DNA from: a virus
Length of the DNA: 62,843 nt
Reading direction: 5' to 3' (one strand)
Virus record (IMG/VR): IMGVR_UViG_3300021963_000042
Coordinates: 64,001-126,843 of that record
Shown here: piece after piece, positions 1-62,843 of the stretch
Numbering within the stretch: the first letter of the stretch is position 1
How the letters are laid out: every line of letters starts with the position of its first letter
Position numbers and translations under genes: made by a program
Notes under the pieces: generated by a model
The model's input: the letters and a program-made list of their open reading frames with translations, nothing else
Told to the model about the DNA's origin: nothing
Databases searched by the model: none

Positions 1-784
1 GTCCGTTACCGTTGGTAACAACGATTCTACCTGTAGTTCCAGCAATAGTTCTGGCAGTAACACCAGCATCTCCATTCTTGACGATCATACCACGACTTGC
101 AGTCGTTAAACCAGAAACAGAAGATAGAATGGAAGCCTGAGGTTGAACGTCAGTACCGATAACTACACCGAGTGTAGAACGACCAGCAGCTGCATCTGCA
201 TCATCTATTAAGCTGCGACCGAATGCTGTAAATGTTGCAAGCGCAGCAGTAGCAGATCCAGTGAAATATGGTAATCTATCAGCAGCAGAAGTAAGACCAG
301 CCAAAGCTGCCAATTCAGCATCATATGCTTGAACGTCAGTACCAATAGCCAAACCTAAGTTAGTTCTCGCTCCAGTAGCTGTAGTAGAACCAGTACCACC
401 AGCTGCAATGGGAATAGATCCGCCAGCGATAGTAATAGAACCAACAGAAACAGCGCCACTGAAAGTTGCAGAAGTTCCAGCTAATGCGCCAGAAAGTATA
501 AGCGAGTTTAGAGCAGTGTTACCAGAGGCATCACGTGTAACTACTGAACTCTTATCTGCAACAGAAGGTAGAGTAGCAGAAGTATTCAGTCCATCCAGCA
601 AGTCAGCATCTAGACCAGAAGCAGCACCATCAACAGTGATGAGTTTTGCTAAAACGTCCGCTGCATTGTAGCTCGTTGCTGTTAACTTTGTTCCCAACTC
701 GGTATTCAAGTTGGTAAAGTTTGCATCAACTTCGGTGTTTGTAAGGGGAGAACCCTTGGATTGTCTTAAAACGAGTGTCGCCAT
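1..784 (-). CDS. Tail fibre protein, N-terminal part (cut by window edge)
   Basis: The reverse strand reads openly from an ATG at 784 to the window edge, so the C-terminus is missing. It begins MATLVLRQSKGSPLTNTEVD, an N-terminus typical of fibre proteins of T4-like marine and freshwater phages. It continues with Ala/Gly/Thr/Ser-rich, low-complexity repeats, including two copies of a LGxxIGTDVQ unit. Such proteins form trimeric fibres that contact the host surface. It is the last gene of the baseplate block, just downstream of a small coiled-coil protein. The N-terminal match is recognised by eye; receptor specificity cannot be judged without the C-terminus. Confidence 0.75.
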   Translation of the reverse strand, partial: MATLVLRQSKGSPLTNTEVDANFTNLNTELGTKLTATSYNAADVLAKLITVDGAASGLDADLLDGLNTSATLPSVADKSSVVTRDASGNTALNSLILSGALAGTSATFSGAVSVGSITIAGGSIPIAAGGTGSTTATGARTNLGLAIGTDVQAYDAELAALAGLTSAADRLPYFTGSATAALATFTAFGRSLIDDADAAAGRSTLGVVIGTDVQPQASILSSVSGLTTASRGMIVKNGDAGVTARTIAGTTGRIVVTNGNG

Positions 785-800
785 TATTTTCCCTTAGTTA

Positions 801-1025
801 TCAGCGATCTTTTATTAGCAAAGCTAACATCTGTTTGATCTCAGATATTTCTGATTTTAAATTATTTAGTTCTTGTCTTTGCGTAGACATTTCTTCTTTT
901 TCAGCCAAAACCGCATTTCTACGAGCCATATATTCCTGGTATTCGGTCATGCTGGTATTGATGACAGCCTTGCTAGAAGAGTCTCTAACCAAACTGTCAT
1001 GTCCCTGAACTTTTAAATATTCCAT
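801..1025 (-). CDS. Small coiled-coil virion-region protein
   Basis: A 74-residue protein starting MEYLKVQGHDSLVRD, with a C-terminal half rich in Glu, Lys and Leu heptads that should form a coiled coil. The ATG at 1025 overlaps the stop of the upstream 2026-aa gene (TAATG), so this start is preferred to an in-frame ATG nine bases earlier. Small proteins with this beginning are common next to fibre genes in cyanophage-type T4 relatives. The function is not known to me; an accessory or chaperone for the fibre is only a guess from position. Confidence 0.7.
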   Translation of the reverse strand: MEYLKVQGHDSLVRDSSSKAVINTSMTEYQEYMARRNAVLAEKEEMSTQRQELNNLKSEISEIKQMLALLIKDR

Positions 1026-4000
1026 TATGCGCAAGCAATAATTCTTAGATCTTTGATTCTTGGAATCGCAGAACTGTTAGTAGATTTCATAGCCAACTTA
1101 ATCTGAAGAGAATCAAACGGACTCAATCCTGTGATTGAATAGTCTACATCATAAAACTTCTCATCGCCGACCTCTGTTTTTACAACAGTTCCAGTTGGTG
1201 TAGCTAGAGTATATTTAGTTTTATCCAGATTACCAGTCCCCAAAGTAGTCTTATAATATACCTCAACATCAGCTGCCGAAGGAATATTTGCAGAATAGCG
1301 AACCTTAATGAATGTAGAAGGTAAGGCTAACTTAATCGCTTTGGTAACATATTTTGACGATGTAGAAGAACCCAATGGGGAAATATCGTCAGTGAATAGG
1401 TTAATTGTAGAGAAAGTTTGAGCACTAGTGCTTGTAGTTTCTGCTGTTGGGAATGTTCCAGATACAGTCAAAGTACAAGTAGTTCCATCGTCTACAACGC
1501 TGGTAACCAGATATGAACCGCTATTTCCAGTTCCACCCATAACTACCTGGATCCACTGACCAACCGCAACTGTTTGCATCAGAGTGCGGACTGTAGAGTT
1601 TGTAGAAGTTATTGTAGAACCACCAGCCGTAACAGACCAAGCACCAGTAGCTCCTGTGAACAGAGTCACATAATCTACAGGAGTGACGTCCATATTAGCG
1701 TGGCTAGGCTTATTGATTCTATTGTTAATAGCAACTAAACTGACACGGCTTGTATCAATAACTGGCGATAGGGAAGAGTTTGTAGAAGACAAGTTAACAG
1801 ACATAGTCAACGACTTATTTCCCGAAAGAAGGAAGTTCTCGTTTGTCTCAGAGCAAATTACTCTTGGAGTACCCCAGTTGTTGTTTTCGTTGCCTAAGCA
1901 ACTCACAAAACTAACATCCTGAATGTATGGAACTTCTACGCCATCAATAGACTTACCTGTAGTGCTCTTAACTGAGAACGTAGTATTAGTGTCAGAGAAA
2001 TTCTGAACTTGAGCAATTGGGTTGAACAGATCATACATAATCTGTCCAGTAGCTCTTACTGTAGTTCCACCGAAGTATCCAGTAGAAGTTGCGTTAGACG
2101 TAGAAGTGATGGTATAAGAATCCAAGTCTACGTTTGAAACAACTTTAGTTCCATTAATCTGAGTGGCAGCAATACCTGCAATAGTAGAAGCAACCCCAGT
2201 GATTGTAACTTTAGAACCTTCTGTTAAGCCATGGTTTGTATGCCAAACACGAATAATGTTAGAACCAGTTGTAACCTGTAGTGGATTATTTTCCAGAGTT
2301 GTATATGGCAGAACGTCATTAACGAACTGAACAGTACCAACACCAGAGATATCGAACTCGGCACGATAGATCTTGAACATCAAGTCCTGAGTTTGGTCAG
2401 TAGTCCAAGTAGATGCGTTCTGAGACTTGAACAGAGAACCAAGATAAGGTTGTTCAGAAATAGTACGAGTTGTTCCTGGGATCATATCACCCATCTGAGA
2501 AATCCAACACTTATAGTTGTTAGAGTCAGAAATCAAAACGATACAGTATTCAGATGCGTCCTGAACATATACAGGAGAAGGGAATGTAAATGACGTTGGT
2601 GTATCATACTTTGCTGTAGTTACGCCATCCAAATCAACAGTATTATTTGAAATGTTAACTTGACTTGGGTTCAACGTCACACGTGAGAATGGTAGAACAC
2701 GTTTACCTGGATATCCGTTAACAACGTCACGGATCTCAAGGGTAACTGGGATACGGTCGTCTTTAGTTGCAAAGAAAATGTCAACCTTAGTTAAGAACGC
2801 ACCACCCTTGTTATCAACCAAGAATGTCTGAGCAAGTGGATCGTACCAACCACTATCTGCAATTACACGATTGCTAGTTTCAATAATAGTTCGGCTATCT
2901 CCAACAACCTCTTGTACCAACTCAGCGTTTCTAACCGCATTAACTGTTGCTTGTTTAGTTTCAACAATACCTTCTGCACGATAAGAAGCACGACCACGAG
3001 AAGTGTATTCACCAGTGGCAGTAACAGAGTCAATCAATTTGAACTCACGAGTTCCAGTACGGAAACGAACCGCATCAGTATTTGGAATGTTAAAGATTAA
3101 ATCAACATTACCGTTCTTGTTTGTAACGATATCGCTACCAACAGTCTTCAAAGAAATTGATGTAACAGTTCCAGTAGCATTACTTGTAGAACCAGTAATC
3201 TGTTCGTTAGCTTGGAATGTTCCAATTACGTTAGCCACGTACATGGCTTTAATGCCAGTATCTGGATCAGTTTCTAGACCAGTAACAACTGCCGTCGCAC
3301 CAGAAGTAACACCCGTGATAACATCACCACGAGTCAAACAGCTCTGGGAGTCACCATTAATACGGCGAGCGTTTTCAGAAGAAAGACCGCCAACGATATT
3401 TTCCCAGAAGAAAGTTCCAGATCCAGCAGTATAAGTTATCTTAGATGTTGGAGTGATATAAGAACCAATGCTTACATCATCAAAGTATGCATAGAATTTA
3501 GTTGATGGTTTTAAACCACGAACTTGAACTAAGATATTTCTAGAACGAATGTATGGAATGATTGCAGTAGAAACAACACGATCAGAAATAGTCTGACGAT
3601 CAATCTTCTGAACTAAGTTGGTTTTAATACCAGTTCTTGCTTGTCCAAAAGTTTGAGCAGTTTGTTCATATGTTACAGTTCTACGTGGACCGCCACCTTG
3701 GGTTTCAGACCATGCACCTCTAGATACTGGTGTTCCTGCCCACTGTGTTTGCCAAGCATTCCAAACAGTACCCAGCGCATTAGCTCTTTGCGCTAATGTA
3801 GAAATAGTTGTGAAGTTACCTTCAACATTATTGACAATATCTGGTCTGCGTTCAGTCTCGAACCACTCATCGCTAGCAGGGGTAAGTTTAACGTCGCCAA
3901 TGAAAGTGAATACTGCGAATGGATTGATGTTTTCTAAACGAGAACCGAACTCTTGTTTAACCAATGGTACGTGACTCAAAATAGGTAGAGTGATGACATC

Positions 4001-7000
4001 ACCACTAACTTTATACATTGAAGCGCTACGTTGAGAATCGTTAATATTCTTCTCAATCATATTCACGTTCTTCATTGAGAAATATGGACGCAACTCGCCA
4101 TTTTCCATATCAACAGAACACATGTAATCTGGAGAAGAAACTCCACCTACCGCATGTCCTGCAAAGTTGTCAACAATGAAACCATTCTTCAAACGATCAA
4201 GACCGCTAGAATCTGTAATCTTCATAGTCTCAGTAGACTGTTCTAACAGAGACAATGTAGTATAGTATTCTAGGTTGTCAATACGTTTTTCCAACTTACC
4301 AATGTCACGCATTGTGTAACGCTTATTGTCTTGCTTCTCGGCTTGCACAGAGTTTGTAGCAGGAGTATATGCGTCTAGAGATAATTTGTAAAGAACGATA
4401 CCTGTAGATGGGTCAGCAGGATCACCTGGAGTTAGAGATGAAGATCCTGAAATGCTGAAGAAGTTACCGTTAATGTCAACAGCAATTTTCTCTTTTCGTG
4501 GCAAATAATATGTGAAGTCTGCAGTTACGTTTGAACCACGTTTAGGTAAGTTAGTTGGTGTAAGTGTAATACCATCATCATTCATTCTTGGACGGAAATC
4601 TAAACCATCTCTTAATGTAGCTGGGATTTCAGTATATGCAACTGTTGAAGGGTATGAACTTACAGAACAGTAATCGCCGTTAGAATGGTTGAAATATTCA
4701 AACTCGACTATAATTGGAGCAGATGGTGGAATGTAACCATCTCTCAATACAATAGAACACAAATCATAGTGAGTGTTACGCTGTCCATTGTCGAAGTCAT
4801 AACGATCAGAGATATCGATAGTATATGTTCCAGTTGGAGAAGAGAAAGAACCTGTGTCCATCTTCACGCTGGTCAATTTCCATCCATCAGCTTTACCAAG
4901 GTATAATCTTGTTGGGCTTGCAGTAGCCAAAGTTGTAAATGTCTTTGTTGCGCCAGTTACAAGAGTTTTAGTTTTCTCAGTAGAAAGAGAACCAGTCTTG
5001 TTAACAGCTGCTACAACAGTAATAGTTTGTCCGTTGTAAGCAGTGCTGATAGTAATAGAACAGCTTGTGCCGTTGTTAGCTACAGCAGTTGGTAGAATAA
5101 CATCACCATTGCTATTGCTTGTTAGAATATAGTTTCCAGTTACAGCGCCAGAAGCGAAAGAACCAGAAGAAGTAGAGATCTGAACCACACCAGCTGTACA
5201 AGTGGCAGAGAACACACCCATAACAGTATATGCAGTGTCATTAGTTCCAGTAGAACCTCTTAAACTGCGAACAGTTGGATAAGGTAATTTAAAGATAAGA
5301 GTATCTTTATCAGAGTCTACAATTTTACTCTTGATTAAAGAGTATGCAGAACCAGTTGCAGTTAAACTAGTTCCAAGTGTTAAAGATGTTTGTGAAGCGA
5401 TAGAAGCAACACGGTAACCAGAACCACCAACATAAATGTAGTCACCAGCCACCAAATCAGTCAAGAAAGAAGTACCAGTACCTGTTACAGTAGTACCTGC
5501 TGCAGTAACAGAACCGATTAAAGGTGTTGTGATTGGGCTAACGTCTGCAGTGAAGCCCCAGCTAGTCAATTCAAGTTGTTTAACGTGTCTGTTAAATTCC
5601 TTACCAGCATTCATTGTAATATTGTACAAGAATATTTTGTAAGTCGCTGCAACTGAACCGATGGTTCCATTATCCCACTCGATAGCACGAACACGAGCAG
5701 TACCAATAATATTACCTGCTGCAACATCACGTGTTACAGTTAACTGATCACGCAAGTTAATCAAACCATTAGTGGTGATAGGTGGCGTGCCGTACAGGTT
5801 TGTTATTACAACATAACTACCCATTTCAGGATACAAATATGCATTATCTGCTTGAGAGTACTCACGTGCTTTAGACACTGCTACATACTCAGTTCCTGTT
5901 TTTTCAACTTCATAGCCACGAACGTATGCTTTACCTGGCTCGAGACCAATTGCAAGTTTACTTTCATCACCATTAATGTAGATACCACGATTGTAGTAAG
6001 GTGAAGTAGTATACTGCCAATTGATACCAGTATTACCTGGACCGTCATATGCGGAGCTAGAAGTGTGAGTCGGAGCAGTAGAAGCTGTTGTGCCACTGTT
6101 TTTAGCAACATATGTATTGCTACCATTGGTAACTACGTCGCCGATAAGAACTGCTGTGTTGGCAGTCCACGCACCTCGTTTATTATTTCTGTGCTCACGA
6201 ATGTCGATACCGAAGTCACGAACAGTATAGTCGCCAGATTCATCATAAGTACGACGAGCAAGAGTTTTTTCTAGTTCTGCATACTCAGTTTTGTTAACAA
6301 TTTTCTGATTAACACCCTCATCAGTTCTCAATAATTCGATAAAGTCTTTATCTGCAATATCAGTTAATGAAAGTTTGGTTAGTGTTAAATCGATATAATA
6401 ACGATGTGCACCTGGAGCAGCAAAGTTATAGCTGTTCTGTGCGTTGTCTAGAAGTTGTTCGTTGTCTTCTGGAGTTACAATAGATTCAGTAACTTTCAAA
6501 CCAACACGGTAAGAAGGGGCTACGCTATATTTCTCAAGAATGATAGATTGTTGTGCACAAAGAACGAAGAATCCGTTAACGAAATAAACACCTCGTTCAA
6601 TTGTACAGATAGAACCTTGTCCTGTTGCAGAATCTGCTACAGCTTGGAAAGAGTACAAACCATCTTCAGTGGTAATTACTTCTCCATTAGCGAATCTCTT
6701 TGTTGTTCCATTGTTACCTGAGTTTACATAGCGAACATAAAGAGTTGTTGGATCTGTTGGGCTAGAACTCTGAGTCTTGATGACAGTAGCCTTTAGCGAC
6801 TGAGCCTGTCCAACAATAGTTGCGTTTTCCAACTGATTGATGAAGGTTTCAACAGCTACACCATTATACAGAGGTACAAGTTTAATATACTCAGCATTCA
6901 AATCTAAAGAGATTTGTCCAGGAATAACCATCGCACCTTGTTTAAACAGATGGTTACCTGTTCGTGCGATTTGCTGTTGTAAAATTGTTTGTAGTTGGGT

Positions 7001-7105
7001 TAACTCACGAGCCTGAACAGCGAATGAAGGACGAAACAAAATTCGATAGAATTTATCATCCTCAGCGTAGTCATCATTATATGGTTCGGTATTGAAATCG
7101 ATCAT
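1025..7105 (-). CDS. Giant DUF4815-type baseplate/fibre structural protein
   Basis: A 2026-aa protein. The N-terminus (FNTEPYNDDY, then RPSFAVQARELTQLQTILQQ) is the hallmark of the DUF4815 virion proteins of T4-like phages, usually annotated as gp10-like or fibre proteins. Around residue 310 there is a short module AWTANTAVLIGDVV...YVAKNSGTTASTAPTH resembling a carbohydrate-binding repeat also seen in the gp8-like protein. The remainder is Thr/Ser/Gly-rich beta structure with no enzymatic motif. It lies after gp8 in the position of T4 genes 10-12, so a wedge pin or short-fibre role at the baseplate rim is inferred. An AT-rich palindromic AATAAATA element lies just upstream (7130-7144). Confidence 0.8.
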   Translation of the reverse strand: MIDFNTEPYNDDYAEDDKFYRILFRPSFAVQARELTQLQTILQQQIARTGNHLFKQGAMVIPGQISLDLNAEYIKLVPLYNGVAVETFINQLENATIVGQAQSLKATVIKTQSSSPTDPTTLYVRYVNSGNNGTTKRFANGEVITTEDGLYSFQAVADSATGQGSICTIERGVYFVNGFFVLCAQQSIILEKYSVAPSYRVGLKVTESIVTPEDNEQLLDNAQNSYNFAAPGAHRYYIDLTLTKLSLTDIADKDFIELLRTDEGVNQKIVNKTEYAELEKTLARRTYDESGDYTVRDFGIDIREHRNNKRGAWTANTAVLIGDVVTNGSNTYVAKNSGTTASTAPTHTSSSAYDGPGNTGINWQYTTSPYYNRGIYINGDESKLAIGLEPGKAYVRGYEVEKTGTEYVAVSKAREYSQADNAYLYPEMGSYVVITNLYGTPPITTNGLINLRDQLTVTRDVAAGNIIGTARVRAIEWDNGTIGSVAATYKIFLYNITMNAGKEFNRHVKQLELTSWGFTADVSPITTPLIGSVTAAGTTVTGTGTSFLTDLVAGDYIYVGGSGYRVASIASQTSLTLGTSLTATGSAYSLIKSKIVDSDKDTLIFKLPYPTVRSLRGSTGTNDTAYTVMGVFSATCTAGVVQISTSSGSFASGAVTGNYILTSNSNGDVILPTAVANNGTSCSITISTAYNGQTITVVAAVNKTGSLSTEKTKTLVTGATKTFTTLATASPTRLYLGKADGWKLTSVKMDTGSFSSPTGTYTIDISDRYDFDNGQRNTHYDLCSIVLRDGYIPPSAPIIVEFEYFNHSNGDYCSVSSYPSTVAYTEIPATLRDGLDFRPRMNDDGITLTPTNLPKRGSNVTADFTYYLPRKEKIAVDINGNFFSISGSSSLTPGDPADPSTGIVLYKLSLDAYTPATNSVQAEKQDNKRYTMRDIGKLEKRIDNLEYYTTLSLLEQSTETMKITDSSGLDRLKNGFIVDNFAGHAVGGVSSPDYMCSVDMENGELRPYFSMKNVNMIEKNINDSQRSASMYKVSGDVITLPILSHVPLVKQEFGSRLENINPFAVFTFIGDVKLTPASDEWFETERRPDIVNNVEGNFTTISTLAQRANALGTVWNAWQTQWAGTPVSRGAWSETQGGGPRRTVTYEQTAQTFGQARTGIKTNLVQKIDRQTISDRVVSTAIIPYIRSRNILVQVRGLKPSTKFYAYFDDVSIGSYITPTSKITYTAGSGTFFWENIVGGLSSENARRINGDSQSCLTRGDVITGVTSGATAVVTGLETDPDTGIKAMYVANVIGTFQANEQITGSTSNATGTVTSISLKTVGSDIVTNKNGNVDLIFNIPNTDAVRFRTGTREFKLIDSVTATGEYTSRGRASYRAEGIVETKQATVNAVRNAELVQEVVGDSRTIIETSNRVIADSGWYDPLAQTFLVDNKGGAFLTKVDIFFATKDDRIPVTLEIRDVVNGYPGKRVLPFSRVTLNPSQVNISNNTVDLDGVTTAKYDTPTSFTFPSPVYVQDASEYCIVLISDSNNYKCWISQMGDMIPGTTRTISEQPYLGSLFKSQNASTWTTDQTQDLMFKIYRAEFDISGVGTVQFVNDVLPYTTLENNPLQVTTGSNIIRVWHTNHGLTEGSKVTITGVASTIAGIAATQINGTKVVSNVDLDSYTITSTSNATSTGYFGGTTVRATGQIMYDLFNPIAQVQNFSDTNTTFSVKSTTGKSIDGVEVPYIQDVSFVSCLGNENNNWGTPRVICSETNENFLLSGNKSLTMSVNLSSTNSSLSPVIDTSRVSLVAINNRINKPSHANMDVTPVDYVTLFTGATGAWSVTAGGSTITSTNSTVRTLMQTVAVGQWIQVVMGGTGNSGSYLVTSVVDDGTTCTLTVSGTFPTAETTSTSAQTFSTINLFTDDISPLGSSTSSKYVTKAIKLALPSTFIKVRYSANIPSAADVEVYYKTTLGTGNLDKTKYTLATPTGTVVKTEVGDEKFYDVDYSITGLSPFDSLQIKLAMKSTNSSAIPRIKDLRIIACA

Positions 7106-7143
7106 CGTTTACTCTATCTTTAAAGATTAATTGCTAATATTTA

Positions 7144-9717
7144 TTAGAATTTTATAACAGTTCTAAGAGTAACTGTTTGGTCAGCCGTCGGGGTGAATGC
7201 TTGCTTGTTGTCTATAAACAGAAGCTCACCCGAATATTTATCAACTGTTGGAGGCGTCACTCCAGCAACACTGAATGTATTTGAAGAATCATTAGTGAAA
7301 ACAGAACCAACAGTTGGCACAGCATTATCTAGCGATTGAACTAAAGCAGAAGTAGAACTCAAGTTAACGATTCTAAATCTTCTATTAGTTGGAGCCAAGT
7401 AGATAATCTGGTCTTGAGCGAATTGAGCTAAGTTAATAGCACCATTCACAACCCAGCAACCAGAAAGTGCAGCTGCTTCCGTATTATACGTTGAAGCATA
7501 CTTACGTGGATTCTTGATAATACCAACTTGACGGAAGTCGTTATTAACTGAGAATCCTTGGTTAAGGTCTTTGGAGATGTTAGTGTAGAACATCAAAGAT
7601 CGTGCATAAAGACCTGCAATAGAATTTTTACCATGGCCACCAAAGTCTGTCATAATAGCACGAGCCTTAGCACCAAAGCCACCGCCACTAATTGTAACTT
7701 TAGCCCAACGATATCCTTGACCGTAGCTGGTCATTGTAATTTTAGTAACTTTACCGTTGACAACAGTTGCAGTAGCAGCAGCACCAGTGCCATCACCATC
7801 GATAGTCACTGTAGCACCAGAATATCCAAAGCCACCAGAAGTGACTCTGCATGACATAATTCTTCCATCAACAGTTAACAATTCTGTGTTAGCTTGTAAT
7901 GTAGAAACATCGCCTGGAGATAAATCTGCAGAAAGGGCTGCATCAGTGCCATCACCAGTTACTGATAGGTTAGCATATGTGTATCCAACACCACCATTTT
8001 CAATCTGAATCCCAACCAATGCGCCACCACTTAAAATTGGCAATAGTTTCGCTTCAGATTTAGTTCCAGATAGATAAGCCGCAGCACCAGTGCCTGCAGA
8101 TACAGGAGCAATAGTTACTGTTGGTAGAGAAGAATAACCAGCACCGTATCTCATGATTACAGTACCAGTCGCTGGAGAACCAGCATATGTTAATGTTGCA
8201 GTACCATTAGCAACAGCGCCAGTAGTATGAGTCGGCGCAGTAGAACTAGTAGTACCTGCAGTAGTTACAGTGTATAAACGACTTGAATAAAAAATCTGAG
8301 TTCCAACTGTATACGCAGTATTAGCTGCCCACTGTGTACCAAAAACTACTGATGGGATGCTTGTGAAATTGTCACCAGCGTCGCTGATAACTACATAAGA
8401 CACAGAAGTGCCAGATGTTACTGCATTAGCAATAACTCCACTACCACCGCCACCTGTGATTGTTACAGCTGGAGCAGAAGTATATCCAGAACCACCTGAG
8501 TTTAAGCTAATCTCACGAACAGAACCAATAAGGTTAAGAGCAGTTACTACACCACCTGTTACAGTAGCAGTAGCTTTTGCTGTTGTTCCAATATATTTTA
8601 AAGCAGCTGTTCCGTTTGCAACGATGCCAGACTTATGAGTTGGAGCTGGAGTGTCCAAAACACCAGTAATAGCAACTTCATAGATGTTACCATTATACTT
8701 AACCTTCTGACCAAGCAATACAGAAACACCAGATACCCATGTATTAGCTGAGAACGGATCGCTAAATGTTACAGTTGCGCCAGAAGTATATCCAGAACCA
8801 CCTGAAGTTATTTGATAGCCAGTTAAGAATAGAGGATCGCTCTCACGTGATCCGTCTCCGTTAACAGTAATGTTAGCGTATGTATAATTCTTACCTTGTC
8901 TATCAATCTTAATGGCACTTAATGCACCATTTGAATAGAACTGTCCACGTAGAGCAGTTACAACTGGCATGTAGACGTCAGTAAAGAATTTATTGCGAAG
9001 AGCAATAGGAATACTATACATATACTTCCACATATAACCATCGGGCATAGTTACTGGGTCTACAGTAGTTCCAACTGGTTTATATGTTGAAGCAGAATCA
9101 TTGTTGTTATCTAAACATTTGTATACGTTGTACTCATCTGTGACAACGTAAAACTTGGCGGACTCCATTGTCTTTGCGCCAGTATAAGACTTATTAACAC
9201 GAGCAGAAGCTAATGCGCCTTCACCACCACCGCCAGTTAAAGTTACTGTTGGGTTTGATGTATAACCACGACCATAATTAGTCATAGTGATATCGATTAC
9301 AATACCGTTGGCGATACTTGCCACTGCTGTTGCACCAGTACCTCCACCGCCAGTAATTGTAACTGTTGGTGGATCCGCATAACCGTATCCCCCAGATAGC
9401 AGATTAATGCCATCCAGAGTATCGCTATAATTGTCATCATACATATCATATACTGTGCCAGAAACCCAGTTGATGCGATCGATTACATATGCAACGTCAG
9501 TAGATTTAATTTCCTTCATCGTAATAATTTCATTACGAGTGTCGAAAGTATAATCCGTAGAATCAATTGGATATGGTGGGTTGAGTTCATCATCCCAGGA
9601 CAAAGTTTTGCCCAAGAAGTAATAATAACGAGATTGACGTGTCTGAATCTCGTTATATAAACCTTCAGAGATGGATGTGTGTAACTCTGACTTCAGTAGT
9701 GAGGATGTACTAGACAT
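7144..9717 (-). CDS. 8: Baseplate wedge subunit gp8-like, with a large repeat insertion
   Basis: 857 aa against about 334 aa for T4 gp8. The two ends match gp8. N-terminal: [19 protein letters not shown], and further on [14 protein letters not shown]-terminal: [10 protein letters not shown] and [20 protein letters not shown], equivalent to the SGEMIYMENRPP region of gp8. Between them lie about ten copies of a Gly-rich beta unit ([23 protein letters not shown]), plus two modules like [20 protein letters not shown] that resemble carbohydrate-binding modules. The inserted part probably projects from the wedge. Homology at both ends is confident; the role of the insert is inference. Confidence 0.8.
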
Positions 9718-9735
9718 TTACGCTCTTTTAAAAGA

Positions 9736-10176
9736 TTAGCTTACAGTAACAACCCAAGTAATAGCAATAGTGTCGCTTGCTTGTTTAGTAACAGTTGGGA
9801 AAGTAGTGCGGCACAACATTGTACCAGCAGAGCTTGCATTGAAAATACCAGCTTCAACGATAGCGCCAGTACCAACACCAGCGTTAAATGTAGCTGTATA
9901 AGTAACTTGGTTGTTTGTTGTAGAACCAGTACAAGTAGCACGACCTGCTTCGATAGTTAAAGTGGTGTCAGCAACAGCTGGAGTGGCATTACTCGTGCCG
10001 ATAGCCATGTGAGACATTGGGTTTAAAGTAGTACCAGTCATGCGTGACGCAATAAAGTTCTTACCTGCAGTAACAACTAGGTTTGGTACGTGAATAGAAT
10101 TTTTGATGTTTCCATCAACATCACGGTGAACGATTGTCAATTCACCTTTCATTTTTAAGCCTTCATTTAGATCCAT
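9736..10176 (-). CDS. Phage tail-region structural protein
   Basis: A 146-aa protein starting MDLNEGLKMKGELTIVHRD with a conserved core LVVTAGKNFIASRM, MSHMAIGTSN, EAGIFNASSAGTMLCRTTF. This family is widespread in tail-fibre regions of many phages and is beta-rich with no catalytic motif. An internal ATG eight codons in (MKGEL) is an alternative start. It sits between the gp7-position protein and gp8, so it is probably a small virion component. Exact function unknown. Confidence 0.7.
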   Translation of the reverse strand: MDLNEGLKMKGELTIVHRDVDGNIKNSIHVPNLVVTAGKNFIASRMTGTTLNPMSHMAIGTSNATPAVADTTLTIEAGRATCTGSTTNNQVTYTATFNAGVGTGAIVEAGIFNASSAGTMLCRTTFPTVTKQASDTIAITWVVTVS

Positions 10177-10188
10177 AAGTATCTCCTA

Positions 10189-12030
10189 TTAGAAATTGAT
10201 TGGGGTGCCGACGTATTGTTCTCCGAACCAACCTGCCTCGGCATATGGGTTTATAAGCATAAAACCACCAGTATCCTGCATAGTTGCGAAATCAACAGTG
10301 CTGTCCATATATTTAGTCAATGTATAGGCAGGTTGATCCGTAATAACTGAGGTATCGTCTAGTCGTTTAGTGATATCAAATTTAGAAATAACATCCGATG
10401 GTGCTGGGAAGTCTTCCAGATATTTACCAAACCCTTTAGTGGAAATGGCGTCAGTTGGGGTAGTGCTCTCTGTATCTAGAGTAGTACCATCGTATAATGT
10501 ATGATTGTAGGCTAAAACCTTACTGAAAGTTTTATCCGTAATAGAATCAGTTGGAGTGCTGATAGAATCAGTCAAACTCTTACCGAAACCTAGAGTGCTA
10601 ATAGCGTCTGTCGCATATCCAATATCCTCAAACCCTTTAGTTAAGTATATGTATGGAATGCCGTGGCCAATAGTCACTGAGTCTTTAGCGCTTAGAGCCA
10701 TAATCTTGATCATAGATTCTAGCTCAATTGAGATGTCAAATTCGTTTCTGACGTCATATTCACCGAACACAGCCATACCAGCTGGGTGAACCAATGCTTT
10801 AACTACAGACTTATAAGTGTCTAGACGTTCATCGATTTTAATGACGTAAGAATACGCTTGATAATAACGGCTATCTTGAATGAAAATAGCGTCGTTCAAG
10901 AAACCATCGTTGTTAACGTAATATCCTGGATACTTACCGAGAGGTCCAAGAGCTACTCTAATAACAGCTGGGTCATATGGGCTGCTGAATCCTGCTACGT
11001 CTCCGCCGAACTCACGAACAACCTCACCAGCATATGTACCATCAATAGCAGTACCAACAGCATAGTCAGCTTTGTTGATATAACCACTTTCTTGGAAACC
11101 ATCAGTAGATTCTGTTATGTTTACATTGGTTCCAATAATAGAAAGGGAAGACCCACCAGTTCCTGCAGCATCTTGACCAAGATCCGCATAGATTGTTGAA
11201 GTGAAGTCTGTTGTATATCCAACGCCAAACTTAATAAACTCGGCTGCAAGAATACCACCAGTTGTATTAACTCGGGTAACCTTCATAATAGAACCAGTAC
11301 CCTTACCGTTTCTAATATTGTAAAGCTGACCAACCTTAAAGCCAGTTCCTGGCTGTTGCACTTCTAATTTTGCTGTCGTAGCTTGGATCTCAGCTGTAAA
11401 GTAAACACCAGCAGCATCATTTTTATAACGCATCTTATCGCCGATGTTGATATTACCGAAGAATCTGCGATCGATGTAAAATTCATAAATGTCGTCTGCG
11501 ATTTGAACGACACGTTCTACTTCAATTTCAATGTACTGACGACGATCGATAAGAACTCGAATAACCTTCGTTGGAGTTACGATGTCAACCATCTTACCAA
11601 CGATTTGATCTGGGTGTCCAGCAGTTACTTTAGCTAAAACAGAAACGTCTTGATTCCACTTTCCGTCCGACGCACGCAACATCTGTTTGCCTGGATAATC
11701 AATCGAAACGTCTTTATTAAAAAGTAATCTAAACAATAACTTGAACGATGGCTCAGAACCCTTAGCCAAATATTGATCTTTGATATGTTGCAGCAAAAAT
11801 CTTTCATTATTAAAGACGTGCGGCATATTAACTGCAAATTCATTCTTAAAGTGTTTAATGAATGAATCTAATGTCGTGTCCAGATCTCTGACTGTTTTCA
11901 GATCTGGGTTGTTCTGTTCCAAATAAGCATAATATGCTTGAAGGAATGCAACGAATGTTGGGTAATCTTCCCTAACGAACTCAGGTAACTGAGAAGCTAC
12001 TAGGGAAGATACACTTGGTTTGGTGATCAT
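10189..12030 (-). CDS. Baseplate wedge-region structural protein (gp7 position)
   Basis: 613 aa, starting MITKPSVSSLVASQLPEFVR and followed by a conserved DYPTFVAFLQAYYAYLEQ segment that marks a structural family of T4-like cyanophages. It overlaps the gp6 stop by four bases (ATGA), so translation is coupled to gp6, and it occupies the place of T4 gene 7. It is much shorter than T4 gp7 (about 1030 aa) and no residue-level match to gp7 was seen. The C-terminal 150 residues contain repeats of the type DAISTxGFGKxLxD. Wedge membership is inferred from gene order. Confidence 0.7.
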   Translation of the reverse strand: MITKPSVSSLVASQLPEFVREDYPTFVAFLQAYYAYLEQNNPDLKTVRDLDTTLDSFIKHFKNEFAVNMPHVFNNERFLLQHIKDQYLAKGSEPSFKLLFRLLFNKDVSIDYPGKQMLRASDGKWNQDVSVLAKVTAGHPDQIVGKMVDIVTPTKVIRVLIDRRQYIEIEVERVVQIADDIYEFYIDRRFFGNINIGDKMRYKNDAAGVYFTAEIQATTAKLEVQQPGTGFKVGQLYNIRNGKGTGSIMKVTRVNTTGGILAAEFIKFGVGYTTDFTSTIYADLGQDAAGTGGSSLSIIGTNVNITESTDGFQESGYINKADYAVGTAIDGTYAGEVVREFGGDVAGFSSPYDPAVIRVALGPLGKYPGYYVNNDGFLNDAIFIQDSRYYQAYSYVIKIDERLDTYKSVVKALVHPAGMAVFGEYDVRNEFDISIELESMIKIMALSAKDSVTIGHGIPYIYLTKGFEDIGYATDAISTLGFGKSLTDSISTPTDSITDKTFSKVLAYNHTLYDGTTLDTESTTPTDAISTKGFGKYLEDFPAPSDVISKFDITKRLDDTSVITDQPAYTLTKYMDSTVDFATMQDTGGFMLINPYAEAGWFGEQYVGTPINF

Positions 12031-13853
12031 GATTGACTAGCAGTAAATACGTAATTATATCCAGCACGCAAATCGCCATTAGCAGATTTATCTGGGATTG
12101 CTGTAACAGTTAAATGGTCTTCTGCAATTTGTGCGATTTGATGTAAAGCAGAAACAACATCGTTTGATTGCGGCTTAATAGAAATCTCAAAGTCCACGTC
12201 GGCTAATGCAGTGATATGGAGGTTTCTAATATCTAGGATACCCTTAGCGTGGTCTATTGTTCCGATCGCATCATTAACAATAATCTTGGTAGCATTGTCT
12301 CCGTATCTAAACAATCTTAAATTTGTTTGATAATCATCAAGATAATGTAATTCGTTACTGCCGTAAATATAAAAACCAGTAGTACTTACTGATCCACCAG
12401 CAATATCAGAATAGAAAATTGGGTTAATGATACTTAACAAATATTGAGCAGAAACATTATAACGAGGTACTAACTTTCTGCGAAGAGAAACTGTAGTGAT
12501 GTTATTAATAATACCTTGCTCAGCTGTATCAACGATTTTAGATAATTTAGAGAATCTGAACATACCATCAAATCTCTGCAACTCGTTATCATTATAATCT
12601 AAAATTGCTTCTCTAACTAAAGTTGCAATCTCTGGAGCAGTTCGTGTAGTTTCACGTTCATTATAATAAACAGTTACACCCAAAGCAATATTGATATATT
12701 CTGGATCAACAATTTCTGGCGTAATAGAAACCACACTTTTACTAGCAAGAATCGTTGAAATGATATTAGACTTTTGCTGGTTCGTTAATTTAGTTGCGTC
12801 TGATGGTTTAACACAAATAAAGGTTTTACCGTAACTTGGTGGAACATTATCTTCACCACCCCAGACGTTAATTGTTTTAGCTTCTGGTAATGCTGCATAA
12901 ATGATTGCTTTATAATCATCTGGAGTTACAGCACGATTCTGTGCCGTATAATTTCGTGGAGCATTAAAACGAACACTCTCAATATCTTCTGCAGCTCCAC
13001 CACCTGTGGCTGCGGTAACTGTGGAAACAGAAACTGTCGAACTACCAATAATAGTTCCACCAGTATAATTAAAGAATTTAGCTCCGTTCGGTGCAGATAA
13101 ACTCGATACCATATATTGGATGTTGATAACATTACCAACATCAAGAGCAGCGCCAATAACACCATCGCCGAAAGTCAACTCGTAATAACCATTCTCAACT
13201 TCTTTAATAAAGAATACATTTGTAGTTGAATTTGCAGTAGTTATATCTGTCGAGCGAGTAAATGTTACAAAGTTAGAAGACGTAGCGCTTTCTTGTACTT
13301 TAACCTTTAGTGTGCTGAGGTCGACATTAGGGTTTTGAATTATGTATCTTGAGCCTGGAGCAACAACATATCTGAAGGACATTGGTGTGCCTTCAATAAT
13401 TTTAACATTACTGAACGTATATTGAGAACCAGCACCACTGATAGTATAAGACTCAGTTGTTTGGAAAGTATAAACTTCTCCATCAATGTTTGTACTAAAT
13501 GTTGAATATGCAGGAAGAGTTACGCTGCTTGGACCGATACCAATAGTAGATAGTGTTAAGTTAATAACAGCCTTTGCACATGACGCTGAACGAGGTACAT
13601 ATCCAAGCATTTTAGCAATGGAAACCACGCTATCTCGTTTGCTTGCAGAATCAAGAAACATCTCATTGATTGCCAAGTTATTATACAAAGCATTGTAATG
13701 AGTATTATATGCTAAAACATCTAACAAGATCGCCAAGCCAGAACCTTCAAAATCGTAATCTTGAAATTCGTCTTGTCCTTGTAAAAATGCTTTTAAATTT
13801 GCTTTGATGTTATCAAAGTCTAATTCTGTTACATTGATTTTTCTGTTTGCCAT
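12027..13853 (-). CDS. 6: Baseplate wedge subunit gp6
   Basis: 608 aa, similar to gp6 in length (T4 gp6 is 660 aa). The N-terminus INVTELDFDNIKANLKAFLQ followed by YDFEGSGLAILLDVLAYNTH is the classic gp6/gpJ family signature. This protein forms the dimeric ring that ties the six wedges around the hub. Its ATG overlaps the gp25 stop by one base and its own end overlaps the next gene by four, consistent with one co-translated baseplate operon. Confidence 0.93.
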   Translation of the reverse strand: MANRKINVTELDFDNIKANLKAFLQGQDEFQDYDFEGSGLAILLDVLAYNTHYNALYNNLAINEMFLDSASKRDSVVSIAKMLGYVPRSASCAKAVINLTLSTIGIGPSSVTLPAYSTFSTNIDGEVYTFQTTESYTISGAGSQYTFSNVKIIEGTPMSFRYVVAPGSRYIIQNPNVDLSTLKVKVQESATSSNFVTFTRSTDITTANSTTNVFFIKEVENGYYELTFGDGVIGAALDVGNVINIQYMVSSLSAPNGAKFFNYTGGTIIGSSTVSVSTVTAATGGGAAEDIESVRFNAPRNYTAQNRAVTPDDYKAIIYAALPEAKTINVWGGEDNVPPSYGKTFICVKPSDATKLTNQQKSNIISTILASKSVVSITPEIVDPEYINIALGVTVYYNERETTRTAPEIATLVREAILDYNDNELQRFDGMFRFSKLSKIVDTAEQGIINNITTVSLRRKLVPRYNVSAQYLLSIINPIFYSDIAGGSVSTTGFYIYGSNELHYLDDYQTNLRLFRYGDNATKIIVNDAIGTIDHAKGILDIRNLHITALADVDFEISIKPQSNDVVSALHQIAQIAEDHLTVTAIPDKSANGDLRAGYNYVFTASQS

Positions 13854-14245
13854 TATCGTGATCTCTTAAGAATTAAGTCTAGAGTTAAAGGTCTTTCCGT
13901 ATTGACTATCATAAACTCTATTGTGCAATTGAAAGCATTTGCGTCTGAATCGTCAGTAACACTAACATTTACTAATTGGACACGAGGTTCAAAATTATTA
14001 ATGGCGTCAGTAATCGCTCTCTCAATTAATCGGGAAGTCATTGGAGTAGCTAGATCAAACAATAAACGTCTGATAGGTGTACCAATTTCGCTATGAAATG
14101 GTCTTTCATAGTTGCTTGTTAGAATTAGATTCTTCAATGCGCTTTTAATCGCATTTTCATCGTATCTACGTGATACGTCCCCACTCACTGGGTGAGCAGT
14201 GAAGTTTAAATCTAAATCAGAGAATGTTCTTGTATTGCGTGCCAT
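13853..14245 (-). CDS. 25: Baseplate wedge subunit gp25
   Basis: 130 aa from the chosen ATG at 14245 (MARNTRTFSDLDLNF). An upstream in-frame ATG would add 16 unrelated residues and overlap the PAAR gene. The protein is the gp25/lysozyme-like wedge family, with FTAHPVSGDV, the ERPFHSEIGTPIRRLLFD motif and a C-terminal INNFEPRVQL. It joins gp6 and gp53 at the inner wedge and is conserved across contractile injection systems. An AATAAATA late-promoter-like sequence lies just upstream (14250-14259). Confidence 0.93.
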   Translation of the reverse strand: MARNTRTFSDLDLNFTAHPVSGDVSRRYDENAIKSALKNLILTSNYERPFHSEIGTPIRRLLFDLATPMTSRLIERAITDAINNFEPRVQLVNVSVTDDSDANAFNCTIEFMIVNTERPLTLDLILKRSR

Positions 14246-14256
14246 TGTATTATTTA

Positions 14257-14556
14257 TTAACCTGCAAATGAGTCTGTAGAACCTTGACCACATTTATCAC
14301 CATCGGCGATAGGATCATTCGTTCTTGCAACAGCTTTACCTTCGAAAAACATAGTCGAAGATCCAGAAGTTATTTGTCTTTGAGCGAGTTGGTGAGTCTG
14401 TCTACCAACAGTATGGGCTTCATGCTGATCTCCAACCAGAGCAACTAACTGTCCATTGAAGTAACTTTTAGTCGCTTGATTTAAAGCAGTCAGAGCAGTA
14501 GGTGCGCCACCATCTGCTCCAGCCGAAACGTCGCCTTTTCGATATATGTTTCCCAT
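14257..14556 (-). CDS. 5.4: PAAR-type tail spike tip protein (gp5.4-like)
   Basis: 99 aa from an ATG at 14556, one base after the gp5 stop. Longer in-frame starts run into gp5. It has the small Gly/Ala-rich fold of PAAR proteins, with MFFEGKAVARTNDPIADGD near the C-terminus and several His/Cys residues (GDQHEAHTVGRQTH, DKCGQGS) suited to binding metal at the tip. PAAR proteins cap the gp5 beta-helix and sharpen the membrane-piercing spike; lying immediately after gp5 supports this. Confidence 0.85.
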   Translation of the reverse strand: MGNIYRKGDVSAGADGGAPTALTALNQATKSYFNGQLVALVGDQHEAHTVGRQTHQLAQRQITSGSSTMFFEGKAVARTNDPIADGDKCGQGSTDSFAG

Positions 14557-14557
14557 A

Positions 14558-17359
14558 TTATGTCTTAGCTGGTCTCCAGATACCCACGATTTTACCTTGA
14601 GCAGCAGTCCAACCACTTGGCCAGCTGATCGAAACATCACCATCGTCTGGGTTGTTGGTTTTTGCCTTTGGAGTTTGGTTACCACCAACGAAAGTTAATC
14701 TACCTTTGTCAGCAGTATAAACAAAGTTTACGTGACCATAATCCCAAAGAACGATATCTCCTGGCTCAGCCTGAGCGATTGGAACTTGTGTTGCTCCAAA
14801 TTTAGCAGTTTTATCTTGGATATCTCTAGCCCAACCTGTTTGGACATAACGATATCCACATTGTTTTAGACTCCAGTTAACGAAGCCCATACACCATGCG
14901 GTTTGGTCAGTCTCCCATACTTTACCTTTAAACCCAAGGTCTGCCCAAATACGTGTGATGTTTGGATTGCTTGGAGCACCCTTCTGACCAGTTTCTCTCC
15001 AGAAACCAGTTTCCGCAAGTTTAAGTTGTTTTTGCAAGAACTGGAATAGATCTGATGGGTTGCTTCCAGAAATCAAACTCTGACCAGAACCATCGCTCTT
15101 TGGTGTTCCTGCATAGTTTTCTTTCACGCCACCCTCAGCTGCAGCAGGATTTTTATACTTACTTGGGTTAGCGATGTAATCTTCAACGAGAGCTTCGTTT
15201 TCATCAGCTACCGCAAAATTTTCACTAACTGGTGGAGATGGGCGAACTGGAGCCAATAATGGAGTTGGGAATTGATCCTCTCTACCGCTCTGGAAGTCTG
15301 GAGCCTGAAGATTAGTTTCAACTGCTGGAGCAGAACTGGCTGCGCCTTCTTGACCACGGAACTCTGCGCCATCGACATTAAGATTCCCAGAAGCAGCAAG
15401 ATGCATATCACCATCAGCACCTAAGAATAACTCAGCGCCAGATTTAATGCTTGCTTCTGTTCCAGACTGCACAGCAAATTTATCTCCAGCAGAAAGATTA
15501 AATGCGCCACCTGCTTGGACATTGATGTCGCCACCGACAGCAAGATTTAAGTCACCACCAACACCGATATCTGCGTTATTGTTTAGATTGATAGTTGCAG
15601 CGCCATCAACTTGAATGTCTGCAGTACCCTGCACATAAATGTTTATACCATTACCTACTGTTACGTTAGCTTTACCAGCGATAGAAATAGCACCATTTCT
15701 ATCGATAATTGTATATCCGTCGCCGATAATTTTATTTACCTGAGTGCCGTTAGCATCGATGTCAATAAAAGAACCTGTGCGATGATATAAACTTACATAT
15801 TCATTAGCTGGAGAATCATCGAGAATGAACAAATGTCCAGACTCAGACTCGAATACTTTAACGTATGGATAAACGCCACCGAATGGTGCTAGTGGTTGCT
15901 CCCAAGAATTAGCGCCATTGGCAGCTGCGATACCTTTAGAACGGATAGAGTCTTTAGATTCAATAGCAGTCTCTTTAATAACACCACGTGCTAAACGATT
16001 TGTATCTGGCTCGTCAACCAAATTTCTTAGTGGATATTTACCAGAAGGATCTCTAAACCCAAGAACTACAGAATCAGAACGATCTTCAGTTAACGCTGCT
16101 TGTTTGGCAGGAGGAAGACCTTTCACATCATCTTTTGTATATGTTGGTTGAACGTCTGCCTGTGGTTTGTTAGTTGATTCTACAGTAACAGCCGAACCGA
16201 GGAAATACTCATAGTATTTCTTTTTCTTTGGATAGCCAGTACCATTAGCATCAGCCCCTGTTCTTTTTAATGCTGCCATAAAATAACCAGGATCGTTCTG
16301 GTCATGTTTAACATATAAAGCGTAGAAAGCAGCAGTTGCAAGAGCAGCAACATCAGGATCGTCAACCAAAGATTTTGGATTGTTCAGAAAATCAACAGTA
16401 ATGTTGCGGTTTTTCTTTAGCCAGTCTTGCAGTGCTTTATATAATGCCTTACCTGTAATCTGGTTAAACCCACGACCAAAATACTTTGCACCATCATCTG
16501 GGTCTTTATGCCCAACTAAACGTCCGTTACCTTGTGGCGAATAAATTTTGCGGAAGAATTCTTCACGTGTTCCTTGCCATCTTACGTATGGTTCAGCTGA
16601 CTCAACTGTTGGGAATGTATATCCAAAGATAGACTTTAGAGATTCAGCTTTAGTGTAATAATAACCTTCTTCTAGTAGTTGCCATCCAGACTCACCACCG
16701 CAAATACCAAGAATCGCACACTTAGCATACTTGCTAGTCAAACCAACAGAGTCACACGCTTTAATTAGTGCTTTGATGTGTAACTCAGCTTTAGCTGGAT
16801 CTGATGTTGATTTTGGTGGTGGTGTAGTTGGTATTGATTGTTTCAGAACATCATCTGAAGGTTTATTTGGAACAGGTTGATCTGTTTGCTTAACAGGTGG
16901 TGCTTCTGAAGCACTCGGAGCTGTTGGAGGAGGATTCTTCATCGACTCGGCAGTACCAACTTGAATTGGGTTTCCAGAACCATCCTTAACAGGTTCACCA
17001 GTTGTGTCTGTTAGAATACCACCATTCGTTACAACGATTGCGCCTTCAGATTCATCTTTGACCAATTCAGCTGCTTTACTTTGAGGGATACCACCGATAG
17101 TACCCATCATTACAGGCTGCTGTTCATCCTGATCACGATAGAAAATAATAACCCATGTTCCAGGGACTGGTCCAACTGGTGTCCAACCGATACCATTCAT
17201 CGATGCTGAAGTAACAGGTTGCATTGGAACTGCCCAAGGCAAATCTTCTGTTGGGAGAACTGTTTTATTTTCTGTATGAAGACCAACTACTCTAACTTTA
17301 CAACGACCAAGTTTAAGTGGGTCGTTTCGGTCTTCAACTACACCTGTGTAAAATTCCAT
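14558..17359 (-). CDS. 5: Baseplate hub spike gp5 with two cell-wall hydrolase domains
   Basis: 933 aa, against 575 for T4 gp5. Residues 1-95 are the OB-fold (GRCKVRVVGLHTENK, MNGIGWTPVGPVPGTWVIIF). Residues about 192-385 form a GH19/chitinase-like lysozyme domain (GICGGESGW with the likely catalytic Glu, then FGRGFNQITG), in the place of the T4 lysozyme domain. Residues about 500-690 are the trimeric beta-helix (NGAISIAGKANVTVGNG and similar repeats). Residues about 770-925 are a NlpC/CHAP-like domain (TAWCMGFVNWSLKQCG with Cys, PGDIVLWDYGHVNFV with His). The spike probably carries two peptidoglycan-cutting activities for DNA entry. Confidence 0.9.
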   Translation of the reverse strand: MEFYTGVVEDRNDPLKLGRCKVRVVGLHTENKTVLPTEDLPWAVPMQPVTSASMNGIGWTPVGPVPGTWVIIFYRDQDEQQPVMMGTIGGIPQSKAAELVKDESEGAIVVTNGGILTDTTGEPVKDGSGNPIQVGTAESMKNPPPTAPSASEAPPVKQTDQPVPNKPSDDVLKQSIPTTPPPKSTSDPAKAELHIKALIKACDSVGLTSKYAKCAILGICGGESGWQLLEEGYYYTKAESLKSIFGYTFPTVESAEPYVRWQGTREEFFRKIYSPQGNGRLVGHKDPDDGAKYFGRGFNQITGKALYKALQDWLKKNRNITVDFLNNPKSLVDDPDVAALATAAFYALYVKHDQNDPGYFMAALKRTGADANGTGYPKKKKYYEYFLGSAVTVESTNKPQADVQPTYTKDDVKGLPPAKQAALTEDRSDSVVLGFRDPSGKYPLRNLVDEPDTNRLARGVIKETAIESKDSIRSKGIAAANGANSWEQPLAPFGGVYPYVKVFESESGHLFILDDSPANEYVSLYHRTGSFIDIDANGTQVNKIIGDGYTIIDRNGAISIAGKANVTVGNGINIYVQGTADIQVDGAATINLNNNADIGVGGDLNLAVGGDINVQAGGAFNLSAGDKFAVQSGTEASIKSGAELFLGADGDMHLAASGNLNVDGAEFRGQEGAASSAPAVETNLQAPDFQSGREDQFPTPLLAPVRPSPPVSENFAVADENEALVEDYIANPSKYKNPAAAEGGVKENYAGTPKSDGSGQSLISGSNPSDLFQFLQKQLKLAETGFWRETGQKGAPSNPNITRIWADLGFKGKVWETDQTAWCMGFVNWSLKQCGYRYVQTGWARDIQDKTAKFGATQVPIAQAEPGDIVLWDYGHVNFVYTADKGRLTFVGGNQTPKAKTNNPDDGDVSISWPSGWTAAQGKIVGIWRPAKT

Positions 17360-18633
17360 TACTTAACATCCTCATAATTAACATTTGTAGAGTCTCTAAC
17401 TAATTCCATAATGGAAACGTGTCTTTCTCTATCAATATAATGATTAATAGCTGCGATTAGGTAATCTCCGCTATATGTTTTATCTTGTGTATCCGTATCA
17501 CTTTTACTTATTGGTGAAATGCGTGGCATATTCAATTTTACCTTTTTACCAACAGTATAATCTAATCTACCTGGAACTGTAATTTCTAATCTTGTAGATT
17601 CAATCTGTTTGAATACTGACATTCTTTCTTGCATCATAGCAGCATTTGATGTGTCAGAATAACCATAAAAACTGTTATTCATTTTAGGCACAACATCTAT
17701 CTTTGTGTTGTAGCGATAAATTGTTTTCTTTGAAGCCAGAGGATACTTATTCAAATGATTTCGTTTATCATATGTTTTAAGTAGATCGAAATTTCTACTT
17801 CCAATTCTCTTGCCAGTATAATCAACATAATACTGCTTAGAACCAAACATACCACTTCTAACTCTTGACAAATAATCAAACGCTGTAGGTACAGTTATAG
17901 TTTCGATTCTCTGATAATCTTTTTGCAAATCTTTTACAGAGCCACCTGAACTTAACTCGTCACGAATATAATTGTCTTTGGTAAACTCTTGTAAAACATC
18001 CTGCTTAAAAAGAGATTCTAGTGAAACGAAATTATACCCCTCACGATTCTCAAAGAACAGGTATGTTGGAGATTTATTTTTATTGGTAGCAATCTCAACC
18101 AAATGATATAAATTCTTTATTGGTGACCAGAAGTTAGAAACATACTTTAAATTATTAGCAGTCTCTTCAACATTGATTGGTTTCTTAACTTGTAAACCCC
18201 AGTTAATATCTGTAAGAATAGTTTTGGCTATATCCGAAACTTTCCCAGCAAATGCTCTGCTGATGGCTTTGTTTATATCGATAATAGAATCTGTGGATGT
18301 AAAATGTAATTCATACGCAACAACTCTATCGCCCATCATATCTCTATTAGTCATTTTGAAGATATAAAAGGTGGCATTAATTTTAGAATTATCTAGAGAT
18401 GGTGTCGATAACTGTAGTTCTAAAGTTTCTTCTCCCACGAATGGAAACAAGTTAATTAAGTCTAGCGATTCTCTCACAACCATTTTACCTGTTATGAATG
18501 GAGAGAACATATCCTCAAAAATTTGTATTGAGAGGACTTGTGCCGTTATGTCTTGATATAAACCATTCGCTGAGATGACATTAACTTTTTCAATAGTTAT
18601 GTCACCCGCAAATCGTAATTTTTGCGTTTCCAT
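17359..18633 (-). CDS. 27: Baseplate hub protein, gp27-like
   Basis: 424 aa, close to T4 gp27 (391 aa). It starts with METQKLRFAGDITIEKVNVI and includes TAQVLSIQIFEDMFSPFITG, the motif that recurs in hub proteins of the gp27/VgrG-N type. It forms the trimeric ring joining the tail tube to the gp5 spike. Its stop overlaps the gp5 start by one base and it follows gp53, which is the expected hub-wedge neighbourhood. The assignment is by family features and position. Confidence 0.82.
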   Translation of the reverse strand: METQKLRFAGDITIEKVNVISANGLYQDITAQVLSIQIFEDMFSPFITGKMVVRESLDLINLFPFVGEETLELQLSTPSLDNSKINATFYIFKMTNRDMMGDRVVAYELHFTSTDSIIDINKAISRAFAGKVSDIAKTILTDINWGLQVKKPINVEETANNLKYVSNFWSPIKNLYHLVEIATNKNKSPTYLFFENREGYNFVSLESLFKQDVLQEFTKDNYIRDELSSGGSVKDLQKDYQRIETITVPTAFDYLSRVRSGMFGSKQYYVDYTGKRIGSRNFDLLKTYDKRNHLNKYPLASKKTIYRYNTKIDVVPKMNNSFYGYSDTSNAAMMQERMSVFKQIESTRLEITVPGRLDYTVGKKVKLNMPRISPISKSDTDTQDKTYSGDYLIAAINHYIDRERHVSIMELVRDSTNVNYEDVK

Positions 18634-18635
18634 TA

Positions 18636-19124
18636 TTAAATTAGATCTTTAAAGTTTTTCAGAATAGCCGAAATAATGGCAGGTGATACTATCTTAATTC
18701 TTCTCTTGCTTTCATTAACACTATCTTCATACATACGATTAGATATCGGTGTCGCTAAAGGATAATCAGAATTTACAACAAGACCATTCTCATTTTCATA
18801 ATGATGAATTGCATCTGGGTTTGTATATTTTTCTTCGATGTAAGAATTTAGTTGAGTTGATGTTAGTGGGAAATCATTTCTGTAATCGAATCTTTCGTTA
18901 CACAACATAATTATCCAGTGATACTCAGCATTACCATAAAACTTTTCTGCTATAATTTCTGGAGTATCACCTTCCTCAACATCATAATAATCATATGTTG
19001 TGATATTTGCAAGAACATCTCTGCGGAAACGAACATTTCGTGTAATGTCCGTAACGATCTTAACTTCTCGCTTGCCTTTAATTTCAAAGTCGTATAAAAA
19101 ATTGTTGAAATCTTTGAAATACAT
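18636..19124 (-). CDS. 53: Baseplate wedge subunit gp53
   Basis: 162 aa. The centre contains a LysM-like motif (YDVEEGDTPEIIAEKFYG) followed by NAEYHWIIMLCNERFDYRND and FPLTSTQLNSYIEEKY, diagnostic of gp53 in T4-like phages. gp53 clamps adjacent wedges to gp25 and gp6. The gene begins one base inside the gp48 stop and ends two bases before the gp27-like gene, so the three are a tight operon. Confidence 0.92.
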   Translation of the reverse strand: MYFKDFNNFLYDFEIKGKREVKIVTDITRNVRFRRDVLANITTYDYYDVEEGDTPEIIAEKFYGNAEYHWIIMLCNERFDYRNDFPLTSTQLNSYIEEKYTNPDAIHHYENENGLVVNSDYPLATPISNRMYEDSVNESKRRIKIVSPAIISAILKNFKDLI

Positions 19125-20320
19125 TATAGACCCTCTGCAATAAGTTCTTTGGTAATAATACCGAGTTCTTTGAAACTCAATGTTATATTAATTTGCGTCG
19201 GCATACCATTAGCGAATGTATTAAAGTTACCGTTCGGTGTGTAGTTAACATTCATCTCAGTTAATACACAGGATGTGTGGCGATTAATATATTTGTTTTC
19301 TGAATCGCCAGTGAAGTATGTGATATCAAATTCAGAAGGATAGATAAACAGATAACCAGTGGCATCTTTATATTCTGGATGCATGTGATACTTAAACTCA
19401 TAAATGATGTTCATTACATTTTGAGCCTCTGTTTCATTTCTTGGGAAGAACTGATATTCGAACTGGAATGTTCTAAAATCCACGTTCTTGAATACTTGTT
19501 CTTTCTTTGGGTTTGGTGCAAGACCAGTTACAGCTGAAACTGCGTTACCTCCAGGCACTTTACTCATCGCCACGTTTGCAGTTACAGTCGCAGCTGGTCC
19601 TGAAGCAAGTTCTTTACCAGCAGCTACTGGTCCACCGCCAGGAGACATAGATTTGCTACCAGCACTTCCAACAGCCTTAACGATATCTTCAGCTGCTTGG
19701 AATCCCAATGTTTCTTCAGCGTCCCAAGAAGCAGAATAACGAGTGCTTAATTGGTTTGGAATGTGTAGAGCAATCGCAGACTTTAGACGCTTCTGTGCAC
19801 GTGTAGCACTAGCAGCTTGGCTAGCAACTGAACCAGTTAAAATGGCCATACCACCAGCAGCTTTACCTGCATCACCAAGAGCACCCTCATTAGAAGAACC
19901 ACCAACTTTAGAAACAATACCAGCGACTGTGCCAGCCCCAACCGACTGAGAAGCAACCATCCCAGTTTTCGTTCTATCTTTGGCTAGAAGTGGACCTCTT
20001 CTTCTCTCAGGAACGTCTTCAACGAAAAAATTCTTATTGTCTTTATTGTCTTTGGCTAACTTAGAATCTATGTTTACGTTGATGTAAAACATAACATAGT
20101 TGCTGCCATACTCTTTAGACATGATATCTGAGGGGTAGCTGAGAGACGTATAGGCGTACTGATCAACACCCCTAGATTTGGATATTTTTGCGGAATTATC
20201 CGCTTTTGATGGTTCTGCTTTCGGCTTTTGTTGTGGTGCTGCACCTTTAGTTGGTGTGTTTGATGGTCCAGCATCATAATTGCCTATCACATTACCTTGT
20301 TGGTCGTATTGAAGTGCCAT
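19124..20320 (-). CDS. 48: Baseplate tail tube cap gp48
   Basis: 398 aa. The first 60 residues are a Pro/Ala/Lys-rich leader and the middle is Gly/Ala-rich. The last 120 residues carry the tube-cap signature (FRTFQFEYQFFPRNETEAQN, MHPEYKDATGYLFIYPSEFD, LTEMNVNYTPNGNFNTFANG). gp48 sits on the hub and, with gp54, starts tail tube polymerisation. It is the first gene of the leftward baseplate operon and follows a CTAAATAA late promoter about 35 bases upstream of the ATG. Confidence 0.88.
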   Translation of the reverse strand: MALQYDQQGNVIGNYDAGPSNTPTKGAAPQQKPKAEPSKADNSAKISKSRGVDQYAYTSLSYPSDIMSKEYGSNYVMFYINVNIDSKLAKDNKDNKNFFVEDVPERRRGPLLAKDRTKTGMVASQSVGAGTVAGIVSKVGGSSNEGALGDAGKAAGGMAILTGSVASQAASATRAQKRLKSAIALHIPNQLSTRYSASWDAEETLGFQAAEDIVKAVGSAGSKSMSPGGGPVAAGKELASGPAATVTANVAMSKVPGGNAVSAVTGLAPNPKKEQVFKNVDFRTFQFEYQFFPRNETEAQNVMNIIYEFKYHMHPEYKDATGYLFIYPSEFDITYFTGDSENKYINRHTSCVLTEMNVNYTPNGNFNTFANGMPTQINITLSFKELGIITKELIAEGL

Positions 20321-20327
20321 ATCTTCT

Positions 20328-20362
20328 CTAAATAAGTTGTGGAGAGTCCCATCATTATTTAG
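20328..20362. promoter_or_regulatory. Divergent late promoter pair CTAAATAA
   Basis: The 44-bp spacer between gp48 (minus) and gp4 (plus) has CTAAATAA at 20328-20335 on the plus strand and the same octamer on the minus strand at 20362-20355. T4-like phages use TATAAATA as the late -10 element, and cyanophage-type relatives use CTAAATA. Each copy lies 30-35 bases from the start codon it faces. They should drive the two halves of the structural region. Confidence 0.75.
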
Positions 20363-20364
20363 CC

Positions 20365-20802
20365 ATGTTTCACAAAAGATTATTTAAACCTATGTTTCCA
20401 GAGAAGTACTCTGGCGATCCAACGAACATCATCATGCGTTCTAGTTGGGAAACACGATTCGCCAGCTGGTGCGATAAAAACCCAGCAGTCATTAAATGGA
20501 AATCCGAGGAAACAGTCGTACCTTATCGCTGCCCCACCGATGATAGAATACATCGCTACTTTGTAGACTTTCAAATTCAAGTCAGAAACAAAGATGGTGG
20601 GTTGAAAACATATTTAGTTGAAGTAAAACCATTCAAACAAACCCTACCTCCAGAGTATCCAGGTAGACAAACCAAAAGGTACATAACCGAGTCTATGACT
20701 TTTATCAAAAATCAGGCTAAATGGAAGGCTGCTACGGAATATGCTAAAGATCGAGGATGGCAATTCAAGATAATTACCGAGCATGAACTTGGGTTAAAGT
20801 GA
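20365..20802 (+). CDS. 4: Head completion protein gp4 (nuclease-like fold)
   Basis: 145 aa, similar to T4 gp4 (150 aa). It has MRSSWETRFASWCDKNPAVI, RYFVDFQIQV and TYLVEVKPFKQT, a core resembling TnsA/PD-(D/E)XK nucleases (E...D...E-x-K). gp4 acts on the packaged head so a tail can be attached. It is the first gene of the rightward operon, next to the gp2-like gene as in T4 (2-4-53 order). Confidence 0.88.
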   Translation: MFHKRLFKPMFPEKYSGDPTNIIMRSSWETRFASWCDKNPAVIKWKSEETVVPYRCPTDDRIHRYFVDFQIQVRNKDGGLKTYLVEVKPFKQTLPPEYPGRQTKRYITESMTFIKNQAKWKAATEYAKDRGWQFKIITEHELGLK

Positions 20803-20815
20803 CCTAAATAATTGT

Positions 20816-21430
20816 ATGGCTAACACAACCCCACCTAAAAACCCTTCTTCGCTCAAAGACGTGTTCGAGAAGAACAAGTATTCTCTCGCCGATGCGGCAA
20901 AAAGATCACGCTCTTGGTTCGATCAACAAGCTCTGCTATTAACGAAGCAGGGAATAACACCACCTAAGGTTATGAAGGGTGACGCTTCAGCACTAAAGAG
21001 TACTGTGAGTCCAGGTAAACTCTACATGTACTATTATGACCCTAAGTTAAAGGCTGAGTTACCATATTATGACAAATTCCCTTTGGTGTTTCCATTCAGA
21101 AAACTTGAGGGTGGGTTTCTCGGTTTAAACATGCACTATTTACCGTATGTATTGAGAATTCGCTTGCTGGACAAACTTATGAACTTTGCCAGCAACAAAA
21201 AGATGAACGAAAACACCAGACTCAGATATTCGTGGGCGCTAATTGATGGGGTTTCCAGATATAACGCTGCTATCCCTTGCGTCAAACACTATTTGCTAGA
21301 TCACGTAAAAACTCCCTTCAGAGAAATCCCATCATATGACTGGGCTACAGCAATGTTGCTTCCCGTAGAAAGATTTTCTGGCGCAACTAAAGAAGTTGTT
21401 TGGGCTGAATCAAGAAGAAAAATGGGCTAA
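20816..21430 (+). CDS. 2: Probable DNA end protector gp2-like
   Basis: 204 aa. Recognisable segments are SRSWFDQQALLLTK, LYMYYYDPKLKAELPYYDKF and FLGLNMHYLPYVLRIRLLDKL, conserved in a family annotated as gp2-like in T4 relatives. T4 gp2 binds the ends of packaged DNA and guards against RecBCD. Lying beside gp4, as in T4, supports the call. A CTAAATA runs five bases before the ATG, probably too close to be its promoter. Family name moderately sure, activity inferred. Confidence 0.55.
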   Translation: MANTTPPKNPSSLKDVFEKNKYSLADAAKRSRSWFDQQALLLTKQGITPPKVMKGDASALKSTVSPGKLYMYYYDPKLKAELPYYDKFPLVFPFRKLEGGFLGLNMHYLPYVLRIRLLDKLMNFASNKKMNENTRLRYSWALIDGVSRYNAAIPCVKHYLLDHVKTPFREIPSYDWATAMLLPVERFSGATKEVVWAESRRKMG

Positions 21431-21431
21431 T

Positions 21432-21977
21432 ATGGCATCAATATCAAATTTCATTTCAACTGTTAAAAGCGAAGGTCTTGCAAGAACTTCCAGATATACA
21501 GTAAACATAACACAACCAGCATCATTCTCTTATGGAAGTTTAGACCTGAGAGTCGTTACAATGTATTGTTCTGATGTGACTCTTCCAGGAATGACGCTGA
21601 CGACAGCTCAGCTAAGAACTTTCGGTGAATTGAGAGAAACACCATACGATAGAGTTTACGATAATGTCAACATGACGTTTTATGTAGACACTCATATGAC
21701 AGTAAAAGAATATTTTGATAAGTGGATAAATTCCATTCAAGATATTAAAACACGAACTTTCGCTTATTATGAGAAATATACTACACCGATTATTATTGAT
21801 GTTGAAGATATCAATGACATGACAAGATATAGAGTTAAGTTACATGAGTGTTATCCTAAAAATATAGGATCTATTCAGCTGGCGCACGATCAAAAAGATG
21901 TAATGAAACTTCAAGTTTCTATGAATTATAAGTGGTGGGAATTCGAAAGAACAGAAGAAACAGAAGAAGAACAATAA
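21432..21977 (+). CDS. Tail tube family protein (gp54 initiator or gp19-like)
   Basis: 181 aa from the ATG at 21432, one base after the previous stop. An upstream in-frame start would extend into that gene. It has the tube-protein pattern: N-terminal SNFISTVKSEGLARTSRYTV, central CSDVTLPGMTL and YDRVYDNVNMTFYVD, and a final MNYKWWEFE-type strand. These proteins stack to form the tail tube or its starter ring. Position next to gp48/gp4 favours the gp54-type initiator; length is closer to gp19. Confidence 0.75.
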   Translation: MASISNFISTVKSEGLARTSRYTVNITQPASFSYGSLDLRVVTMYCSDVTLPGMTLTTAQLRTFGELRETPYDRVYDNVNMTFYVDTHMTVKEYFDKWINSIQDIKTRTFAYYEKYTTPIIIDVEDINDMTRYRVKLHECYPKNIGSIQLAHDQKDVMKLQVSMNYKWWEFERTEETEEEQ

Positions 21978-21988
21978 GGAGAAGTAAG

Positions 21989-22426
21989 ATGGCAGAAGAA
22001 GAAGTAAAAGTAGAACCGAAAAAAGACGAAGACTGGATGCAGAAGAAGTGGCGTCCAGCTATGGGCTGGATGTACATGGTTGTTTGTTTCTGTGACATGG
22101 TTCTATTCCCAGTAGCTTGGAGTATTCTACAAGCTGTACTGAAGCAACCAGTAACACAATGGAATCCATTAACTTTACAGGGTGCTGGATTATTCCACCT
22201 TGCAATGGGTGCTGTTCTGGGTATCGCTGCATGGGGTCGCACTCAAGAGAAAGTTGCTGGCGCTGCAAGTAACGCTCCAGTACCAGGAACACCACCTGCT
22301 CCAATGGCACCTACCACGACAGCAATAAATACAACACCAGCACCAGTTCCTCCACGTCCATTACCAACAAGAATGGACAACGATACTGCTGGTGACCCAC
22401 CAACACGAAACACTCGAAACGATTAA
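21989..22426 (+). CDS. Holin-like protein
   Basis: 145 aa from ATG 21989, chosen because GGAG lies nine bases upstream; an in-frame upstream ATG adds a basic peptide. After an acidic/basic leader the sequence KKWRPAMGWMYMVVCFCDMV begins the first of about three membrane segments, the usual pattern of the 3TM holin family. Residues after about 95 form a Pro/Thr/Ala-rich cytoplasmic tail. It would open the inner membrane for the endolysins encoded at 31.4-34.3 kb. Placement inside the head-tail operon points to late expression. Confidence 0.72.
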   Translation: MAEEEVKVEPKKDEDWMQKKWRPAMGWMYMVVCFCDMVLFPVAWSILQAVLKQPVTQWNPLTLQGAGLFHLAMGAVLGIAAWGRTQEKVAGAASNAPVPGTPPAPMAPTTTAINTTPAPVPPRPLPTRMDNDTAGDPPTRNTRND

Positions 22427-22427
22427 G

Positions 22428-22847
22428 ATGAAAATTGATGATAGATTATCAGAAGTCTTTGATGTTCCTACTATAACTAAGACCGAAGGTGAAGTGATAG
22501 ATGCGTCTACTGGCGAGATTATTCAAAAACCAGTAGAAAAAATCGAAGATGATTATGACAGAACACGAAATAACTTACACGAGTTACTTGTGAAAGGGCA
22601 GGAAGCTCTGAATCATGCACTAGAAGTTGCAAAACAATCAGAGCATCCTCGTGCGTTTGAGGTAGTTGGAAATTTGATGAAGCAGTTAGCTGACGTGAAT
22701 CAGCAATTGATGGACATTCATCAACAGAAAGCCAAACTTGATGGTCCAGGAAAAGCGGACAAGCAAGTTACAAATAATAACGCTATCTTTGTTGGTAGCA
22801 CAGCTGAGTTGAATAAACTTATTAAAAATATGACTAAAGGAGATTGA
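22428..22847 (+). CDS. 16: Terminase small subunit gp16
   Basis: 139 aa from the ATG at 22428, directly after the holin stop. The sequence is helical, with YDRTRNNLHELLVKGQEALN and HPRAFEVVGNLMKQLADVNQ, as in T4-like gp16, the ring-forming subunit that regulates the packaging ATPase. The C-terminus FVGSTAELNKLIKNM is also typical. The large subunit gp17 is not in the window, which is unusual because 16 and 17 are adjacent in T4. Confidence 0.82.
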   Translation: MKIDDRLSEVFDVPTITKTEGEVIDASTGEIIQKPVEKIEDDYDRTRNNLHELLVKGQEALNHALEVAKQSEHPRAFEVVGNLMKQLADVNQQLMDIHQQKAKLDGPGKADKQVTNNNAIFVGSTAELNKLIKNMTKGD

Positions 22848-22848
22848 T

Positions 22849-23568
22849 GTGGCTTTACCTGTGAATACATCACCAGTATATTCGATGGTTATTCCATCTA
22901 CTGGACAAGAAGTGAAATTTAGACCATTCCTAGTGAAAGACGAGAAAGCTCTGTTGATTGCTCAACAAAGCGAAGACCCAGAAGTAATGGCAGAGACATT
23001 AAAAAATGTTATCAGTTCTTGCATCACGACGCAAATTGATGTTGACAAATTAGCAACATTCGATTTGGAATACATCTTTACGCAAATGCGTGCAAAGTCT
23101 GTAGGTGAAAATGTGGATCTGATGTTCCCATGCGATATCTGCCCAACGGACGATGAGAAAGCTCGTGTTAAAATTAGTTTTGATCTAACTAAAATCAAAG
23201 TCGAGAAAGACGCAGATCATACGAATAAAATTCATCTATTCAATGACGTTGGTGTGGTGATGAAGTACCCAACTATCCAATCAATGAATAGATTTAAAGA
23301 ACTTAACGCTGACAATCTAGACGACTTATTCAAACTTATCGCAGAGTGTGTTGATTACATTTATGATGGCGATGAGATTCACTATGCAAAAGAACAAGCA
23401 TTCAATGACGTTCTTGAGTTTATGAACAACCTGACTTCTGATCAATTCAAGAGTGTTCAAAAATTCTTTGAGACTATGCCGAAATTAAAACAAAATGTGC
23501 AGTACACTTGCCCAGTTTGTCAACATCAACACAATAAAACTCTGGAGGGACTCCAAAGTTTTTTTTAG
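22849..23568 (+). CDS. 26: Baseplate hub/tail assembly chaperone, gp26-like (zero frame)
   Basis: 239 aa starting at a GTG (22849), one base after the gp16 stop. It begins ALPVNTSPVYSMVIPSTGQE and has FRPFLVKDEKALLIAQQSED and a C-terminal CxxC pair (CPVCQHQHNKTLEGLQSFF), typical of the T4 baseplate hub assembly family (gp26/gp51). Two more cysteines, CDIC, lie mid-protein, so it may bind zinc. The reading frame ends on a run of eight T directly before TAG, set up for a -1 frameshift into the following gp51-like sequence. Confidence 0.82.
   Translation: MALPVNTSPVYSMVIPSTGQEVKFRPFLVKDEKALLIAQQSEDPEVMAETLKNVISSCITTQIDVDKLATFDLEYIFTQMRAKSVGENVDLMFPCDICPTDDEKARVKISFDLTKIKVEKDADHTNKIHLFNDVGVVMKYPTIQSMNRFKELNADNLDDLFKLIAECVDYIYDGDEIHYAKEQAFNDVLEFMNNLTSDQFKSVQKFFETMPKLKQNVQYTCPVCQHQHNKTLEGLQSFF
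23559..23566 (+). promoter_or_regulatory. Predicted -1 ribosomal frameshift site (T8)
   Basis: The zero frame reads AGT TTT TTT TAG. Tandem slippage of two Phe-tRNAs back one base on T TTT TTT gives TTA GTA AAC in the -1 frame, avoiding the TAG and continuing 65 codons. The heptamer fits X XXY YYZ. No strong downstream stem was seen by eye. This resembles the conserved frameshift in tail assembly genes of lambda-like and Mu-like phages. Confidence 0.7.
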
Positions 23569-23762
23569 TAAACCTTTGTCACGATAGCTTGTTCAATCAT
23601 TATAAAACAAACTTTGCAATGATGCAATATCACAAATACTCTCTCGCAGAACTAGACAATATGATACCATTTGAGAGAGAAGTTTATATTGCCATGTTAG
23701 TGAAGTATCTTGAAGAGGAAAGACAAAGGTTAGAATCATCAAAATCAAGAGGTAGAATGTAA
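23565..23762 (+). CDS. gp51-like C-terminal extension made by -1 frameshift
   Basis: From the slippery site the -1 frame runs 65 residues to TAA, starting LVNLCHDSLFNHYKTNFAMM and containing YHKYSLAELDNMIPFEREVY, then a charged coiled end. This is the kind of sequence found at the C-terminus of T4-like hub assembly proteins. The open frame extends upstream of any good ATG; the earliest in-frame ATGs at 23620/23623 lack a clear ribosome site and would drop conserved residues. The fused product would be 304 aa. The next gene starts one base after its stop. Confidence 0.7.
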   Translation, partial: LVNLCHDSLFNHYKTNFAMMQYHKYSLAELDNMIPFEREVYIAMLVKYLEEERQRLESSKSRGRM

Positions 23763-23763
23763 G

Positions 23764-25854
23764 ATGGCACGACAAGACTATATCGTTCACGTTAGCTCTA
23801 GCGAAATGAAGAAGCTGCTGGAAGTGCAGCAACAGGCGCTGGGTTCTCTAGAATCTATGAGAACGACTCTAGAGAAAGCACAAGAACACGCTGTTGTTAA
23901 TGCTGAACGAATAGAACAGTTTGATAATAGATCTACCAAATTACAAGAAGAGTCTAACGATTTAACTAAGGATCTGTTAAAAACTTCTGAGAAAAGTTTA
24001 GAACAGCGAGGAAGAGAACTAGAAGCTATTACGCAGATGAGTGAATCTGTAAAGACCTTCGACAGCTTCGCCGATAAATTCGATAATTTCACAGACAAAC
24101 TTAAAACGAATTTAGACCCGTCTAACCTTAAAGAGACGATGCTAAAGAAATTTAACTTTGGTGGCGTATTCGACAAGAAGATTGAAGAAGGTAAGTTCAT
24201 CAAGCAGCAAAAAGCATTGGGTAGTGAAAAATCAGATAAAGAACTAAAAGCTGATTTTGAAGAAAGAAATACAGCTGCCAAAGCTATCAAGAAGAATGAA
24301 GCTAAGATTAGCAGCCTTAAAGAATCAACTGGGCTGTCAGAAGAACAACTGAAGAATGCTCCACCAGAATCTGCTGCTGGAAAACTATTTGCTGAAAGAG
24401 CGCAGTTGGCTCAGAAGGTTGAGAAGACTGATATTAGAAGTTCATATGTAACTAACAATACAGAAAAGTCTAATACTGAGAAAGTCAAAGAATCTGAAGT
24501 AATAACAAAGACAACAACACCAGCTGAACCTGTTAAGATTGCTGAAGTTATTAAACCTATTCCAGTTACATTCGCCACACCAGATACTGCTGACCAAAAC
24601 AAACAGCTAAACGTATCTGAAGATGAGATGGAAGCTGCTCGCATGCAGGAAGACCATCTTGATGTTCTTAAGGCGATTGAAAAGAACACACGAACTGGTG
24701 TAACTCCAGGCGCACCAGCCCCAGCTACTTCTAGTAGTGGTGGTGGTTTAATGGGTGGTATTGGATCTGGTCTCAAATCACTTGGTGGTGGTTTGGCTGG
24801 ACTAGGTAAAGGTATCGGTAAAGGTGTTGAAGGATTATTGAAGGGTATCGCTGAAGGTATTAAATCTTTCGGTAACAGTGATGTACTTAAAGGTGCAGCA
24901 ACGATGACAATCCTTGCAACTGCTTTATGGATTACTGGAAAGGCAGTACAAGAGTTCGTTGAAGTTGAGTGGGAAGATATGGCAAAGGCTGGCGTAGCAT
25001 TACTTGGTCTTGCTGGTGTAGCAAAGTTAATGTCTGCAGGTTCAACTGAAATGATAAAGGGAGCAGCTGCTATTGCTGTTCTTGGTGGTGCTCTTTGGGT
25101 TGCTGGTAAAGGATTTGAAGTTTTCGGTGAGATGGATTGGTCAGCTATCGGTAAAGGTTTTGTGGCATTACTAGGACTTGGTGCGGTAGCTGCTGTTCTT
25201 GGTTTAGCTTTACCATTCATTATCCCTGGAGCTATCGCAATCGCTGCATTGGGTGCTGCTCTGATTCCATTTGGTATAGCGTTTAATCTGGCAGGTCCAG
25301 CTATGGAGTCATTCGCTAAAGCCATGACATCATTGTCCGAGCTAGATGGATCTAATTTATTGAAAGTCGGTCCAGCCCTATTAGCTATTGCTGCTGGTAT
25401 GACTGCAATGGGTGCTGCTCAGGCAGCAGCTGGTGTAGGAAACCTTGTTGGTAAATTCTTGTCTTTCGTTTCTGGTCAGAAAACACCAGTTGAACAGATT
25501 ATCGAATTAGGTAAGAATGGTAATAATATTGCTGCAGCTGGAAGTGGTGTTGAGGGTATCGGTAAAGGTTTGATGCAGTTGTCTCAAGTAGACGCTGATA
25601 AAATCAAAGCTATTGCTGCATTACCAACTGAAAAGATCGCAGCGATGGGAGCAGCAATGAGAAGCGCTGGTCCAGTGTACGATCAATCTGGAAAGAATGC
25701 TGGCGCTGCAATCCCAGTACAAGGTGGTGCGCAAGTCATCGCTCCAGTTCAAAACAACGTGTCTGTAAATCAGAATCAAAATCAGATTATCAAATCACCT
25801 GTTCGAAACCAAGACGGAACTGTCGGCGACTATCTAAAAAGTCGTTACGCATAA
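23764..25854 (+). CDS. 29: Tail tape measure protein (gp29-like)
   Basis: 696 aa. Residues 1-230 are strongly helical and coiled (SSEMKKLLEVQQQALGSLES). The centre is a Gly-rich linker (GGGLMGGIGSGLKSLGGGLA) followed by several hydrophobic helices that could insert in the host membrane (AAVLGLALPFIIPGAIAIA). The C-terminus is Asn/Gln-rich. The order chaperone-with-frameshift then tape measure is the standard tail arrangement. At about 0.15 nm per residue it predicts a tail near 105 nm, similar to T4; that length is an inference. Confidence 0.85.
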   Translation: MARQDYIVHVSSSEMKKLLEVQQQALGSLESMRTTLEKAQEHAVVNAERIEQFDNRSTKLQEESNDLTKDLLKTSEKSLEQRGRELEAITQMSESVKTFDSFADKFDNFTDKLKTNLDPSNLKETMLKKFNFGGVFDKKIEEGKFIKQQKALGSEKSDKELKADFEERNTAAKAIKKNEAKISSLKESTGLSEEQLKNAPPESAAGKLFAERAQLAQKVEKTDIRSSYVTNNTEKSNTEKVKESEVITKTTTPAEPVKIAEVIKPIPVTFATPDTADQNKQLNVSEDEMEAARMQEDHLDVLKAIEKNTRTGVTPGAPAPATSSSGGGLMGGIGSGLKSLGGGLAGLGKGIGKGVEGLLKGIAEGIKSFGNSDVLKGAATMTILATALWITGKAVQEFVEVEWEDMAKAGVALLGLAGVAKLMSAGSTEMIKGAAAIAVLGGALWVAGKGFEVFGEMDWSAIGKGFVALLGLGAVAAVLGLALPFIIPGAIAIAALGAALIPFGIAFNLAGPAMESFAKAMTSLSELDGSNLLKVGPALLAIAAGMTAMGAAQAAAGVGNLVGKFLSFVSGQKTPVEQIIELGKNGNNIAAAGSGVEGIGKGLMQLSQVDADKIKAIAALPTEKIAAMGAAMRSAGPVYDQSGKNAGAAIPVQGGAQVIAPVQNNVSVNQNQNQIIKSPVRNQDGTVGDYLKSRYA

Positions 25855-25861
25855 TGTGAAA

Positions 25862-25882
25862 AAGGGGATCTTTCGATCCCCT
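25862..25882. terminator. Hairpin terminator between converging operons
   Basis: AAGGGGATC-TTTC-GATCCCCTT forms a 9-bp stem. On the minus strand it is followed by TTTTT, so it best terminates the gp32 operon; on the plus strand it lies just past the tape measure stop. Confidence 0.8.
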
Positions 25883-25906
25883 TAAAACTTCCTGGACAGT
25901 TAGTTT

Positions 25907-26824
25907 TTAATCTTCTTTAGCAATCTTCTCGAAGTATGACATGACATCTTCGTCATCGTCATCCATCTTACTTACTGCTGGCGCTGGTGCAGGTTTAGAA
26001 GGCATCTTAGGTGCAGCAGCAACAGGACGATCTTCTTCTTCAGCAATCTCAGCAGCAGACTTGCTGGCAAAAGAATCACCAGACAATACTTGCTCAAGTT
26101 TCTGCTTCAACTCATCATAAGACTTGAAGTTCTTACGATCCAAGAACTCAGAAAGTTTGTGTTGAGCATTCGCAACACGCAAGATTTCTTCTTCATCACC
26201 ATTAGCGATAGGAGAAGGATCACCGAATGCAGACTCATCATAATTGGTGTAACCATCTTTCTTACGCATACGCAGTTTGAAGTTAGCACCTTCCCAGAAG
26301 TCAAACACGTTGACTGGCTTTTCATCTTCAAAAGTAGGACGTGCTTTGTCCATAATCTTATCAAAGATTTTCTTACCAAACTTAAACAAGAATACCTTGC
26401 CTTCGTTCTCTGGATGTTTTGGGTCAGACACAACAAGAATGTTGGCAGTGAAACTTAGCTTACGCTTTTGTTTACGTGCAATTTCTTTGTTGGCTTCAGA
26501 ACCACTGTTCCACAACTTAGTATTCAACTCACCAACAGGATCGTTTTCACCAAGAGTAGTCAAAGAGTTTTCAATATACCACTTACCAGTAGGTCCTTGA
26601 AAACCATGAGAGAAGATACGAACCCAAGGTAGTTCGTCGCCTTCAACACGTGGGAGGAATCGAATCGTAGCAGTGCCGTTGCCTGCCTTGTCGCCTTCTA
26701 GTTTCCAAAAGCGAGTGTCATTGTATGACTTAGATTCTGATTGGGGATTTGCGATCTTATCAAATTCTCCAGCGATTTTGCCGAAGTCTTGATTGCGCAT
26801 TTTACGGAGTGTTTGAATGTCCAT
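25907..26824 (-). CDS. 32: Single-stranded DNA-binding protein gp32
   Basis: 305 aa, the same length as T4 gp32 (301). The N-terminus is basic and the OB core shows the gp32 signatures GPTGKWYIENSL, LSFTANILVVSDPKHPENEG and LFKFGKKIFDKIMD. The acidic C-terminal tail (MDDDDEDVMSYFEKIAKED) is the docking site for partners. Unlike T4 gp32 the zinc-binding cysteines are absent; no Cys is present in the whole protein. It coats ssDNA during replication and recombination and is grouped with gp59 and gp33 as in T4. Confidence 0.95.
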   Translation of the reverse strand: MDIQTLRKMRNQDFGKIAGEFDKIANPQSESKSYNDTRFWKLEGDKAGNGTATIRFLPRVEGDELPWVRIFSHGFQGPTGKWYIENSLTTLGENDPVGELNTKLWNSGSEANKEIARKQKRKLSFTANILVVSDPKHPENEGKVFLFKFGKKIFDKIMDKARPTFEDEKPVNVFDFWEGANFKLRMRKKDGYTNYDESAFGDPSPIANGDEEEILRVANAQHKLSEFLDRKNFKSYDELKQKLEQVLSGDSFASKSAAEIAEEEDRPVAAAPKMPSKPAPAPAVSKMDDDDEDVMSYFEKIAKED

Positions 26825-26842
26825 TTTGTGTTTCCTTTATAT

Positions 26843-27058
26843 TTACGGAGTATCGTTTGTATTTTTAATATGTTGTATGAAGATTTCATCATGAATCCCA
26901 ACTTCATCATCATAAGGATCATCATATTCTTCTTCAACATATGTATTTAGCGTTTTCATACCGCCAGTTTTTTTACCGTTGGCATGTTTTGCATGTTTAC
27001 CAGATCGCCCACTGGTATCTTCGTCGAAACGAGGATTCTTCTTATAGGTCTTACCCAT
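26843..27058 (-). CDS. Small basic-acidic phage protein
   Basis: 71 aa, basic at the start (MGKTYKKNPRFDEDTSGRSG) then acidic (VEEEYDDPYDDEV). Lies between gp32 and gp59 with short gaps, so it belongs to the same transcript. No domain recognised; the alternating charge suggests a disordered protein or nucleic-acid contact, which is only a guess. Confidence 0.55.
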   Translation of the reverse strand: MGKTYKKNPRFDEDTSGRSGKHAKHANGKKTGGMKTLNTYVEEEYDDPYDDEVGIHDEIFIQHIKNTNDTP

Positions 27059-27059
27059 T

Positions 27060-27674
27060 TTATAACTCTTTTACTTCTTCCTGAAAAGTGTTAAAGACTT
27101 TCGTCACTTTATCTTTGTCATACTTAACAAAACCCTTCGATTTTTCAATACGACGAATTTCGTTTTCCCACAATAAAAGCATTGATGAATTTTGCTTCCA
27201 GTTTTCAACCACAGGATATAGATCGTCAATGATTCTTACCGTCTCAAGTGTTATCTGTTTCCCGAGGAATAATTTAAGTATACTACAGTAGCCCTTATTT
27301 GTCAAGTCAAAAATACTATCTTCTTTCAACTTATTTTTGCAGGCATCAAGAAGAATTTTATTGCAATCATCGTCAAACACTTTAGTGATGCTTTGCTTCC
27401 TGCGATTCCATTCAAGTAAATTCGTTTCAGCTTCTTCATAAGAATAAACTGCAGCATCATTACCATATGCAAAGGATGCAACGTAGAACTGAATAAGGTC
27501 TTTATCAACAGGATACTTTCGTGCTAACTTCTCAAACATATAGCGATCGTTCCTTGCATAGAACGCTTCACGTGTTCCTTTGATATTTCCTCTATTCTTA
27601 AATACGTCAAAATTGTCTTTGGTGAAATGCAGTTTGATTGCTATGTAATATTTGTATGCTTTAAATCCGTCCAC
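27060..27674 (-). CDS. 59: Replicative helicase loader gp59
   Basis: 204 aa (T4 gp59 is 217). The N-terminal helical domain matches by pattern: YKYYIAIKLHFTKDNFDVFK, then FYARNDRYMFEKLARKYPVD, corresponding to the KRRDKYFFQKLSEKY region of T4 gp59. It binds forked DNA and gp32 and loads the gp41 helicase. The order gp32-gp59-gp33 is as in T4. The C-terminal half has drifted but keeps the length. Confidence 0.82.
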   Translation of the reverse strand: MDGFKAYKYYIAIKLHFTKDNFDVFKNRGNIKGTREAFYARNDRYMFEKLARKYPVDKDLIQFYVASFAYGNDAAVYSYEEAETNLLEWNRRKQSITKVFDDDCNKILLDACKNKLKEDSIFDLTNKGYCSILKLFLGKQITLETVRIIDDLYPVVENWKQNSSMLLLWENEIRRIEKSKGFVKYDKDKVTKVFNTFQEEVKEL

Positions 27675-27849
27675 TTCGTGCTTTCCTACAGAGTTCTCTC
27701 ATCTCAGTTGTAAAGTCTGGCGATATTTCTGCCCAAGTGCAGTCGATTCGAACAGTTCTTCTTTCTTGTTTAGCAACAACATAAAAGAGAGAACCCATCA
27801 TAATAATATAAACTATCACTGGTAATATCAACCAGAAATTCTTAGACAT
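27661..27849 (-). CDS. Small single-pass membrane protein
   Basis: 62 aa with one clear membrane segment (FWLILPVIVYIIMMGSLFYV) and a basic, Cys-containing C-terminal tail. It overlaps gp59 by 14 bases and gp33 by 8 bases, which supports real translation. Function not recognised. Confidence 0.6.
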   Translation of the reverse strand: MSKNFWLILPVIVYIIMMGSLFYVVAKQERRTVRIDCTWAEISPDFTTEMRELCRKARSGRI

Positions 27850-28057
27850 CTAGTTGTGCTTTCTTCGGTAGATAGTTTAGCTCTTGCATGTTTAGTGCAA
27901 TCTTTTCTTTAAGAGACTTATTGACCAACTTAGCTACGTCGTCTGGCTCAAGAAAGTTTTCTTGACAATAACTCAGTACGGCATCCATGTGGCTCATTTT
28001 CTTTTCATTAACAATCTGCTCTATGTATAGAGAAAATTCGTTTGACGTTTTAAACAT
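27842..28057 (-). CDS. 33: Late transcription coactivator gp33
   Basis: 71 aa with the pattern of gp33 in T4-like phages: SLYIEQIVNEKKMSHMDAVL, then ENFLEPDDVAKLVNKSLKEK. gp33 binds the host RNA polymerase beta flap and links it to the sliding clamp at late promoters, which fits the CTAAATA/TATAAATA elements in this window. T4 gp33 is longer (112 aa); the short form is usual in cyanophage-type relatives. Located beside gp59, as in T4. Confidence 0.82.
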   Translation of the reverse strand: MFKTSNEFSLYIEQIVNEKKMSHMDAVLSYCQENFLEPDDVAKLVNKSLKEKIALNMQELNYLPKKAQLDV

Positions 28058-28322
28058 AACTGGTGTTTTTCTTTAGGAAATATTCGGCAGCTTTAAGTGC
28101 CTGATTGATATCTGCATACTCTTTAGATTTGGATCGATACAATTTCCAAATCGGTGTATCTGTCTTCTCAGAATCCATTTTTCCACCACACTTCTCAAGA
28201 AACATGCTGAAGAATTTATCCAACTTCATCTTTTCTTTCATGAGGTCAAATAGAATTCCTTGCAGTAAAGCAACATCTCGATTACCACTGGCTTCAACAA
28301 TTTTAGAATATGACGTGTGCAT
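28050..28322 (-). CDS. Conserved small phage protein
   Basis: 90 aa, helical and charged, overlapping the gp33 start by 8 bases. Starts MHTSYSKIVEASGNRDVALL and ends with AADYFLK-like helices (ALKAAEYFLKKNTSYV). No domain recognised. Its coupling to gp33 suggests a role in the same expression unit, but nothing more can be said. Confidence 0.6.
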   Translation of the reverse strand: MHTSYSKIVEASGNRDVALLQGILFDLMKEKMKLDKFFSMFLEKCGGKMDSEKTDTPIWKLYRSKSKEYADINQALKAAEYFLKKNTSYV

Positions 28323-28330
28323 AATAATAA

Positions 28331-28684
28331 TTAACCTCTTCGCATTTTAGCAATATCAACTGCTTGTTCATCAGAAAATACAGGTACAGCATTCGACTTG
28401 TGCATCGTAGCAATACCCTTGATCAAAGTGCCAGTATAAATTGGTGATTCCTTCTTAGTGCACTGGCCACCACTAAAAGGAAGACTTGGAATCTTAGGCG
28501 TCTCACGACGAGCAGGTCTCCCAAGCGAGTACACATCCTTCAATTCCTGCTTCTCAGTGTTCTTCACAGGACTTTTCGGTGCATACTTCTTAAGCAAGTC
28601 TTGCCAAGACGCATCCAACTCACGTTGCTTGGCATTAGGTTTGCGCTTCTTCGCTTTTTTGAAGGACGTATGAATCATCTGCAT
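28331..28684 (-). CDS. Basic phage protein, first gene of the gp33-59-32 unit
   Basis: 117 aa from ATG 28684, close to the promoter; an ATG 18 bases upstream would sit in the promoter -10 region. The start is very basic (FKKAKKRKPNAKQRELDASW) and the protein ends SDEQAVDIAKMRRG. This Lys/Arg-rich N-terminus followed by QRELDASW is shared with other T4-like marine phages, function unknown. Confidence 0.65.
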   Translation of the reverse strand: MQMIHTSFKKAKKRKPNAKQRELDASWQDLLKKYAPKSPVKNTEKQELKDVYSLGRPARRETPKIPSLPFSGGQCTKKESPIYTGTLIKGIATMHKSNAVPVFSDEQAVDIAKMRRG

Positions 28685-28690
28685 AATATA

Positions 28691-28719
28691 ATTATACCTC
28701 AAAGATGAATTAAAGTAAA
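28691..28719 (-). promoter_or_regulatory. Sigma70-like early promoter
   Basis: TTTACT (28719-28714), 17-bp spacer, TATAAT (28696-28691) on the minus strand. It drives the basic protein, gp33, gp59 and gp32 unit. Spacer ends in GAGG, like other promoters in this window. Confidence 0.8.
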
Positions 28720-28720
28720 G

Positions 28721-29050
28721 TTATTTGTAGTAGCAGTAAGTAATTTGACGATGATTGCCGAACTGGTCGACTACTGCAGGGGACTCGCAATATTGTTGAG
28801 GTTGGTATACATTAGCCTGAGGTTGAACAACGACAGGTGGGTTCACATATACAGGCTGGGGTTGCTGAATATAAACAGGCGCAGGTTGTTGATAAACTGC
28901 GACTGGAGGTTTAGATAATTGTTGATATACCCAAAGACCTGCGATGCCAGTCAACGCACCTTGCTCTCGTGCGCCCCAAGCATAAGCAGCAGGTGCATAC
29001 GTACATGATGCTGCAACAAATAAAGACACTAATGCAAGAATTTTTCTCAT
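28721..29050 (-). CDS. Secreted Pro/Gln/Val-rich protein
   Basis: 109 aa from ATG 29050, preceded by GGAGAACGAA; a longer in-frame start lies in the gene upstream. It has a signal peptide (MRKILALVSLFVAASCTYAP) that may be a lipoprotein signal at SC or a normal one ending AYA. The body is Pro/Val/Gln repeats (QQPAPVYIQQPQPVYVNPP) and a C-terminal pair of Cys. It looks like a periplasmic or outer-envelope protein of a proteobacterial type. Function unknown. Confidence 0.65.
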   Translation of the reverse strand: MRKILALVSLFVAASCTYAPAAYAWGAREQGALTGIAGLWVYQQLSKPPVAVYQQPAPVYIQQPQPVYVNPPVVVQPQANVYQPQQYCESPAVVDQFGNHRQITYCYYK

Positions 29051-29063
29051 TTCGTTCTCCTGA

Positions 29064-29528
29064 TTACCAGCTTGATTGATAGTAAAAATCACACTTCGTA
29101 AACGCTGGATCGTTTAGAATCTTATTTAGACGTTCAGCTGTATGTTTCGCTTCTTGAATATACCAGTCATCATAATTGGTAGAGCCAAAGAAGAAACCAC
29201 CCTGTGTAGGAAGCAACTCTGCGCCCAACTTAGGTTTAGCAACGATCTGTTCGCACAGTTCCATCAGAGACTTCAGCTGTTCACGTCCAACATGATACTC
29301 ACCACAGTCATCAGTACCATCTTGCACGTTATCAACGAACCATTGATGGATAGCATTGGCTTTGCGCCAGTAAGCAACTCGGAAGGTAACTTCCTGAGCA
29401 CCATAGTCGCCATCTTCATCACCTTCGATACCAAACAACTCATTGATGCTTGCAATCTTTTCGCTATCAGCAGCGTCAAAATACTTACTCATGTATTTCT
29501 TAGCCGACAAGTACATATCCAAACCCAT
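29064..29528 (-). CDS. Conserved phage protein (MGLDMYL family)
   Basis: 154 aa. Starts MGLDMYLSAKKYMSKYFDAA and contains FRVAYWRKANAIHQWFVDNV and a Cys/Glu patch (DDCGEYHVGREQL). Proteins beginning MGLDMYL with a YWRKANAIHxWF motif are frequent in phages of many hosts. No function is established to my knowledge. Good RBS (GGAGATATAT). Confidence 0.7.
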   Translation of the reverse strand: MGLDMYLSAKKYMSKYFDAADSEKIASINELFGIEGDEDGDYGAQEVTFRVAYWRKANAIHQWFVDNVQDGTDDCGEYHVGREQLKSLMELCEQIVAKPKLGAELLPTQGGFFFGSTNYDDWYIQEAKHTAERLNKILNDPAFTKCDFYYQSSW

Positions 29529-29539
29529 AATATATCTCC

Positions 29540-30235
29540 TTAAATTACAAAACCAGAAGTATCTTTCTTCGCTTTACCCTTAGCCTTCAAGCCAACGATA
29601 ACACCCTTTGGATCCAAGAAACGCAAATCGGTTTCATCGCCATTGATAACTGGACGACCGAGATAAGTTTCTGGGACTTTGTGAAACACAGCTGCAACAT
29701 TCATACCATTAGACAGTGCGATGCGAACATCCATGTCATTACCGTCAGCCTTAGAGAAGGTTAGGTGATAGTTAGCGATGTGTGACACTTTACGATTGTT
29801 AACTTTGGTGTAGTCATAAAATTGCACATCAGGGAACATTTGGAAAATGTTCTTACCATTCGCAACTTCATACTTTTCCCAAGCAAGGTCTGAAGTGCCA
29901 TTCAGACGAAACACTGGAATCAACCCCTGCTTTTCAGCCTTCGTTTTAGTTTTGATAATTTCAACAACTAACTCATTCAAGAATGCCTGACGATCCGCAA
30001 AGAATTGTTTGGTTTTACGGATTCGTGCTTGCTGAATCACGTTAGTGGTCTCACCCTTCTTGAAAATGCCACCACGACCAGCAAGGTTCAGACACGCATC
30101 GGTGCAACCCTTAGTTCGTTTAGGGCAAACTTCCTTACCAGACAAATCGGCTGGTGCAAGGTGAAGTACGGAGGACAGATATCCTTTAGATTGACCCTTC
30201 AACAACTTAGGGTTACCAACAGTCAACAATGTCAT
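29540..30235 (-). CDS. GP88-family phage protein
   Basis: 231 aa of the phage family often called gene product 88: GNPKLLKGQSKGYLSSVLHL, then APADLSGKEVCPKRTKGCTD and ACLNLAGRGGIF. The conserved cysteines (CPKRTKGCTDAC) may bind metal. The C-terminal half is an alpha/beta region with YDYTKVNNRK. First gene after a very strong promoter, so expected to be expressed early and highly. Function unknown. Confidence 0.75.
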   Translation of the reverse strand: MTLLTVGNPKLLKGQSKGYLSSVLHLAPADLSGKEVCPKRTKGCTDACLNLAGRGGIFKKGETTNVIQQARIRKTKQFFADRQAFLNELVVEIIKTKTKAEKQGLIPVFRLNGTSDLAWEKYEVANGKNIFQMFPDVQFYDYTKVNNRKVSHIANYHLTFSKADGNDMDVRIALSNGMNVAAVFHKVPETYLGRPVINGDETDLRFLDPKGVIVGLKAKGKAKKDTSGFVI

Positions 30236-30267
30236 AATCAGGTTTCCTTTTCGACTAACTTAGAGTT

Positions 30268-30296
30268 ATTATACTCCAAACCTGAATTATTGTAAA
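30268..30296 (-). promoter_or_regulatory. Sigma70-like early promoter
   Basis: TTTACA (30296-30291), 17 bp, TATAAT (30273-30268) on the minus strand, reading into the GP88-family gene. The -35 to -10 stretch is almost base-for-base the same as the promoter at 50771-50799, indicating a duplicated cassette. Confidence 0.88.
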
Positions 30297-30307
30297 GCAC
30301 TTTTTCA

Positions 30308-30356
30308 GATAACCCTACAGAGGGGAGGGTTATCCTAAGTCGTTGATTTTAAAGGG
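30308..30356 (-). repeat. Stem-loop plus conserved motif upstream of early promoter, copy 1
   Basis: A 9-bp hairpin GATAACCCT/AGGGTTATC (30308-30334) followed by CGTTGATTTTAAAGGG (30341-30356). The same arrangement recurs at 50813-50858, and the second motif at 44882-44896. It may terminate the upstream gene and serve as a movable regulatory cassette like the PeSL elements described for T4-type phages. Confidence 0.7.
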
Positions 30357-30377
30357 TTTTTTCAGAAAACCAAAGGT

Positions 30378-30623
30378 TTACTTTTTGGGGCTGGGTAGAT
30401 CGAACGATTTTCCATGAGCCATCGCCCACGCCAGACACATTTGGTCGTTTGAAGACGAATAGGCGCATCGAACTGAAACTGGGTCAATACCCTTCACGAT
30501 CGCAGATTCAATGTTAGACTTCATACTTTGGTTTTGGTGATAATTGTAAAAAGTCAAGCAACTAATTGCAGTTACGAGAACTAGTACAATACCAACAACA
30601 AACGCTACAGATTCCTTCTTCAT
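30378..30623 (-). CDS. Small membrane protein
   Basis: 81 aa from ATG 30623 (GGAGATTGAA upstream); one N-terminal membrane helix (SVAFVVGIVLVLVTAISCLT) and an outside domain with two Cys (SVRCAYSSSNDQMCLAWAMA) that could form a disulfide. Function unknown. Confidence 0.6.
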   Translation of the reverse strand: MKKESVAFVVGIVLVLVTAISCLTFYNYHQNQSMKSNIESAIVKGIDPVSVRCAYSSSNDQMCLAWAMAHGKSFDLPSPKK

Positions 30624-30634
30624 TTCAATCTCCT

Positions 30635-30826
30635 TTACCATGATCCATCATCACAAACTAATCTGACCCAAACAGGTCCAGTAGACAAATAGCACCCACG
30701 CATCTTTGGGTTTAATTCGTCTGGGTGTAAAAATTCAAATGATAGTCTCCAGTGGCATGGGTTAAGCACAAAGCCAACCCAAGCACCAGAGTATCTAATG
30801 TAATTAAGATAAGTCTTTAACTTCAT
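30635..30826 (-). CDS. Conserved small phage protein
   Basis: 63 aa: MKLKTYLNYIRYSGAWVGFV followed by LNPCHWRLSFEFLHPDELNP and a GPVWVRLV end. I recognise the pattern as a conserved small protein of T4-like phages; function unknown. It overlaps the clpP-like gene by 23 bases. Confidence 0.65.
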   Translation of the reverse strand: MKLKTYLNYIRYSGAWVGFVLNPCHWRLSFEFLHPDELNPKMRGCYLSTGPVWVRLVCDDGSW

Positions 30827-31361
30827 CGCACAGTCCTAATTTTTTCGCTTCTTGTGGGCTGAGCCACATATCTTGCGGTGGTAGTAAAATTTCACGAATC
30901 TTTGCTTCTGATAAACCAGTACACTTTTTATAGTGCGCAATCATTTTCTTAGTCGTCAAATCAAATTCTTTAACAGTAGCAAAGAGTTCGTGTTCCTTAC
31001 CAAATGCACCCCATGAATATTGGTGTGACAAGATCGATGTATTTGGCGTCAAGATTCTATGTCCCTTATCACCTGCGATAAAAATCATAAGACCAGCTGA
31101 AGCAATTTGTCCAAGACCAATTGTTCTAACTGGAACCGCAGATCCTCGCATTACATCAATCAAAGCAAATGCTGCATTCAAATCGCCACCTGGAGAGGTG
31201 ATAATCAAATTTAACATATCGGGACGTTCTTCTGCGAAGTTCGCTTCGAACATCCACTCAGTTGCTTGTTTGATAGATGTAAGGGAAATTTCCTCCATTA
31301 ACAAGAAGAACGAGTGTTTAGATTGCTCTTCCTTTAATTGCAGATTCAGTTTTGACATCAT
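30804..31361 (-). CDS. clpP: ClpP-like serine protease
   Basis: 185 aa, ClpP length. Catalytic elements are visible: Ser in GLGQIASAGLMIF, His in TSILSHQYSWG, and Asp in the PPQDMWLSPQEAKKLGLCDE segment typical of the ClpP C-terminus. The substrate-channel motif SPGGDLNAAFALID is present. Phage ClpP may form a mixed or separate protease to remodel host proteins or process phage proteins; a partner ATPase was not recognised nearby. Its start overlaps the SleB stop by one base (TAATG). Confidence 0.88.
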   Translation of the reverse strand: MMSKLNLQLKEEQSKHSFFLLMEEISLTSIKQATEWMFEANFAEERPDMLNLIITSPGGDLNAAFALIDVMRGSAVPVRTIGLGQIASAGLMIFIAGDKGHRILTPNTSILSHQYSWGAFGKEHELFATVKEFDLTTKKMIAHYKKCTGLSEAKIREILLPPQDMWLSPQEAKKLGLCDEVKDLS

Positions 31362-31873
31362 TAATCTTTTTCCTTATAAAAAATATGTCTACCAATTTTA
31401 GTAGTCTTCTCGAGGTTGCGCCAATGTGGGTTTACATAATCCGCATGATAATACTTAGCGCCTTTAGTCAAATCTGAAAGATTTTCATAATTAGCATAAA
31501 CGTATACAGCAACTTCTAAGTTGTCGTTGTACACCTTCTCATTCACGTGCTTTCTTGGTTCGCAAAACCATGAAAACTGACATACGGAAGTAGTCTTCTG
31601 CTTAACTACTCCACAAATATCTTTTGGGAATCTTGGGTCTTGTACTCTATTCATTGTTACAAGAGCAACTGCTACTTGACCATCTTTTGGTTCATAGCCA
31701 GCTTCATAGTAAATGTTTTCAGCCAGACACTTTATTTGTTTTTGTGTATCTTTACTGAACTCTGACATCTTCAGTTCTAACATTCCAAGTGGTTGTGTAC
31801 CGTAGAATGCTGAAACGACAGTCAGTGCTATCATTGATATTACTAAAATGAATATACCTTTGTATACTCGCAT
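31361..31873 (-). CDS. SleB-type cell wall hydrolase with N-terminal membrane anchor
   Basis: 170 aa. The N-terminus (GIFILVISMIALTVVSAFYG) is a signal-anchor. The rest is the Hydrolase_2/SleB fold: CLAENIYYEAGYEPKDGQVA (catalytic Glu), VALVTMNRVQDPRFP, CQFSWFCEPRKH and GAKYYHADYVNPHW. Such enzymes cut peptidoglycan as lytic transglycosylases. With the anchor it might act as a SAR-type endolysin. A hairpin at 31894-31915 precedes its ribosome site. Confidence 0.88.
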   Translation of the reverse strand: MRVYKGIFILVISMIALTVVSAFYGTQPLGMLELKMSEFSKDTQKQIKCLAENIYYEAGYEPKDGQVAVALVTMNRVQDPRFPKDICGVVKQKTTSVCQFSWFCEPRKHVNEKVYNDNLEVAVYVYANYENLSDLTKGAKYYHADYVNPHWRNLEKTTKIGRHIFYKEKD

Positions 31874-31893
31874 ATAAATCTCCTTGTGTTAAA

Positions 31894-31915
31894 GAGAGGT
31901 GTGTGAACACCTCTC
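31894..31915 (-). terminator. Hairpin ahead of the SleB gene
   Basis: GAGAGGTGT-GTGA-ACACCTCTC, a perfect 9-bp stem. On the minus strand it is followed by only TTT, so it may be a weak terminator or an RNA-stabilising stem between the 91-aa gene and SleB. Confidence 0.65.
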
Positions 31916-31923
31916 GTCCCGCA

Positions 31924-32199
31924 TCAGGTGGACTTTTTGCTAGTCTTTATTGTATCTTGTGGGATGTTTGAAACGAAACCATTCAAGGCAGTTGCCTTTG
32001 CAATGATATCAGCTTCTGATGGGTAAGCAGGGAATCCTGGATGATCAGGGATCGTGCCACCATTGATTTTAGCAGAATCGACTTTCGTGGTCCAGTCGTT
32101 GCTAATTTGTTCACGTTTGCCATAGTACTCATCGCTGAGCATGTCCTTGGCCATTTTCAAAAGTTCGAGACGAATCTCAAAAGGTGTCATGTTTGACAT
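31924..32199 (-). CDS. Conserved T4-like phage protein
   Basis: 91 aa: MTPFEIRLELLKMAKDMLSD, YYGKREQISNDW, then HPGFPAYPSEADIIAKATAL. This pattern (MTPFEIRLELLKMAKDML) is shared by many cyanophage-type T4 relatives. It follows a CTAAATAA element, so it is probably late. Function unknown. Confidence 0.72.
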   Translation of the reverse strand: MSNMTPFEIRLELLKMAKDMLSDEYYGKREQISNDWTTKVDSAKINGGTIPDHPGFPAYPSEADIIAKATALNGFVSNIPQDTIKTSKKST

Positions 32200-32268
32200 A
32201 AAATACTCCTTGTGTTGTGTTTTTGTGTAATGAAGGTTTTATTGGGATCCTTCAACCCACTGTATAAT

Positions 32269-32276
32269 TATTTAGG
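32269..32276 (-). promoter_or_regulatory. Late promoter CTAAATAA
   Basis: CTAAATAA on the minus strand at 32276-32269, about 70 bases upstream of the 91-aa gene start, matching the divergent pair at 20.3 kb. Confidence 0.6.
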
Positions 32277-32281
32277 TATAA

Positions 32282-32545
32282 TTATTTCTTTGCTGATGCT
32301 GCTGGCGCAGGGGCAGATGCTGCCTCAGCTTTTTTCTCTACAGGTTTCTTAGGTGTAGGCTTCTCAGACTTAGGAGCAGGTGGGCAATTACCTTTCTTGT
32401 CTTTAGTGACGCAATTAGTTTCTTGCTTCTTCTCAGCTTCTTTCTTAGCAGATGCTGCCATCTTCTCAGGGTCGGGTTGCTTTGCTGCTTGAGCCATAAC
32501 ACCAGTAGCAACAGTCAGTGCCAAAATTGCGATAAGCGATTTCAT
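32282..32545 (-). CDS. Secreted Lys/Ala/Pro-rich protein
   Basis: 87 aa with a clear signal peptide (MKSLIAILALTVATGVMAQA, cleavage near AQA) and a mature part made of Lys, Ala, Pro and Glu repeats with one Cys pair (NCVTKDKKGNCPP). The style is that of small periplasmic proteins of Burkholderiales, so it may be host-derived. It lies immediately downstream of the tmRNA coding piece, with RBS AAAGGA. Function unknown. Confidence 0.65.
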   Translation of the reverse strand: MKSLIAILALTVATGVMAQAAKQPDPEKMAASAKKEAEKKQETNCVTKDKKGNCPPAPKSEKPTPKKPVEKKAEAASAPAPAASAKK

Positions 32546-32599
32546 AAAAATTCCTTTAAATTAAAAGTTAAACAGTCGCATATTAATGTCGTCACTTTA

Positions 32600-32977
32600 G
32601 TCAGTACAAGAGCCACAGGGCATCGGTTGCTAACATCGAGCAAAGACTTCACTAATTCGTGGTAGGTTATTCTGTTACGAGGAAACCTACCGAAACCCTA
32701 AGCAGCGTTTAGGCTGCTAATGCGTAGACAGAGTCGTTTGCATTTACTTTGTTTGCTTCTTCGACCGAGTTACCCCAATCCTAAAGGCTTTCGCATTGCC
32801 TAGTTGTCCACTTCTGTACTTGTTGCCCTGTCGAAACCTAGTCACCCCCATCAGAAACATACTATTCTTGATTTAATCAAGTGCCTTCGTTAGGGTCTGC
32901 AATAGTATGCTTTTGGTGGAGGTGGGGAGAATCGAACTCCCGTCCAGAACACTTTTCTAGTTGCTTCATACAACCAT
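32600..32977 (-). ncRNA. ssrA: Circularly permuted two-piece tmRNA
   Basis: Transcribed leftward in permuted order. The acceptor piece comes first and ends at 32914 with ACCA. It carries a T arm (GGGAG-TTCGATT-CTCCC) and acceptor strand CACCTCC. A 64-nt intervening segment (32850-32913) follows, with a CATACTATT/AATAGTATG stem. The coding piece begins at 32849 with GGGGGTG, which pairs over 7 bp (one G-U) with CACCTCC, followed by ACTAGGTTTCGACAGGG, the tmRNA 5' signature. A tag frame and stems AGCAGC/GCTGCT and GGTAGGTT/AACCTACC follow. The 3' end of the coding piece is approximate. tmRNA with SmpB frees stalled ribosomes; smpB was not seen here. Confidence 0.9.
32709..32741 (-). other. tmRNA proteolysis tag reading frame ANDSVYALAA
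   Basis: Ten codons from GCA (32741) to TAA (32709), giving ANDSVYALAA, which matches the proteobacterial tag form AND...YALAA (E. coli ANDENYALAA). The ALAA end is recognised by ClpXP/ClpAP. The stop lies in the loop of the AGCAGC/GCTGCT hairpin, as in normal tmRNA. Confidence 0.9.
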
Positions 32978-32983
32978 AAACTT

Positions 32984-33012
32984 ATTATACGCTAACAGTA
33001 TTTATATGTCAA
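32984..33012 (-). promoter_or_regulatory. Consensus sigma70 promoter of the tmRNA
   Basis: TTGACA (33012-33007), exactly 17 bp, TATAAT (32989-32984): a perfect consensus on the minus strand. Transcription should begin near 32977, just upstream of the acceptor piece. The -35 box overlaps the stop of the nuclease gene. Confidence 0.92.
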
Positions 33013-33662
33013 ATACCTTTTTTAATCTTGTACTCAAGTCTCAACTTTTGGAATTCTCCGATCCAACTATCTCTCTTCTCGATAAACAACAAAGGGTCTT
33101 CATTGTCAACACCCATAATAATTACAAGTCTACTAACAGGAATGCCAGTTCGTTCCTCAAAAGCAACTGCGTATGCAGAACATTGCATAAAGTATCCATG
33201 AATATCATCACGAGACTTTAATCTTGCAGATGTCTTGAAGTCAATTACAGATAGCTTACCTCTGAATTCACCAATACAGTCTACAGTTCCTGCGACTTCC
33301 AAGTGATCTGAATAGAGTGGAGTTTCAAGAGCATGAACATTATCTATTTCTCCGAGGATGGGTGATATGCTGTTAAATAATTCTCTATCGAAGATGTCAA
33401 CGTCGTATTCTTCATTGCGGAGATATGATTCGCATAATGAGTGGATTCGTGTCCCTCTCGCTGCAGCTCTACCTGAGATTCTGTTGGCTTCTTCGTTTCC
33501 AACTCTTGCTCTCCACTGTGCGATTGATTTTGCTGAGTGCAGTCCTGTGACTGTTGTGACGCTTGGATAGGCTCGACCCGATGGCGTTTGATATAATCTC
33601 GAACCATCGGTATTTGTGACACGTTCCAATTTGGGAATATCATGATGTATAAAATTTGCCAT
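33009..33662 (-). CDS. PD-(D/E)XK nuclease
   Basis: 217 aa. Core motif: EVAGTVDCIGEFRGKLSVID followed by FKTSARLKS, giving D...D-x-K of the PD-(D/E)XK fold, with an N-terminal GRAYPSVTTVTGLHSAKSIA and ARGTRIHSLCESYL typical of RecB/Cas4-like phage exonucleases. It probably processes DNA ends in replication or recombination or degrades host DNA. Its start overlaps the endolysin stop by one base. Confidence 0.82.
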   Translation of the reverse strand: MANFIHHDIPKLERVTNTDGSRLYQTPSGRAYPSVTTVTGLHSAKSIAQWRARVGNEEANRISGRAAARGTRIHSLCESYLRNEEYDVDIFDRELFNSISPILGEIDNVHALETPLYSDHLEVAGTVDCIGEFRGKLSVIDFKTSARLKSRDDIHGYFMQCSAYAVAFEERTGIPVSRLVIIMGVDNEDPLLFIEKRDSWIGEFQKLRLEYKIKKGI

Positions 33663-34282
33663 TATGTAAGTAAGTGAATAGCCTCGTTGTAATGTTTAAT
33701 TCGATCTTCAAGCCCGATGTATCCACCATTGATCTTGCGAGTCATTGTTTTGATGTCACCGATATCTGCTTCGTGGTTTAGCTTGTTTTTATTCCAGAAC
33801 CAGATAGCAGACATAAGCGCAAAGTCACGATCTGCAGTTACCCAGTCTGGATTCTGAACTACGTTTTCCCAGTCCTCAAACATTTCCTTAGCGAATGCTG
33901 TATAGTTTGCACGTCCTGTTAACTGAATTGGACCACGCCCACGGAAAAGCCAACCATCACCAGATTCTGGAGATCCGTTACCCATACGGTTAGCATAGAT
34001 CTTGTTCGCAATCATTTCTGGTTTGCGAGCATATGGCTGAGCAGACTCAACAGTTGGGAAGTACTTCTTAAAAATACTATTCAACCCTTGCGCTGAATAA
34101 TTTAAGTTTTCTTCGAATACTGTCCAACCACCAGACTCATGTCCACATTGAGCAAGGAAAGCTGCTACACGTTGTGGTGTATTAATCTCATATGTTGGGA
34201 AGACGCCATTCATAGACTCAGCCCATGATGCTGGGTCTTGCGCTCTTGGGAATAAATGTTGGAATTGTTCTGCTGTAATCAT
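33662..34282 (-). CDS. Endolysin, GH19 chitinase-like
   Basis: 206 aa. GH19 motifs: AAFLAQCGHESGGWTVFEEN (catalytic Glu), LFRGRGPIQLTGRANY, and ALMSAIWFWNKNKLN. No signal peptide, so it depends on a holin. It cleaves the glycan strands of peptidoglycan. A related domain occurs inside gp5. It overlaps PhoH by four bases. Confidence 0.92.
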   Translation of the reverse strand: MITAEQFQHLFPRAQDPASWAESMNGVFPTYEINTPQRVAAFLAQCGHESGGWTVFEENLNYSAQGLNSIFKKYFPTVESAQPYARKPEMIANKIYANRMGNGSPESGDGWLFRGRGPIQLTGRANYTAFAKEMFEDWENVVQNPDWVTADRDFALMSAIWFWNKNKLNHEADIGDIKTMTRKINGGYIGLEDRIKHYNEAIHLLT

Positions 34283-35049
34283 TTTCCGCTAGGTCTTTCG
34301 TTGTAATCCTCATATTTAAGTTTCGCCAAAATATAGTCTTTCACGAGAGAACTTCTCACAATGTCATCAACAGTAAACTCAATACGAGTAAATGCGCTCA
34401 TGTGCTGGGCGATGTCAAAGAATTTCAAAATTCCTGTAACATCATTTTTCCTCTTATTCAAATCAGTCTGACGATAGTCGCCACACCAAATAATTTTAGA
34501 TCGATAACCGACACGAGTCATAACAGTATCAATCTCTTCATATGTCAAGTTTTGCATTTCATCAACAATGATGATAGCATCATCAAAAGACATACCACGA
34601 ATGAAGGACGTGGAAATAAAAGTAATATGTCCTTGTTCCTCTAATCTATCCCATGCGTCTTTGCGACCGAATAAGGTTTCGCAGATCTGACGATATGGTT
34701 GCTCATAAATTTCCATCTTCTCATTTACGTCGCCTGGAAGATGCCCGATCTCACGAGATTGAACCGCAGAACGAACTACGATAATCTTATTGAACGGATT
34801 ATTCTTATCTAGTACTTCCTCAATCGCTTTGTATAAAGCACAGAAAGTTTTTCCTGTTCCTGCAACACCATGTAGTGCTACGAAATAGTCTCCTCTTTTG
34901 TAAGCATCAAAAAATAATTTTTGATTATCTGTCAATGGCTGAAATGTCTTTAAATTGTCTAAACGGATCTTAAGCTGATTGCTGTGGATTGGTTTCGACT
35001 CACGTTCTTCATTATCTACAATCTTCTTTACTGCTGCTGAACGAGCCAT
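34279..35049 (-). CDS. phoH: PhoH-like ATPase
   Basis: 256 aa. Walker A GVAGTGKTFCAL, Walker B IIIVDEMQNLTYEE, and the PhoH-specific RSAVQSREIGHLPGDVNEKM and IIWCGDYRQTD. A P-loop ATPase of the SF1-helicase class common in marine T4-like phages. Role in infection uncertain (RNA or phosphate metabolism have been suggested for the family). Confidence 0.93.
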   Translation of the reverse strand: MARSAAVKKIVDNEERESKPIHSNQLKIRLDNLKTFQPLTDNQKLFFDAYKRGDYFVALHGVAGTGKTFCALYKAIEEVLDKNNPFNKIIVVRSAVQSREIGHLPGDVNEKMEIYEQPYRQICETLFGRKDAWDRLEEQGHITFISTSFIRGMSFDDAIIIVDEMQNLTYEEIDTVMTRVGYRSKIIWCGDYRQTDLNKRKNDVTGILKFFDIAQHMSAFTRIEFTVDDIVRSSLVKDYILAKLKYEDYNERPSGK

Positions 35050-35058
35050 TAAATTTCC

Positions 35059-35304
35059 TTATAGTTGTTTCGATGTTTTCCTTAAATCATTTAGTGGATT
35101 TCTTTCGTTTACTTTTTGTAACACCTCCTTGAATCCTGAGTCCATTTTAGTTATACCTAATCGAACAGAGTCACCGAATGCTACTGCTTGAATTACGGTT
35201 TCTAGGTGGGGATTATCGGCTCTGAATGAGTCGAGTTCAGATATCTTCATCGCTTGTTCGAACTGTTCTCCAGTTTCTTTATTACGAAATACATAGGTTG
35301 GCAT
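35059..35304 (-). CDS. FmdB-like small protein without zinc cysteines
   Basis: 81 aa from ATG 35304, chosen for the GGAGATATT upstream. MPTYVFRNKETGEQFEQAMK matches the beginning of FmdB-type zinc-ribbon proteins, but none of the Cys are present, as is usual in phage homologues. Function unknown. Confidence 0.65.
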   Translation of the reverse strand: MPTYVFRNKETGEQFEQAMKISELDSFRADNPHLETVIQAVAFGDSVRLGITKMDSGFKEVLQKVNERNPLNDLRKTSKQL

Positions 35305-35327
35305 AATATCTCCTTCACCTGTATTTA

Positions 35328-35858
35328 TCAAACCCAAGTTGGGGTTGGACGATTTTTCCAGGAAAACATGCGTGTTTTATCACCAAGGTAATAATTTTTA
35401 TAGGATTGAATAGAGTCGCCAGCCACCTTATAGTGGTCTGGCATTGCTGGAGTGGGTTCAGTAAAATTTCCTCGTGGAATATTATTTGGTCGAACTTCTA
35501 GCGCCCAAAGAAGTTTTTCGCAAGCATGATGCTTACCATAACGATATGTGTATTCTTCAAGAAGTGCTTGAAACATGTCAAACAACCAAGAATAATTTTT
35601 ATCTGATTGCCTTACCCAAATTGCAGAAGGATGATTAATATGAGTTGCAGAGTACAAGATATCGTTACGATTATCGTTGAGAACGTAGGATGTTTTTTTG
35701 CGTCCAGAGTCAGATAGACCAACGACAATGTCACCATCGAGAACACGATGAGCGGTAGAAAGTAATTGTGCATATTCTAGAATCATTTTAACGCAGTGTT
35801 TGTCAACGTGCATCTCTGCGCAAGTTTTAGGATCGTTGTCAAGATAAAAGATATTCAT
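35328..35858 (-). CDS. Conserved phage protein (MNIFYLD family)
   Basis: 176 aa: MNIFYLDNDPKTCAEMHVDK followed by HCVKMILEYAQLLSTAHRVL. It is a frequent phage protein with a pattern reminiscent of pyrimidine-dimer glycosylase-type annotations, but no proof of activity. Ends with FSWKNRPTPTWV. Overlaps the next gene by ten bases. Confidence 0.7.
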   Translation of the reverse strand: MNIFYLDNDPKTCAEMHVDKHCVKMILEYAQLLSTAHRVLDGDIVVGLSDSGRKKTSYVLNDNRNDILYSATHINHPSAIWVRQSDKNYSWLFDMFQALLEEYTYRYGKHHACEKLLWALEVRPNNIPRGNFTEPTPAMPDHYKVAGDSIQSYKNYYLGDKTRMFSWKNRPTPTWV

Positions 35859-35861
35859 AAG

Positions 35862-36011
35862 TCACCAATGGCGGATAACGCCAGCAATAATAAAGAAATT
35901 TGTAATAACATAGCAAGCAACAATAGCAGTGCGAATGATAGCAATTCTATCTGCCTCACGATCGTTGCTGCCAGCTTTTTCACCTAGTGCTTTAGCCCAC
36001 AAGCGCCACAT
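35862..36011 (-). CDS. Small membrane protein (MWRLWAKALGEK)
   Basis: 49 aa on the minus strand: MWRLWAKALGEKAGSNDREA, then a membrane helix (TAIVACYVITNFFIIAGVI) ending RHW. It fits exactly between two genes (2-3 bases each side). I recognise the N-terminal pattern from T4-like cyanophages; function unknown. Confidence 0.7.
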   Translation of the reverse strand: MWRLWAKALGEKAGSNDREADRIAIIRTAIVACYVITNFFIIAGVIRHW

Positions 36012-36012
36012 A

Positions 36013-36282
36013 TCAACTAATAACGAGAGTACCGTTATGCATCTTTACACGAGGAACATCAGACCAGTATTGTTTAACATTACCAGAACCGTATTCATCA
36101 TGTTCCCATACTTGAACCTGCAAAGCAACTTTTTCAATTTTACCCTCAGCATCTACATGTTCAACGACACGAAAATCATATGACAGAGGTTTTACAAATT
36201 GAACAGGAATTGCTGGCGCAGGTGCAGGAATTGCTGGCGCAGGTGGTGTTACATAAATTTGTTTTGTAGATAATGTAGTCAT
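36013..36282 (-). CDS. Conserved small phage protein
   Basis: 89 aa with a Pro/Ala repeat near the N-terminus (APAIPAPAPAIP) and a beta-rich C-terminal domain (LSYDFRVVEHVDAEGKIEKV, QVQVWEHDEYG). No known function; overlaps the next membrane gene by one base. Confidence 0.62.
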   Translation of the reverse strand: MTTLSTKQIYVTPPAPAIPAPAPAIPVQFVKPLSYDFRVVEHVDAEGKIEKVALQVQVWEHDEYGSGNVKQYWSDVPRVKMHNGTLVIS

Positions 36283-36569
36283 TATGTTAACATCCTAATC
36301 AATCCAATAAAATCAATCGTCACTAAGAGCATGTAATTAGCAAGCATTCCAAATGATTTCCTGGTATAAGCAGCCCAAGCATACATAGCGCAACCAGCAA
36401 TCCAAATAGGATAAAGCGTAAGAAGCGGTGGGTTCGGGACAGTCGTAGCCATAGTGATGCTACACCCAATGCTAATAGCCCAAGCAAGCAACTCAATAAC
36501 AAATCTAAAGGGGTTAGATGCCCAATCATCACGAATCCATTCAAAGGTGGGTTTAAATAAATCAATCAT
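36282..36569 (-). CDS. Three-helix membrane protein
   Basis: 95 aa with hydrophobic stretches around residues 20-45, 50-68 and 75-93 (FVIELLAWAISIGCSITMAT). Similar short membrane proteins follow dNMP phosphatase genes in T4-like phages. Overlaps the HAD gene by four bases. Confidence 0.62.
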   Translation of the reverse strand: MIDLFKPTFEWIRDDWASNPFRFVIELLAWAISIGCSITMATTVPNPPLLTLYPIWIAGCAMYAWAAYTRKSFGMLANYMLLVTIDFIGLIRMLT

Positions 36570-37063
36570 GAGCGTAGGGCATCCAGTGCACGAATTTGTA
36601 AAATAGTTGAGTCTAAAATTTTAATTGTGTCTTTAGAGTTCTTGTGCAGAATACCATGACCACCTGCAGTATTGAACGGATCAATACATCCAGCGGAGTC
36701 GTCAATTAAAATTGATGTTTTGTTTGCGAAGTGCGACTTCTCTTGCTTATTCCGAACAAAGTTTGGTTTGTACGGAATGTTGTGTTTGTTTAACCAATGC
36801 ATCTTTTGCATCTTAGCCTCAGTTCCCTGAATAGGGTCGTGAGTGCCCATAGAAGTTAGAATTTGAACATCTACTCCATGCAGTCTAGAAACGTGGTTTA
36901 ACAACTCTCTGGCGTCTGGCATAAATTCCAGATCTTCAAAGATTTTATGAATAAAGACCGCATCACGAAATTTCTTTCGATCGGCTTTATCTGGGTCAAT
37001 TGCTCTGTATGCTTTGTCAAAGTTGCAAAGCACGCCATCCATGTCTAGGTATAGTGTAATCAT
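36566..37063 (-). CDS. HAD-family 5'(3')-deoxyribonucleotidase-like phosphatase
   Basis: 165 aa from ATG 37063, immediately after a strong promoter -10; a longer start would lie in the -10 box. The catalytic motif LYLDMDGVLCNFDKAY (D-x-D) is at the N-terminus, with VQILTSMGTHD and SILIDDSAGCIDPF later, as in 5'-nucleotidases. Probably dephosphorylates dNMPs during nucleotide recycling. Confidence 0.82.
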   Translation of the reverse strand: MITLYLDMDGVLCNFDKAYRAIDPDKADRKKFRDAVFIHKIFEDLEFMPDARELLNHVSRLHGVDVQILTSMGTHDPIQGTEAKMQKMHWLNKHNIPYKPNFVRNKQEKSHFANKTSILIDDSAGCIDPFNTAGGHGILHKNSKDTIKILDSTILQIRALDALRS

Positions 37064-37069
37064 AGTATA

Positions 37070-37098
37070 ATTATACTCCAAATGTGAATAAATGTCAA
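37070..37098 (-). promoter_or_regulatory. Consensus sigma70 promoter
   Basis: TTGACA (37098-37093), 17 bp, TATAAT (37075-37070), minus strand. The HAD ATG is only seven bases past the -10, so its transcript is nearly leaderless. Confidence 0.9.
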
Positions 37099-37105
37099 GT
37101 TATAT

Positions 37106-37834
37106 TTACCAATACATGTAACTAGCCGAACCCTTTGTTACAATATGTCCTTGTATTGTTATTCGGCTATCGTTAAAATAAGAAGACTTTCCAACTCTAT
37201 GTAAATATCTACCATCAGCAAGAATCATATCGCCCAAAGAATATTTTATTGTAGAATATTCCTTTAAATTGCAATCGCATTCATCGTTACGGAGACCATG
37301 ATGTTTTCTGCAATAATACTCGGGCTGGTCTTTATATTCAGATTTGGTTTCAGTATAGTAGTCATATGTAAAGTCACCTTCACTTAGCATTATAGTGAAA
37401 GTAACCCAACGATCAAAGTATTTTGTATTGTTGTAATCAGGGAATGCTAATTTATATGGATAACGCAATTTCTCGTCATCATAATGCCATACTCTCGGAG
37501 TTTCCTGTTCAACAATCTGGAATCCAGGAATAGAAAACCCTTTGATATATTTAATTCCATCAAAGACTAATGATAGCTTCTGAATTAAAAATTCTTTGTA
37601 ATAATCAGAAGATATGTCTTCCGTACTATTATACAATTTTAATGCAGCGTTAAGATTAAAATTTGTAGAAATTAAATGTCTAAAATAACTATTACCATAA
37701 ACCTTTATAGCTGATGTGGAAGGAACATCTTTAAAATCAGGATATTCTTTCCACTTATCCGTATTAGATAGTGCCAAGTTTTTTAGACTATCACATTCTT
37801 CTAAACTTAAAAAGTTTCTATAAAGGGTAATCAT
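37106..37834 (-). CDS. 2OG-Fe(II) oxygenase-like protein
   Basis: 242 aa. The WHYDDEKLRYPYKLAF segment supplies the H-x-D iron ligands, and YLHRVGKSSYFNDSRITIQG gives the distal His and the 2-oxoglutarate-binding Arg. Enzymes of this fold hydroxylate proteins, nucleic acids or small molecules. Base composition is more AT-rich than neighbours. Substrate unknown. Confidence 0.75.
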   Translation of the reverse strand: MITLYRNFLSLEECDSLKNLALSNTDKWKEYPDFKDVPSTSAIKVYGNSYFRHLISTNFNLNAALKLYNSTEDISSDYYKEFLIQKLSLVFDGIKYIKGFSIPGFQIVEQETPRVWHYDDEKLRYPYKLAFPDYNNTKYFDRWVTFTIMLSEGDFTYDYYTETKSEYKDQPEYYCRKHHGLRNDECDCNLKEYSTIKYSLGDMILADGRYLHRVGKSSYFNDSRITIQGHIVTKGSASYMYW

Positions 37835-37836
37835 TA

Positions 37837-38193
37837 TTATTTGATGTATTTACTCATATCGGGTGGTTGCCAACCCTCAGGTTTCAAAATTTTACCATCT
37901 TCACGACGACGAACCTTGCCAGTAACAGGGTCTACCTTCGCCATGTTTGTTTTAACAACTTCGTCCCATGCACCAGCGACATTATATCCTTTCATGTGAC
38001 AGAATCCAAGGATAACCCAAATCATGTCCATGCACGCATCGAGAGATTCGACCTCATCCATAGCTGCACGAGCATCACGAAATTCGTTGTACTCTTCAAT
38101 AATAAGATTATGATAAAGTGTAGCATTAGACTCAGAAGGTTTCTGGTCGCATGCTTGCTGAAACAAAAGTACGTCTAGTGGCATTCCCATCAT
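37837..38193 (-). CDS. MazG-like nucleotide pyrophosphohydrolase
   Basis: 118 aa. Metal-binding helices LIIEEYNEFRDARAAMDEVE and ESLDACMDMIWVILGF give the E-x-x-E...E-x-x-D pattern of the MazG/all-alpha NTP pyrophosphatase superfamily. It may remove non-canonical NTPs or lower alarmone levels. Overlaps the next gene by four bases. Confidence 0.82.
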   Translation of the reverse strand: MMGMPLDVLLFQQACDQKPSESNATLYHNLIIEEYNEFRDARAAMDEVESLDACMDMIWVILGFCHMKGYNVAGAWDEVVKTNMAKVDPVTGKVRRREDGKILKPEGWQPPDMSKYIK

Positions 38194-38447
38194 TTGTTCC
38201 TCTCAGTGTCAAAGTAAGATTCGTGGTGTTGTAAATCTAGTCCATCGAAGTTTACGTCTGGTGTCCAAGGTTCATCACTAACAAACTCTAAGTTCCCATC
38301 AGTAACAAATCCTGTTCCACGCAAAAATAATTCCAAGTGTTCAAGAATCTCTGGCAAGTAATCGCAGTAGAATTCATAATTAACTTTAGTTCCGTCGGGG
38401 TTGCCTTGCAAATCAGTATGCTCAGCGATAAGTGTAAATTTCGGCAT
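38190..38447 (-). CDS. Conserved small acidic phage protein
   Basis: 85 aa: MPKFTLIAEHTDLQGNPDGT and YLPEILEHLELFLRGTGFV. Typical T4-like accessory protein with a beta-alpha pattern, function unknown. Its stop and the MazG start overlap. Confidence 0.65.
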   Translation of the reverse strand: MPKFTLIAEHTDLQGNPDGTKVNYEFYCDYLPEILEHLELFLRGTGFVTDGNLEFVSDEPWTPDVNFDGLDLQHHESYFDTERNK

Positions 38448-38626
38448 TAGTCTTGCTCCTGTAATGTCAATTTAAGTTTTTCAATCTTTTCCCTAAGCTG
38501 CCAGTTTTCTTCTTCTAATTTCATAACTTGTCCAAAAAGGAAAGCCACTGCTTCTTCGATTTCATCTGGACAAATTTTATTCTTAATGTCTTCAACTCTG
38601 CTTTGCATTTTCTGATGTGTCAGCAT
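38447..38626 (-). CDS. Small coiled-coil protein
   Basis: 59 aa: MLTHQKMQSRVEDIKNKICP then AVAFLFGQVMKLEEENWQLR and a Leu/Glu/Lys heptad end. Stop overlaps the next ATG by one base, the start overlaps the previous gene by 35 bases. Function unknown. Confidence 0.6.
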   Translation of the reverse strand: MLTHQKMQSRVEDIKNKICPDEIEEAVAFLFGQVMKLEEENWQLREKIEKLKLTLQEQD

Positions 38627-38795
38627 CTTTTTTCCTTAAAGTCCAAGAACCATTTTTGTTGTCAATCCATTCAAGGACGTCACCATTCTTCCAGCCAGCA
38701 GATTCTAAAATTTCATCAGTGAATGGCAGAACCAGATCACCACTACCATCATCTGCTTCCTCAAGTGTGATAATCCAACTTTTGTTTTCAGTCAT
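38592..38795 (-). CDS. AbrB/SpoVT-like small protein
   Basis: 67 aa: WIITLEEADDGSGDLVLPFT, LESAGWKNGDVLEW and GSWTLRKK. This beta-hairpin pattern (LP..IL...GW..GD.L.W) is that of AbrB-type swapped-hairpin DNA-binding proteins and is common in phages. A regulatory role is inferred. Confidence 0.68.
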   Translation of the reverse strand: MTENKSWIITLEEADDGSGDLVLPFTDEILESAGWKNGDVLEWIDNKNGSWTLRKKDADTSENAKQS

Positions 38796-39129
38796 AATTT
38801 ATCTCCAACCAATTAGTGTCTTGCGGTAGAATTTCAATAGTGATGCCATGTTGCTTTGATCGTTCAATCATACCATCAAGAACACCACCACCATACATGT
38901 TGGTGCCATAACAGTCTTTATGACATTCATAAACAGAACCAGAACTACCCTCGAAGGAATAAACGAATCCCTCGAGAGTAGCCTTAGTGATACCACTGTT
39001 TAATTTCCAAGAATCAGAACCTGCATAACCACCATACCAGCAAGCAAAAATTTTGTATACTGGTGTGGGATGATCTTTGTAGCCACTAATCTTGACACCT
39101 ACCCATTTATCTGGACGATACATACTCAT
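38788..39129 (-). CDS. Conserved phage protein
   Basis: 113 aa: MSMYRPDKWVGVKISGYKDH, KIFACWYGGYAGSDSWKLNS and SGSVYECHKDCYGTNMYGGG. The YKIFACWYGGYxGxxSWKLNSGI pattern is shared by several phage proteins; no function assigned. Confidence 0.65.
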   Translation of the reverse strand: MSMYRPDKWVGVKISGYKDHPTPVYKIFACWYGGYAGSDSWKLNSGITKATLEGFVYSFEGSSGSVYECHKDCYGTNMYGGGVLDGMIERSKQHGITIEILPQDTNWLEINYD

Positions 39130-39989
39130 AATTCAATCACCTTCAATGTAAAGTTATCCGCAATGTCTTCGTGACCATCGTAACCACGTGGATTGCAAAC
39201 GACACGAGTACTACCAATCATATAATCAAACAACTCATGAGTATGGCCATGTGTCCACAGTTTAATTCCTGGTCGTTCCAAAATAAACTCAGTAAGGTCG
39301 CTGTGATATCCACCATTCATAATTTGGTCATCTTTGTAACGAGGATGACACGAAACATGAGAAGGTGTATGGTGACCAACAACTACTACGCTCTTCCAAG
39401 GTGGCGTATCAGCGTAAACTGTCTTGATATAATCCAGACATTTCTTGTGTTCTTCAACAGCGTCTTCAGGGCAGAAGATTGCTTCACGTGTATGAAACTT
39501 ACCTTCGGTATCTCTGAAGTTTACCACACGATTAGAGTTCTTGACGATACGGAAGTCGTTCATCATACGCTTCATCGCATGCAACGTAATTGGGTCTTCT
39601 TTGTTCATATCAGTCCACAAAGTAGAACCAATAAACCGAACATCGCCAAGATCAAACACTTCACGATCGAGGATGTGAAGGTTTTCGTGATGCGCAAGTT
39701 TACGCTTCAATTCATTGAGTGTGTGCGCAAAGTCACCATGGTAATGCTCATGATTACCAGCAACGTAAATTACGTGGGGAAATTGAAAACAAACACGATT
39801 GAAGAAGTCGTGAAAACGCTGTGAACGAGCACGTGCGAAACCCAGTTCTTCTTGACGACGATCGTACATATCCAAGTCACGTTCGACAAGGATGTCACCT
39901 GACAAAATCAACACATCGATGTTGTCTTCGTTTTTTATAAACAGATCCCCAAACTCTAAGTGGAGGTCTGAACAGATTGCAATCTTCAT
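39126..39989 (-). CDS. Calcineurin-like metallophosphoesterase
   Basis: 287 aa from ATG 39989 (MKIAICSDLHLEFGD). All metallophosphoesterase motifs are present: SDLHLEF, LSGDILVERD, YVAGNHEHYHGD, VVGHHTPSHVS and WTHGHTHELFDY. Binds two metal ions; substrate may be a nucleotide, RNA or protein phosphate. It follows the promoter at 40019-40047 and overlaps the next gene by four bases. Confidence 0.88.
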   Translation of the reverse strand: MKIAICSDLHLEFGDLFIKNEDNIDVLILSGDILVERDLDMYDRRQEELGFARARSQRFHDFFNRVCFQFPHVIYVAGNHEHYHGDFAHTLNELKRKLAHHENLHILDREVFDLGDVRFIGSTLWTDMNKEDPITLHAMKRMMNDFRIVKNSNRVVNFRDTEGKFHTREAIFCPEDAVEEHKKCLDYIKTVYADTPPWKSVVVVGHHTPSHVSCHPRYKDDQIMNGGYHSDLTEFILERPGIKLWTHGHTHELFDYMIGSTRVVCNPRGYDGHEDIADNFTLKVIEL

Positions 39990-40018
39990 AGGTATTCTCT
40001 CAAATTTTTTATAATACA

Positions 40019-40047
40019 ATTATACCTGAAAACAAGATTAATGTCAA
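40019..40047 (-). promoter_or_regulatory. Consensus sigma70 promoter
   Basis: TTGACA (40047-40042), 17 bp, TATAAT (40024-40019), minus strand, reading into the metallophosphoesterase gene. The -35 box overlaps the end of the 74-aa gene upstream. Confidence 0.88.
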
Positions 40048-40268
40048 GCCTTATTCAACATATATTTCTGCAAAACTATTTTTGCAATTTCATAATCTTT
40101 AGTTTTCTCTAAATGCTCATCGATGTAAGTGTCAAGTAATTCTTGAAGAGCAACCTTGTGTGTATACATCGCTGCCAGTTTTTCTGGCGTCAACTCGATA
40201 AAGGGTTCAACTGAAATTGGTTCCCACTGTCCAGTTACACGATTGTATTTAAATTTGTAGATGTTCAT
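40044..40268 (-). CDS. Small phage protein
   Basis: 74 aa: MNIYKFKYNRVTGQWEPISV then helical charged sequence. No domain recognised. Overlaps the HAD-like gene by four bases, consistent with coupled translation. Confidence 0.6.
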   Translation of the reverse strand: MNIYKFKYNRVTGQWEPISVEPFIELTPEKLAAMYTHKVALQELLDTYIDEHLEKTKDYEIAKIVLQKYMLNKA

Positions 40269-40582
40269 GGCATATAGATCTTTCCATCGTTATGTTCAAC
40301 TTCGATACCACGAACAATCATATCTGGCGTGTCGTCAATCCAAACATGAATGTTAATGTTATTAGCGTACATATATGCACGTTTACCTTGCATGGCAGTG
40401 AAGTAGCAGTTACCCACACCAACAACTTTACCGATAGAATCTAAAACTTCTGGATCGTAGCTATGTGAACGTGCTGTGACACAATACACCTTGTGACCAC
40501 TTAGTTGAGCCAGACGAATAAACTTGTCCCACATCTGCGGATCACGTGTATATGTGTCATCAAAATCAATTGCTATGTTCAT
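40265..40582 (-). CDS. HAD-like hydrolase, short form
   Basis: 105 aa. N-terminal NIAIDFDDTYTRDPQMWDKF (D-x-D) and HVWIDDTPDMI, the first and last HAD motifs, with HKVYCVTARS in between. Short phage HAD proteins of this type are sometimes linked to nucleotide or RNA end phosphate removal; substrate unknown. Confidence 0.75.
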   Translation of the reverse strand: MNIAIDFDDTYTRDPQMWDKFIRLAQLSGHKVYCVTARSHSYDPEVLDSIGKVVGVGNCYFTAMQGKRAYMYANNINIHVWIDDTPDMIVRGIEVEHNDGKIYMP

Positions 40583-40700
40583 TTTTAATCGCTTTCTGTT
40601 GCGCTTTACGCTCTTTCTTCCAGAAGATTCTCTTCCAGTCTTTTAGATGTTTCCACCATTGAGGACTCTTAGTCAGATTCCCTTGTTTTACGTTCGCCAT
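40566..40700 (-). CDS. Small Lys/Trp-rich protein
   Basis: 44 aa: MANVKQGNLTKSPQWWKHLK then DWKRIFWKKERKAQQK. Very basic with five Trp residues. The QGNLTKSPQWWKHL beginning resembles small proteins in other T4-like phages. Overlaps both neighbours (17 and 32 bases). May bind nucleic acid or membranes. Confidence 0.62.
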   Translation of the reverse strand: MANVKQGNLTKSPQWWKHLKDWKRIFWKKERKAQQKAIKNEHSN

Positions 40701-40917
40701 ATAGTTCTCCACCAAAATCTTCTAAAACTTTATTCAGTCGTTTAACACGTACAATGTTACCTGCAACGTCTTCAGGATGTAACCAATAACCATCGGGATT
40801 ATCATCGCTCTTTGGATTAGCAGTCCACTGATCCAGCTCAGACTGCAGATAATCTCGATACTCAGTCAAAGTCAACCGAGTGATGTTGTTACATGTATCC
40901 ATATCTAAAGTAATCAT
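40669..40917 (-). CDS. Small phage protein
   Basis: 82 aa, charged and helical: LTLTEYRDYLQSELDQWTAN and GNIVRVKRLNKVLEDF. No domain recognised. Four-base overlap with the upstream gene. Confidence 0.6.
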   Translation of the reverse strand: MITLDMDTCNNITRLTLTEYRDYLQSELDQWTANPKSDDNPDGYWLHPEDVAGNIVRVKRLNKVLEDFGGELYGERKTRESD

Positions 40918-41255
40918 CGTGACACCCTCAATTCTGCATCTGGATTATCCCAGCATGCGTTACGATATTTGTAAACAAAATTTACTAACCCATCATACGA
41001 ACCCCAACCATTCTCGGGATTATACTGTTTCAATCTTTCTGGTTCAGCCAGCAGAATATTAAACCCAAGATCAAGATACTCAGAGATATCCTTGGCAAAT
41101 TTAAAACCACATTCTTCTGGACGCCACATAACATCATACAAAGTTAAGTGTCCACCAAAATTAACTTCTCGAGCCATGGTGGTAAGATTGTGAGTAATGT
41201 TACCACTATAAACAGACACTGGTTGGGTCACCATTAAATCAACATCTAAACTCAT
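40914..41255 (-). CDS. Conserved phage protein (MSLDVDL type)
   Basis: 113 aa from ATG 41255, just one base past the aldolase stop; longer frames only duplicate the aldolase end in another frame. Contains THNLTTMAREVNFGGHLTLY and GLVNFVYKYRNACWDNPDAE. Phage proteins with this pattern are common, without a known role. Confidence 0.68.
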   Translation of the reverse strand: MSLDVDLMVTQPVSVYSGNITHNLTTMAREVNFGGHLTLYDVMWRPEECGFKFAKDISEYLDLGFNILLAEPERLKQYNPENGWGSYDGLVNFVYKYRNACWDNPDAELRVSR

Positions 41256-41256
41256 A

Positions 41257-41880
41257 TTATACTCCTGAAGCCAACACAATCTTACATATATGCTCAAGTC
41301 GTTCAATATGCTCATAAGCACGCCATGGCGAGGTATCAATAGCCACTACTCCGTGTCCTTTAATTCCAACAATATCGTACGCAATATTACCGTGTTCATC
41401 TAGTTCTAGATTTCTAAAGCAACTATCTGCCAATTCCTGAGAGATAGGCGGAACATCACCAACATTGGGTGCTACCCGAGTATAACGATTTAGTTCTGGG
41501 AACGCATCACTAATGGTTGAGAGATCGATGCCCCGATGCATTGCTGCAATACAGTAAGTGGGGTGAACATGAACCACCACTCGAACATCATTACTATGTT
41601 GCCCCATGTTTCTCTGTAGACCAAAGTGTAAGGGGATCTCTCCGCTGGGCTTTAGATTCTTACTGATGTCAGTATATGGTAAGTCCAACCAATTGTCATT
41701 GACCTTGGAAAATGCAATCTTTTTAAACTGATCGGGTTGTAGAGTCTGCTTACGCACACCACTGGGTGTGATATAAAAGTGATCTCGATCGTGGTGACGA
41801 ATACTTACGTTACCATCACGAGAGGTGATCCAGTTACGCTTGTATGCATCTTCCAGCACTTCACAAATAGTTTCTAACAT
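41257..41880 (-). CDS. Class II aldolase/adducin-family enzyme
   Basis: 207 aa, whole-domain length. Motifs: ITSRDGNVSIRHHD, YITPSGVRKQTL, LKPSGEIPLHFGLQR (Glu), VVHVHPTYCIAAMHRG (His-x-His) and IVGIKGHGVVAIDTS (third His). The zinc ligands and catalytic Glu of L-fuculose-phosphate aldolase/methylthioribulose-phosphate dehydratase are all kept, so it should be active. It may act on a sugar phosphate or in methionine salvage. An unusual metabolic gene for a phage. Confidence 0.85.
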   Translation of the reverse strand: MLETICEVLEDAYKRNWITSRDGNVSIRHHDRDHFYITPSGVRKQTLQPDQFKKIAFSKVNDNWLDLPYTDISKNLKPSGEIPLHFGLQRNMGQHSNDVRVVVHVHPTYCIAAMHRGIDLSTISDAFPELNRYTRVAPNVGDVPPISQELADSCFRNLELDEHGNIAYDIVGIKGHGVVAIDTSPWRAYEHIERLEHICKIVLASGV

Positions 41881-41939
41881 TTACGTTTAATCCTTAATAC
41901 TAATCCAACCATCAATACAATAAAAAGTAGTGTAATCAT
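41874..41939 (-). CDS. 21-residue membrane microprotein
   Basis: MITLLFIVLMVGLVLRIKRK then Cys: one membrane helix and a basic tail. ATGA overlap with the upstream gene and seven-base overlap with the aldolase start. Very short, so moderate confidence. Confidence 0.45.
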   Translation of the reverse strand: MITLLFIVLMVGLVLRIKRKC

Positions 41940-42349
41940 TCTAAGTCCCTGCCTTCAAAAATATAGTGTCCGCCACGTCGACTCTGCACCCAAGTGATAC
42001 TCCAGATCATCCAGTTTTCCTGCATGGCTCGAATGATACTTTCGTTGCCAGACCAACCTGCAGTGGAGATATCATAGCGATAAACCTTCTTATCCTTGTC
42101 CCATTCATGGTCTTCCTCACCCTCATGCCATCCCCAAGAACGTAGATGCCAAATGCTGTTGATAAACTTAAACCAACCCTCAATATCGCTCCAGTGCCAC
42201 TTCTCAATGATCTCCAGAGCAGCGTCGGTGGGGTAGCCGTCGTCATCTAAAAAGTCACCTTCCTCCAGAAGCGAAGCGACTCGCTGTGCATTCTGCATAT
42301 CCTCAGCAGCCACACGGGCACGCACCTGCTCCATATCAATTTTCGTCAT
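41936..42349 (-). CDS. Conserved phage protein, Trp-rich
   Basis: 137 aa: an acidic helical start (MEQVRARVAAEDMQ), then IIEKWHWSDIEGWFKFINSI and YDISTAGWSGNESIIRAMQE with WVQSRRGGHYIFE. The STGGWSGNE-like motif is widespread in phage hypothetical proteins. Function unknown. Confidence 0.68.
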   Translation of the reverse strand: MTKIDMEQVRARVAAEDMQNAQRVASLLEEGDFLDDDGYPTDAALEIIEKWHWSDIEGWFKFINSIWHLRSWGWHEGEEDHEWDKDKKVYRYDISTAGWSGNESIIRAMQENWMIWSITWVQSRRGGHYIFEGRDLE

Positions 42350-42521
42350 CTTCTCTCTCCACGAAGTGGATTTCGGCGAGGAGAGTTACGTCGTACAACT
42401 CCAGCAAATCCAGATCACTCAGGTTTTCCATTTCCTCGAAAGTCATCGAGTGAATTTCCAGCAGACTTTCCTCATCATAAGCAAAGCACAGATATTCAAT
42501 AATCAATTCACGTAAAGTCAT
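42336..42521 (-). CDS. Small acidic protein
   Basis: 61 aa from ATG 42521 (MTLRELIIEYLCFAYDEESL), very acidic. This start overlaps the stop of the microprotein upstream (ATGA). Longer starts use the frame of that microprotein. Function unknown. Confidence 0.58.
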   Translation of the reverse strand: MTLRELIIEYLCFAYDEESLLEIHSMTFEEMENLSDLDLLELYDVTLLAEIHFVEREDDEN

Positions 42522-42619
42522 TCTACAATCCAAAGTATAATATTTGCAATAATGCTGAGAGCAATCGTAAGGAACACTCCAAACCAAATCGCACTCCAAA
42601 GTCTGCTCAAAATCGTCAC
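42518..42619 (-). CDS. 33-residue membrane microprotein, GTG start
   Basis: GTG at 42619, RBS-like AGGTGG upstream. Sequence (M)TILSRLWSAIWFGVFLTIA then LSIIANIILWIVE: one long membrane helix. Four-base overlaps at both ends tie it to its neighbours. Confidence 0.48.
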   Translation of the reverse strand: MTILSRLWSAIWFGVFLTIALSIIANIILWIVE

Positions 42620-42753
42620 GAAGCCACCTGCTTAATAAACTCAATTATCATCTGCACATCTGACGGATCCAAGTGTAACCTGTGAGCAATCTCGATAAAA
42701 TCCAGATGTCGATCCATCAACTCTTTTACTTGCAAAACCCAATATCTGTTCAT
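42616..42753 (-). CDS. Small helix-turn-helix-like protein
   Basis: 45 aa: MNRYWVLQVKELMDRHLDFI then EIAHRLHLDPSDVQMIIEFI. The IEIAHRLHLDPSDV segment looks like a helix-turn-helix. RBS AGGGGGA. Overlaps the GTG microprotein by four bases. A small regulator is possible. Confidence 0.55.
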   Translation of the reverse strand: MNRYWVLQVKELMDRHLDFIEIAHRLHLDPSDVQMIIEFIKQVAS

Positions 42754-42802
42754 AGTAATTTCCCCCTATACAACTAAAACGTCTGAGGAGTCCCTACAGT
42801 TG

Positions 42803-42907
42803 TCACTTAAAACAATTATACACGAAAAACCCAATAAAGGCAAATTCCAGGAGTCCCGCTACAACCATTACTGCAATGTTCTGCCAAGTCCAATCAGTGT
42901 AAATCAT
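42803..42907 (-). CDS. 34-residue membrane microprotein
   Basis: MIYTDWTWQNIAVMVVAGLL then EFAFIGFFVYNCFK: a single membrane helix. Starts four bases or so after a GGGACTCC element and contains another inside its frame. Real translation is inferred from the RBS pattern. Confidence 0.5.
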   Translation of the reverse strand: MIYTDWTWQNIAVMVVAGLLEFAFIGFFVYNCFK

Positions 42908-42919
42908 AGCGGAGTCCCG

Positions 42920-43018
42920 TTAAACCACCAATAAAAACAGTAAAAATGCCAGAATAGGATGACCAGTCATTATTAGGAATAATGCCACAATACACCCAAA
43001 GAATGCTCGATCATCCAT
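42920..43018 (-). CDS. 32-residue membrane microprotein
   Basis: MDDRAFFGCIVALFLIMTGH then PILAFLLFLLVV: two short hydrophobic stretches. ATG one base after a GGGACTCC element; its stop is followed by the next copy. Confidence 0.5.
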   Translation of the reverse strand: MDDRAFFGCIVALFLIMTGHPILAFLLFLLVV

Positions 43019-43027
43019 AGGAGTCCC

Positions 43028-43183
43028 TTACTTAAATGATGCCATCCACTCTAAAAGAATAGCCTTAGCTTCTTGTCGAGAAAGACTGAAAGATTGCTGC
43101 AGGTAAGGCGATGCGCCAAACATGTTGGTTACGCCAGAGTCCCGAAGGGCATTTAGAAATTGAAAATAAACTTGCTTATTCAT
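43028..43183 (-). CDS. Conserved 51-residue phage protein
   Basis: MNKQVYFQFLNALRDSGVTN then MFGASPYLQQSFSLSRQEAK and LLEWMASFK. This pattern (F...LR.SG.TNMFGA.PYL...F.L...EA...L..WM.SF) is conserved in many phages. Preceded by GGGACTCC and followed by one directly after its TAA. Function unknown. Confidence 0.75.
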   Translation of the reverse strand: MNKQVYFQFLNALRDSGVTNMFGASPYLQQSFSLSRQEAKAILLEWMASFK

Positions 43184-43380
43184 GATAGGAGTCCCTTAAA
43201 AAGATGTTAGTGAGAAAAACGGAGTCCCGTGGTGAAACGGAGTCCCTTAAATGCGGACGGAGTCCCTTAGTTTAAATGATGATGGTGGTTTATAAGTCTG
43301 AGCCATACAGGCGAAAAGGGGACCCATGAATTTTAGTCACGTTTTAGAACCCCTACCCCCTAGTCACACTTGGCTCATAC

Positions 43381-43593
43381 TCAGTACATACTCAGCACCT
43401 CAGCTGCTTCTGCGAAACCTTCGTTCTCTACAATTTCATCAATCTCTGCAATTGCAATCATTGATTCCAGCAATTCAATTTCCTGCTGATTCTGTGTACT
43501 CTTCCATTCCATGTACTCAGCATATCCATCTATTGCCCACATTGTATCCAGCAATTCCACCTGTCGAGGTGTCAGTCCATCAATTGTAATCAT
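43381..43593 (-). CDS. Conserved small acidic phage protein
   Basis: 70 aa: MITIDGLTPRQVELLDTMWA then IELLESMIAIAEIDEI. The DGLTPxQVxLLDxMWxID pattern is frequent in T4-like phages; function unknown. It overlaps the next gene by four bases. Confidence 0.72.
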   Translation of the reverse strand: MITIDGLTPRQVELLDTMWAIDGYAEYMEWKSTQNQQEIELLESMIAIAEIDEIVENEGFAEAAEVLSMY

Positions 43594-43808
43594 AGTGATT
43601 CTCCATAGTGTATAGCATCGGCATCTGCAGACTCATCTGCATAGGTGTGTTGTTGGATGATTTTATTCCATCGTTCTTCCACCACATAGTTCACATAGTC
43701 CACTGGACAGTCCAATGTGGTTGCAATAGATGCACAGTCCATAGTGGTGTTATCCAACATCCTCTCTATGTATGGTATCAGCATGTGTATCTCAGACATT
43801 TTACTCAT
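43590..43808 (-). CDS. Small phage protein with HTH-like centre
   Basis: 72 aa: IPYIERMLDNTTMDCASIAT then TLDCPVDYVNYVVEERWNKI. The central segment looks like a helix-turn-helix. MSKMSE gives a second possible start (MSEIHM). Function unknown. Confidence 0.6.
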   Translation of the reverse strand: MSKMSEIHMLIPYIERMLDNTTMDCASIATTLDCPVDYVNYVVEERWNKIIQQHTYADESADADAIHYGESL

Positions 43809-43859
43809 TGTTCACTCTCTCTATACAGGGGTAGTGGAGGAGACCCCCCCCCTTAGGGT

Positions 43860-44798
43860 TTAGGCTGTAAGCATGTAGGTGGCGAGGTCTTTCCAGTCGC
43901 TGTTAGAAGCACGAACCTTGGATACAGAGATCAGGGTACGCAGAGACAGTTCTTTGCAGTCATCCTTGATTTCACGAATCAGAGCCAGTGCATCTGCAAT
44001 AATAGCCTTGTCATACTCAGGCATGAATTCAGGTGAATTTGCAATAGTCTCCATACGGTCGATTTTCTGATCCGTATTCATGGACAGGTCGATCATCATA
44101 GAACGACTACGAATGGCTTGGTCAATACGACCCTCATCCATGTTAGAGATGAAAATCACACGACCTTCGAAGTTGAACGAACGAGGCAGATCGTCGTCAC
44201 GCATATCAGCATTCCAGCTAATGATACGCTTACCGTAGCTGTCCAGAGCACCCTTCAACAGATTGAGGGCAACTGGGTCACGCAACACAGCGTCGCAGTC
44301 ATCGAACACCACGATGGATTTGTTGTTTTCGAACAGAGTACGGTACAGACCCTTAGCCGTAGAGAAACCCTTCACCATGGTGAAACACTTGCTCTTACGG
44401 ACAACAGTGCCGACTTGAAAGTCAGCCAGATCAGAGATGTCGGTATAGCCGTTGTTTTCCAAGGTTTTGGTCACAGTGTAAGTCTTACCCAGACCACCAG
44501 CACCAGTGATGACGGCAGAGGGCTGAACACCAGCAGCAACCATGGAAACCAACTTTTCCACGAACGAGAAACGCTGATTGATATTGAATTTCTCAGACTT
44601 GCTAGGCTCGATGGCAGCAGCAGAGCCCATGATCTTAGCGAAGTCAACTTTCTTACCAGTCAACTTCTTGTAGTGGAATTCAACGACTTCCTCAAGACCA
44701 CGACCAGACTTGCCAGTGGTCACTTTCTTGTCACCAAACATGATGACAGACTTACCAGAGACTTTGTCAGTATCGATCGTGATTTTCAGTTCGTTCAT
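43860..44798 (-). CDS. AAA-family ATPase
   Basis: 312 aa. Walker A ITGAGGLGKTYTVTKTL, Walker B KSIVVFDDCDAVLRD, sensor 1 VIFISNMDEGRID, and an arginine finger-like RSRSMMIDL. The N-terminal 70 residues are unlike known ATPases and may bind a partner. It is the only complete AAA module in the early region and has its own promoter. An unfoldase or remodeller is possible; it is not recognisably ClpX, ClpA or gp44. Confidence 0.8.
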   Translation of the reverse strand: MNELKITIDTDKVSGKSVIMFGDKKVTTGKSGRGLEEVVEFHYKKLTGKKVDFAKIMGSAAAIEPSKSEKFNINQRFSFVEKLVSMVAAGVQPSAVITGAGGLGKTYTVTKTLENNGYTDISDLADFQVGTVVRKSKCFTMVKGFSTAKGLYRTLFENNKSIVVFDDCDAVLRDPVALNLLKGALDSYGKRIISWNADMRDDDLPRSFNFEGRVIFISNMDEGRIDQAIRSRSMMIDLSMNTDQKIDRMETIANSPEFMPEYDKAIIADALALIREIKDDCKELSLRTLISVSKVRASNSDWKDLATYMLTA

Positions 44799-44828
44799 TT
44801 TCAGGTCCTTTTCTCAATTCGTTACACT

Positions 44829-44857
44829 ATTATACGTCGATTGCAATTTATTGTAAA
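44829..44857 (-). promoter_or_regulatory. Sigma70-like early promoter
   Basis: TTTACA (44857-44852), 17 bp, TATAAT (44834-44829), minus strand, upstream of the AAA ATPase. Confidence 0.86.
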
Positions 44858-44875
44858 GGACTTTGTACGACTACC

Positions 44876-44896
44876 GTAACTCGTTGATTTTAAAGG
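44876..44896 (-). repeat. Conserved motif upstream of early promoter, copy 3
   Basis: The GTAACTCGTTGATTTTAAAG motif, followed by G, lies 20 bases upstream of the AAA promoter. The same 15-mer core is at 30341-30355 and, with one change, at 50843-50857, always on the same strand and near a TTTACA-TATAAT promoter. Confidence 0.7.
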
Positions 44897-44902
44897 AGAA
44901 AA

Positions 44903-45052
44903 TTACCCTACAAAGTCGAGGGTTATTCCGTATAGAGGGGTTTCAGAGTGCCATTTCAGCCACTTTTGGACGATTTTTAGGGCTTCAGACTCATCTTTAG
45001 CCATAAATTCATAGACTTGGCTCAGTTCAGTAGTAATTTTTACAGACCACAT
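44903..45052 (-). CDS. Small phage protein between two early promoters
   Basis: 49 aa: MWSVKITTELSQVYEFMAKD then ESEALKIVQKWLKWHSETPL. RBS AGGAGA nine bases upstream and a good promoter 25 bases further. The last codons overlap a CCCTAC...AGGGT stem. Function unknown. Confidence 0.62.
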   Translation of the reverse strand: MWSVKITTELSQVYEFMAKDESEALKIVQKWLKWHSETPLYGITLDFVG

Positions 45053-45076
45053 CAGGGTTTCTCCTAAAAGAGGTCT

Positions 45077-45105
45077 ATTTTACAGGAATTCAGTATTTTT
45101 GTAAA
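45077..45105 (-). promoter_or_regulatory. Sigma70-like early promoter
   Basis: TTTACA (45105-45100), 17 bp, TAAAAT (45082-45077), minus strand, driving the 49-aa gene. The rest of the 45106-45195 gap holds only a weaker TTTACA-like box and AT-rich sequence. Confidence 0.75.
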
Positions 45106-45195
45106 GGACTAATTCACTCTCGATCAACCCTTACACCGTAATTCTACCTGATTGTAAAATAAATTTCAAATATTTCGGAGTTCAAACCCTTGCAA

Positions 45196-45534
45196 TCAGT
45201 CCACCTCTCGCCACAAGTCACCACCAGCCACGAAAGTTCCGTCTGGCTGGTCACTTTTCATTGGAGGCAAGTACAAATCCTCTGGGTCGACTACTTGTTC
45301 CTCAGGTATATCAGCCAGTTTCGCCTTCTCACGTAGCTTGAAACCCTCAGCATTCTTCCAGTTCGTCTCGGTGCGCTTACCCAGTAGATGTGTGGCACTC
45401 TGAGAGTGACTCATCTTCGCTCTTGTCGTGTCCGTGACCACACGTGCCTTGTTCGAGCATACCTTTGAGCAGTAAGGTCCACGCTTTTTATGGATGTCTG
45501 AGCAGACTGGACAGGTTTTTTGTTTGTATGTCAT
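45196..45534 (-). CDS. Zinc-finger phage protein
   Basis: 112 aa. A four-Cys N-terminal finger: KTCPVCSDIHKKRGPYCSKV then CSNKAR. The rest is Lys-rich and ends with a Pro/Asp segment (EDLYLPPMKSDQPDG). Similar finger proteins occur in many phages; a nucleic-acid role is inferred. Confidence 0.68.
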   Translation of the reverse strand: MTYKQKTCPVCSDIHKKRGPYCSKVCSNKARVVTDTTRAKMSHSQSATHLLGKRTETNWKNAEGFKLREKAKLADIPEEQVVDPEDLYLPPMKSDQPDGTFVAGGDLWREVD

Positions 45535-45593
45535 ACGAAAGATGAGTAGACGAACAACACATTACTTTTTCGGCACATCCGTTCACTCCCTCA

Positions 45594-45806
45594 CTAAATA
45601 GGCACACAGCGTAGCCATAGTTCTCTCTCCACTATCCTTACACGTTTATCTTTCAGACCACTGGACGAGAGAGCATACCAATCTTCTCCTCGCTCTATCC
45701 ATAACTCTTCGTCCCACTCTTCAGCGGTATCATCTATCTTACCGTTACACCAGACTTTCACTGGAATATTCTTTGTAACTCCAAAGATTGTATATGGCTT
45801 TTTCAT
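45594..45806 (-). CDS. Small phage protein
   Basis: 70 aa, beta-rich: MKKPYTIFGVTKNIPVKVWC and EEWDEELWIERGEDWYALSS. No domain recognised. Four-base overlap with the next gene upstream. Short gap 45535-45593 shows nothing. Confidence 0.58.
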   Translation of the reverse strand: MKKPYTIFGVTKNIPVKVWCNGKIDDTAEEWDEELWIERGEDWYALSSSGLKDKRVRIVERELWLRCVPI

Positions 45807-46003
45807 CTCAGATCTGGTTCTTTCTCATAGCAGCTAAGACACACGGCATCATACCTTGGTCCACTATTAGGACTGATCGCTCCATTGCAGTACTTACAGA
45901 GAATAAACGCATGGGTTACGATAGATCCTTTTGGAGCACTGTACATTGGATAGAAACCTTCTTCTCTCTCTGTATAGCCTATAAGAGTTCTTTCTGTAAT
46001 CAT
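45803..46003 (-). CDS. Small zinc-ribbon-like protein
   Basis: 66 aa with ILCKYCNGAISPNSGPRYDA then VCLSCYEKEP: two C-x-x-C pairs as in zinc ribbons. Overlaps the GGQ gene by four bases. A nucleic-acid or protein-binding adaptor is possible. Confidence 0.62.
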   Translation of the reverse strand: MITERTLIGYTEREEGFYPMYSAPKGSIVTHAFILCKYCNGAISPNSGPRYDAVCLSCYEKEPDLR

Positions 46004-46374
46004 CTTGTTGCCTTTGCTCTTGCCTCAATCATTGATTCCATCTCACCCTTGATAACTACATTGGTATAGGTATCTTGCAAACCACTCGCATGGTCTGTCA
46101 CTCGATTGTCTGGCTCATGGTATGTTCGAATACGTTCTGTACCTGCCAGGAATCGTTCCTTGTCCTTTGTAAATTTTGCAACCACACGGGACAGGCAGGT
46201 AACATAGGCGACTTTCTTATTATCCTCACGACTACGACTGGTCTGACCAGTGGCTATGATTCCAGTTGGCTCATGGATACAACGGCAGCAGTTCTGGTGT
46301 TTGTTGCGATGTTGACCACCTCCACCAGTTCCACTGAACCATTCATATCTAAATTGATCTTCGGTTACTTTCAT
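46000..46374 (-). CDS. Stand-alone release-factor GGQ domain protein
   Basis: 124 aa equal to domain 3 of class I release factors. FSGTGGGGQHRNKHQNCCRC holds the GGQ loop that triggers peptidyl-tRNA hydrolysis, followed by IHEPTGIIATGQTSRSREDN and RIRTYHEPDNRVTDH as in RF1/RF2. The codon-reading domains are absent, as in ArfB/YaeJ. No clear ArfB C-terminal basic tail, though the end is RAKATR. It may rescue ribosomes or cut peptidyl-tRNA, complementing the phage tmRNA. Confidence 0.82.
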   Translation of the reverse strand: MKVTEDQFRYEWFSGTGGGGQHRNKHQNCCRCIHEPTGIIATGQTSRSREDNKKVAYVTCLSRVVAKFTKDKERFLAGTERIRTYHEPDNRVTDHASGLQDTYTNVVIKGEMESMIEARAKATR

Positions 46375-46637
46375 TGTAGCAGCGCTTTCATTGCATTTTC
46401 TATACGTTCATGACACATTCTTGCAGCGTGTAGAGGGGTTGGTTGATTGAATTCAGATGCTACGTCGAATTGTGTTCCCTTGGTGTTTGTGTTCATTTCA
46501 ACTTTGCAATACCAGCCACCATCATGCAGTGACAGTCTTGGTCTGCCGTAACGAATCATATGTAGTAACAGCTCTTCCAGATTCATGTTCTCCAGCCGAG
46601 TTGCCTCATCGGTTTCAGGTTTCTTCACAAGCCACAT
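46371..46637 (-). CDS. Conserved phage protein
   Basis: 88 aa: LEELLLHMIRYGRPRLSLHD, GGWYCKVEMNTNTKGTQFDV and PLHAARMCHERIENAM. Beta-alpha pattern found in many phages (GGWYCxVE). Function unknown. Overlaps the upstream gene by 13 bases. Confidence 0.66.
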   Translation of the reverse strand: MWLVKKPETDEATRLENMNLEELLLHMIRYGRPRLSLHDGGWYCKVEMNTNTKGTQFDVASEFNQPTPLHAARMCHERIENAMKALLQ

Positions 46638-46858
46638 TCTGTTTTCCTCTTTCCAAATTCGTCAGTTTCTTCCGCCCAGTGAATGGTGCACCAGTCGTCT
46701 ATGCAATCTTGGAATGTATGAACCTCTGGGTCTTTTCCAGCCTTGTACATTCTGTCACACCAGTAATCCCAGTACGCTTCCAGGATTTGCTCAGTGCTCC
46801 AGGTTTCTTGCACGTGCTGACCAAACTCACCTGGGAATACGATGGTGTAATACTTCAT
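46625..46858 (-). CDS. Conserved phage protein, Trp-rich
   Basis: 77 aa: MKYYTIVFPGEFGQHVQETW then STEQILEAYWDYWCDRMYKA. The pattern YTIVFPGExGxxVxETWxxEQIL is shared by T4-like phages. Function unknown. Confidence 0.68.
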   Translation of the reverse strand: MKYYTIVFPGEFGQHVQETWSTEQILEAYWDYWCDRMYKAGKDPEVHTFQDCIDDWCTIHWAEETDEFGKRKTECGL

Positions 46859-47139
46859 ACCTTTGACTTCAGATCCTTGTAGATTTTACCCAGCGCAGGG
46901 TTGACGTTCACGCTTGCCAGCATCAGTGCTTCCACTATTTGTAGAATGTCTGGTCTGCCCATCCAGTTACCACAGAACACACCATGCGGATCTCGGTGAC
47001 CACGCAACACATCAGGGTGAGACACGTAAACATAGTCAGACATGCTCAGGCTGGTGTTGCTTGGGTACTTTTTACCCAGATCGTTGATGATCCAGTAGTT
47101 GGCTTCGTGTGAAGTTCCTGCAACAACAAATGTTTTCAT
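46855..47139 (-). CDS. Conserved phage protein
   Basis: 94 aa: MKTFVVAGTSHEANYWIIND, DYVYVSHPDVLRGHRDPHGV and FCGNWMGRPDILQIVEAL. The fold looks like a small nucleotide-binding Rossmann-like domain, but no motif confirms it. Confidence 0.63.
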   Translation of the reverse strand: MKTFVVAGTSHEANYWIINDLGKKYPSNTSLSMSDYVYVSHPDVLRGHRDPHGVFCGNWMGRPDILQIVEALMLASVNVNPALGKIYKDLKSKV

Positions 47140-47140
47140 A

Positions 47141-47278
47141 TCAGTATGGCTGGGGTTTGACTTCTTGTTGCTGCTCCAGCAGTTGTACCAAACGATTGAC
47201 TCTTTGCAATAATTCGATTTGCGCCTGCAGCACCATCAGTTCCAGCTGTTCCTTTGGTATGGTTACTTCATCTTCCAT
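47141..47278 (-). CDS. Small coiled-coil protein
   Basis: 45 aa: MEDEVTIPKEQLELMVLQAQ then IELLQRVNRLVQLLEQQQ, a leucine-heptad helix. It fills the gap between two genes with no room to spare. RBS is weak. Function unknown. Confidence 0.55.
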   Translation of the reverse strand: MEDEVTIPKEQLELMVLQAQIELLQRVNRLVQLLEQQQEVKPQPY

Positions 47279-47308
47279 TTTTACACCACTGTGTTTTCAG
47301 TGAACGCA

Positions 47309-47617
47309 TCATATATTCCCCAATCCTATACGGCTATATCCAAGTTTGCTCTTAATGTCTTTGTGGTCTCTATTCTTTTCTGGCTTCCATGATCTGGGGT
47401 CAACTGTTTCGCCAGTAAGCACATATCGAAAGTCAGGATCATAGACCATACGACCTCCCATATTCCACAGGGGTTCACCATTGTATGGAAATATACAACC
47501 ACGGCACATGCACCAACTCCAACCTCGATCAGTCATCACATTACCATTGACTGTACCAACGTATTTGACCACATTACCTTTATGCATTTCTCTGATAGCT
47601 TCGTGATAGTCAATCAT
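47309..47617 (-). CDS. Conserved phage protein (topoisomerase-unrelated)
   Basis: 102 aa from ATG 47617, which overlaps the upstream stop by four bases; an ATG nine codons earlier is in the neighbour. Contains IDYHEAIREMHKGNVVKYVG and TDRGWSWCMCRGCIFPYNGE with a C-M-C-x-x-C cluster. Function unknown. Confidence 0.6.
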   Translation of the reverse strand: MIDYHEAIREMHKGNVVKYVGTVNGNVMTDRGWSWCMCRGCIFPYNGEPLWNMGGRMVYDPDFRYVLTGETVDPRSWKPEKNRDHKDIKSKLGYSRIGLGNI

Positions 47618-47901
47618 AGACCACTCACTTTCTTCACCTGCCATGAGTGGCTAGTTCCACGAATTCCATCATCATATTGTAACACCAAGTTTCCCCAGAA
47701 CGACTCGGGATAATCAAATTGTAGAGTCTGACGAATCACAGTTGCTTCTTGTCGCATGGGATGTACATAGACTCGATCTCCAGTATGAAACTCTGGACCA
47801 CGACCATCGCTGTCAATCTCGCAAATGCAAGCATCAAACTCTGGATCGTCTTGGTCGATCTCCATAAAATCCCACTCTTTGCAAAAATGTCTGTAGTTCA
47901 T
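47614..47901 (-). CDS. Small phage protein with SH3-like end
   Basis: 95 aa from ATG 47901. Acidic start (EIDQDDPEFDACICEIDSDG) and a C-terminal HTGDRVYVHPMRQEATVIRQ, WGNLVLQYDDGIRGTSHSWQ, which looks like an SH3-like beta barrel. Function unknown. Confidence 0.58.
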   Translation of the reverse strand: MNYRHFCKEWDFMEIDQDDPEFDACICEIDSDGRGPEFHTGDRVYVHPMRQEATVIRQTLQFDYPESFWGNLVLQYDDGIRGTSHSWQVKKVSGL

Positions 47902-48311
47902 CACCAGTGCTCGTATTTCTCCAATGCGTTAATCACATCAGTTAATGCTTTCCGATCAAACGTAAGGTAGATACCACGATCGAACATGTTATCATACTTG
48001 TGTAAACGCAGTTTAATCAGTTCACCATCAGCAATCACAGACAAGTAAGGTTTGCCACTTGGACCATTGATAGTGGTCATCGGGATCTCACGATATTCTT
48101 CAGTGTCGTCCTCTTGTTGTTCAGCGCCAGCAATGATGTTACGTAGCGTCTCTTGACGATCTGCCTTGCGAGTCCAGAAGGTACAAGAATCGTCAACAAA
48201 ATAATCTTCCTGCTCCATACCGTGCTCATCACAATATGGATGATTACCAGCAAACTGCGTGTGTCGAGTACACGTTGCTGGCTTATCACATTCAATACAT
48301 GTTTCTATCAT
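47901..48311 (-). CDS. Cys/His-finger phage protein
   Basis: 136 aa. N-terminal MIETCIECDKPATCTRHTQF then AGNHPYCDEHGM gives a CxxC...C...H...CxxH zinc cluster. The C-terminal half is a different beta domain (YLSVIADGELIKLRLHKYDN). Function unknown. Confidence 0.62.
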   Translation of the reverse strand: MIETCIECDKPATCTRHTQFAGNHPYCDEHGMEQEDYFVDDSCTFWTRKADRQETLRNIIAGAEQQEDDTEEYREIPMTTINGPSGKPYLSVIADGELIKLRLHKYDNMFDRGIYLTFDRKALTDVINALEKYEHW

Positions 48312-48481
48312 TTTGTGCTACCACCATAGACTTGTGATTCCAACTGACGTATTCGTTCGTGAGCCAGCGCCAGCTGAATCTCGAGTTCTTGCAGCGACCT
48401 TGCCATGTGTAGGATCGCTTCGTTTTCTTGTTGCTCCACTGTCTTGTAAGTCTGGAATGCGTAGTTACGCTTATCAGACAT
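48308..48481 (-). CDS. Small coiled-coil protein
   Basis: 57 aa from ATG 48481 (MSDKRNYAFQTYKTVEQQEN), start overlapping the upstream stop (ATGTCTGA). Contains HMARSLQELEIQLALAHERI, a coiled coil. An ATG 21 bases earlier is possible. Function unknown. Confidence 0.55.
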   Translation of the reverse strand: MSDKRNYAFQTYKTVEQQENEAILHMARSLQELEIQLALAHERIRQLESQVYGGSTK

Positions 48482-48665
48482 ATTCATCGATGTTTTGTCC
48501 ATTTGTATTCAACTCCCTGTTACGTTCAATTCGTTTCAATCTTTCCATCTCAACTCGCTCTCTTGCAAGTCGTTCATCGTTTAGTCGTGCCTCATGCATT
48601 CTATCAACACGACGATGATAAAGCACCTCAAAGTATTCGTGCATACGTTTGATAGCTGGTATCAT
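48474..48665 (-). CDS. Small Arg/Glu-rich coiled-coil protein
   Basis: 63 aa: MIPAIKRMHEYFEVLYHRRV then RLARERVEMERLKRIERNRE. Long charged helix. Overlaps both neighbours by 4-8 bases. Function unknown. Confidence 0.55.
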   Translation of the reverse strand: MIPAIKRMHEYFEVLYHRRVDRMHEARLNDERLARERVEMERLKRIERNRELNTNGQNIDEYV

Positions 48666-48838
48666 GACATATCCCTAACAGGTTTCCAGTTATCCCACTC
48701 GCACGCTTTCATGTGGCTCAACCAATCGTACGCAGATCCTTCGTTAGTGAAAGTTGGACCTATCTGAACCTCATCGATGTTTACCCAGAAGTAAATGTAA
48801 TCTTTCATGTGCGCATCTCTATACTGAATCAGTTTCAT
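48662..48838 (-). CDS. Small phage protein
   Basis: 58 aa from ATG 48838 (MKLIQYRDAHMKDYIYFWVN), start overlapping the microprotein stop. Contains NIDEVQIGPTFTNEGSAYDW. Function unknown. Confidence 0.55.
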   Translation of the reverse strand: MKLIQYRDAHMKDYIYFWVNIDEVQIGPTFTNEGSAYDWLSHMKACEWDNWKPVRDMS

Positions 48839-48915
48839 AGGTCGTCCCTGTTCGAAATTGCCCACAGCAACCACACGAATAAAACGAACAGTATAAAGAT
48901 GGCGATGTAAGTCAT
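48835..48915 (-). CDS. 26-residue membrane microprotein
   Basis: MTYIAIFILFVLFVWLLWAI then SNRDDL: one membrane helix. Four-base overlaps with both neighbours (AATGA and CTATGA). Confidence 0.48.
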   Translation of the reverse strand: MTYIAIFILFVLFVWLLWAISNRDDL

Positions 48916-49187
48916 TCTGCTACTAGTCCATTGCTATGTTTGTCTCTGGTTGTTTCCATGTCTTGGAAGTTCTTTTGCTCTTGGAATGTAAGTTCCTTAA
49001 ACGTCTTACGAGGGTTGCCACACATAACACACTTGGGATTGCCACAAGAAACTGGACTTACCTTTGCCAGTCGATGCTCATCCTTAATCTTCTGCCCTGT
49101 AGATTTTGCGATTCGTGCCTTTCGTTTGATGGTCACTTCCTTCTGCTGGATACGCTTGCTGTGCTTCTCTTTGCTTTCCTGATCCAT
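48912..49187 (-). CDS. Conserved phage protein with CGNPKCxMCGNPR motif
   Basis: 91 aa. Basic N-terminal half, then SCGNPKCVMCGNPRKTFKEL, a conserved Cys motif found in a widespread phage family, and TFQEQKNFQDME. Likely zinc-binding. It overlaps the upstream membrane gene by 104 bases, unusually long. Confidence 0.72.
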   Translation of the reverse strand: MDQESKEKHSKRIQQKEVTIKRKARIAKSTGQKIKDEHRLAKVSPVSCGNPKCVMCGNPRKTFKELTFQEQKNFQDMETTRDKHSNGLVAE

Positions 49188-49362
49188 GTTCCCTCCAAAC
49201 TTTGTAAGTAATAACAGGATGACGTACGATCATCCATAAACAGATGAATGGTGCTACCATCATCGCAGCGATCATAATAAATTTGGGATTGTCCAGAATG
49301 CTTGTCCTATGGGGACAGTCTCTTCCCTGACGACAATTTCCTGAACAATCACGACAAGTCAT
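49084..49362 (-). CDS. Cys-finger membrane protein
   Basis: 92 aa: MTCRDCSGNCRQGRDCPHRT gives a C-x-x-C...C...C cluster, followed by a membrane helix (FIMIAAMMVAPFICLWMIVR). The C-terminal 34 codons overlap the next gene in another frame. The N-terminal two-thirds look real; the overlapping tail might be shortened by an unseen frameshift. Confidence 0.55.
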   Translation of the reverse strand: MTCRDCSGNCRQGRDCPHRTSILDNPKFIMIAAMMVAPFICLWMIVRHPVITYKVWREHGSGKQREAQQAYPAEGSDHQTKGTNRKIYRAED

Positions 49363-49856
49363 TTTTTATTCTCTGGTGTAAACTGTGGATCCAGCGGAGA
49401 CACAGTGAGTTTATCGAAAACCAATTCAAACTGAGGAATTGGCAGTGAGTGTGGATCAACATCATACTCAATGTTATATGCCAGAGTAACGTGGGCTTTG
49501 TAATCTGTATAGTCAGACGTAGCACCTTCTTTACCCAGCTGAGTATTCAAAGCGATTGCAGTGGGACAAGTGACTCGCAGCACTAGACACTTACCATTAT
49601 CTTTGGTTGGGAATACCTCATACTCTGTTGCTCGAGCAGTTGCTGTCCAATCTTTGGGTAGTCGTTCAGCTGTCGGCACAGGTGTCCTGCTGTAAATAAC
49701 AGTGATGTGGTATGTGCTCGGGTCAACTCTTTCTTGCAAACCCAAATTCATCTCAACGAAGTGATCCAGCATTTCTTGCGAGTGCTTCGCCATTTCCATC
49801 GCTACATAAGTTCCGTCCTTATGCTTGGCATACTCAGACAGTGATACAATATCCAT
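49359..49856 (-). CDS. 2H phosphoesterase (2'-5' RNA ligase-like)
   Basis: 165 aa with two H-x-T motifs: DPSTYHITVIYSRTPVP and DYKAHVTLAYNIEYDV. This is the 2H phosphoesterase fold, as in T4 57B and cyanophage 2'-5' RNA ligase-like proteins. It may repair tRNA ends or cut 2',5'-linked signalling nucleotides. Overlaps both neighbours. Confidence 0.82.
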   Translation of the reverse strand: MDIVSLSEYAKHKDGTYVAMEMAKHSQEMLDHFVEMNLGLQERVDPSTYHITVIYSRTPVPTAERLPKDWTATARATEYEVFPTKDNGKCLVLRVTCPTAIALNTQLGKEGATSDYTDYKAHVTLAYNIEYDVDPHSLPIPQFELVFDKLTVSPLDPQFTPENKK

Positions 49857-50101
49857 TACATTTCCTTCAATCGTTTAACTCTTTTCTCGGGCACGATGAA
49901 GATACTTCTACCAAGCCCACCTACCATCACAGGCAAGTCAGCATGTATAACAACATACTTGTCTTCACCCTCACGAATAACCATTCCCACGATCGGCACA
50001 CCTTCCAGTGTTTCTTTTACGAAAACCCGATCTCCGTATTTGTACTTAGGTTCAGGAATATGCTTGTCTCGCTCAGCGAAATACTCAGCCAGCGATGCCA
50101 T
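49856..50101 (-). CDS. Small phage protein
   Basis: 81 aa: MASLAEYFAERDKHIPEPKY then KYGDRVFVKETLEGVPIVGM. Beta-rich, SH3-like pattern (YGDRVFV). Function unknown. One-base overlap with the 2H gene. Confidence 0.6.
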   Translation of the reverse strand: MASLAEYFAERDKHIPEPKYKYGDRVFVKETLEGVPIVGMVIREGEDKYVVIHADLPVMVGGLGRSIFIVPEKRVKRLKEM

Positions 50102-50102
50102 A

Positions 50103-50324
50103 TCAAATTCCAGTTCTACTCAGTTGAACATCAAAACTTTGCTTGGTCATCTTGTAATCATACAGATGAATCGTAGTTGCCAACCCTGCAACATTCTCAG
50201 CAAGCATTCGATCGTATACCTGACGCACAGCAATGTTCACACCACTGAAGTCACCAACGCCACGGATGATTTGTGCGCTGTTTGTATAGAACGAAACACC
50301 ATTGACCACTGCACGTACTTTCAT
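50103..50324 (-). CDS. Conserved phage protein
   Basis: 73 aa from ATG 50324 (MKVRAVVNGVSFYTNSAQII then RGVGDFSGVNIAVRQVYDRM). Conserved among T4-like phages (VNGVSFYT). Function unknown. Confidence 0.66.
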   Translation of the reverse strand: MKVRAVVNGVSFYTNSAQIIRGVGDFSGVNIAVRQVYDRMLAENVAGLATTIHLYDYKMTKQSFDVQLSRTGI

Positions 50325-50326
50325 AA

Positions 50327-50554
50327 TCAACCCCAATCTTTCTTGTTTCCAGATTCTTCGTTGTAGTCGTAGCCAGCGTTATACGCTTCAATATCTTCTG
50401 CGGTTACTGCTTCGATCCTAGGACCAGAGTCTCCACCAACACCACCACGATGTGGGTTTCGGACACGACCGTAGTAAGAATCAGCAGAGCCACGATCGAA
50501 ATAGCTACCATGGCTACTTTCGTATGACTTACCTTTATAGTTACCGTACATCAT
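50327..50554 (-). CDS. Small Gly/Tyr-rich phage protein
   Basis: 75 aa: MMYGNYKGKSYESSHGSYFD then RGSADSYYGRVRNPHRGG and a C-terminal EDIEAYNAGYDYNEESGNKK, a pattern common in phage proteins. ATG overlaps the upstream stop. Confidence 0.63.
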   Translation of the reverse strand: MMYGNYKGKSYESSHGSYFDRGSADSYYGRVRNPHRGGVGGDSGPRIEAVTAEDIEAYNAGYDYNEESGNKKDWG

Positions 50555-50739
50555 TCACCCTCACTAACAAAACTATAACCGATCAAACCAGTCACGATAG
50601 ACATCATGACAACCAAACCAGCCATCACAAAATCTTTGGTAGACTGAATCGTTTCGTTCTCAAGACCACCGACAACTCCATAGAAGCCCATGAAGGCGCA
50701 GAACATCAAACCAAAACCGATCGCATTAGAGTATTTCAT
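50551..50739 (-). CDS. Small two-helix membrane protein
   Basis: 62 aa: GFGLMFCAFMGFYGVVGGLE then FVMAGLVVMMSIVTGLIGY: two membrane segments. First gene after the promoter at 50771-50799. Function unknown. Confidence 0.62.
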   Translation of the reverse strand: MKYSNAIGFGLMFCAFMGFYGVVGGLENETIQSTKDFVMAGLVVMMSIVTGLIGYSFVSEGE

Positions 50740-50770
50740 AACAAGTTCCTTTTTCGACTAACTTACAGTT

Positions 50771-50799
50771 ATTATACTCCAAACCTGAATTATTGTAAA
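50771..50799 (-). promoter_or_regulatory. Sigma70-like early promoter
   Basis: TTTACA (50799-50794), 17 bp, TATAAT (50776-50771), minus strand; near-duplicate of the promoter at 30268-30296, including CTAAGTTAGTCGAAAA-like downstream bases. Confidence 0.88.
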
Positions 50800-50812
50800 G
50801 CCCCTTGTGAAA

Positions 50813-50858
50813 AACCCTACAAAAAGTAGGGTTATCGTAAGTCATTGATTTTAAAGGG
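50813..50858 (-). repeat. Stem-loop plus conserved motif upstream of early promoter, copy 2
   Basis: AACCCTAC-AAAAA-GTAGGGTT (8-bp stem, 50813-50833) followed by CATTGATTTTAAAGGG (50843-50858). Same order and spacing as at 30308-30356. The motif overlaps the last codons of the 99-aa gene. Confidence 0.7.
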
Positions 50859-51150
50859 TTTTTAGGCTCCGAAGGATCTTCACCTGAGAGTCTGGGGCTA
50901 TGTACGCTCTGGCTGCTACTCGAGTGGTGTAGTTGATCGGATCCTGCATCTGCATAATTTCCACTAAGTTCTGGCTGAGCATTTCCGATGCAAGTTCCTC
51001 AACCAACCTTCTGCGCACAGCGTCACGTTGTAGGCTGTCCATGTTTATCATGTCTAGTTGACTGAACGATACAGCTGCTGTTACTAACTTGCCACCGATC
51101 GCATACTCTTTGATATCAAGAGATACATCATCAAATGGAGAGAACATCAT
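50851..51150 (-). CDS. Conserved phage protein
   Basis: 99 aa: FSPFDDVSLDIKEYAIGGKL then VTAAVSFSQLDMINMDSLQR and ELASEMLSQNLVEI. Helical-beta mix without known domain. Overlaps the next gene by four bases. Confidence 0.6.
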   Translation of the reverse strand: MMFSPFDDVSLDIKEYAIGGKLVTAAVSFSQLDMINMDSLQRDAVRRRLVEELASEMLSQNLVEIMQMQDPINYTTRVAARAYIAPDSQVKILRSLKTL

Positions 51151-51329
51151 CCACCTCTGTTGGCTGCTCGACGTTCTGGCTTACTGAGAATATTTTTCAC
51201 AGCATTCTTCACCAACTTACTGGCTTGAGATTTGCTGTAGCCTTGCTTCATCGCATTGTTACGTGCTTTCTTCTTGGCTTTCTTTAAGATCTTCTTGGCT
51301 TCCCACTGTTCTTTGAACGAAATACTCAT
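51147..51329 (-). CDS. Small Lys/Ala-rich basic protein
   Basis: 60 aa from ATG 51329 (MSISFKEQWEAKKILKKAKK then KARNNAMKQGYSKSQAS). Very basic and helical, likely nucleic-acid binding. Longer starts duplicate the frame of the upstream gene. It overlaps that gene by 71 bases. Confidence 0.6.
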   Translation of the reverse strand: MSISFKEQWEAKKILKKAKKKARNNAMKQGYSKSQASKLVKNAVKNILSKPERRAANRGG

Positions 51330-51747
51330 AGTTATCACTCTCCTCATTCTGTGCGATTTGTTTGGCACCATTGCCTGTATGAAAACGATATGCCATAGGT
51401 GTCTTTGGCGATAGCGTGACGAAACGATTGATTGTCTGACGATTACGCAGCATGTGATCAACCACACCAAAAATAATCTTGCGACCACTGCCGACGTAGT
51501 ATGACCAAACAGTGTAGAAGATAGCATGTGTTGCTTCTTCGTGTGGTACTGAGTACTCGTCAAGTTCCTTTACGGTAGTAGGTACTTTGTTGGTGTATGC
51601 AACACAGATAACAGCAGTAAGAAAATCCTGATTCAACAACGTGTAGACTTCACGACCTTTGCTGGTCCTGAATTCCATTGTGAGTTCTGGACGTACTGGA
51701 TCGTCTTTGACTTGTTCGAAATTTAAATCAGTTTGTAACTGCAACAT
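51259..51747 (-). CDS. GNAT-like conserved phage protein
   Basis: 162 aa: LTMEFRTSKGREVYTLLNQD, SVPHEEATHAIFYTVWSYYV and NRFVTLSPKTPMAYRFHTGN. The end FVTLSPKTxMAxxFHxxNGA resembles acetyltransferase-like phage proteins. Activity not certain. Confidence 0.6.
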   Translation of the reverse strand: MLQLQTDLNFEQVKDDPVRPELTMEFRTSKGREVYTLLNQDFLTAVICVAYTNKVPTTVKELDEYSVPHEEATHAIFYTVWSYYVGSGRKIIFGVVDHMLRNRQTINRFVTLSPKTPMAYRFHTGNGAKQIAQNEESDNYEYFVQRTVGSQEDLKESQEEST

Positions 51748-51748
51748 T

Positions 51749-52204
51749 TTAGTAACTTATGTTAAATGCGATAGAAATTCTATCATGGTTCGATTCATTT
51801 TCATTCACCCAGTGAATGATGCCAGCATCCCAGTAGAACAGATCACCTGCATTTGGCATAATGCTCTCACCAGTTTCAAACTCTATTTTACCTGAATCAT
51901 CAGGCACTGTCAAATAAAAACAACCAGCGATTGTTGCACCAACATGATTGTGCGGTCCATTGATACATCCAGGTGGGGAATAATTTACCCAGATATCGGA
52001 GATACGAAACTTATTGCTGTGTTGTCTTGCAATAAGTTCTATCATGTTAACAAGTGGTCTGAAGATAGGATTGTTTGTGCTTATTGTATACTGAGCACCC
52101 TTTGGATTACCAGATCCTCTACCTCTTGCATTGACTTCTCTCTGCTTTGCAATCCACTCAAGCATGAGAGTTGTATCAGCTTCAATTCTTTCTATGTTCA
52201 CCAT
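51749..52204 (-). CDS. 2OG-Fe(II) oxygenase (putative, PF13759 type)
   Basis: 151 aa. INGPHNHVGATIAGCFYLTV gives H-x-H-x-G, DDSGKIEFETGESIMP the turn, and GDLFYWDAGIIHWVNENESN the distal His with RISIAFN at the end (Arg). This is the family found in many T4-like phages. The substrate is unknown. It overlaps the methylase-like gene by seven bases. Confidence 0.82.
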   Translation of the reverse strand: MVNIERIEADTTLMLEWIAKQREVNARGRGSGNPKGAQYTISTNNPIFRPLVNMIELIARQHSNKFRISDIWVNYSPPGCINGPHNHVGATIAGCFYLTVPDDSGKIEFETGESIMPNAGDLFYWDAGIIHWVNENESNHDRISIAFNISY

Positions 52205-52971
52205 ACAAATCCAAACGTGTAAGTCTCATCAGAGTTGAATATGGCTTCTACGACGTTCATAAATTCATCGTAAGTATATCTAGTCTGTTTCACTCCTGAT
52301 GGAGATAGAGATACCGTAATAATTTCTTTAGGCTCAAGATATGTTACAACACTTTCCAGATCAACATTGTATCCATGCTGTAGGCACGAGAATATAGCGA
52401 TTTTACTTTTATCTATCGTTGGGTTTTTACCCATGATGAAATCATCATAGTATGCTCTGACCACACAATCACCACCGATGGCATCAGCAGCGATTTGCGC
52501 TGAGGATTTTGTATCTACCACTTTCATATCTGTATATACAGAGCATAGAATTTTGGTGATAGCATCATCAAAGTAAGGACTGCCTGGAGTGAACATCACA
52601 ACAGTATCAAATCTTTCTCTCTCATGAAAGTTTCGAACGATTTGCATCAAATTGCGTGCAGTAATCATTGGGTCACGACTTCCCCAAAGGTTACCGAATG
52701 TTCCAATGATTTTGTTAGCGCCAGTCAGATCGTTCTTAGCGAACGTGAATCCTCTGTCTAGCAGTATATCATAGCCAGCTGGTGCGTTGTGCTGGTCTAT
52801 TCTTTTGATTGTGTTTGTTGTATCATAGTCGCACAGTGTAAGTGCAACCCATTTATCGTTTCGTTCAAGTTCATCAACTACATCAAGAAATTCTTGACTG
52901 ACTGTATCATTTGTAATTGGCAAACCAACACGGATGATATCATAAGTCGATCTTCTTGAGTATTGGGTCAT
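52198..52971 (-). CDS. Tetrapyrrole-methylase/borosin-methyltransferase-like protein
   Basis: 257 aa. The middle matches the TP-methylase fold by pattern: FDTVVMFTPGSPYFDDAITK, then KVVDTKSSAQIAADAIGGD, and DFIMGKNPTIDKSKIAIFSC LQHG, comparable with the G-x-P, SSLDTIFADLGID and DLLLRKRPLNPD regions of corrin and borosin N-methyltransferases. These use SAM. The N-terminal 90 residues are divergent and the usual Gly-rich start is weak, so catalysis is uncertain. It lies among other methyl-transfer and oxygenase genes. Confidence 0.5.
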   Translation of the reverse strand: MTQYSRRSTYDIIRVGLPITNDTVSQEFLDVVDELERNDKWVALTLCDYDTTNTIKRIDQHNAPAGYDILLDRGFTFAKNDLTGANKIIGTFGNLWGSRDPMITARNLMQIVRNFHERERFDTVVMFTPGSPYFDDAITKILCSVYTDMKVVDTKSSAQIAADAIGGDCVVRAYYDDFIMGKNPTIDKSKIAIFSCLQHGYNVDLESVVTYLEPKEIITVSLSPSGVKQTRYTYDEFMNVVEAIFNSDETYTFGFVW

Positions 52972-53194
52972 CAGGATGTTGTTCTTTCATAACTTTTAAA
53001 AAATTAACCATCTTTTCTAGCACACTAAATCCGACGAGTTGTGGAACAAACGCATGAACAATCATAGCGAATCCCCACACAAACAAAGTAAGTGCAAACT
53101 TCAGCGCCCACCACATGTGTAGGAAATAGAACCACTTACTCTCAGATAAACGAGAGTACGTTCTGGCTTCATTCAGATGGTTTGGATGGAGCAT
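52940..53194 (-). CDS. Small membrane protein, DUF6356-like
   Basis: 84 aa from ATG 53194 (MLHPNHLNEARTYSRLSESK); a longer start would read the MaoC gene in another frame. One helix WWALKFALTLFVWGFAMIVH then AFVPQLVGF. The pattern HPxxxxETYxxH...A...L..A...HA..P is that of DUF6356 proteins. It overlaps MaoC by 26 and the methylase-like gene by 32 bases. Confidence 0.6.
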   Translation of the reverse strand: MLHPNHLNEARTYSRLSESKWFYFLHMWWALKFALTLFVWGFAMIVHAFVPQLVGFSVLEKMVNFLKVMKEQHPDDPILKKIDL

Positions 53195-53738
53195 AGTCTT
53201 TATCAAAATAATATAAGATGATGGATGTTGCATAGCACGCAGGTTTCTTTTTGTCTTGTATCTGCAGTACTTGGTCCCACCAAATTTTAACACCCAGTTT
53301 CTTCTCGGGATCTTCTTCGTCTAATATCCATTCCCACTTTTTGATGCTCACCAGTGCACGCACTTTTGAATCCACTGGCACAGGATTCGTGAACCTGACA
53401 TAATCTAGTCCGTAATTGATAACTAACTTAACGAACCTCATGTTGACAGCTCTACCGAGCAAAGATCCAAACATAGCAAGGCTGTAATAACCATGTGCGA
53501 TACTTCTATCGAAAGGATCTTCGCCGAACCCATGAGAAACCATTCCCATTCTGGATCTTATCTCTTCATCATCAGCTGTGTGAATCCACTGAGTGTCACC
53601 AGTGGCTTCGGCAAAGTGAACGATCTTAGGTTTGTCTATTGTGAAGAAATCGCTAACCCACTTGCGTCCAGATTTCATGTGAACATCTAGATCTTCTGGT
53701 TTCTCCACCACATAAACTTTTCTTCGCTGGCTATTCAT
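53169..53738 (-). CDS. MaoC-like (R)-enoyl-CoA hydratase domain protein
   Basis: 189 aa. HFAEATGDTQWIHTADDEEI carries the catalytic Asp and His of the MaoC hot-dog fold, followed by PFDRSIAHGYYSLAMFGSLL and YGLDYVRFTNPVPVDSKV. Such enzymes hydrate trans-2-enoyl-CoA or related thioesters. Neighbouring SDR and acyl-CoA ligase genes suggest acyl chemistry. It overlaps the methyltransferase stop by four bases. Confidence 0.82.
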   Translation of the reverse strand: MNSQRRKVYVVEKPEDLDVHMKSGRKWVSDFFTIDKPKIVHFAEATGDTQWIHTADDEEIRSRMGMVSHGFGEDPFDRSIAHGYYSLAMFGSLLGRAVNMRFVKLVINYGLDYVRFTNPVPVDSKVRALVSIKKWEWILDEEDPEKKLGVKIWWDQVLQIQDKKKPACYATSIILYYFDKDYAPSKPSE

Positions 53739-55186
53739 GTTTTCTCGCAGTAGAATGTTACAAATCCAAACTTGCTGTTGATAATTTGTACGTTGCTGAA
53801 TCCAACTTCCTTCAATGTATCCAAGTACCAGTCGATTGGTAGCAGATTCATGTATCCTTGAAGTTTCTTTTCTTTCTCATAGATGTATTCATCAGTGATA
53901 CCATTCGCTCTCTTAAAATCATAGTAGAGTTCTTTTACAGTTTCACTTTGCGGAGTCTTATCACTCAGAATGAAAGTTCCATTCAACGAGAGAGAGTTGT
54001 ATATATCTTGTATGTATTGCTTACGTTCGTTAACGAAATGTAACGTCCAGTTAGCCATCACAAAATCAGGTGTTATTCCTTCTGGGAATGTTTCTGACAG
54101 CGTTACGCAGCTGGAGTAGGCAGAGTTCTCTATCATCGCCTTGCTTGATTCTACACCATACACGTTGATGAAACCAGAGTCAACGAATCGTTCGATAGTA
54201 TGACCAAGAGCAGAACCAACATCGATAATGTGTGACTCAGGGTCGTGACGTCTCTTAGCAATCTGTATACACAGATCAATCACACGATCGTAGTCAGGTA
54301 TATTCGTAGTTGCTTCATCTTGAAAACGCTTAGCTACCGAAGTGTCAAACTCCCACTTGGGTGTTTTAATGACAGTAGACTTATTAGCATGCACATACGC
54401 AGGATTTTCTCTCTGAACATTATGATGCACGTTGTATTGTAGGGATGATGTAATCTTCTTACGTGTCCTACGATAGCGAACCATATATCGCTTAGGTGCA
54501 GCATAAACCTCAGAAACATTTATCTCAATGTCATCGTTGTAAGCATCATGGCTGCTCTCAATCTTTTGAGGATAGATTCTATCTCCATGCAACTCAAAAC
54601 CATTCTCTCCCATCACAGCACGCATCGCATTATATCCAACAGCTGATGACCAACCAGCGTATGGCTTACCGATTGTATCTGAAACCATGTTGAATATTTT
54701 GAACTGAACCGTAGGTATACCTGCAGATTCATCAGCTTCGTGCGTCTCAATAATAACAAACTCTTTCGTCACACGACTCATCTGCTCAACGAAACCGATG
54801 GCATTAACATAACAGTGAATGATGCCAGAAGCAATCACGATGTCATACGTCTGGTCTGGTGTGTCTTTTAGATACTCGAGTGTTTCAGCTTGTTCAATTC
54901 TGAAGTCTGCGTCAGACCAGTGCTCAGATAAAAGTTCCTTCGACTTATCGCAGAAACTCTTTTGAATATCGATGCCTGTGTAATGCTTGGCACCATTGGC
55001 TAGCGCCCAATGACCAAACGCACCTAAGCAATGTCCGAGGTCCAGAATAGTTTTACCTTCAACTAACCACTTAGGTAGCAGTGCTTCGCATCGTCTGGTT
55101 AAAGACTCAGCGTTTACCTGTGTTGTTCCTCTGGACTTTCTAACATCGTTAGTCACAAACTCATCATATTCTTCAAAGAACATCAT
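53735..55186 (-). CDS. Two-domain SAM-dependent methyltransferase
   Basis: 483 aa. Domain 1 (about 30-190): TILDLGHCLGAFGHWALANG, GIDIQ and VIASGIIHCYVN. A linker of about 90 residues with RYMVRYRRTRKKI. Domain 2 (about 285-470): HIIDVGSALGHTIERFVDSG, VYGVESS, DFVMANWTLHFVNERKQYIQ, resembling CmoA/TrmN-type methyltransferases. Two complete SAM sites in one chain suggest successive or paired methylation. Substrate unknown. Confidence 0.8.
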   Translation of the reverse strand: MMFFEEYDEFVTNDVRKSRGTTQVNAESLTRRCEALLPKWLVEGKTILDLGHCLGAFGHWALANGAKHYTGIDIQKSFCDKSKELLSEHWSDADFRIEQAETLEYLKDTPDQTYDIVIASGIIHCYVNAIGFVEQMSRVTKEFVIIETHEADESAGIPTVQFKIFNMVSDTIGKPYAGWSSAVGYNAMRAVMGENGFELHGDRIYPQKIESSHDAYNDDIEINVSEVYAAPKRYMVRYRRTRKKITSSLQYNVHHNVQRENPAYVHANKSTVIKTPKWEFDTSVAKRFQDEATTNIPDYDRVIDLCIQIAKRRHDPESHIIDVGSALGHTIERFVDSGFINVYGVESSKAMIENSAYSSCVTLSETFPEGITPDFVMANWTLHFVNERKQYIQDIYNSLSLNGTFILSDKTPQSETVKELYYDFKRANGITDEYIYEKEKKLQGYMNLLPIDWYLDTLKEVGFSNVQIINSKFGFVTFYCEKT

Positions 55187-55863
55187 AGTTCTATGCTACC
55201 CATGTTGTATAGAAGTTCTTCATTCTTAGCTAACTCTTTGATGAAGTCAGAGTGCTTCCAATGAATGTTTGAGATGATGGCTAGTCGATAATCAAAGCGA
55301 GCACAGTTATAGTCTGTCGGCTCAACAAAGTGTGTGACGTATCCTGGATGGATAACCATCAGACCACGCTCGACTGCAACACGTTTAAATGGAGTAAACT
55401 GATTGTGCCACAGAACGCCACCACGTGGATCTAGCAACATCAAATTGCCAGCATTGCGATCGGGTACATCGATGTAGATAATACCAACACCGAGTGTTTG
55501 AGCATGCTTGTGTGGCGAGATGCGATAGATGGAGTTTTGTTTTACTTCACGGAAATAACCTTTGCTACCAAACAAAGGTGGTAGTGGCATTTCGGTTAGT
55601 GGGCGATAGTAGTGGTCAGTCAACTCAACCATTTTATCTCTCACCTGAATCATGGTGTCAGGTAGATCAGGAAGTTCCCATAGATTGGTTTGGTTGAGAG
55701 TCCCAGGTGCTCCAGGCTTGAGAAGATACTTGACGTCTTCGCACAGCTTGTCTAGGAATTCATCATCAAATGGTTTAGCAGTGACGATGGGTGTATGCCA
55801 AAGGTTATGAACTTTGTGGGCATAATCTTTGTCATGTTCAAGGTAGGTAATTTTCTTTTCCAT
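55183..55863 (-). CDS. 2OG-Fe(II) oxygenase-like protein
   Basis: 226 aa. SPHKHAQTLGVGIIYIDVPD then NAGNLMLLDPRGGVLWHNQF gives H-x-H...; GLMVIHPGYVTHFVEP and ARFDYRLAIISNIHW provide the second His and Arg. A PF13759-like enzyme longer than usual. TATAAATA 28 bases upstream indicates late expression. It overlaps the methyltransferase start by four bases. Confidence 0.78.
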   Translation of the reverse strand: MEKKITYLEHDKDYAHKVHNLWHTPIVTAKPFDDEFLDKLCEDVKYLLKPGAPGTLNQTNLWELPDLPDTMIQVRDKMVELTDHYYRPLTEMPLPPLFGSKGYFREVKQNSIYRISPHKHAQTLGVGIIYIDVPDRNAGNLMLLDPRGGVLWHNQFTPFKRVAVERGLMVIHPGYVTHFVEPTDYNCARFDYRLAIISNIHWKHSDFIKELAKNEELLYNMGSIEL

Positions 55864-55890
55864 AGTATATCTCAGTTAAGTTACACTTGA

Positions 55891-55898
55891 TATTTATA
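55891..55898 (-). promoter_or_regulatory. T4-type late promoter TATAAATA
   Basis: TATAAATA on the minus strand (55898-55891), exact T4 late consensus, 28 bases before the oxygenase ATG. Confidence 0.8.
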
Positions 55899-55902
55899 CA
55901 TC

Positions 55903-55934
55903 AAAAAAAGAGCAGTGGGTTTAGGCACTGCTCT
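55903..55934 (-). terminator. Rho-independent terminator
   Basis: AGAGCAGTG/CACTGCTCT hairpin (55909-55934) followed by a run of T on the minus strand (55909-55903). Ends transcription just before the late promoter. Confidence 0.88.
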
Positions 55935-55978
55935 ATAAAATGCATTTCTGCATGATCCCAGTCTAGCTGGTGAACTAT

Positions 55979-56113
55979 TTAGTAACTTCGCACTTCCTTT
56001 CGGTAATTTTCTGGGTCGTCAATCATTCTGTACTTAGAAGATGTATCAAGGAATTCTCTGATAAAATCAGCTTTTCCTTGCTGCAGTAGTTGATACGCTT
56101 GCGCATAGTTGAT
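55979..56113 (-). CDS. Possible small protein without a clear AUG
   Basis: A protein-like frame on the minus strand (NYAQAYQLLQQGKADFIREF then LDTSSKYRMIDDPENYRKEV) of about 44 aa. No ATG begins it; the nearest candidate start is an ATC at 56113 right after AGAGGAA. An ATG in another frame (56106) with a good RBS gives 27 unrelated residues. The stop overlaps a CTAAATAG sequence. The true start is undecided. Confidence 0.38.
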   Translation of the reverse strand: MNYAQAYQLLQQGKADFIREFLDTSSKYRMIDDPENYRKEVRSY

Positions 56114-56166
56114 TTCCTCTTTGTTATTATTATTATTGGGAACCAGCCCTCTGTGGAGCCGTAGAA

Positions 56167-56174
56167 TTATTTAG
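56167..56174 (-). promoter_or_regulatory. Late promoter CTAAATAA
   Basis: GTCTAAATAATTC on the minus strand, between the terminator at 56177-56207 and the small frame at 55979-56113. Confidence 0.62.
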
Positions 56175-56176
56175 AC

Positions 56177-56207
56177 AAAAAAAATCCCTGGAACCGAAAT
56201 TCCAGGG
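56177..56207. terminator. Rho-independent terminator after the nitroreductase
   Basis: CCCTGGAA-CCGAAA-TTCCAGGG, 8-bp stem, with ATTTTTTTT on the minus strand; also a T-rich flank on the other strand, so it may act both ways. Confidence 0.9.
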
Positions 56208-56219
56208 AAATTTTTATTT

Positions 56220-56849
56220 TTATTTTATAAAGGTAAACAGAGACTCTAGAGGTTGCCTAACTTTCTTTTCATTAACCATCCAATCATTTTCTACATCTCT
56301 ATAACCTAAAGGAAGTAGTAAGACGACTTTACAATCATTCAAGTTCAAAATGCGTTCTACGTCTTGTACCTCAAAACCTTCTATCGGTGTGGCGTCTACA
56401 CCTTCCATCGCAGCAGCAATTAATGCCGTGCCGATGGCGATATATGTTTGCCTAGATGTATGTGTACTCTGAACATGTGGAGGCATAAGTGGCAATCTTC
56501 TCTTTAGACTTTCTCTATACTTCTCCAATTCAGGTCGAACGTAACCTCTCTCTTTATGAATTAGATCGTAAGCATTGTCTATCTTACCACCAGTATATCT
56601 GCCCCAAGCAGCAAATACAAGTAGATGAGAACAGTCTACAACTTGCGACTGGTTTCTTGCACTACTCATAATCTTTGCTTGTAACTCTTTGTCAGTTATA
56701 ACAAAGATATGATAAGGTTGAAGACCACTAGAAGATGGAGTTAGTCGTATCGCTTCCAAGATCCTGTCGATCTTTTCTTGATCGACAGGTTTGTTTTGGT
56801 CCATCTTCTTGGTGGCATAACGCCACCTCATCGCCTCAAGCAGATTCAT
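56220..56849 (-). CDS. Nitroreductase-family flavoprotein
   Basis: 209 aa from ATG 56849; a longer frame lies over the RNase H-like gene. Motifs: LEAMRWRYATKKMDQNKPVD, RLTPSSSGLQPYHIFVITDK (FMN-binding), ESLKRRLPLMPPHVQSTHTS, RQTYIAIGTALIAAAMEGVD and LLLPLGYRDVENDWMVNEKK. This is an NfsB/YdgI-like NAD(P)H-dependent FMN reductase. One base from the upstream stop. Possible redox partner for the oxygenase-rich cluster. Confidence 0.88.
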   Translation of the reverse strand: MNLLEAMRWRYATKKMDQNKPVDQEKIDRILEAIRLTPSSSGLQPYHIFVITDKELQAKIMSSARNQSQVVDCSHLLVFAAWGRYTGGKIDNAYDLIHKERGYVRPELEKYRESLKRRLPLMPPHVQSTHTSRQTYIAIGTALIAAAMEGVDATPIEGFEVQDVERILNLNDCKVVLLLPLGYRDVENDWMVNEKKVRQPLESLFTFIK

Positions 56850-56850
56850 C

Positions 56851-57324
56851 TTATGCTGCTCGCATGTATGACTTGTACCTGTCTGCAGCATAACTTGCAG
56901 CGAATGCCTTTGGTTTAACCATAGGCACCACGTTGCACATACCACGAATGTAGCCAGTCGCTTCGTTGATAACACAAGAGCTGCCATGCATTTCGTTAGG
57001 GTTGATGTCCAAGTGAACTTCAACTTCTCTATCTTCTAACACATCGTGCAACTTCTGATACAACTCTGCAATCTTGTAAACTTCGTTCATTAGACGCATA
57101 CGTGGTCTGTCTCGTTTCTGATCCCAGTCACGTTCACGAACTACTTCACCGAAGATTTTACAGCCATTGTTACCATTGATATGAACAACAACAACCATAA
57201 TGTAATCTGCGTACCAATCATTTCCTATATTAAATCTTTCGGAATCCCCACCAATATAAATTTTAGTCTCTGGGGTTTGAGCCTCGATAAATGCTTTCAC
57301 TTCTTCAATATCGATTTTACGCAT
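56851..57324 (-). CDS. RNase H-like protein, YkuK/DUF458 type
   Basis: 157 aa. TKIYIGGDSERFNIGNDWYA gives the first acidic motif, YIMVVVVHINGNNGCKIFGE the strand, and EVEVHLDINPNEMHGSSCVI then NEATGYIRGM the second and third. The YkuK family is predicted to have an RNase H-like fold; activity unproven. It precedes the nitroreductase by one base. Confidence 0.78.
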   Translation of the reverse strand: MRKIDIEEVKAFIEAQTPETKIYIGGDSERFNIGNDWYADYIMVVVVHINGNNGCKIFGEVVRERDWDQKRDRPRMRLMNEVYKIAELYQKLHDVLEDREVEVHLDINPNEMHGSSCVINEATGYIRGMCNVVPMVKPKAFAASYAADRYKSYMRAA

Positions 57325-57353
57325 ATTACACCTGTCTTTCTCCTGTTAAAAAT

Positions 57354-57427
57354 TGGAGCGGATAGAGGGAATCGAACCCTACTCTGCGCAGCTTGGAAGG
57401 CTGGCGACACACCTCGTGCTTACCCGC
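57354..57427 (-). tRNA. tRNA-Gly(UCC)
   Basis: Acceptor GCGGGTA/TATCCGC, anticodon loop CTTCCAA (UCC), T arm AGGGTTCGATTCCCT and encoded CCA. D arm and upper anticodon stem are slightly irregular. The stop codon of the oxygenase gene lies inside its 5' acceptor strand. Confidence 0.85.
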
Positions 57428-57893
57428 AATTATTTGTTGTATACCTTAGTACAACTGATAGTCTCCTACCTTGTTTAACTAAATTCACTGAATGTGTATA
57501 CTTTCTCGTATCATTACCTGCAGGGAACAGAACGAATGTACCCTTTGGGCATTTTAATTGCATATTAAATGCATTAAAAACTAACTCACCACCATCATAC
57601 TCAGATGGGTCGTTCATGAATAAAATTCCTGTTTGCTTCCACTTGTAATCACCATCAAATGATAGACCATCAAAATGTGGAGTCATAGCAGAACCAACAT
57701 TGTATGTTAGAAACTCAAAACTGGATATTTCTCCAAACTTGACAGCTTCTTTATATACAGGTGGATAGGAGATACCACTAACTGTCTTCACATTCTGCTG
57801 GTTTGGGTAATCCTTCGCTTTAGAAATATCGATACTCGCAATGAGTTTATCGATGACTTCCTCACTCACCAGATTTGGAATTATCTTTATCAT
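57420..57893 (-). CDS. 2OG-Fe(II) oxygenase, prolyl-hydroxylase-like
   Basis: 157 aa from ATG 57893 (MIKIIPNLVSEEVIDKLIAS). FLTYNVGSAMTPHFDGLSFD holds H-x-D, DGGELVFNAFNMQLKCPKG the cupin strand, and YTHSVNLVKQGRRLSVVLRY the distal His and Arg. It resembles the T4-like cyanophage prolyl 4-hydroxylase family. Its last eight bases overlap tRNA-Gly. Confidence 0.83.
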   Translation of the reverse strand: MIKIIPNLVSEEVIDKLIASIDISKAKDYPNQQNVKTVSGISYPPVYKEAVKFGEISSFEFLTYNVGSAMTPHFDGLSFDGDYKWKQTGILFMNDPSEYDGGELVFNAFNMQLKCPKGTFVLFPAGNDTRKYTHSVNLVKQGRRLSVVLRYTTNNCG

Positions 57894-58053
57894 CTTCTTT
57901 AAAAATAAGTTTAGCCGAACCAATAGTTCCTGGCATATCTAGCACCTGTTCTGATTTTTTATTCTTACCGAAGATCGTTTCCCAGCGATTGTCGAATTCA
58001 TCCTTACTCACTGCTAATGGTCTTGGTTTATCACCTTTACCGCCATCTGACAT
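57862..58053 (-). CDS. Conserved small phage protein
   Basis: 63 aa: MSDGGKGDKPRPLAVSKDEF then DNRWETIFGKNKKSE. The KGDKPRPLxVxxDxFxxxWxxIFGK pattern is common to many T4-like phages; function unknown. Overlaps the oxygenase start by 32 bases. Confidence 0.75.
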   Translation of the reverse strand: MSDGGKGDKPRPLAVSKDEFDNRWETIFGKNKKSEQVLDMPGTIGSAKLIFKEDDKDNSKSGE

Positions 58054-58063
58054 ATAGTTCCTC

Positions 58064-58960
58064 TTATCTTTTTAAGTCGTATATTTCTCGTGCTTCATCA
58101 TAGTTGGCAATTTCACCGCCAAGATCTTTGATGATGCGAACTGCTTTCTGCACTAACTGAGCATTGGTCTCTGCCAACACACCCTTCTCAAGATATACAT
58201 TGTCTTCAATACCTACACGAACATGACCACCATACAACCATGTAGTTGCAACCATTGGCATTTCTTCTCTGCCGATACCGAATGCCGACCACAGAGCATC
58301 ATCTGGTAGCATGCTTTGATAGTAAGATATTGCTTGTGGTGTCGGCATAATACCATACTTAACACCAGTAGCAAATTGCCACAGAGGTTTACCAACAGTA
58401 AACAATCCCTGTGCTTCAAATTCTTTTGCCAGGAAGAAATCTCCAGAACCGAAAATCTCTAACTCAGGTTTGGTTCCAACTGACTGGATCATCTTCAACA
58501 TATCCTTAACTACATAAGGCATATTCATTCGGATGCGTTTTTGATCACCCTCGTTCATTGTGTTGAAGTCGATTGAACAGATGTCAGGTTTAATTTCCAT
58601 AACATGTCTAACTCTAGTTCTAGCATTTAACATGGTAGAGTTAGAAGTACCAGACATCATCCTAACAGATTCTGGGATAAACTTAGCACCTGGACCTGTA
58701 GTAAGGTTGATAATTAGTTTATCGTTCTGTTTTCTAATTAAGTTAACAGTTTCTTTATACAGTTCCAGATCAAAGCTGGAAGCACCAGTTGCAGGATCTC
58801 TAACGTGTAAGTGAACTACAGCAGCGCCAGCATCAGCAGATTCTAATGCAGATGTTGCGATCTGTTCTGGTGTAATCGGCAGATACGGAGTTTGTTCTTT
58901 CGTTGTAACACCACCAGTAATTGCGCAGGTTAAAACTGTTTTCTGTTTTCGTGTAATCAT
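58064..58960 (-). CDS. BKACE family beta-keto acid cleavage enzyme (DUF849)
   Basis: 298 aa, full length. VLTCAITGGVTTKEQTPYLP, AAVVHLHVRDPATGASSFDL (zinc-binding His-x-His), INLTTGPGAKFIPESVRMM, ELEIFGSGDFFLAKEF and WLYGGHVRVGIEDNVYLEKG are BKACE signatures. The enzyme condenses a beta-keto acid with acetyl-CoA to give acetoacetate and a new CoA ester. It overlaps the SDR gene by four bases. Such a gene is unusual in a phage. Confidence 0.9.
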   Translation of the reverse strand: MITRKQKTVLTCAITGGVTTKEQTPYLPITPEQIATSALESADAGAAVVHLHVRDPATGASSFDLELYKETVNLIRKQNDKLIINLTTGPGAKFIPESVRMMSGTSNSTMLNARTRVRHVMEIKPDICSIDFNTMNEGDQKRIRMNMPYVVKDMLKMIQSVGTKPELEIFGSGDFFLAKEFEAQGLFTVGKPLWQFATGVKYGIMPTPQAISYYQSMLPDDALWSAFGIGREEMPMVATTWLYGGHVRVGIEDNVYLEKGVLAETNAQLVQKAVRIIKDLGGEIANYDEAREIYDLKR

Positions 58961-59700
58961 ACTAAACCTCTTCCACCATCAATGGCGACAGTAATACCAG
59001 TTGTAAATCTGACTGTTGTTGCATATGCTTCGATCGCATTAGCAACATCTTCAGTGTTAGAACCACGACGTAAAGGAATCTTCATACCAGATTTAATCTT
59101 GTGGTCTTGAGAGAATCCTGAGAAGTTAGAATCTGTAACCACAGGTGGTGCGATTGCGATAACTCTAATCTTCGGAGCAAGTGCTCTTGCCAGATCTTTA
59201 GTCATACCATTGATGGCAGACTTAGATGCAGCATACATAATGTTACTACCATATCCCTTACCCTCTGCAGCACCTGATGATATATTAATCACCAATGCAT
59301 GATTGCTCTTTTTAAGTAGGGGAAGAAATGCTCTAGTGGTTGTGAACTGAGACTTTAGATTGACGCTAAGAATTTTATCAATCAACTCATCAGTCATTGC
59401 ATCTAGATTATGATGTTCAATGATTGTTGTCCAACCAGCATTATTAATCAGAATGTCACACTGTTCAATTTTACTTGCAACAGTGTTAATAGCAGAAGTA
59501 TCTGTAACATCTGCGATATACAGATGTCCCTTTATCGACTGATAGAAACTTCTAACAGAATCTTCATCTGTTCTGGCAATTCCGATAATATGTGCGCCCA
59601 GCTTATGTAGTCGCTTGGCAGTTGCTCTAGCAATTGCACCATTGGCACCAGTAATAACCACTGCTTGTCCAGACAGAGAACTCAATTTCTCAAATGACAT
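58957..59700 (-). CDS. Short-chain dehydrogenase/reductase
   Basis: 247 aa. NAD(P)-binding AVVITGANGAIARATAKRLH, CDILINNAGWTTI, catalytic ISSGAAEGKGYGSNIMYAAS then KSA (Ser, Tyr-x-x-x-Lys) and C-terminal VRFTTGITVAIDGGRGLV, a FabG-like form. It may reduce a beta-keto thioester or oxidise a hydroxy acid. It overlaps the acyl-CoA ligase by eleven bases and BKACE by four. Confidence 0.92.
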   Translation of the reverse strand: MSFEKLSSLSGQAVVITGANGAIARATAKRLHKLGAHIIGIARTDEDSVRSFYQSIKGHLYIADVTDTSAINTVASKIEQCDILINNAGWTTIIEHHNLDAMTDELIDKILSVNLKSQFTTTRAFLPLLKKSNHALVINISSGAAEGKGYGSNIMYAASKSAINGMTKDLARALAPKIRVIAIAPPVVTDSNFSGFSQDHKIKSGMKIPLRRGSNTEDVANAIEAYATTVRFTTGITVAIDGGRGLV

Positions 59701-61126
59701 AACGATCCTTATAATATTGTTTCAAGACAACTTTATCTATTTTACCGCTACCAGTAGTTGGCATCTCATCAAGAAAAATAATTTTTCTTGGATGCTTATA
59801 AGCAGCAGTCTTACTTAGTATATATTCCTTTAACTGTTGTTCATCAACATCAGATGCAACAACAAATGCTACTGGGATAAAAGACTTTATCTCGTCTTCA
59901 ACTGCAATAACTGCAGAATGTTTAACACCTGCAACTTCTTCTAAGAGAGTTTCAATTTCAAATGGGTAAACGATGTTACCGCCAGATTTGAACATTTCAT
60001 CTGCTCTTCCTAAGCAGTAGTAGAATCCATTTTTGTCGACAGTAAATATATCTTTCGTATTATACCATCCATCATCAGAAACAACTTCATTAAACAATTC
60101 TTGTTTATTGTTGTATCCTTTCATGATAGAAGGTACTTTTATGTGAAGAACACTATCTACAAGTTTATATTCAACTCCTGATAACGGATACCCAACGCTA
60201 GTTGTTGGGATTGCTATCTTCTTTGGGTGAGAACCAAACATTCCTGGACCAGTTTCTGTAGTCCCATATGTTACAATAACTCTTGAATTTTTGAAGTAAC
60301 TTTTTATCTTATTGATTATAGATTCTGTAGTGATAGAACTGCCGATTCGAATTAGTCGCACAGAAGATAGATCTCTGTTTTCTATCGAAGAATCATTAAC
60401 CAATAAAGCCATTGCCGTGGTAATGGTTGGAATCAAATTGATTTTGTATTGATCAATCGCATCCAGTGCAAGTTTAGTGTTGAACTTATTTAATAGAACT
60501 ACAAGATTACCACGCTTTAATTGGATTTCAATATTGGCTAAAGCATTCAAGTGATAGAGTGGCGTCATCACCAACACTTTATCTTTCTTGAACGGATCAC
60601 CACCAGCATTAACGTGCATGTCAATAATCCAGTAATGATTTTTATGGGAGTATGCTACACCTTTGGGTACGCCAGTAGAACCTGATGTATACAGATATAC
60701 AGCAAGATCTGGATCTTGCACCATGTCAAAGTCACCAGCATCATAGAAAGAATCTATGTCTGACAGATTGACTGTGTTTACGTTGAACTTTTTATGGGAG
60801 GTTGTGAACAGTAGTTGTGATTTGCTGTCTGATAAAACATATTCAATCTGCTCATCAGTCATCTTGTCGTTGACCAATACAGCAATAACACCAGCCTTCA
60901 ATGCGCCATAATATGCAACTATGTAATTGAAACTATTTTCTGATAGTATAGCAATACATTGCTGTTGCTTTACACCAGCCTTAATTAAACCACGTGCGAA
61001 CCATGAAGACTTCTCATCTAAATCTCTATACGTATAGGTTTTATGTGGTGCGTTATCGCACACCTCAACGAGAAATTGTTTGTTCGCAAAGTTTTTATTG
61101 ATTACTGATGCTAAATTCATAGACAT
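59690..61126 (-). CDS. AMP-dependent acyl-CoA synthetase/ligase
   Basis: 478 aa. Adenylation motifs: DLAVYLYTSGSTGVPKGVAY (A3), VTYGTTETGPGMFGS (A5), YNTKDIFTVDKNGFYYCLGR (A7) and MPTTGSGKIDKVVLKQYYKD (A10 Lys). It is the compact form of the ANL superfamily. It would activate a carboxylic acid to an acyl-AMP/CoA. First gene of the overlapping ligase-SDR-BKACE trio, so it likely starts the pathway. Upstream lies tRNA-Thr. Confidence 0.92.
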   Translation of the reverse strand: MSMNLASVINKNFANKQFLVEVCDNAPHKTYTYRDLDEKSSWFARGLIKAGVKQQQCIAILSENSFNYIVAYYGALKAGVIAVLVNDKMTDEQIEYVLSDSKSQLLFTTSHKKFNVNTVNLSDIDSFYDAGDFDMVQDPDLAVYLYTSGSTGVPKGVAYSHKNHYWIIDMHVNAGGDPFKKDKVLVMTPLYHLNALANIEIQLKRGNLVVLLNKFNTKLALDAIDQYKINLIPTITTAMALLVNDSSIENRDLSSVRLIRIGSSITTESIINKIKSYFKNSRVIVTYGTTETGPGMFGSHPKKIAIPTTSVGYPLSGVEYKLVDSVLHIKVPSIMKGYNNKQELFNEVVSDDGWYNTKDIFTVDKNGFYYCLGRADEMFKSGGNIVYPFEIETLLEEVAGVKHSAVIAVEDEIKSFIPVAFVVASDVDEQQLKEYILSKTAAYKHPRKIIFLDEMPTTGSGKIDKVVLKQYYKDRYVI

Positions 61127-61131
61127 TCAAT

Positions 61132-61207
61132 TGGTGCCCCAAGAGAGACTCGAACTCCCGACCTTCGCATTACTAATGCGCTGCTCTACCAACTGAGCTA
61201 TTAGGGC
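61132..61207 (-). tRNA. tRNA-Thr, anticodon AGU
   Basis: Acceptor GCCCTAA/TTGGGGC, D arm GCTCAGTTGGTAGAGC, anticodon loop TTAGTAA (AGU), T arm GGGAGTTCGAGTCTCTC, CCA encoded. The loop matches common Thr(GGU) loops except A for G at position 34, an uncommon form in bacteria. Confidence 0.85.
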
Positions 61208-61209
61208 AT

Positions 61210-61719
61210 TTAATATTCACTTATTTTAACGTCTTTCAATGCTGCTACAGTTTCATCGTAAGATGCTTCTTTAACACAAAGACTTAAAATTATTCTTTCC
61301 TGATTAGACATGTTCATAACACAATGCTCATGTTTAACATTAAGAATAGTGGGTTTGTATAGTATATATTTCACTTCATCAAGTGTATAGTACAAAGATT
61401 TGTTTTCAACATCATCATAAAGTTTGGATCTATAAAAAGCACGTCCACCTGTATCATTGATTGGAAAATTTATAGAGCACTGTCTGACGTTTTTGTCAAT
61501 GTGCCAGTCATACAATGAGTTTGGTGGATTCTTAATCCATAACGCACTTACGTCGCCGATTAAATTCTTCAGCGACCTAATAAAATTAGAATTGTTAAAC
61601 ATAGTTCCCGCACGATAATCGTTTGGTGATACGTTTAATTTATAGGTAGCATTCATCCCTTCTTTGATGTATCGTGAAGATAGATCAGGAAAATGCTCTA
61701 AGCAATAATAATTTTTCAT
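61210..61719 (-). CDS. Oxygenase-like protein inside the tRNA array
   Basis: 169 aa from ATG 61719 (MKNYYCLEHFPDLSSRYIKE); a longer frame would read tRNA-Ala. NSLYDWHIDKNVRQCSINFP has H-x-D and an Arg/Asn pattern like cupin-type oxygenases; TILNVKHEHCVMNMSNQERI supplies a second His and Arg. The protein probably has the 2OG-Fe(II) fold; the iron site is only partly clear. It is AT-rich. Confidence 0.55.
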   Translation of the reverse strand: MKNYYCLEHFPDLSSRYIKEGMNATYKLNVSPNDYRAGTMFNNSNFIRSLKNLIGDVSALWIKNPPNSLYDWHIDKNVRQCSINFPINDTGGRAFYRSKLYDDVENKSLYYTLDEVKYILYKPTILNVKHEHCVMNMSNQERIILSLCVKEASYDETVAALKDVKISEY

Positions 61720-61727
61720 TTTATCCT

Positions 61728-61802
61728 TGGTGGACCGTAAGAGAATCGAACTCTTACCTCTGACGTGCAAAGCCAGCGTGCTCCCATTATCACTAACAGC
61801 CC
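61728..61802 (-). tRNA. tRNA-Ala(UGC)
   Basis: Acceptor GGGCTGT/ACGGTCC, anticodon loop TTTGCAC (UGC), T arm AAGAGTTCGATTCTCTT, CCA encoded. Normal cloverleaf by eye. Confidence 0.88.
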
Positions 61803-61807
61803 AAGTA

Positions 61808-61882
61808 TGGCTCCACAGGCAGGGATCGAACCTACGACCAATTGATTAACAGTCAACTGCACTACCGCTGTGCTACTGTGGA
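61808..61882 (-). tRNA. tRNA-Asn(GUU)
   Basis: Acceptor TCCACAG/CTGTGGA, anticodon loop TGTTAAT (GUU), T arm GTAGGTTCGATCCCTGC, discriminator G, CCA encoded. Confidence 0.9.
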
Positions 61883-61906
61883 ATATAACTATCTATTCTA
61901 AAATTT

Positions 61907-61980
61907 TGGTGCCCCATGACAGAATCGAACTGCCATCCTCGGATTACAAAACCGATGTTCTACCATTTAACTAATGGGGC
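61907..61980 (-). tRNA. tRNA-Thr(UGU)
   Basis: Acceptor GCCCCAT/ATGGGGC, anticodon loop TTTGTAA (UGU), T arm GGCAGTTCGATTCTGTC, CCA encoded. The second Thr tRNA of the array. Confidence 0.9.
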
Positions 61981-61984
61981 GAAT

Positions 61985-62061
<77 letters not shown>

Positions 62062-62068
62062 ATAAAAC

Positions 62069-62143
62069 TGGTGGTGATGGTTGGATTCGAGCCAACGACC
62101 TGCTCCGTATGAAGGAGATGCACTACCGCTGTGCTACATCACC
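62069..62143 (-). tRNA. tRNA with CAU anticodon (Met or lysidine-type Ile)
   Basis: Acceptor GGTGATG/CATCACC, anticodon loop TTCATAC (CAU), T stem GTTGG/CCAAC with loop CTCGAAT, CCA encoded. Lacks the initiator mismatch at 1-72, so it is elongator Met or Ile(CAU); cannot be settled by eye. Confidence 0.85.
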
Positions 62144-62207
62144 ATAAAGGGTTATACTGGCAGGTGCGGTATCTGGTCTCGACTTTAGGATGTCTCAACT
62201 TGCCCAT
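62139..62207 (-). CDS. 22-residue microprotein between tRNAs
   Basis: MGKLRHPKVETRYRTCQYNP then LW, ATG 62207 with AAAGGAG five bases upstream. Its TGA lies in the first bases of tRNA-Met. Basic; no domain. The tRNA spacer is otherwise empty. Confidence 0.4.
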   Translation of the reverse strand: MGKLRHPKVETRYRTCQYNPLW

Positions 62208-62242
62208 GCTCCTTTTTCTTTCCTTACCAATACAACTTTTTA

Positions 62243-62317
62243 TGGTACCTTGTGACGGGATCGAACCGCCGACCTTCTCCTTGTAAGGGAGACACTCTAC
62301 CGCTGAGTTAACAAGGC
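62243..62317 (-). tRNA. tRNA-Val(UAC)
   Basis: Acceptor GCCTTGT/ACAAGGT, anticodon loop CTTACAA (UAC), T arm GCGGTTCGATCCCGT, CCA encoded. Confidence 0.9.
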
Positions 62318-62324
62318 AAATAAC

Positions 62325-62401
62325 TGGTGCCCACGCAGAGACTCGAACTCTGAAAATTTGGCTTCTAAGACCAACACGTATACCAATTCCGTCACATGGG
62401 C
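62325..62401 (-). tRNA. tRNA-Leu(UAG) with a short variable loop
   Basis: Acceptor GCCCATG/CGTGGGC, Leu-like D arm ACGG-AATTGGTATA-CGT, anticodon stem TTGGT/GCCAA with loop CTTAGAA (UAG), then only ATTTT before the T arm CAGAGTTCGAGTCTCTG. Bacterial Leu tRNAs normally have a long variable arm; here it is five nucleotides. Confidence 0.82.
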
Positions 62402-62408
62402 GCAAAAA

Positions 62409-62592
62409 CATTTTTGAGAGTACTGTTATGTGTTTAGTTGGCAGCTTTAAAATCCTGCCACCAGTACCTCAAGCATTTCAATCTATGATGGGTAGTCATA
62501 AATTCTCTCCGAATAAAGGACGCTTTTTTGTCTGGCGATTATCTTCCCTAACAGTTGGGATGCCCAATCTTTTGCTCACACTCTCAAAAATG
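62409..62592 (-). ncRNA. Candidate structured RNA with 13-bp closing stem
   Basis: CATTTTTGAGAGT (62409-62421) and ACTCTCAAAAATG (62580-62592) pair perfectly over 13 bp around a 158-nt interior. Inside are hairpins TTGGG-CAT-CCCAA and TGGCAG...CTGCCA. No long open frame. It is directly downstream of an extended -10 promoter and upstream of tRNA-Leu, so it may be a leader of the tRNA transcript or an independent small RNA. Confidence 0.55.
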
Positions 62593-62611
62593 CTTCCTCT
62601 CTGCGGTGGTA

Positions 62612-62617
62612 ATTATA
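62612..62617 (-). promoter_or_regulatory. Extended -10 promoter of the tRNA array
   Basis: TGCTATAAT on the minus strand (TATAAT at 62617-62612 with TGn before it). The -35 region is weak. It reads into the structured RNA and the tRNA genes. Confidence 0.65.
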
Positions 62618-62649
62618 GCACATCAACATAGATTAATCCTTATTCCAAC

Positions 62650-62760
62650 TCAACTAAGGTTGGGGATTCTATATATCACGCATGCCTTCCACCCACTTCC
62701 CGACCAGAAAGAACTGTCGTGTTGCCAACGCTGGTTAGGTAGACCCATGATTTTACTCAT
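62650..62760 (-). CDS. Possible 36-residue protein upstream of the tRNA promoter
   Basis: MSKIMGLPNQRWQHDSSFWS then GSGWKACVIYRIPNLS, ATG 62760, weak RBS. Trp/Ser-rich, no domain. The rest of the right edge of the window shows no other gene. Confidence 0.3.
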   Translation of the reverse strand: MSKIMGLPNQRWQHDSSFWSGSGWKACVIYRIPNLS

Positions 62761-62843
62761 GCCCTATTCAAAGGGAGAACCATCCTACTGATCGTCAGTC
62801 AGTTTCTCTCGTGCGGATCACACTAGCAGTGATTAGCTGCGGG

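Follow-up and report, generated by a model that had tools for sequence, protein, structure and literature searches.

The slippery sequence of phage lambda is G_GGA_AAG. For T4-like phages, Vladimirov, Gautam and Davidson are said to have identified the tail assembly chaperones (TACs) in 2022 (Virology 566:9-15), with genes 26 and 51 as the genes concerned. G-T frameshifting has been described as widely conserved except in T4 (PMC5009743), and some T4-like phages are described as carrying one gene for a short TAC and another for a fused long TAC, in place of a frameshift (PMC10885494, citing Vladimirov et al. 2022). The initial annotation of the DNA studied here proposed a programmed -1 frameshift that it regarded as unfamiliar for T4-like hub assembly proteins. 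The mechanism seems less unfamiliar than that, since PMC12846349, a 2025 paper, refers to poly-T slip sites in the TAC-N genes of T4-like phages, again citing Vladimirov et al. 2022.

The locus lies within the window, a stretch of 62,843 nucleotides (positions 64,001 to 126,843 of the IMG/VR virus record IMGVR_UViG_3300021963_000042). Judging from its sequence, the gene in question is very probably the TAC gene of a marine T4-like phage and of the frameshifted kind, a kind familiar from many tailed phages and a principle that is already in print.

Organization of the gp26-like locus

The gp26-like gene, which would encode the short form (TAC-N) of 239 amino acids, occupies positions 22849..23568 on the + strand and has a GTG start. 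In the zero frame, it ends with CTG GAG GGA CTC CAA AGT TTT TTT TAG. This end contains a putative slippery heptamer, T_TTT_TTT, at 23559..23565 (+ strand), which would allow the tRNAs on two Phe codons to slip back together by one base, and the zero-frame TAG stop follows immediately 3' at 23566..23568 (+ strand). The heptamer is located inside a run of eight T's (23559-23566), the sole run of at least eight T's within the window. The site had been annotated as T8 followed by TAG; the eight T's are indeed present, but the last of them already opens the stop codon, and the site is strictly T7 plus TAG.

The -1 frame is open from TTA at 23565 through 65 codons and ends with TAA at 23760-23762. 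This extension (23565..23762, + strand) is the candidate gp51-like C-terminal domain of a long form (TAC-NC), and the +1 frame at the junction is shut after six codons. A tape-measure-like gene (23764..25854, + strand, 696 aa) lies directly 3' of the -1 frame tail, with one base between the TAA and its ATG at 23764. Its product matched phrog_4372 (tail length tape measure protein) with an E value of 2.2e-12 over residues 354-526 only and had no match in Pfam, and its identity as a tape measure protein is therefore given with moderate confidence. These coordinates bear out the order given in the initial annotation, with the chaperone gene immediately before the tape measure gene. They also agree, together with the match to phrog_634 and the pN/pS values described below, with its account of a protein-like -1 frame of 65 codons that ends one base before that gene.

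Other genes were found around this locus. A small-terminase-like gene at 22392-22847 (phrog_445, E 9e-38; PF11053, E 8.7e-12) is located directly upstream of the gp26-like gene. Elsewhere in the window, a permuted (two-piece) tmRNA gene was identified at 32618-33006 on the - strand, with the tag ANDSVYALAA according to ARAGORN and Rfam scores of 122.8 bits for tmRNA_permuted and 100.5 bits for beta_tmRNA; this gene may hint at a betaproteobacterial host. Additionally, eight tRNA genes (Thr, Ala, Asn, Thr, Pro, Met, Val, and Leu) are clustered at 61132-62401 on the - strand.

Conservation of the heptamer and of the -1 frame

The word TTTTTTY is itself common in the record, with 19 forward and 13 reverse occurrences (controls, 14 and 14), and therefore only a conserved place of the heptamer counts. 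Relatives were collected as 80 IMG/VR loci first and then as 191 sequences comprising more IMG/VR loci and named phages, the IMG/VR loci being the best 80 of 258 and the best 80 of 276 relatives. Two of the 191 sequences scanned gave no gp26 frame, namely L081 (T4, which had no match by that search) and L189 (cut off), and the 189 gp26 frames obtained represented 121 distinct 75-base junctions. The comparison of relatives suggested in the initial annotation did reveal a conserved T run: T_TTT_TT[C/T/G] was present in the gp26 frame of 115 of the 121 distinct junctions, in phages of three families, as TTTTTTC (77 junctions), TTTTTTT (37), or TTTTTTG (1). Within these 115 junctions, the zero-frame stop follows the heptamer directly in 40, one codon later in 74, and eight codons later in 1. 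The named carriers are S-PM2, S-ShM2, S-WAM1, S-RSM4, S-CRM01, HTVC008M, Mosig, and Melnitz-1 of the Kyanoviridae, KVP40 and Aeromonas phage AsFcp_2 of the Straboviridae, and RHph_N34 of the Pootjesviridae.

These junctions bear on two explanations that need no ribosomal slip. Homopolymers are prone to error, and the frame break might come from sequencing or assembly, or else mark a decayed gp26-gp51 fusion; however, the identical break occurs in the loci L001 and L002 and in named genomes such as S-PM2, KVP40, HTVC008M, and S-CRM01, and the tail shows purifying selection, which leaves this explanation with a negligible probability. Transcriptional slippage can also arise at homopolymer runs, and RNA polymerase could slip on the eight T's of the window to yield some mRNAs with an extra U that encode the fusion directly. 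Nevertheless, the 77 junctions with TTTTTTC have six consecutive T's, a short run for slippage by a polymerase, and what is conserved is the in-frame X XXY YYZ pattern rather than the length of the run. The retention of this pattern, with six T's in most distinct junctions, fits tandem tRNA-Phe slippage over polymerase slippage, and we consider the latter highly improbable.

The codon usage at the junction points in the same direction as the conserved position. Phe-Phe or Phe-Leu occurs within the last 12 residues of 183 of the 189 gp26 frames, and the heptamer is present in all of these (183/183). The codon test drew its representatives solely from heptamer loci, of which 177 of 183 had sufficient length. 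In the 38 representatives at 70% identity, the residue preceding Phe-Phe is S, N, D, or G with T as the wobble base, the first Phe codon is TTT, and both AGT and TCT are in use for Ser. Given each gene's own codon use, the chance of this pattern corresponds to a log10 P of -18.0 for these 38 representatives and of -10.8 for 23 representatives at 60%, values that treat the representatives as independent and ignore their shared ancestry, by which they are not fully independent. The test is not circular, because no Phe-Phe or Phe-Leu end without the heptamer was found among the 189 frames.

The six distinct junctions without the heptamer comprise five Ackermannviridae-like ones (three so classified and two without a family) and L182, in which an early stop lies within gp26 and the junction is not reached. 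In the five Ackermannviridae-like junctions and in three further relatives, the tail frame is kept without the heptamer, so that some other route to the tail must exist in these phages. A common ATTTTCATTTAAT is found at the gp26 end in Kuttervirus, Limestonevirus, and a Klebsiella relative (L207:1900-1990, L208, L209, and L094:3200-3300), which lack a canonical heptamer but still have the gp51-like -1 frame. In SS9 (L207), CBA120 (L094), and the Klebsiella phage (L209), the earliest ATG, GTG, or TTG codon of that frame is codon 11. In the Vibrio Ackermannviridae-like loci L090, L092, and L097, the gp26 stop forms part of TAATG, which would suit translation of the tail by restart.

Selection on the -1 frame was estimated as pN/pS from 97 distinct tails, using 68 close pairs (2-15% different) and 431 more distant pairs, which are not independent of each other. 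In the close pairs, the pN/pS of the -1 frame was 0.16 for the first 11 codons (codons 0-10) and 0.11 for codons 1-18, and the other two frames gave 1.38 and 1.69 over codons 1-18. The more distant pairs gave 0.32 and 0.27 in the -1 frame versus 1.23 and 1.45 in the other frames. No start codon is present in -1 codons 0-7 of 91 of the 177 loci, and pN/pS over these codons was still 0.13 in the close pairs and 0.29 in the more distant pairs; a zero-frame control over codons 1-7 of the loci without an early start gave 1.99 and 1.97. By this measure, purifying selection acts on the -1 frame right from the slip point, also in relatives without a nearby start codon.

The tail might alternatively be a separate gene, the translation of which begins at a start codon of its own or resumes after termination of gp26. 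In line with this, the 11 named heptamer records have a separate gp51-like gene annotated in 9 cases, none in 2, and a joined one in 0, and TAATG is found at the stop in KVP40, S-CRM01, and L044. The first five codons of the -1 frame include ATG in 61 of the 177 loci and any of ATG, GTG, or TTG in 85, which would make restart possible in many relatives, but its place is not conserved. The first ATG of the -1 frame is at codon 3 in 48 loci, codon 14 in 40, codon 19 in 40, codon 18 in 22, and other codons in 27, while the open -1 stretch 5' of the slip site has a start codon in only 5 of the 177 loci. Conserved residues of the window's tail precede its earliest in-frame start codons, which are TTG at codon 8 and ATG at codon 18. 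Moreover, a separate gene needs no T_TTT_TTY heptamer, yet nearly all distinct junctions have one. With selection acting on codons 0-7 even where they are start-less and with ATG positions scattered in this manner, a separate gene is not an easy explanation, and we regard it as very unlikely.

Families, predicted structures and the two-gene phages

The two parts of the putative fusion were assigned to the families of gp26 and gp51. The gp26-like product matched PF12322 (T4_baseplate) with an E value of 2.1e-64 (217.6 bits versus a cut-off of 24.5) and phrog_150 with an E value of 4.6e-70. The -1 frame tail matched positions 59-120 of 121 of phrog_634 (gp51 family, E 2.1e-25) and also the C-terminal end of phrog_150 (positions 237-279, E 9.1e-6), the front end of which is the gp26 part. 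Searched alone against Pfam, the tail gave nothing above the cut-off. The family phrog_150 thus seems to contain already proteins in which both parts are joined, with T4 gp51 as an example.

An AlphaFold model was obtained for the gp26-like product (pLDDT 86, with 32 relatives used), as was a model for the 65-residue tail, which was predicted to form three helices (pLDDT 74, with 15 relatives used). Residues 1-85 of the gp26 model were compared with the HK97 TAC (2OB9_A; Z 7.5, rmsd 3.7, 84/107 residues aligned), and the same N-domain comparison gave matches to two other small proteins, 3fgx (Z 7.8) and 5ir0 (Z 5.5), with the next row at Z 3.2, although a Z under 8 may mean merely a common arrangement. 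Foldseek gave 0 matches of the gp26 model at E <=0.001 against the PDB, with the HK97 chaperone at ranks 3 and 4 and E about 1. Against viral models, it gave 61 matches at E <=0.001, and the named ones among the 50 listed were mostly baseplate hub proteins. In a sequence search for solved relatives of gp26, the best E value was 0.15 and the names were unrelated. These models may point to a moderate fold resemblance between the gp26 N-domain and the tail assembly chaperone of HK97.

The two-gene set used for comparison comprised T4 and eight further Straboviridae in which gp51 is a separate gene. T4 gp26 consists of PF12322 alone, and T4 gp51 consists of PF12322 (residues 1-201, E 3.9e-52) followed by the same tail as that of the -1 frame in the window, covering positions 13-280 of 282 of phrog_150. 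The junction of the window into the tail, SFF-LVNLCHDSLFNHYKTNFAMMQYHKYSLAELDNMIPFEREVY, was set against the tail of T4 gp51. In the nine phages with a separate long gp51, the heptamer is absent from gp26 (0/9) and the tail is carried by gp51 (9/9). The gene after gp26 is gp25-like in these nine phages and is annotated as a baseplate wedge subunit in 8 of them and as a hub subunit in QL01.

Separate genes with their own starts in related phages had been named in the initial annotation as evidence that would speak against a frameshift. Such genes do occur in the T4-type phages, but the second gene there is a complete gp26-like domain plus the tail, and gp26 is without a slippery run; this arrangement therefore supports a frameshift product instead of refuting it. 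That the tail is the end of a gp26-like protein in all nine also argues against a tail with a start of its own.

Searches of whole records for PF12322 gave one match in the record of the window (126,843 bases, which may be a fragment) and one in each of the 11 named heptamer phages (11/11). Two matches were found in all seven two-gene phages tested, T4 and six relatives (7/7; L201 and L203 of the nine were left out), and one in each of two Ackermannviridae tested. Among the phages sampled, the slip site and a fused second gene occur as alternatives, with neither present in the Ackermannviridae. The T4 arrangement of two separate genes, which is a subgroup trait and not required of the T4-like gp26/gp51 TAC family, is absent in the record of the window.

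Proposed mechanism and comparison with known systems

A programmed -1 frameshift joining the gp26-like and gp51-like parts, as proposed initially, is by far the best reading of the conserved heptamer, the selection on the -1 frame, and the fusion in T4. We consider it highly probable, from comparative sequence evidence, that programmed -1 ribosomal frameshifting on the one gene of this locus yields a short and a long form of a tail assembly chaperone. The occurrence and rate of the shift, any stimulator, and what each form does are inferred as follows. Most ribosomes would read AGT TTT TTT TAG and release the short gp26-like form of 239 aa. A minority would move one base back with both tRNA-Phe on T_TTT_TTT, read TTA GTA AAC next, and add the 65 residues of the gp51-like helical domain, yielding a long form of 304 aa. 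The position of the gene beside a tape-measure-like gene makes the lambda gpG/gpGT scheme the natural reading; by analogy with that scheme, many copies of the short form would coat the tape measure protein, and the extra domain on the few long copies would bring in tail tube subunits.

Signals that might stimulate the shift were found upstream of the slip site. A Shine-Dalgarno (SD)-like GGAGGG at 23544..23549 (+ strand), 9 bases 5' of the slip site, is a weakly indicated, possible stimulator. SD-like words occur upstream of the slip site in 27 of the 38 representatives, where synonymous resampling predicts 17.3 (sd 2.7). For Glu at codon -7, GAG is used in 18 of 27 cases, though the genes favor GAA (433 to 162). 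The SD-like word may act as an internal stimulator of the kind that promotes frameshifting in dnaX, the excess being modest. Downstream of the slip site, a consensus fold of the 38 sequences contained 0 conserved pairs, and the stretch 3' of the slip site in the window folds about like its shuffles (z -0.83).

The distribution of the slip site could be explained by a single-gene frameshift that is ancestral across T4-related phages (Kyanoviridae, some Straboviridae, and Pootjesviridae). According to this scenario, to which we give an even chance, the gene was duplicated in T4 and its close relatives, with one copy fixed as the fusion gp51 and the slip site decayed in the other, and the Ackermannviridae reach the same tail by a different, non-canonical or restart signal.

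The closest likeness is to the T4-like TACs, in which, as described in PMC10885494, the short form consists of PF12322 and the long form of PF12322 plus the tail. T4 itself differs in having two genes on opposite strands and a gp26 without a slip site, whereas in the window a single gene carries the slip site. Lambda gpG/gpGT is similar in its -1 shift near the 3' end of the chaperone gene, its short and long forms, and its role as a tape measure chaperone (PMC5009743), but the slippery sequence of the window is T_TTT_TTT, and the two are likened by arrangement. In the TACs of the Vandenendeviridae and Andersonviridae (phage Adele), a -1 frameshift at a conserved GTTTTT at the TAC-N end was likewise predicted by comparison, and the tail is routinely annotated as a separate hypothetical gene; these are other phage families, with a shorter conserved motif than that of the window (PMC12846349). 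In a similar manner, gp26 and gp51 are often annotated apart, and the tail analyzed here is present in 570 phage records at E <=0.01.

Additionally, the short gp51 of cyanophages and vibriophages described by Sullivan et al. 2010 is the same tail, cyanophage gp51 having about 20% of the length of the others and a similar C-terminus; it was treated there as a shortened gene, and the available main text does not use the word frameshift (PMC3037559). A frameshifted end of gp26, rather than a shortened gene, would account for the standing oddity that gp51 of cyanophages and vibriophages resembles a 20% remnant of T4 gp51.

Follow-up and report, generated by a model that had tools for sequence, protein, structure and literature searches.

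We identified a complete circularly permuted (two-piece) tmRNA gene, encoding the tag ANDSVYALAA, on the minus strand at positions 32618-33006 of the window, the 62,843-nucleotide stretch of DNA analysed here, which is part of a virus record of 126,843 bases. From comparative sequence analysis, the gene probably produces a functional phage-encoded two-piece tmRNA that is made from its own promoter and works through host partners (probability about 0.85).

Anatomy of the tmRNA gene

ARAGORN called a permuted tmRNA over exactly this interval and with this tag. The original prediction had asked for the permuted tmRNA models of Rfam to be tried, and both RF04321 (tmRNA_permuted; 122.8 bits, E 1.7e-23, cut-off 47) and RF01850 (beta_tmRNA; 100.5 bits, E 2.2e-29, cut-off 84) matched above their cut-offs and over the full model. 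These matches far exceed chance. The features of the locus are as follows:

33009-33662, minus strand: PD-(D/E)XK exonuclease (phrog_298, PF12705), the conserved upstream neighbour
33007-33012, minus strand: -35 box TTGACA (12/12 promoter match with the -10 box, spacer 17), overlapping the stop codon of the upstream exonuclease gene
32984-32989, minus strand: -10 box TATAAT, a promoter match that recurs in relatives
32618-33006, minus strand: permuted tmRNA gene as called by ARAGORN and matched by Rfam; outer ends approximate
32914-32975, minus strand: acceptor (3') piece with P2 strand, T-arm, acceptor strand and ACCA, from the Rfam alignment and T-arm/P2 covariation; 5' end inferred
32850-32913, minus strand: intervening segment, 64 nt, predicted to be removed
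32618-32849, minus strand: coding (5') piece (ARAGORN, Rfam); 3' end approximate
32843-32849, minus strand: acceptor strand GGGGGTG, start of the 5' piece
32709-32741, minus strand: tag frame ANDSVYALAA and TAA (ARAGORN)
32661-32691, minus strand: stem after the tag, GGTAGGT/ACCTACC, with strong covariation in relatives
30804-31361, minus strand: ClpP-family serine protease, 185 aa (Pfam PF00574, CLP_protease, E 8.5e-30), with catalytic triad; conserved downstream neighbour

The original prediction had described an acceptor piece upstream of a 5'-like piece with pairing 7-nt strands, a 64-nt spacer with its own stem, a 10-residue tag ending at TAA in a hairpin loop and a perfect TTGACA-17-TATAAT promoter ahead of the tmRNA, and each of these was recovered here. 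The acceptor piece terminates in CACCTCCACCA at 32914, and its strand CACCTCC (32924-32918) pairs with GGGGGTG (32849-32843) at 7/7 positions, including a G3-U70 wobble. This wobble is the signal used by alanyl-tRNA synthetase. The idea that CCA is encoded by the phage gene alone was dropped, as many bacterial copies encode CCA too. The spacer (32913-32850) folds more stably than its shuffled versions (z -3.3). The tag codons at 32741-32709 (GCA AAC GAC TCT GTC TAC GCA TTA GCA GCC TAA) open with alanine, close with hydrophobic residues and run into a stop that sits in the loop of the hairpin GCAGC-CUAAAC-GCUGC. The promoter lies at 33012-32984 on the minus strand, and most relatives have TATAAT 8-12 nt ahead of the aligned start of the acceptor piece. 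By homology, the precursor would be processed into two pieces, with mature RNA ends predicted near 32914 and 32849.

The record encodes a portal, major head protein, prohead protease, scaffold, sheath and DNA polymerase (phrog_213, 138, 207, 237, 23 and 262, which we take to be T4-type families), and on these matches we regard it as a T4-like phage; together with the tmRNA models, they bear out the claim of a permuted tmRNA in such a phage. In an Rfam scan of the record, only the tmRNA and eight tRNAs reached family cut-offs. The tRNA genes, for Thr(agt), Ala, Asn, Thr(tgt), Pro, Met, Val and Leu, are clustered at window positions 61132-62401 on the minus strand. The second half of a predicted 483-aa protein at 53735-55186 (minus strand) matches a family of phage tRNA methyltransferases.

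Selection on structure and tag

We gathered at least 199 virus loci, some of them overlapping, through the neighbouring exonuclease and a 22-base tmRNA pattern. Related virus contigs carried permuted tmRNAs at well over 100 loci, and ARAGORN called one in about three quarters of the gathered loci, a share that is not a frequency because the pattern-derived loci were selected for tmRNA. The calls in L044 and L045, with a tag beginning DDRKSS, were set aside as probably false.

Purifying selection acts on both the structure and the tag of this gene. Across 37 distinct viral sequences, 97.7% of cells were paired in the RNAalifold consensus, compared with 44-59% when partners were slid by 1-3 columns, and two-sided changes occurred in 21/32 pairs compared with 4-9 in the slid controls; as the structure was predicted on the tested alignment itself, it is flattered against the slid control. 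When partners were shuffled among sequences, 86% of cells were paired (maximum 87.5%). Compensatory changes in the same sequences fell in the T-arm, P2, the acceptor stem and the stem after the tag. In addition, almost every viral copy retained G3-U70, including those in which other acceptor pairs had changed together, with the qualification that the extraction partly selects for it. In the 34 sequences with a 10-residue tag, changes in the AND and ALAA codons were almost all synonymous, while residues 4-6 varied, which indicates that the two ends of the tag are under purifying selection. Because the helices co-vary, G3-U70 is kept and the tag ends change almost only synonymously, the gene appears to be maintained as a working tmRNA with a translated tag, and not as a relic. 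Unusual tags were seen in the relatives L007, L018, L102, L159 and L058 (ANDSAYYQDLRLAA, ANDAFFGEVRLAA and ANESSFLMAA).

Lineage and relation to known two-piece tmRNAs

In a tree of 88 tmRNA sequences over 183 columns, a split with support 95/96 placed the alpha-type bacterial genes and those of Melnitz, Mosig and HTVC008M on one side and the beta-type bacterial genes and viral sequences on the other. Nearly all bacterial sequences fell outside the viral group (94/97), which also contains a single bacterial sequence on a long branch and two of the isolate phages, and the window tmRNA was placed beside those of two related virus loci (L006 and L121). With a short alignment, several long branches and a bootstrap that had not converged, inner details, including the placement of S-CAM3, are untrustworthy. 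The AU test did not reject (p-AU 0.12) a constrained topology in which the viral and beta-type bacterial genes form one clade that leaves out the isolates. On this sequence evidence, the window lineage lies on the beta-type side of the tree and not with the alpha-type Melnitz gene.

No donor was found, because strong permuted tmRNAs occurred in only about 11/250 sampled genomes of one beta order and the 22-base phage tmRNA signature in 0/399 sampled genomes of that order. A beta-type acceptor pattern had 0 matches in genome contigs in its strict form and matched 66 stretches in a looser form. The permuted tmRNAs of Rhodocyclaceae and related betaproteobacteria (RF01850) share with the window gene the layout, the acceptor strands and the AND...ALAA tag, and the RF01850 model includes a promoter at the position matching that of the window. 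They differ in forming a separate branch, in a tag that is mostly ANDERFALAA or AIAA, and in the spacer after the discriminator base, whose median is 7 nt in the betaproteobacterial genes and 78 nt in the viral ones. The phage does encode a tag of its own, as had been proposed, but ANDSVYALAA follows the usual AND...ALAA pattern and resembles the beta-type ANDERFALAA, so this part of the claim is weak.

The implied novelty of a two-piece tmRNA in a T4-like phage did not hold, since one was published in 2022 for Melnitz (PMC9004378) and others are found in several isolates, including Moby, Mosig, HTVC008M and BUCT-ZZ01. In that study, 402 of 18,146 phage genomes yielded 133 unique tmRNA structures, of which 53 were two-piece, 50 from marine or aquatic samples (PMC9004378). 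Another lists 79 bacteriophage tmRNA sequences and a merged permuted model (PMC11915505), and huge phages with both tmRNA and SmpB have been described (PMC7162821).

Melnitz, a Methylophilales phage, and the Pelagibacter phages Mosig and HTVC008M are likewise T4-like with a permuted tmRNA (PMC9004378), and ClpP aside they do not differ from the window phage in basic plan. As in the window record, no SmpB was found in Melnitz or Mosig. Unlike the window gene, their tmRNAs are alpha-type in the tree, and the tags of the three are ANDNYVPVDYALAA, GEDNFALAA and ANFNEYALAA. A glutamine riboswitch was reported in Melnitz and Mosig (PMC9004378), whereas Rfam found none in the window record. The Synechococcus phage BUCT-ZZ01, a lake isolate, has a tmRNA that groups among the viral sequences, as the window gene does, and a ClpP 56% identical to that of the window, but its acceptor stem (GGGCTGG/CCAGTCC) and tag (ANDETFSMALAA) are different. 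Among phage records, the closest DNA match to the window gene (72-81% over part of it) was the permuted tmRNA of the Stenotrophomonas phages of the Moby/Menderavirus group (about 160 kb); these phages sit elsewhere in the tree and have the acceptor GGGGATG/CATCTCC, a tag ending in RIAA and no ClpP. We also noted unannotated permuted tmRNAs in BUCT-ZZ01 (L341, 116952-117248), where the annotation places a hypothetical protein across part of the gene, and in Xanthomonas phage Rb1 (L346, 16300-16605).

A conserved ClpP neighbour and the role of the tmRNA

We consider ordinary trans-translation with host partners the most likely role of the gene. A sigma-70-type, presumably early, promoter of its own would yield one permuted precursor, from which host tRNA-processing enzymes would cut out the intervening segment to leave the acceptor and coding pieces, which the acceptor stem and P2 would keep joined. 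The RNA would then be charged with alanine by the host alanyl-tRNA synthetase through G3-U70, and with host SmpB and EF-Tu the tmRNA would enter ribosomes stalled on broken mRNAs. Appending ANDSVYALAA would mark the product for ClpXP-type proteases that recognise LAA, and the phage would benefit in that ribosomes and amino acids stay available during takeover. We infer these steps, from processing and charging through the use of host SmpB to proteolysis and the gain for the phage. No SmpB was found in the record, which may be incomplete, or in 12 related and comparison phages; with none encoded in the record, tmRNA activity would therefore rest on the host protein. The suggestion that the phage controls ribosome rescue is thus possible, in a form that depends on host SmpB.

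The tmRNA lies in a conserved gene order of phoH, GH19 endolysin, exonuclease, tmRNA, small genes, cell wall hydrolase and clpP, and clpP follows it by about 1.3 kb in the window. The ClpP triad (S88, H113, D164), aligned to solved ClpP sequences, was invariant in 13/13 aligned sequences; the single-chain predicted structure was of poor quality, with a mean pLDDT of 49.7. Of the distinct tmRNA contigs, 50 extended at least 4.5 kb downstream, and 46 of these had a close same-strand ClpP 0.9-3.1 kb downstream; all 15 long IMG/VR records with a tmRNA had a ClpP-family gene 0.7-2.3 kb downstream. ClpP is distinct from the T4-type prohead protease, for which the record has a separate gene. No phage records other than those of BUCT-ZZ01 and Sinorhizobium phage Phosso had a ClpP relative more than 50% identical. 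In Phosso (469 kb; L345), a permuted tmRNA match at 349596-350198 includes a long spacer, and there are two ClpP genes, at 30245-30790 and 115158-115679, one of which is close to the bacterial type.

Such a neighbour, with its intact triad, raises the idea of a tagging-and-degradation cassette in which the phage tag, which ends in LAA, would feed the phage ClpP, alone or with captured host ClpX or ClpA, so as to recycle amino acids or remove host proteins. This would add to trans-translation with host partners and not replace it, and we consider it unlikely, though the strongest of the alternatives. ClpP was absent from six other tmRNA-bearing isolates (Melnitz, Mosig, HTVC008M, Moby, S-CAM3 and Rb1), of which five are T4-like or similar large phages and one is a 91-kb phage. 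In BUCT-ZZ01 both genes are present but 41 kb apart, and three long records without a tmRNA carry a divergent ClpP. Furthermore, no AAA_2-type Clp ATPase was found in the possibly incomplete record, the ClpP protein also resembles ClpP-type head proteases, and conserved order among related phages can reflect shared ancestry alone. A link by presence and absence was weighed but is not put forward here: only 1/14 exonuclease contigs without a tmRNA in the locus had a close ClpP, but at least one of these contigs (L060) has a tmRNA just beyond the locus, and the tmRNA-less long records have their divergent ClpP. A functional link between tmRNA and ClpP is possible, as a hypothesis only.

The position of the tmRNA between two lysis-type genes, and the idea cited in PMC7162821 that phage tmRNA senses host state and induces lysis, would fit an RNA with a regulatory or decoy role, timing lysis by sensing stalled ribosomes or by titrating host SmpB, with tagging minor. 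We find this improbable: keeping a degradation tag would be needless in a decoy, yet purifying selection acts on the tag here, and the neighbourhood by itself says little. tmRNA genes are common attachment sites (discussed in PMC9004378). The reading of this gene as a host tmRNA that is no longer functional, brought along when a prophage excised imprecisely or through an attachment site, is highly improbable and was rejected, given a complete gene with covariation and tag selection across divergent phages, no integrase in the possibly incomplete record, and no close bacterial copy by the 22-base signature in the 399 sampled genomes of one beta order.

The lineage on the beta-type side and the conserved ClpP neighbour, neither of which we found described in the open-access literature searched, are additions to the known two-piece tmRNAs of phages. 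Taken together, our results point to a second permuted tmRNA lineage that selection maintains across a large set of T4-like phages, alongside the alpha-type lineage already described for marine phages. The conserved ClpP neighbour offers a testable idea of why phages carry a tmRNA, which may serve ribosome rescue alone or may couple tagging to phage-directed proteolysis.

Follow-up and report, generated by a model that had tools for sequence, protein, structure and literature searches.

What does a single eight-letter word do when it occurs eight times, always in one direction, among some of the smallest genes of a virus? The stretch of DNA analyzed here (the window; 62,843 bases) is the right part, positions 64001 to 126843, of a 126,843-base IMG/VR virus record. 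Its genes look like those of a T4-like myovirus-type phage (baseplate hub, tail lysozyme, PhoH-like protein, and exonuclease). We find nine exact copies of GGGACTCC in the window, one on the plus strand (23547) and eight on the minus strand. The latter span exactly 480 bases (42787 to 43266; Table 1), as a first-pass annotation, made from the letters alone, had stated. That annotation had also placed the copies correctly: two exactly between a stop codon and the next ATG (copies 5 and 6), one a few bases before an ATG (copy 4), one within a coding region (copy 7), and three in tandem without genes (copies 1 to 3, where we see no confident gene). The eighth copy, which is intergenic, was not placed by it.

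Table 1. The octamer array and its neighboring features, in window coordinates.
Feature	Position	Strand	Remarks
GGGACTCC copy 1	43259..43266	-	Tandem, no confident gene; within 26-aa ORF 43247-43327
GGGACTCC copy 2	43239..43246	-	Immediately after the stop codon of the 26-aa ORF
GGGACTCC copy 3	43221..43228	-	Tandem; predicted small hairpin with copy 2, UCCGU-uucacc-ACGGG
GGGACTCC copy 4	43188..43195	-	4 nt before the ATG of the 51-aa gene
GGGACTCC copy 5	43020..43027	-	Junction of 51-aa gene stop and 32-aa gene ATG, 1 nt before the ATG
GGGACTCC copy 6	42911..42918	-	Junction of 32-aa gene stop and 34-aa ORF ATG, 3 nt before the ATG
GGGACTCC copy 7	42850..42857	-	Within 34-aa ORF, translated G-L-L
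GGGACTCC copy 8	42787..42794	-	Intergenic, past the 34-aa ORF
One-mismatch copy GGGACTCT	43136..43143	-	Within the 51-aa gene; absent from the first-pass annotation
Related word GGGTCCCC(TTTT)	43318..43325	-	Carried by six octamer-less relatives at the corresponding place past the ATPase gene; likewise absent from the first-pass annotation
51-aa microprotein gene	43028..43183	-	Relatives in many viral contigs; sub-threshold DUF5049 match
32-aa microprotein gene (MDDRAFF..)	42920..43018	-	Ortholog in L499; same junction in L574 without the gene
34-aa ORF	42803..42907	-	Hydrophobic by eye
ATPase gene, upstream of the array	43860..44798	-	PHROG 1250 of unknown function; anchor for finding relatives

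The copy number lies far beyond that of shuffled DNA. In 100 shuffles of the window, the mean was 0.57 copies and the maximum 4; none of the 100 reached the nine observed, which bears out the earlier judgment that chance occurrence is very unlikely. A count over the whole 126,843-base record gives the same one plus eight copies, with zero in its first half; outside the array the word is infrequent, the record holding one further copy. The spacers between the copies in the window are unrelated to each other. The octamer is also conserved in relatives. Together, the shuffle counts, the whole-record count, and the relatives rule out a chance origin of the array.

We retrieved 77 relatives of the locus, blind to the octamer, through the ATPase gene just upstream of the array, a gene with a weaker clamp-loader match and a sub-threshold AAA match besides its PHROG assignment. 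The octamer is present in 46 of the 77 loci, with 112 copies on the ATPase strand versus one on the opposite strand. Of these 112 copies, 102 lie at most 2.5 kb downstream of the ATPase gene, in 38 loci; when each downstream stretch is counted once, with near-duplicates merged, 30 of 63 carry the octamer. Thirty-nine of the 77 loci have no octamer in the 2.5 kb downstream, a few of them because the locus ends there. Searches of 23 whole records found the octamer in 19 and none in four. Nearly all copies of an array-bearing record sit in one place (e.g., 4 of 4 in a record of 159,683 bases, and 9 of 10, 10 of 10, 10 of 11, and 10 of 12 in others). The exceptions are G008, with 5 of 8 copies in the array place, and G011, G019, and G023, with a few scattered copies.

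Many relatives have one copy in the leader, often followed about 25 to 30 nt later by a TAACCCC-like stretch. The ninth letter after the octamer is T in 21 of 21 aligned leader copies without selection for T, and this letter alone is independent evidence, the alignment being anchored on the exact octamer. Another word, GGGTCCCCT, occurs 245 to 482 nt after the ATPase gene in 6 of 28 octamer-less relatives (L009, L010, L028, L042, L059, and L071), and the window likewise carries it, at 43318 to 43325. The leader-copy surveys, the leader alignment, and the GGGTCCCCT count used at most 61 of the 77 loci, after exclusion by hand of near-duplicates, short ends, and some loci without a set rule; the main strand and position count was repeated on all 77. 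In the form GGGTCCCCT(TTT), this second recurring word downstream of the ATPase gene is found in the window, in the same six relatives, and in L001 and L011; it is also found in the unrelated-looking contig L221. A near-palindromic second word, AGGATTCC(T), stands beside the octamer downstream of the ATPase gene in L002, L003, L006, and L011, and also occurs inside ORFs.

Where the copies sit indicates at what level the word is selected. Among 75 distinct copies (the window plus 13 relatives), 17 have an ATG within 5 nt and 35 lie within an ORF of 30 aa or more; six copies belong to both sets, and 29 to neither. The ORFs used for placement, and for the neighbor counts below, are mechanical, and a few copies counted inside ORFs lie in doubtful ones. 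Copies within ORFs occur in all three frames (14, 12, and 9; or 12, 10, and 7 once the six next to an ATG are set aside) and encode D-S, G-L, or G-T-P depending on frame. Thus, the encoded amino acids cannot explain the word, and selection acts on the nucleic acid. The word is also kept exact: array regions hold 205 exact copies versus 15 one-mismatch copies summed over 24 variants, compared with 7 versus 7 on the opposite strand, a contrast inflated by the choice of clusters with at least three exact copies.

The microgenes between the copies differ among close relatives. In L499, the 32-aa gene of the window sits between two copies, and the junction at copy 5 recurs there. L574 has a single copy at this place, whose left flank matches that of the left copy (identity 0.84) and whose right flank matches that of the right copy (0.75); the wrong flanks give 0.54 and 0.50. 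L574 likewise lacks a 79-aa gene that L499 and L212 have (right flank 0.83, leader stretch 0.76, wrong flank 0.49). At the copy after this gene, identity between L499 and L212 is 0.93 before the copy and 0.50 beyond it, and at copy 6, after the 32-aa gene, identity between the window and L499 drops from 0.70 to 0.54. The latter value is background, random pairs having a mean identity of 0.50 and a maximum of 0.57. These alignments indicate that microgenes are gained, lost, or swapped between close relatives with breakpoints at octamer copies. The breakpoints are consistent with recombination at the copies, and their position is partly forced, since most gaps between these microgenes hold a copy.

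The word does not travel with the family of the 51-aa microprotein. When loci were gathered through that protein instead, once more without regard to the octamer, the best 80 of 188 were kept. Only 3 of these 80 have the octamer within about 3 kb, and 77 have none. Of the 16 forward copies in these three (there are 0 reverse), 15 belong to the relatives L574 and L591 (the latter being the same record as L499). The 51-aa microgene thus does not bring the word along, which rules out that the octamer is tied to this microprotein family. The 188 relatives of the microprotein are in viral contigs; a relative with 39% identity occurs in a Synechococcus phage, represented by two records.

We find arrays in other phage groups as well. 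A scan of viral contigs for three octamer copies with gaps of 5 to 35 yielded 117 stretches, of which 24 were AT-rich and non-tandem by the filters used, versus 1 of 120 for the reversed word (among the matches listed). In bacterial genomes, 74 stretches had three copies of GGGACTCCT, and none of the 74 was AT-rich and non-tandem; all were tandem by the filter used. The non-tandem phage arrays come from several groups, one having T4-like baseplate genes and others a T4-type terminase, and the arrays precede unrelated genes. Records of other phages, picked for having arrays, mostly have them in one place each (G046 and G049 have two).

To describe these arrays, we use 54 distinct clusters, each non-tandem by the filter used, with at least three exact copies and local GC below 0.5; several come from the same phage families, and the 54 are not independent. 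The exactness count above and the 59 stem-loop spacers below rest on clusters picked in the same way. Over their 219 copies, the word extends to GGGACTCCTA, with T next in 86% and then A in 74%. Start-to-start spacing peaks at 17 to 22 nt, in scans that favored short gaps. The right-hand gene has the orientation of the array in 40 of 52 clusters and the opposite one in 12 of 52; both neighboring genes are opposite in 8 of 54. Of 49 last copies, 23 have the start of an ORF of 40 aa or more within 60 nt, compared with 42 of 152 other copies and 338 of 1080 random points. Within 25 nt, a TATAWA box follows 12 of 49 last copies, 14 of 152 others, and 15 of 1080 random points. At the other end, CAGT occurs within 16 nt of 13 of 59 first copies (the number kept after deduplication) versus 2 of 143 other copies, and ACCGGAAAATTTCGCG or close variants precede the first copy in one phage group, as judged by eye.

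Some single arrays deserve description. In L126, the array closes with an 11-bp inverted repeat, GGGACTCCTAA..TTAGGAGTCCC (5321-5348); both flanking ORFs there are opposite to the array, and the repeat could terminate a separate small RNA. Directly after the array in L158 (about 6845-9041) are ORFs that we take to be ferredoxin-like, IscU- and IscA-like, and tubulin/FtsZ-like. The ORF adjoining the array at L133 5622-5999 presumably resembles aspartate decarboxylase (PanD), and the same applies to L163 and L187; the ORF has a sense copy of the octamer inside it.

What, then, is the word? Present in both related and unrelated uncultured phages, mostly in one patch, it looks like a genuine control signal where small genes come and go. 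We tentatively favor a strand-specific site that acts in mRNA and binds a putative trans-acting factor, with copies that also serve recombination. GGGACTCC, extended to GGGACTCCTA in the clusters of other phages, would be a strand-specific nucleic-acid signal, most likely acting in mRNA. The leader copy and further copies along the microgene transcript would be the putative binding site of a factor, either a phage or host protein or an RNA, that would control expression of this transcript. A copy 1 to 5 nt before an ATG would supply an ordinary predicted Shine-Dalgarno match. We infer that RNA is the acting form, that the factor binds the word, and that recombination uses the copies as short homologies. 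The gene-less tandem copies of the window would then have been left after cassette loss, and they are most simply read as traces of lost cassettes. In our best reading, the octamer would also be the border and ribosome-binding site of exchangeable microgenes.

This mRNA signal is suggested by the single orientation, the leader position, the use of three frames, the occurrence in several phage groups, and the breakpoints at copies. We count in its favor the strand and position bias in the 77 loci, the mostly single patch per record, the T and A extension, the exactness, and the orientation of the right-hand gene (40 of 52). Against it count the opposite right-hand genes (12 of 52) and the clusters with both neighbors opposite (8 of 54), which it does not predict unless a separate RNA is made. 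The TATAWA boxes after last copies also count against it, as a hint of a promoter-linked DNA site in other groups, as do the 39 of 77 relatives without a copy in the 2.5 kb downstream and the folding of the window region, which is like that of shuffles (z -0.29 for the RNA fold of the whole region).

The main rival is a DNA-level site, bound in double-stranded form by a directional protein: replication-origin iterons, or an operator or activator array beside a promoter. We consider this somewhat unlikely. Iterons and the repressor or stoperator arrays of phages likewise bring together multiple copies of one short word, all in the same direction, and such a site would suit the mostly single patch per record, the same-direction copies with their common spacing of 17 to 22 nt (in scans that favored short gaps), and the AT-rich surroundings, which are a product of selection. 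It would also suit the TATAWA boxes after 12 of 49 last copies, the 8 of 54 clusters whose array runs counter to both flanking genes, and the conserved DNA noted by eye before the first copy in one group. However, 112 of 113 copies in the relatives of the window are on the ATPase strand, copies occur at the start and stop codons of genes, lone leader copies with no array are common, and GC skew of the window, taken in 4-kb steps, makes no turn at the array. Unlike iteron and stoperator arrays, the octamer respects gene strand and start codons in the group of the window. No link of the octamer to a replication or repressor gene is known to us here.

The first-pass annotation had proposed either a target for an RNA-binding regulator of translation, which the word may be, or a mobile ribosome-binding unit that spreads with tiny genes, which would be a pure translation-initiation element of the start-associated-sequence kind. 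The latter is partly supported: microgene differences break at copies, 3 of the 8 copies in the window abut an ATG, and the predicted Shine-Dalgarno energies at element-linked ATGs equal those of normal genes. For a copy 1 to 5 nt before an ATG, the predicted energy averages -5.1 (16 cases, group of the window). The three ATG-adjacent copies of the window itself give -5.2, -5.2, and -4.0, and 35 ATG-adjacent copies, including unrelated GC-rich matches, average -5.2. For comparison, 48 hand-picked window genes give -4.0 and 574 random ATGs give -0.9, in both cases with a 16S end that we assumed. By these predicted energies, the AAGGGA part beside an ATG would suffice for ribosome binding.

Other observations speak against a pure unit of this kind. 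No ATG lies within 5 nt of 58 of the 75 copies, 29 to 35 copies are inside ORFs in all frames, and arrays of at least three copies precede one gene. For the 51-aa microgene, 77 of 80 loci with relatives have no octamer close by, and the arrays of other groups stand before unrelated genes. The CTCC half, moreover, is not explained by pairing to the 16S end. We therefore regard a pure translation element as improbable. We also reject the octamer as a word pairing with rRNA more broadly, on the basis of one E. coli rRNA operon (E. coli is not the host): it offers at most 7 to 8 nt to AAGGGACTCCTA with G-U allowed, and the two tRNAs of the same operon offer no 7-nt pairing to it. GACTCCTA is identical to a stretch of 16S rRNA, which we take as coincidence.

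Start Associated Sequences (SAS/ESAS) are reported from Cluster K mycobacteriophages (PMC3203893) and Cluster EF Microbacterium phages (PMC7302621). According to the available text of these reports, they are 13-bp words (GGGATAGGAGCCC and GGGAAAGGACCCC) with an AGGA core. Those of Cluster K are described there as virtually all within a few nucleotides of a start codon, confined to the non-structural half, linked to different gene families, and of unknown function (PMC3203893). So far as that text allows comparison, both they and the octamer are short, asymmetric, well-conserved words, mostly in one orientation and found at ribosome-binding positions. Unlike the SAS described there, the octamer has 8 to 10 nt and no AGGA core (consensus GGGACTCCTA). 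Most of its copies lie in leaders, tandem arrays, or ORFs, with 3 of 8 adjacent to a start in the window and 17 of 75 overall. Because most copies do not adjoin start codons, we do not place the octamer in the SAS class.

Quite improbable, as a general account, is that the octamer forms the junction of tandem RNA stem-loops, in which UCC(U) would pair with the GGGA of the next copy and the central C would serve as linker. In 59 non-redundant spacers, end extension was 1.92 versus 1.55 after permutation (0 of 500), and minimum free energy (MFE) agreed (0 of 200). The pooled 71 spacers gave 5 of 2000 for extension and 0 of 300 for MFE, and L163, L187, L210, and L212 are striking cases. Twelve spacers from a later scan gave no support, however (z -1.0 and 0.24). 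Spacers longer than 15 nt showed none by extension (443 of 2000) and weak support by MFE (16 of 300), single-position covariation was weak (one of eleven inner positions, at p 0.0025), and most copies of the window are too far apart. We take the pairing as real in some lineages and reject it as the general function, strong as it was in the first 59 spacers and unsupported in the 12 new ones. No known structured RNA family was matched at the array: Rfam models gave nothing there at E up to 1 (window 30000-50000), and in 13 other loci only a tmRNA reached the gathering score. Terminators near the array are at about the shuffled level. Last, chance, or simple tandem duplication without function, is extremely improbable: many public-contig matches to the octamer are indeed GC-rich tandem repeats, but the spacers are unrelated, place and orientation are conserved across relatives, and AT-rich non-tandem arrays are far more frequent for the octamer than for the reversed word among the matches listed (24 of 117 versus 1 of 120).

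The closest parallel for gene exchange at the copies is the promoter early stem-loop (PeSL), a unit of an early promoter plus a stem-loop. The PeSLs of T4-like phages are reportedly due to Arbiol in 2010 and Comeau in 2014. In the available text of one report, these repeated units of T4-like phages are said to mediate gene shuffling (PMC4503421). Measured against that description, the octamer has PeSL-like shuffling in the breakpoints among the window, L499, L574, and L212, which are partly forced by copy density. As to the early promoter, a scan limited to the sigma-70 type found 3 sites in 42400-44000, the shuffled level (3.3 expected). As to the stem-loop, inter-copy hairpins appear in some lineages and once in the window, and not in the held-out 12 spacers.

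The octamer thus works in a mixed way: near starts it is an exact one-way word, and it also forms a border of gene exchange. We find no phage motif of this kind in the literature among the matches listed, which does not prove absence from print, and there is a fair chance that something new is behind it. In its boldest form, possible but doubtful, GGGACUCCU(A) would be the recognition word of a putative new RNA-level control system of distantly related uncultured phages, and here also a microgene-cassette border. Such a word would be exact to the letter, usually with one leader or leader array per genome and a dedicated protein or RNA partner. That phage groups with little else in common have one exact short word suggests a partner conserved in infected cells, or else a regulatory system that travels. 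That partner, once found, would be a handle on gene control in uncultured phages. The microgene borders, in turn, are natural experiments on the acquisition and loss of tiny genes by phages.

Two other features of the window lie outside the array. A phage tmRNA gene at 32618-33006, with the tag ANDSVYALAA, scores above the gathering score with two tmRNA models, the permuted and the betaproteobacterial one, a hint that the host is a betaproteobacterium or something similar. A class II aldolase/adducin-type protein (Pfam Aldolase_II) is encoded at 41257-41880.
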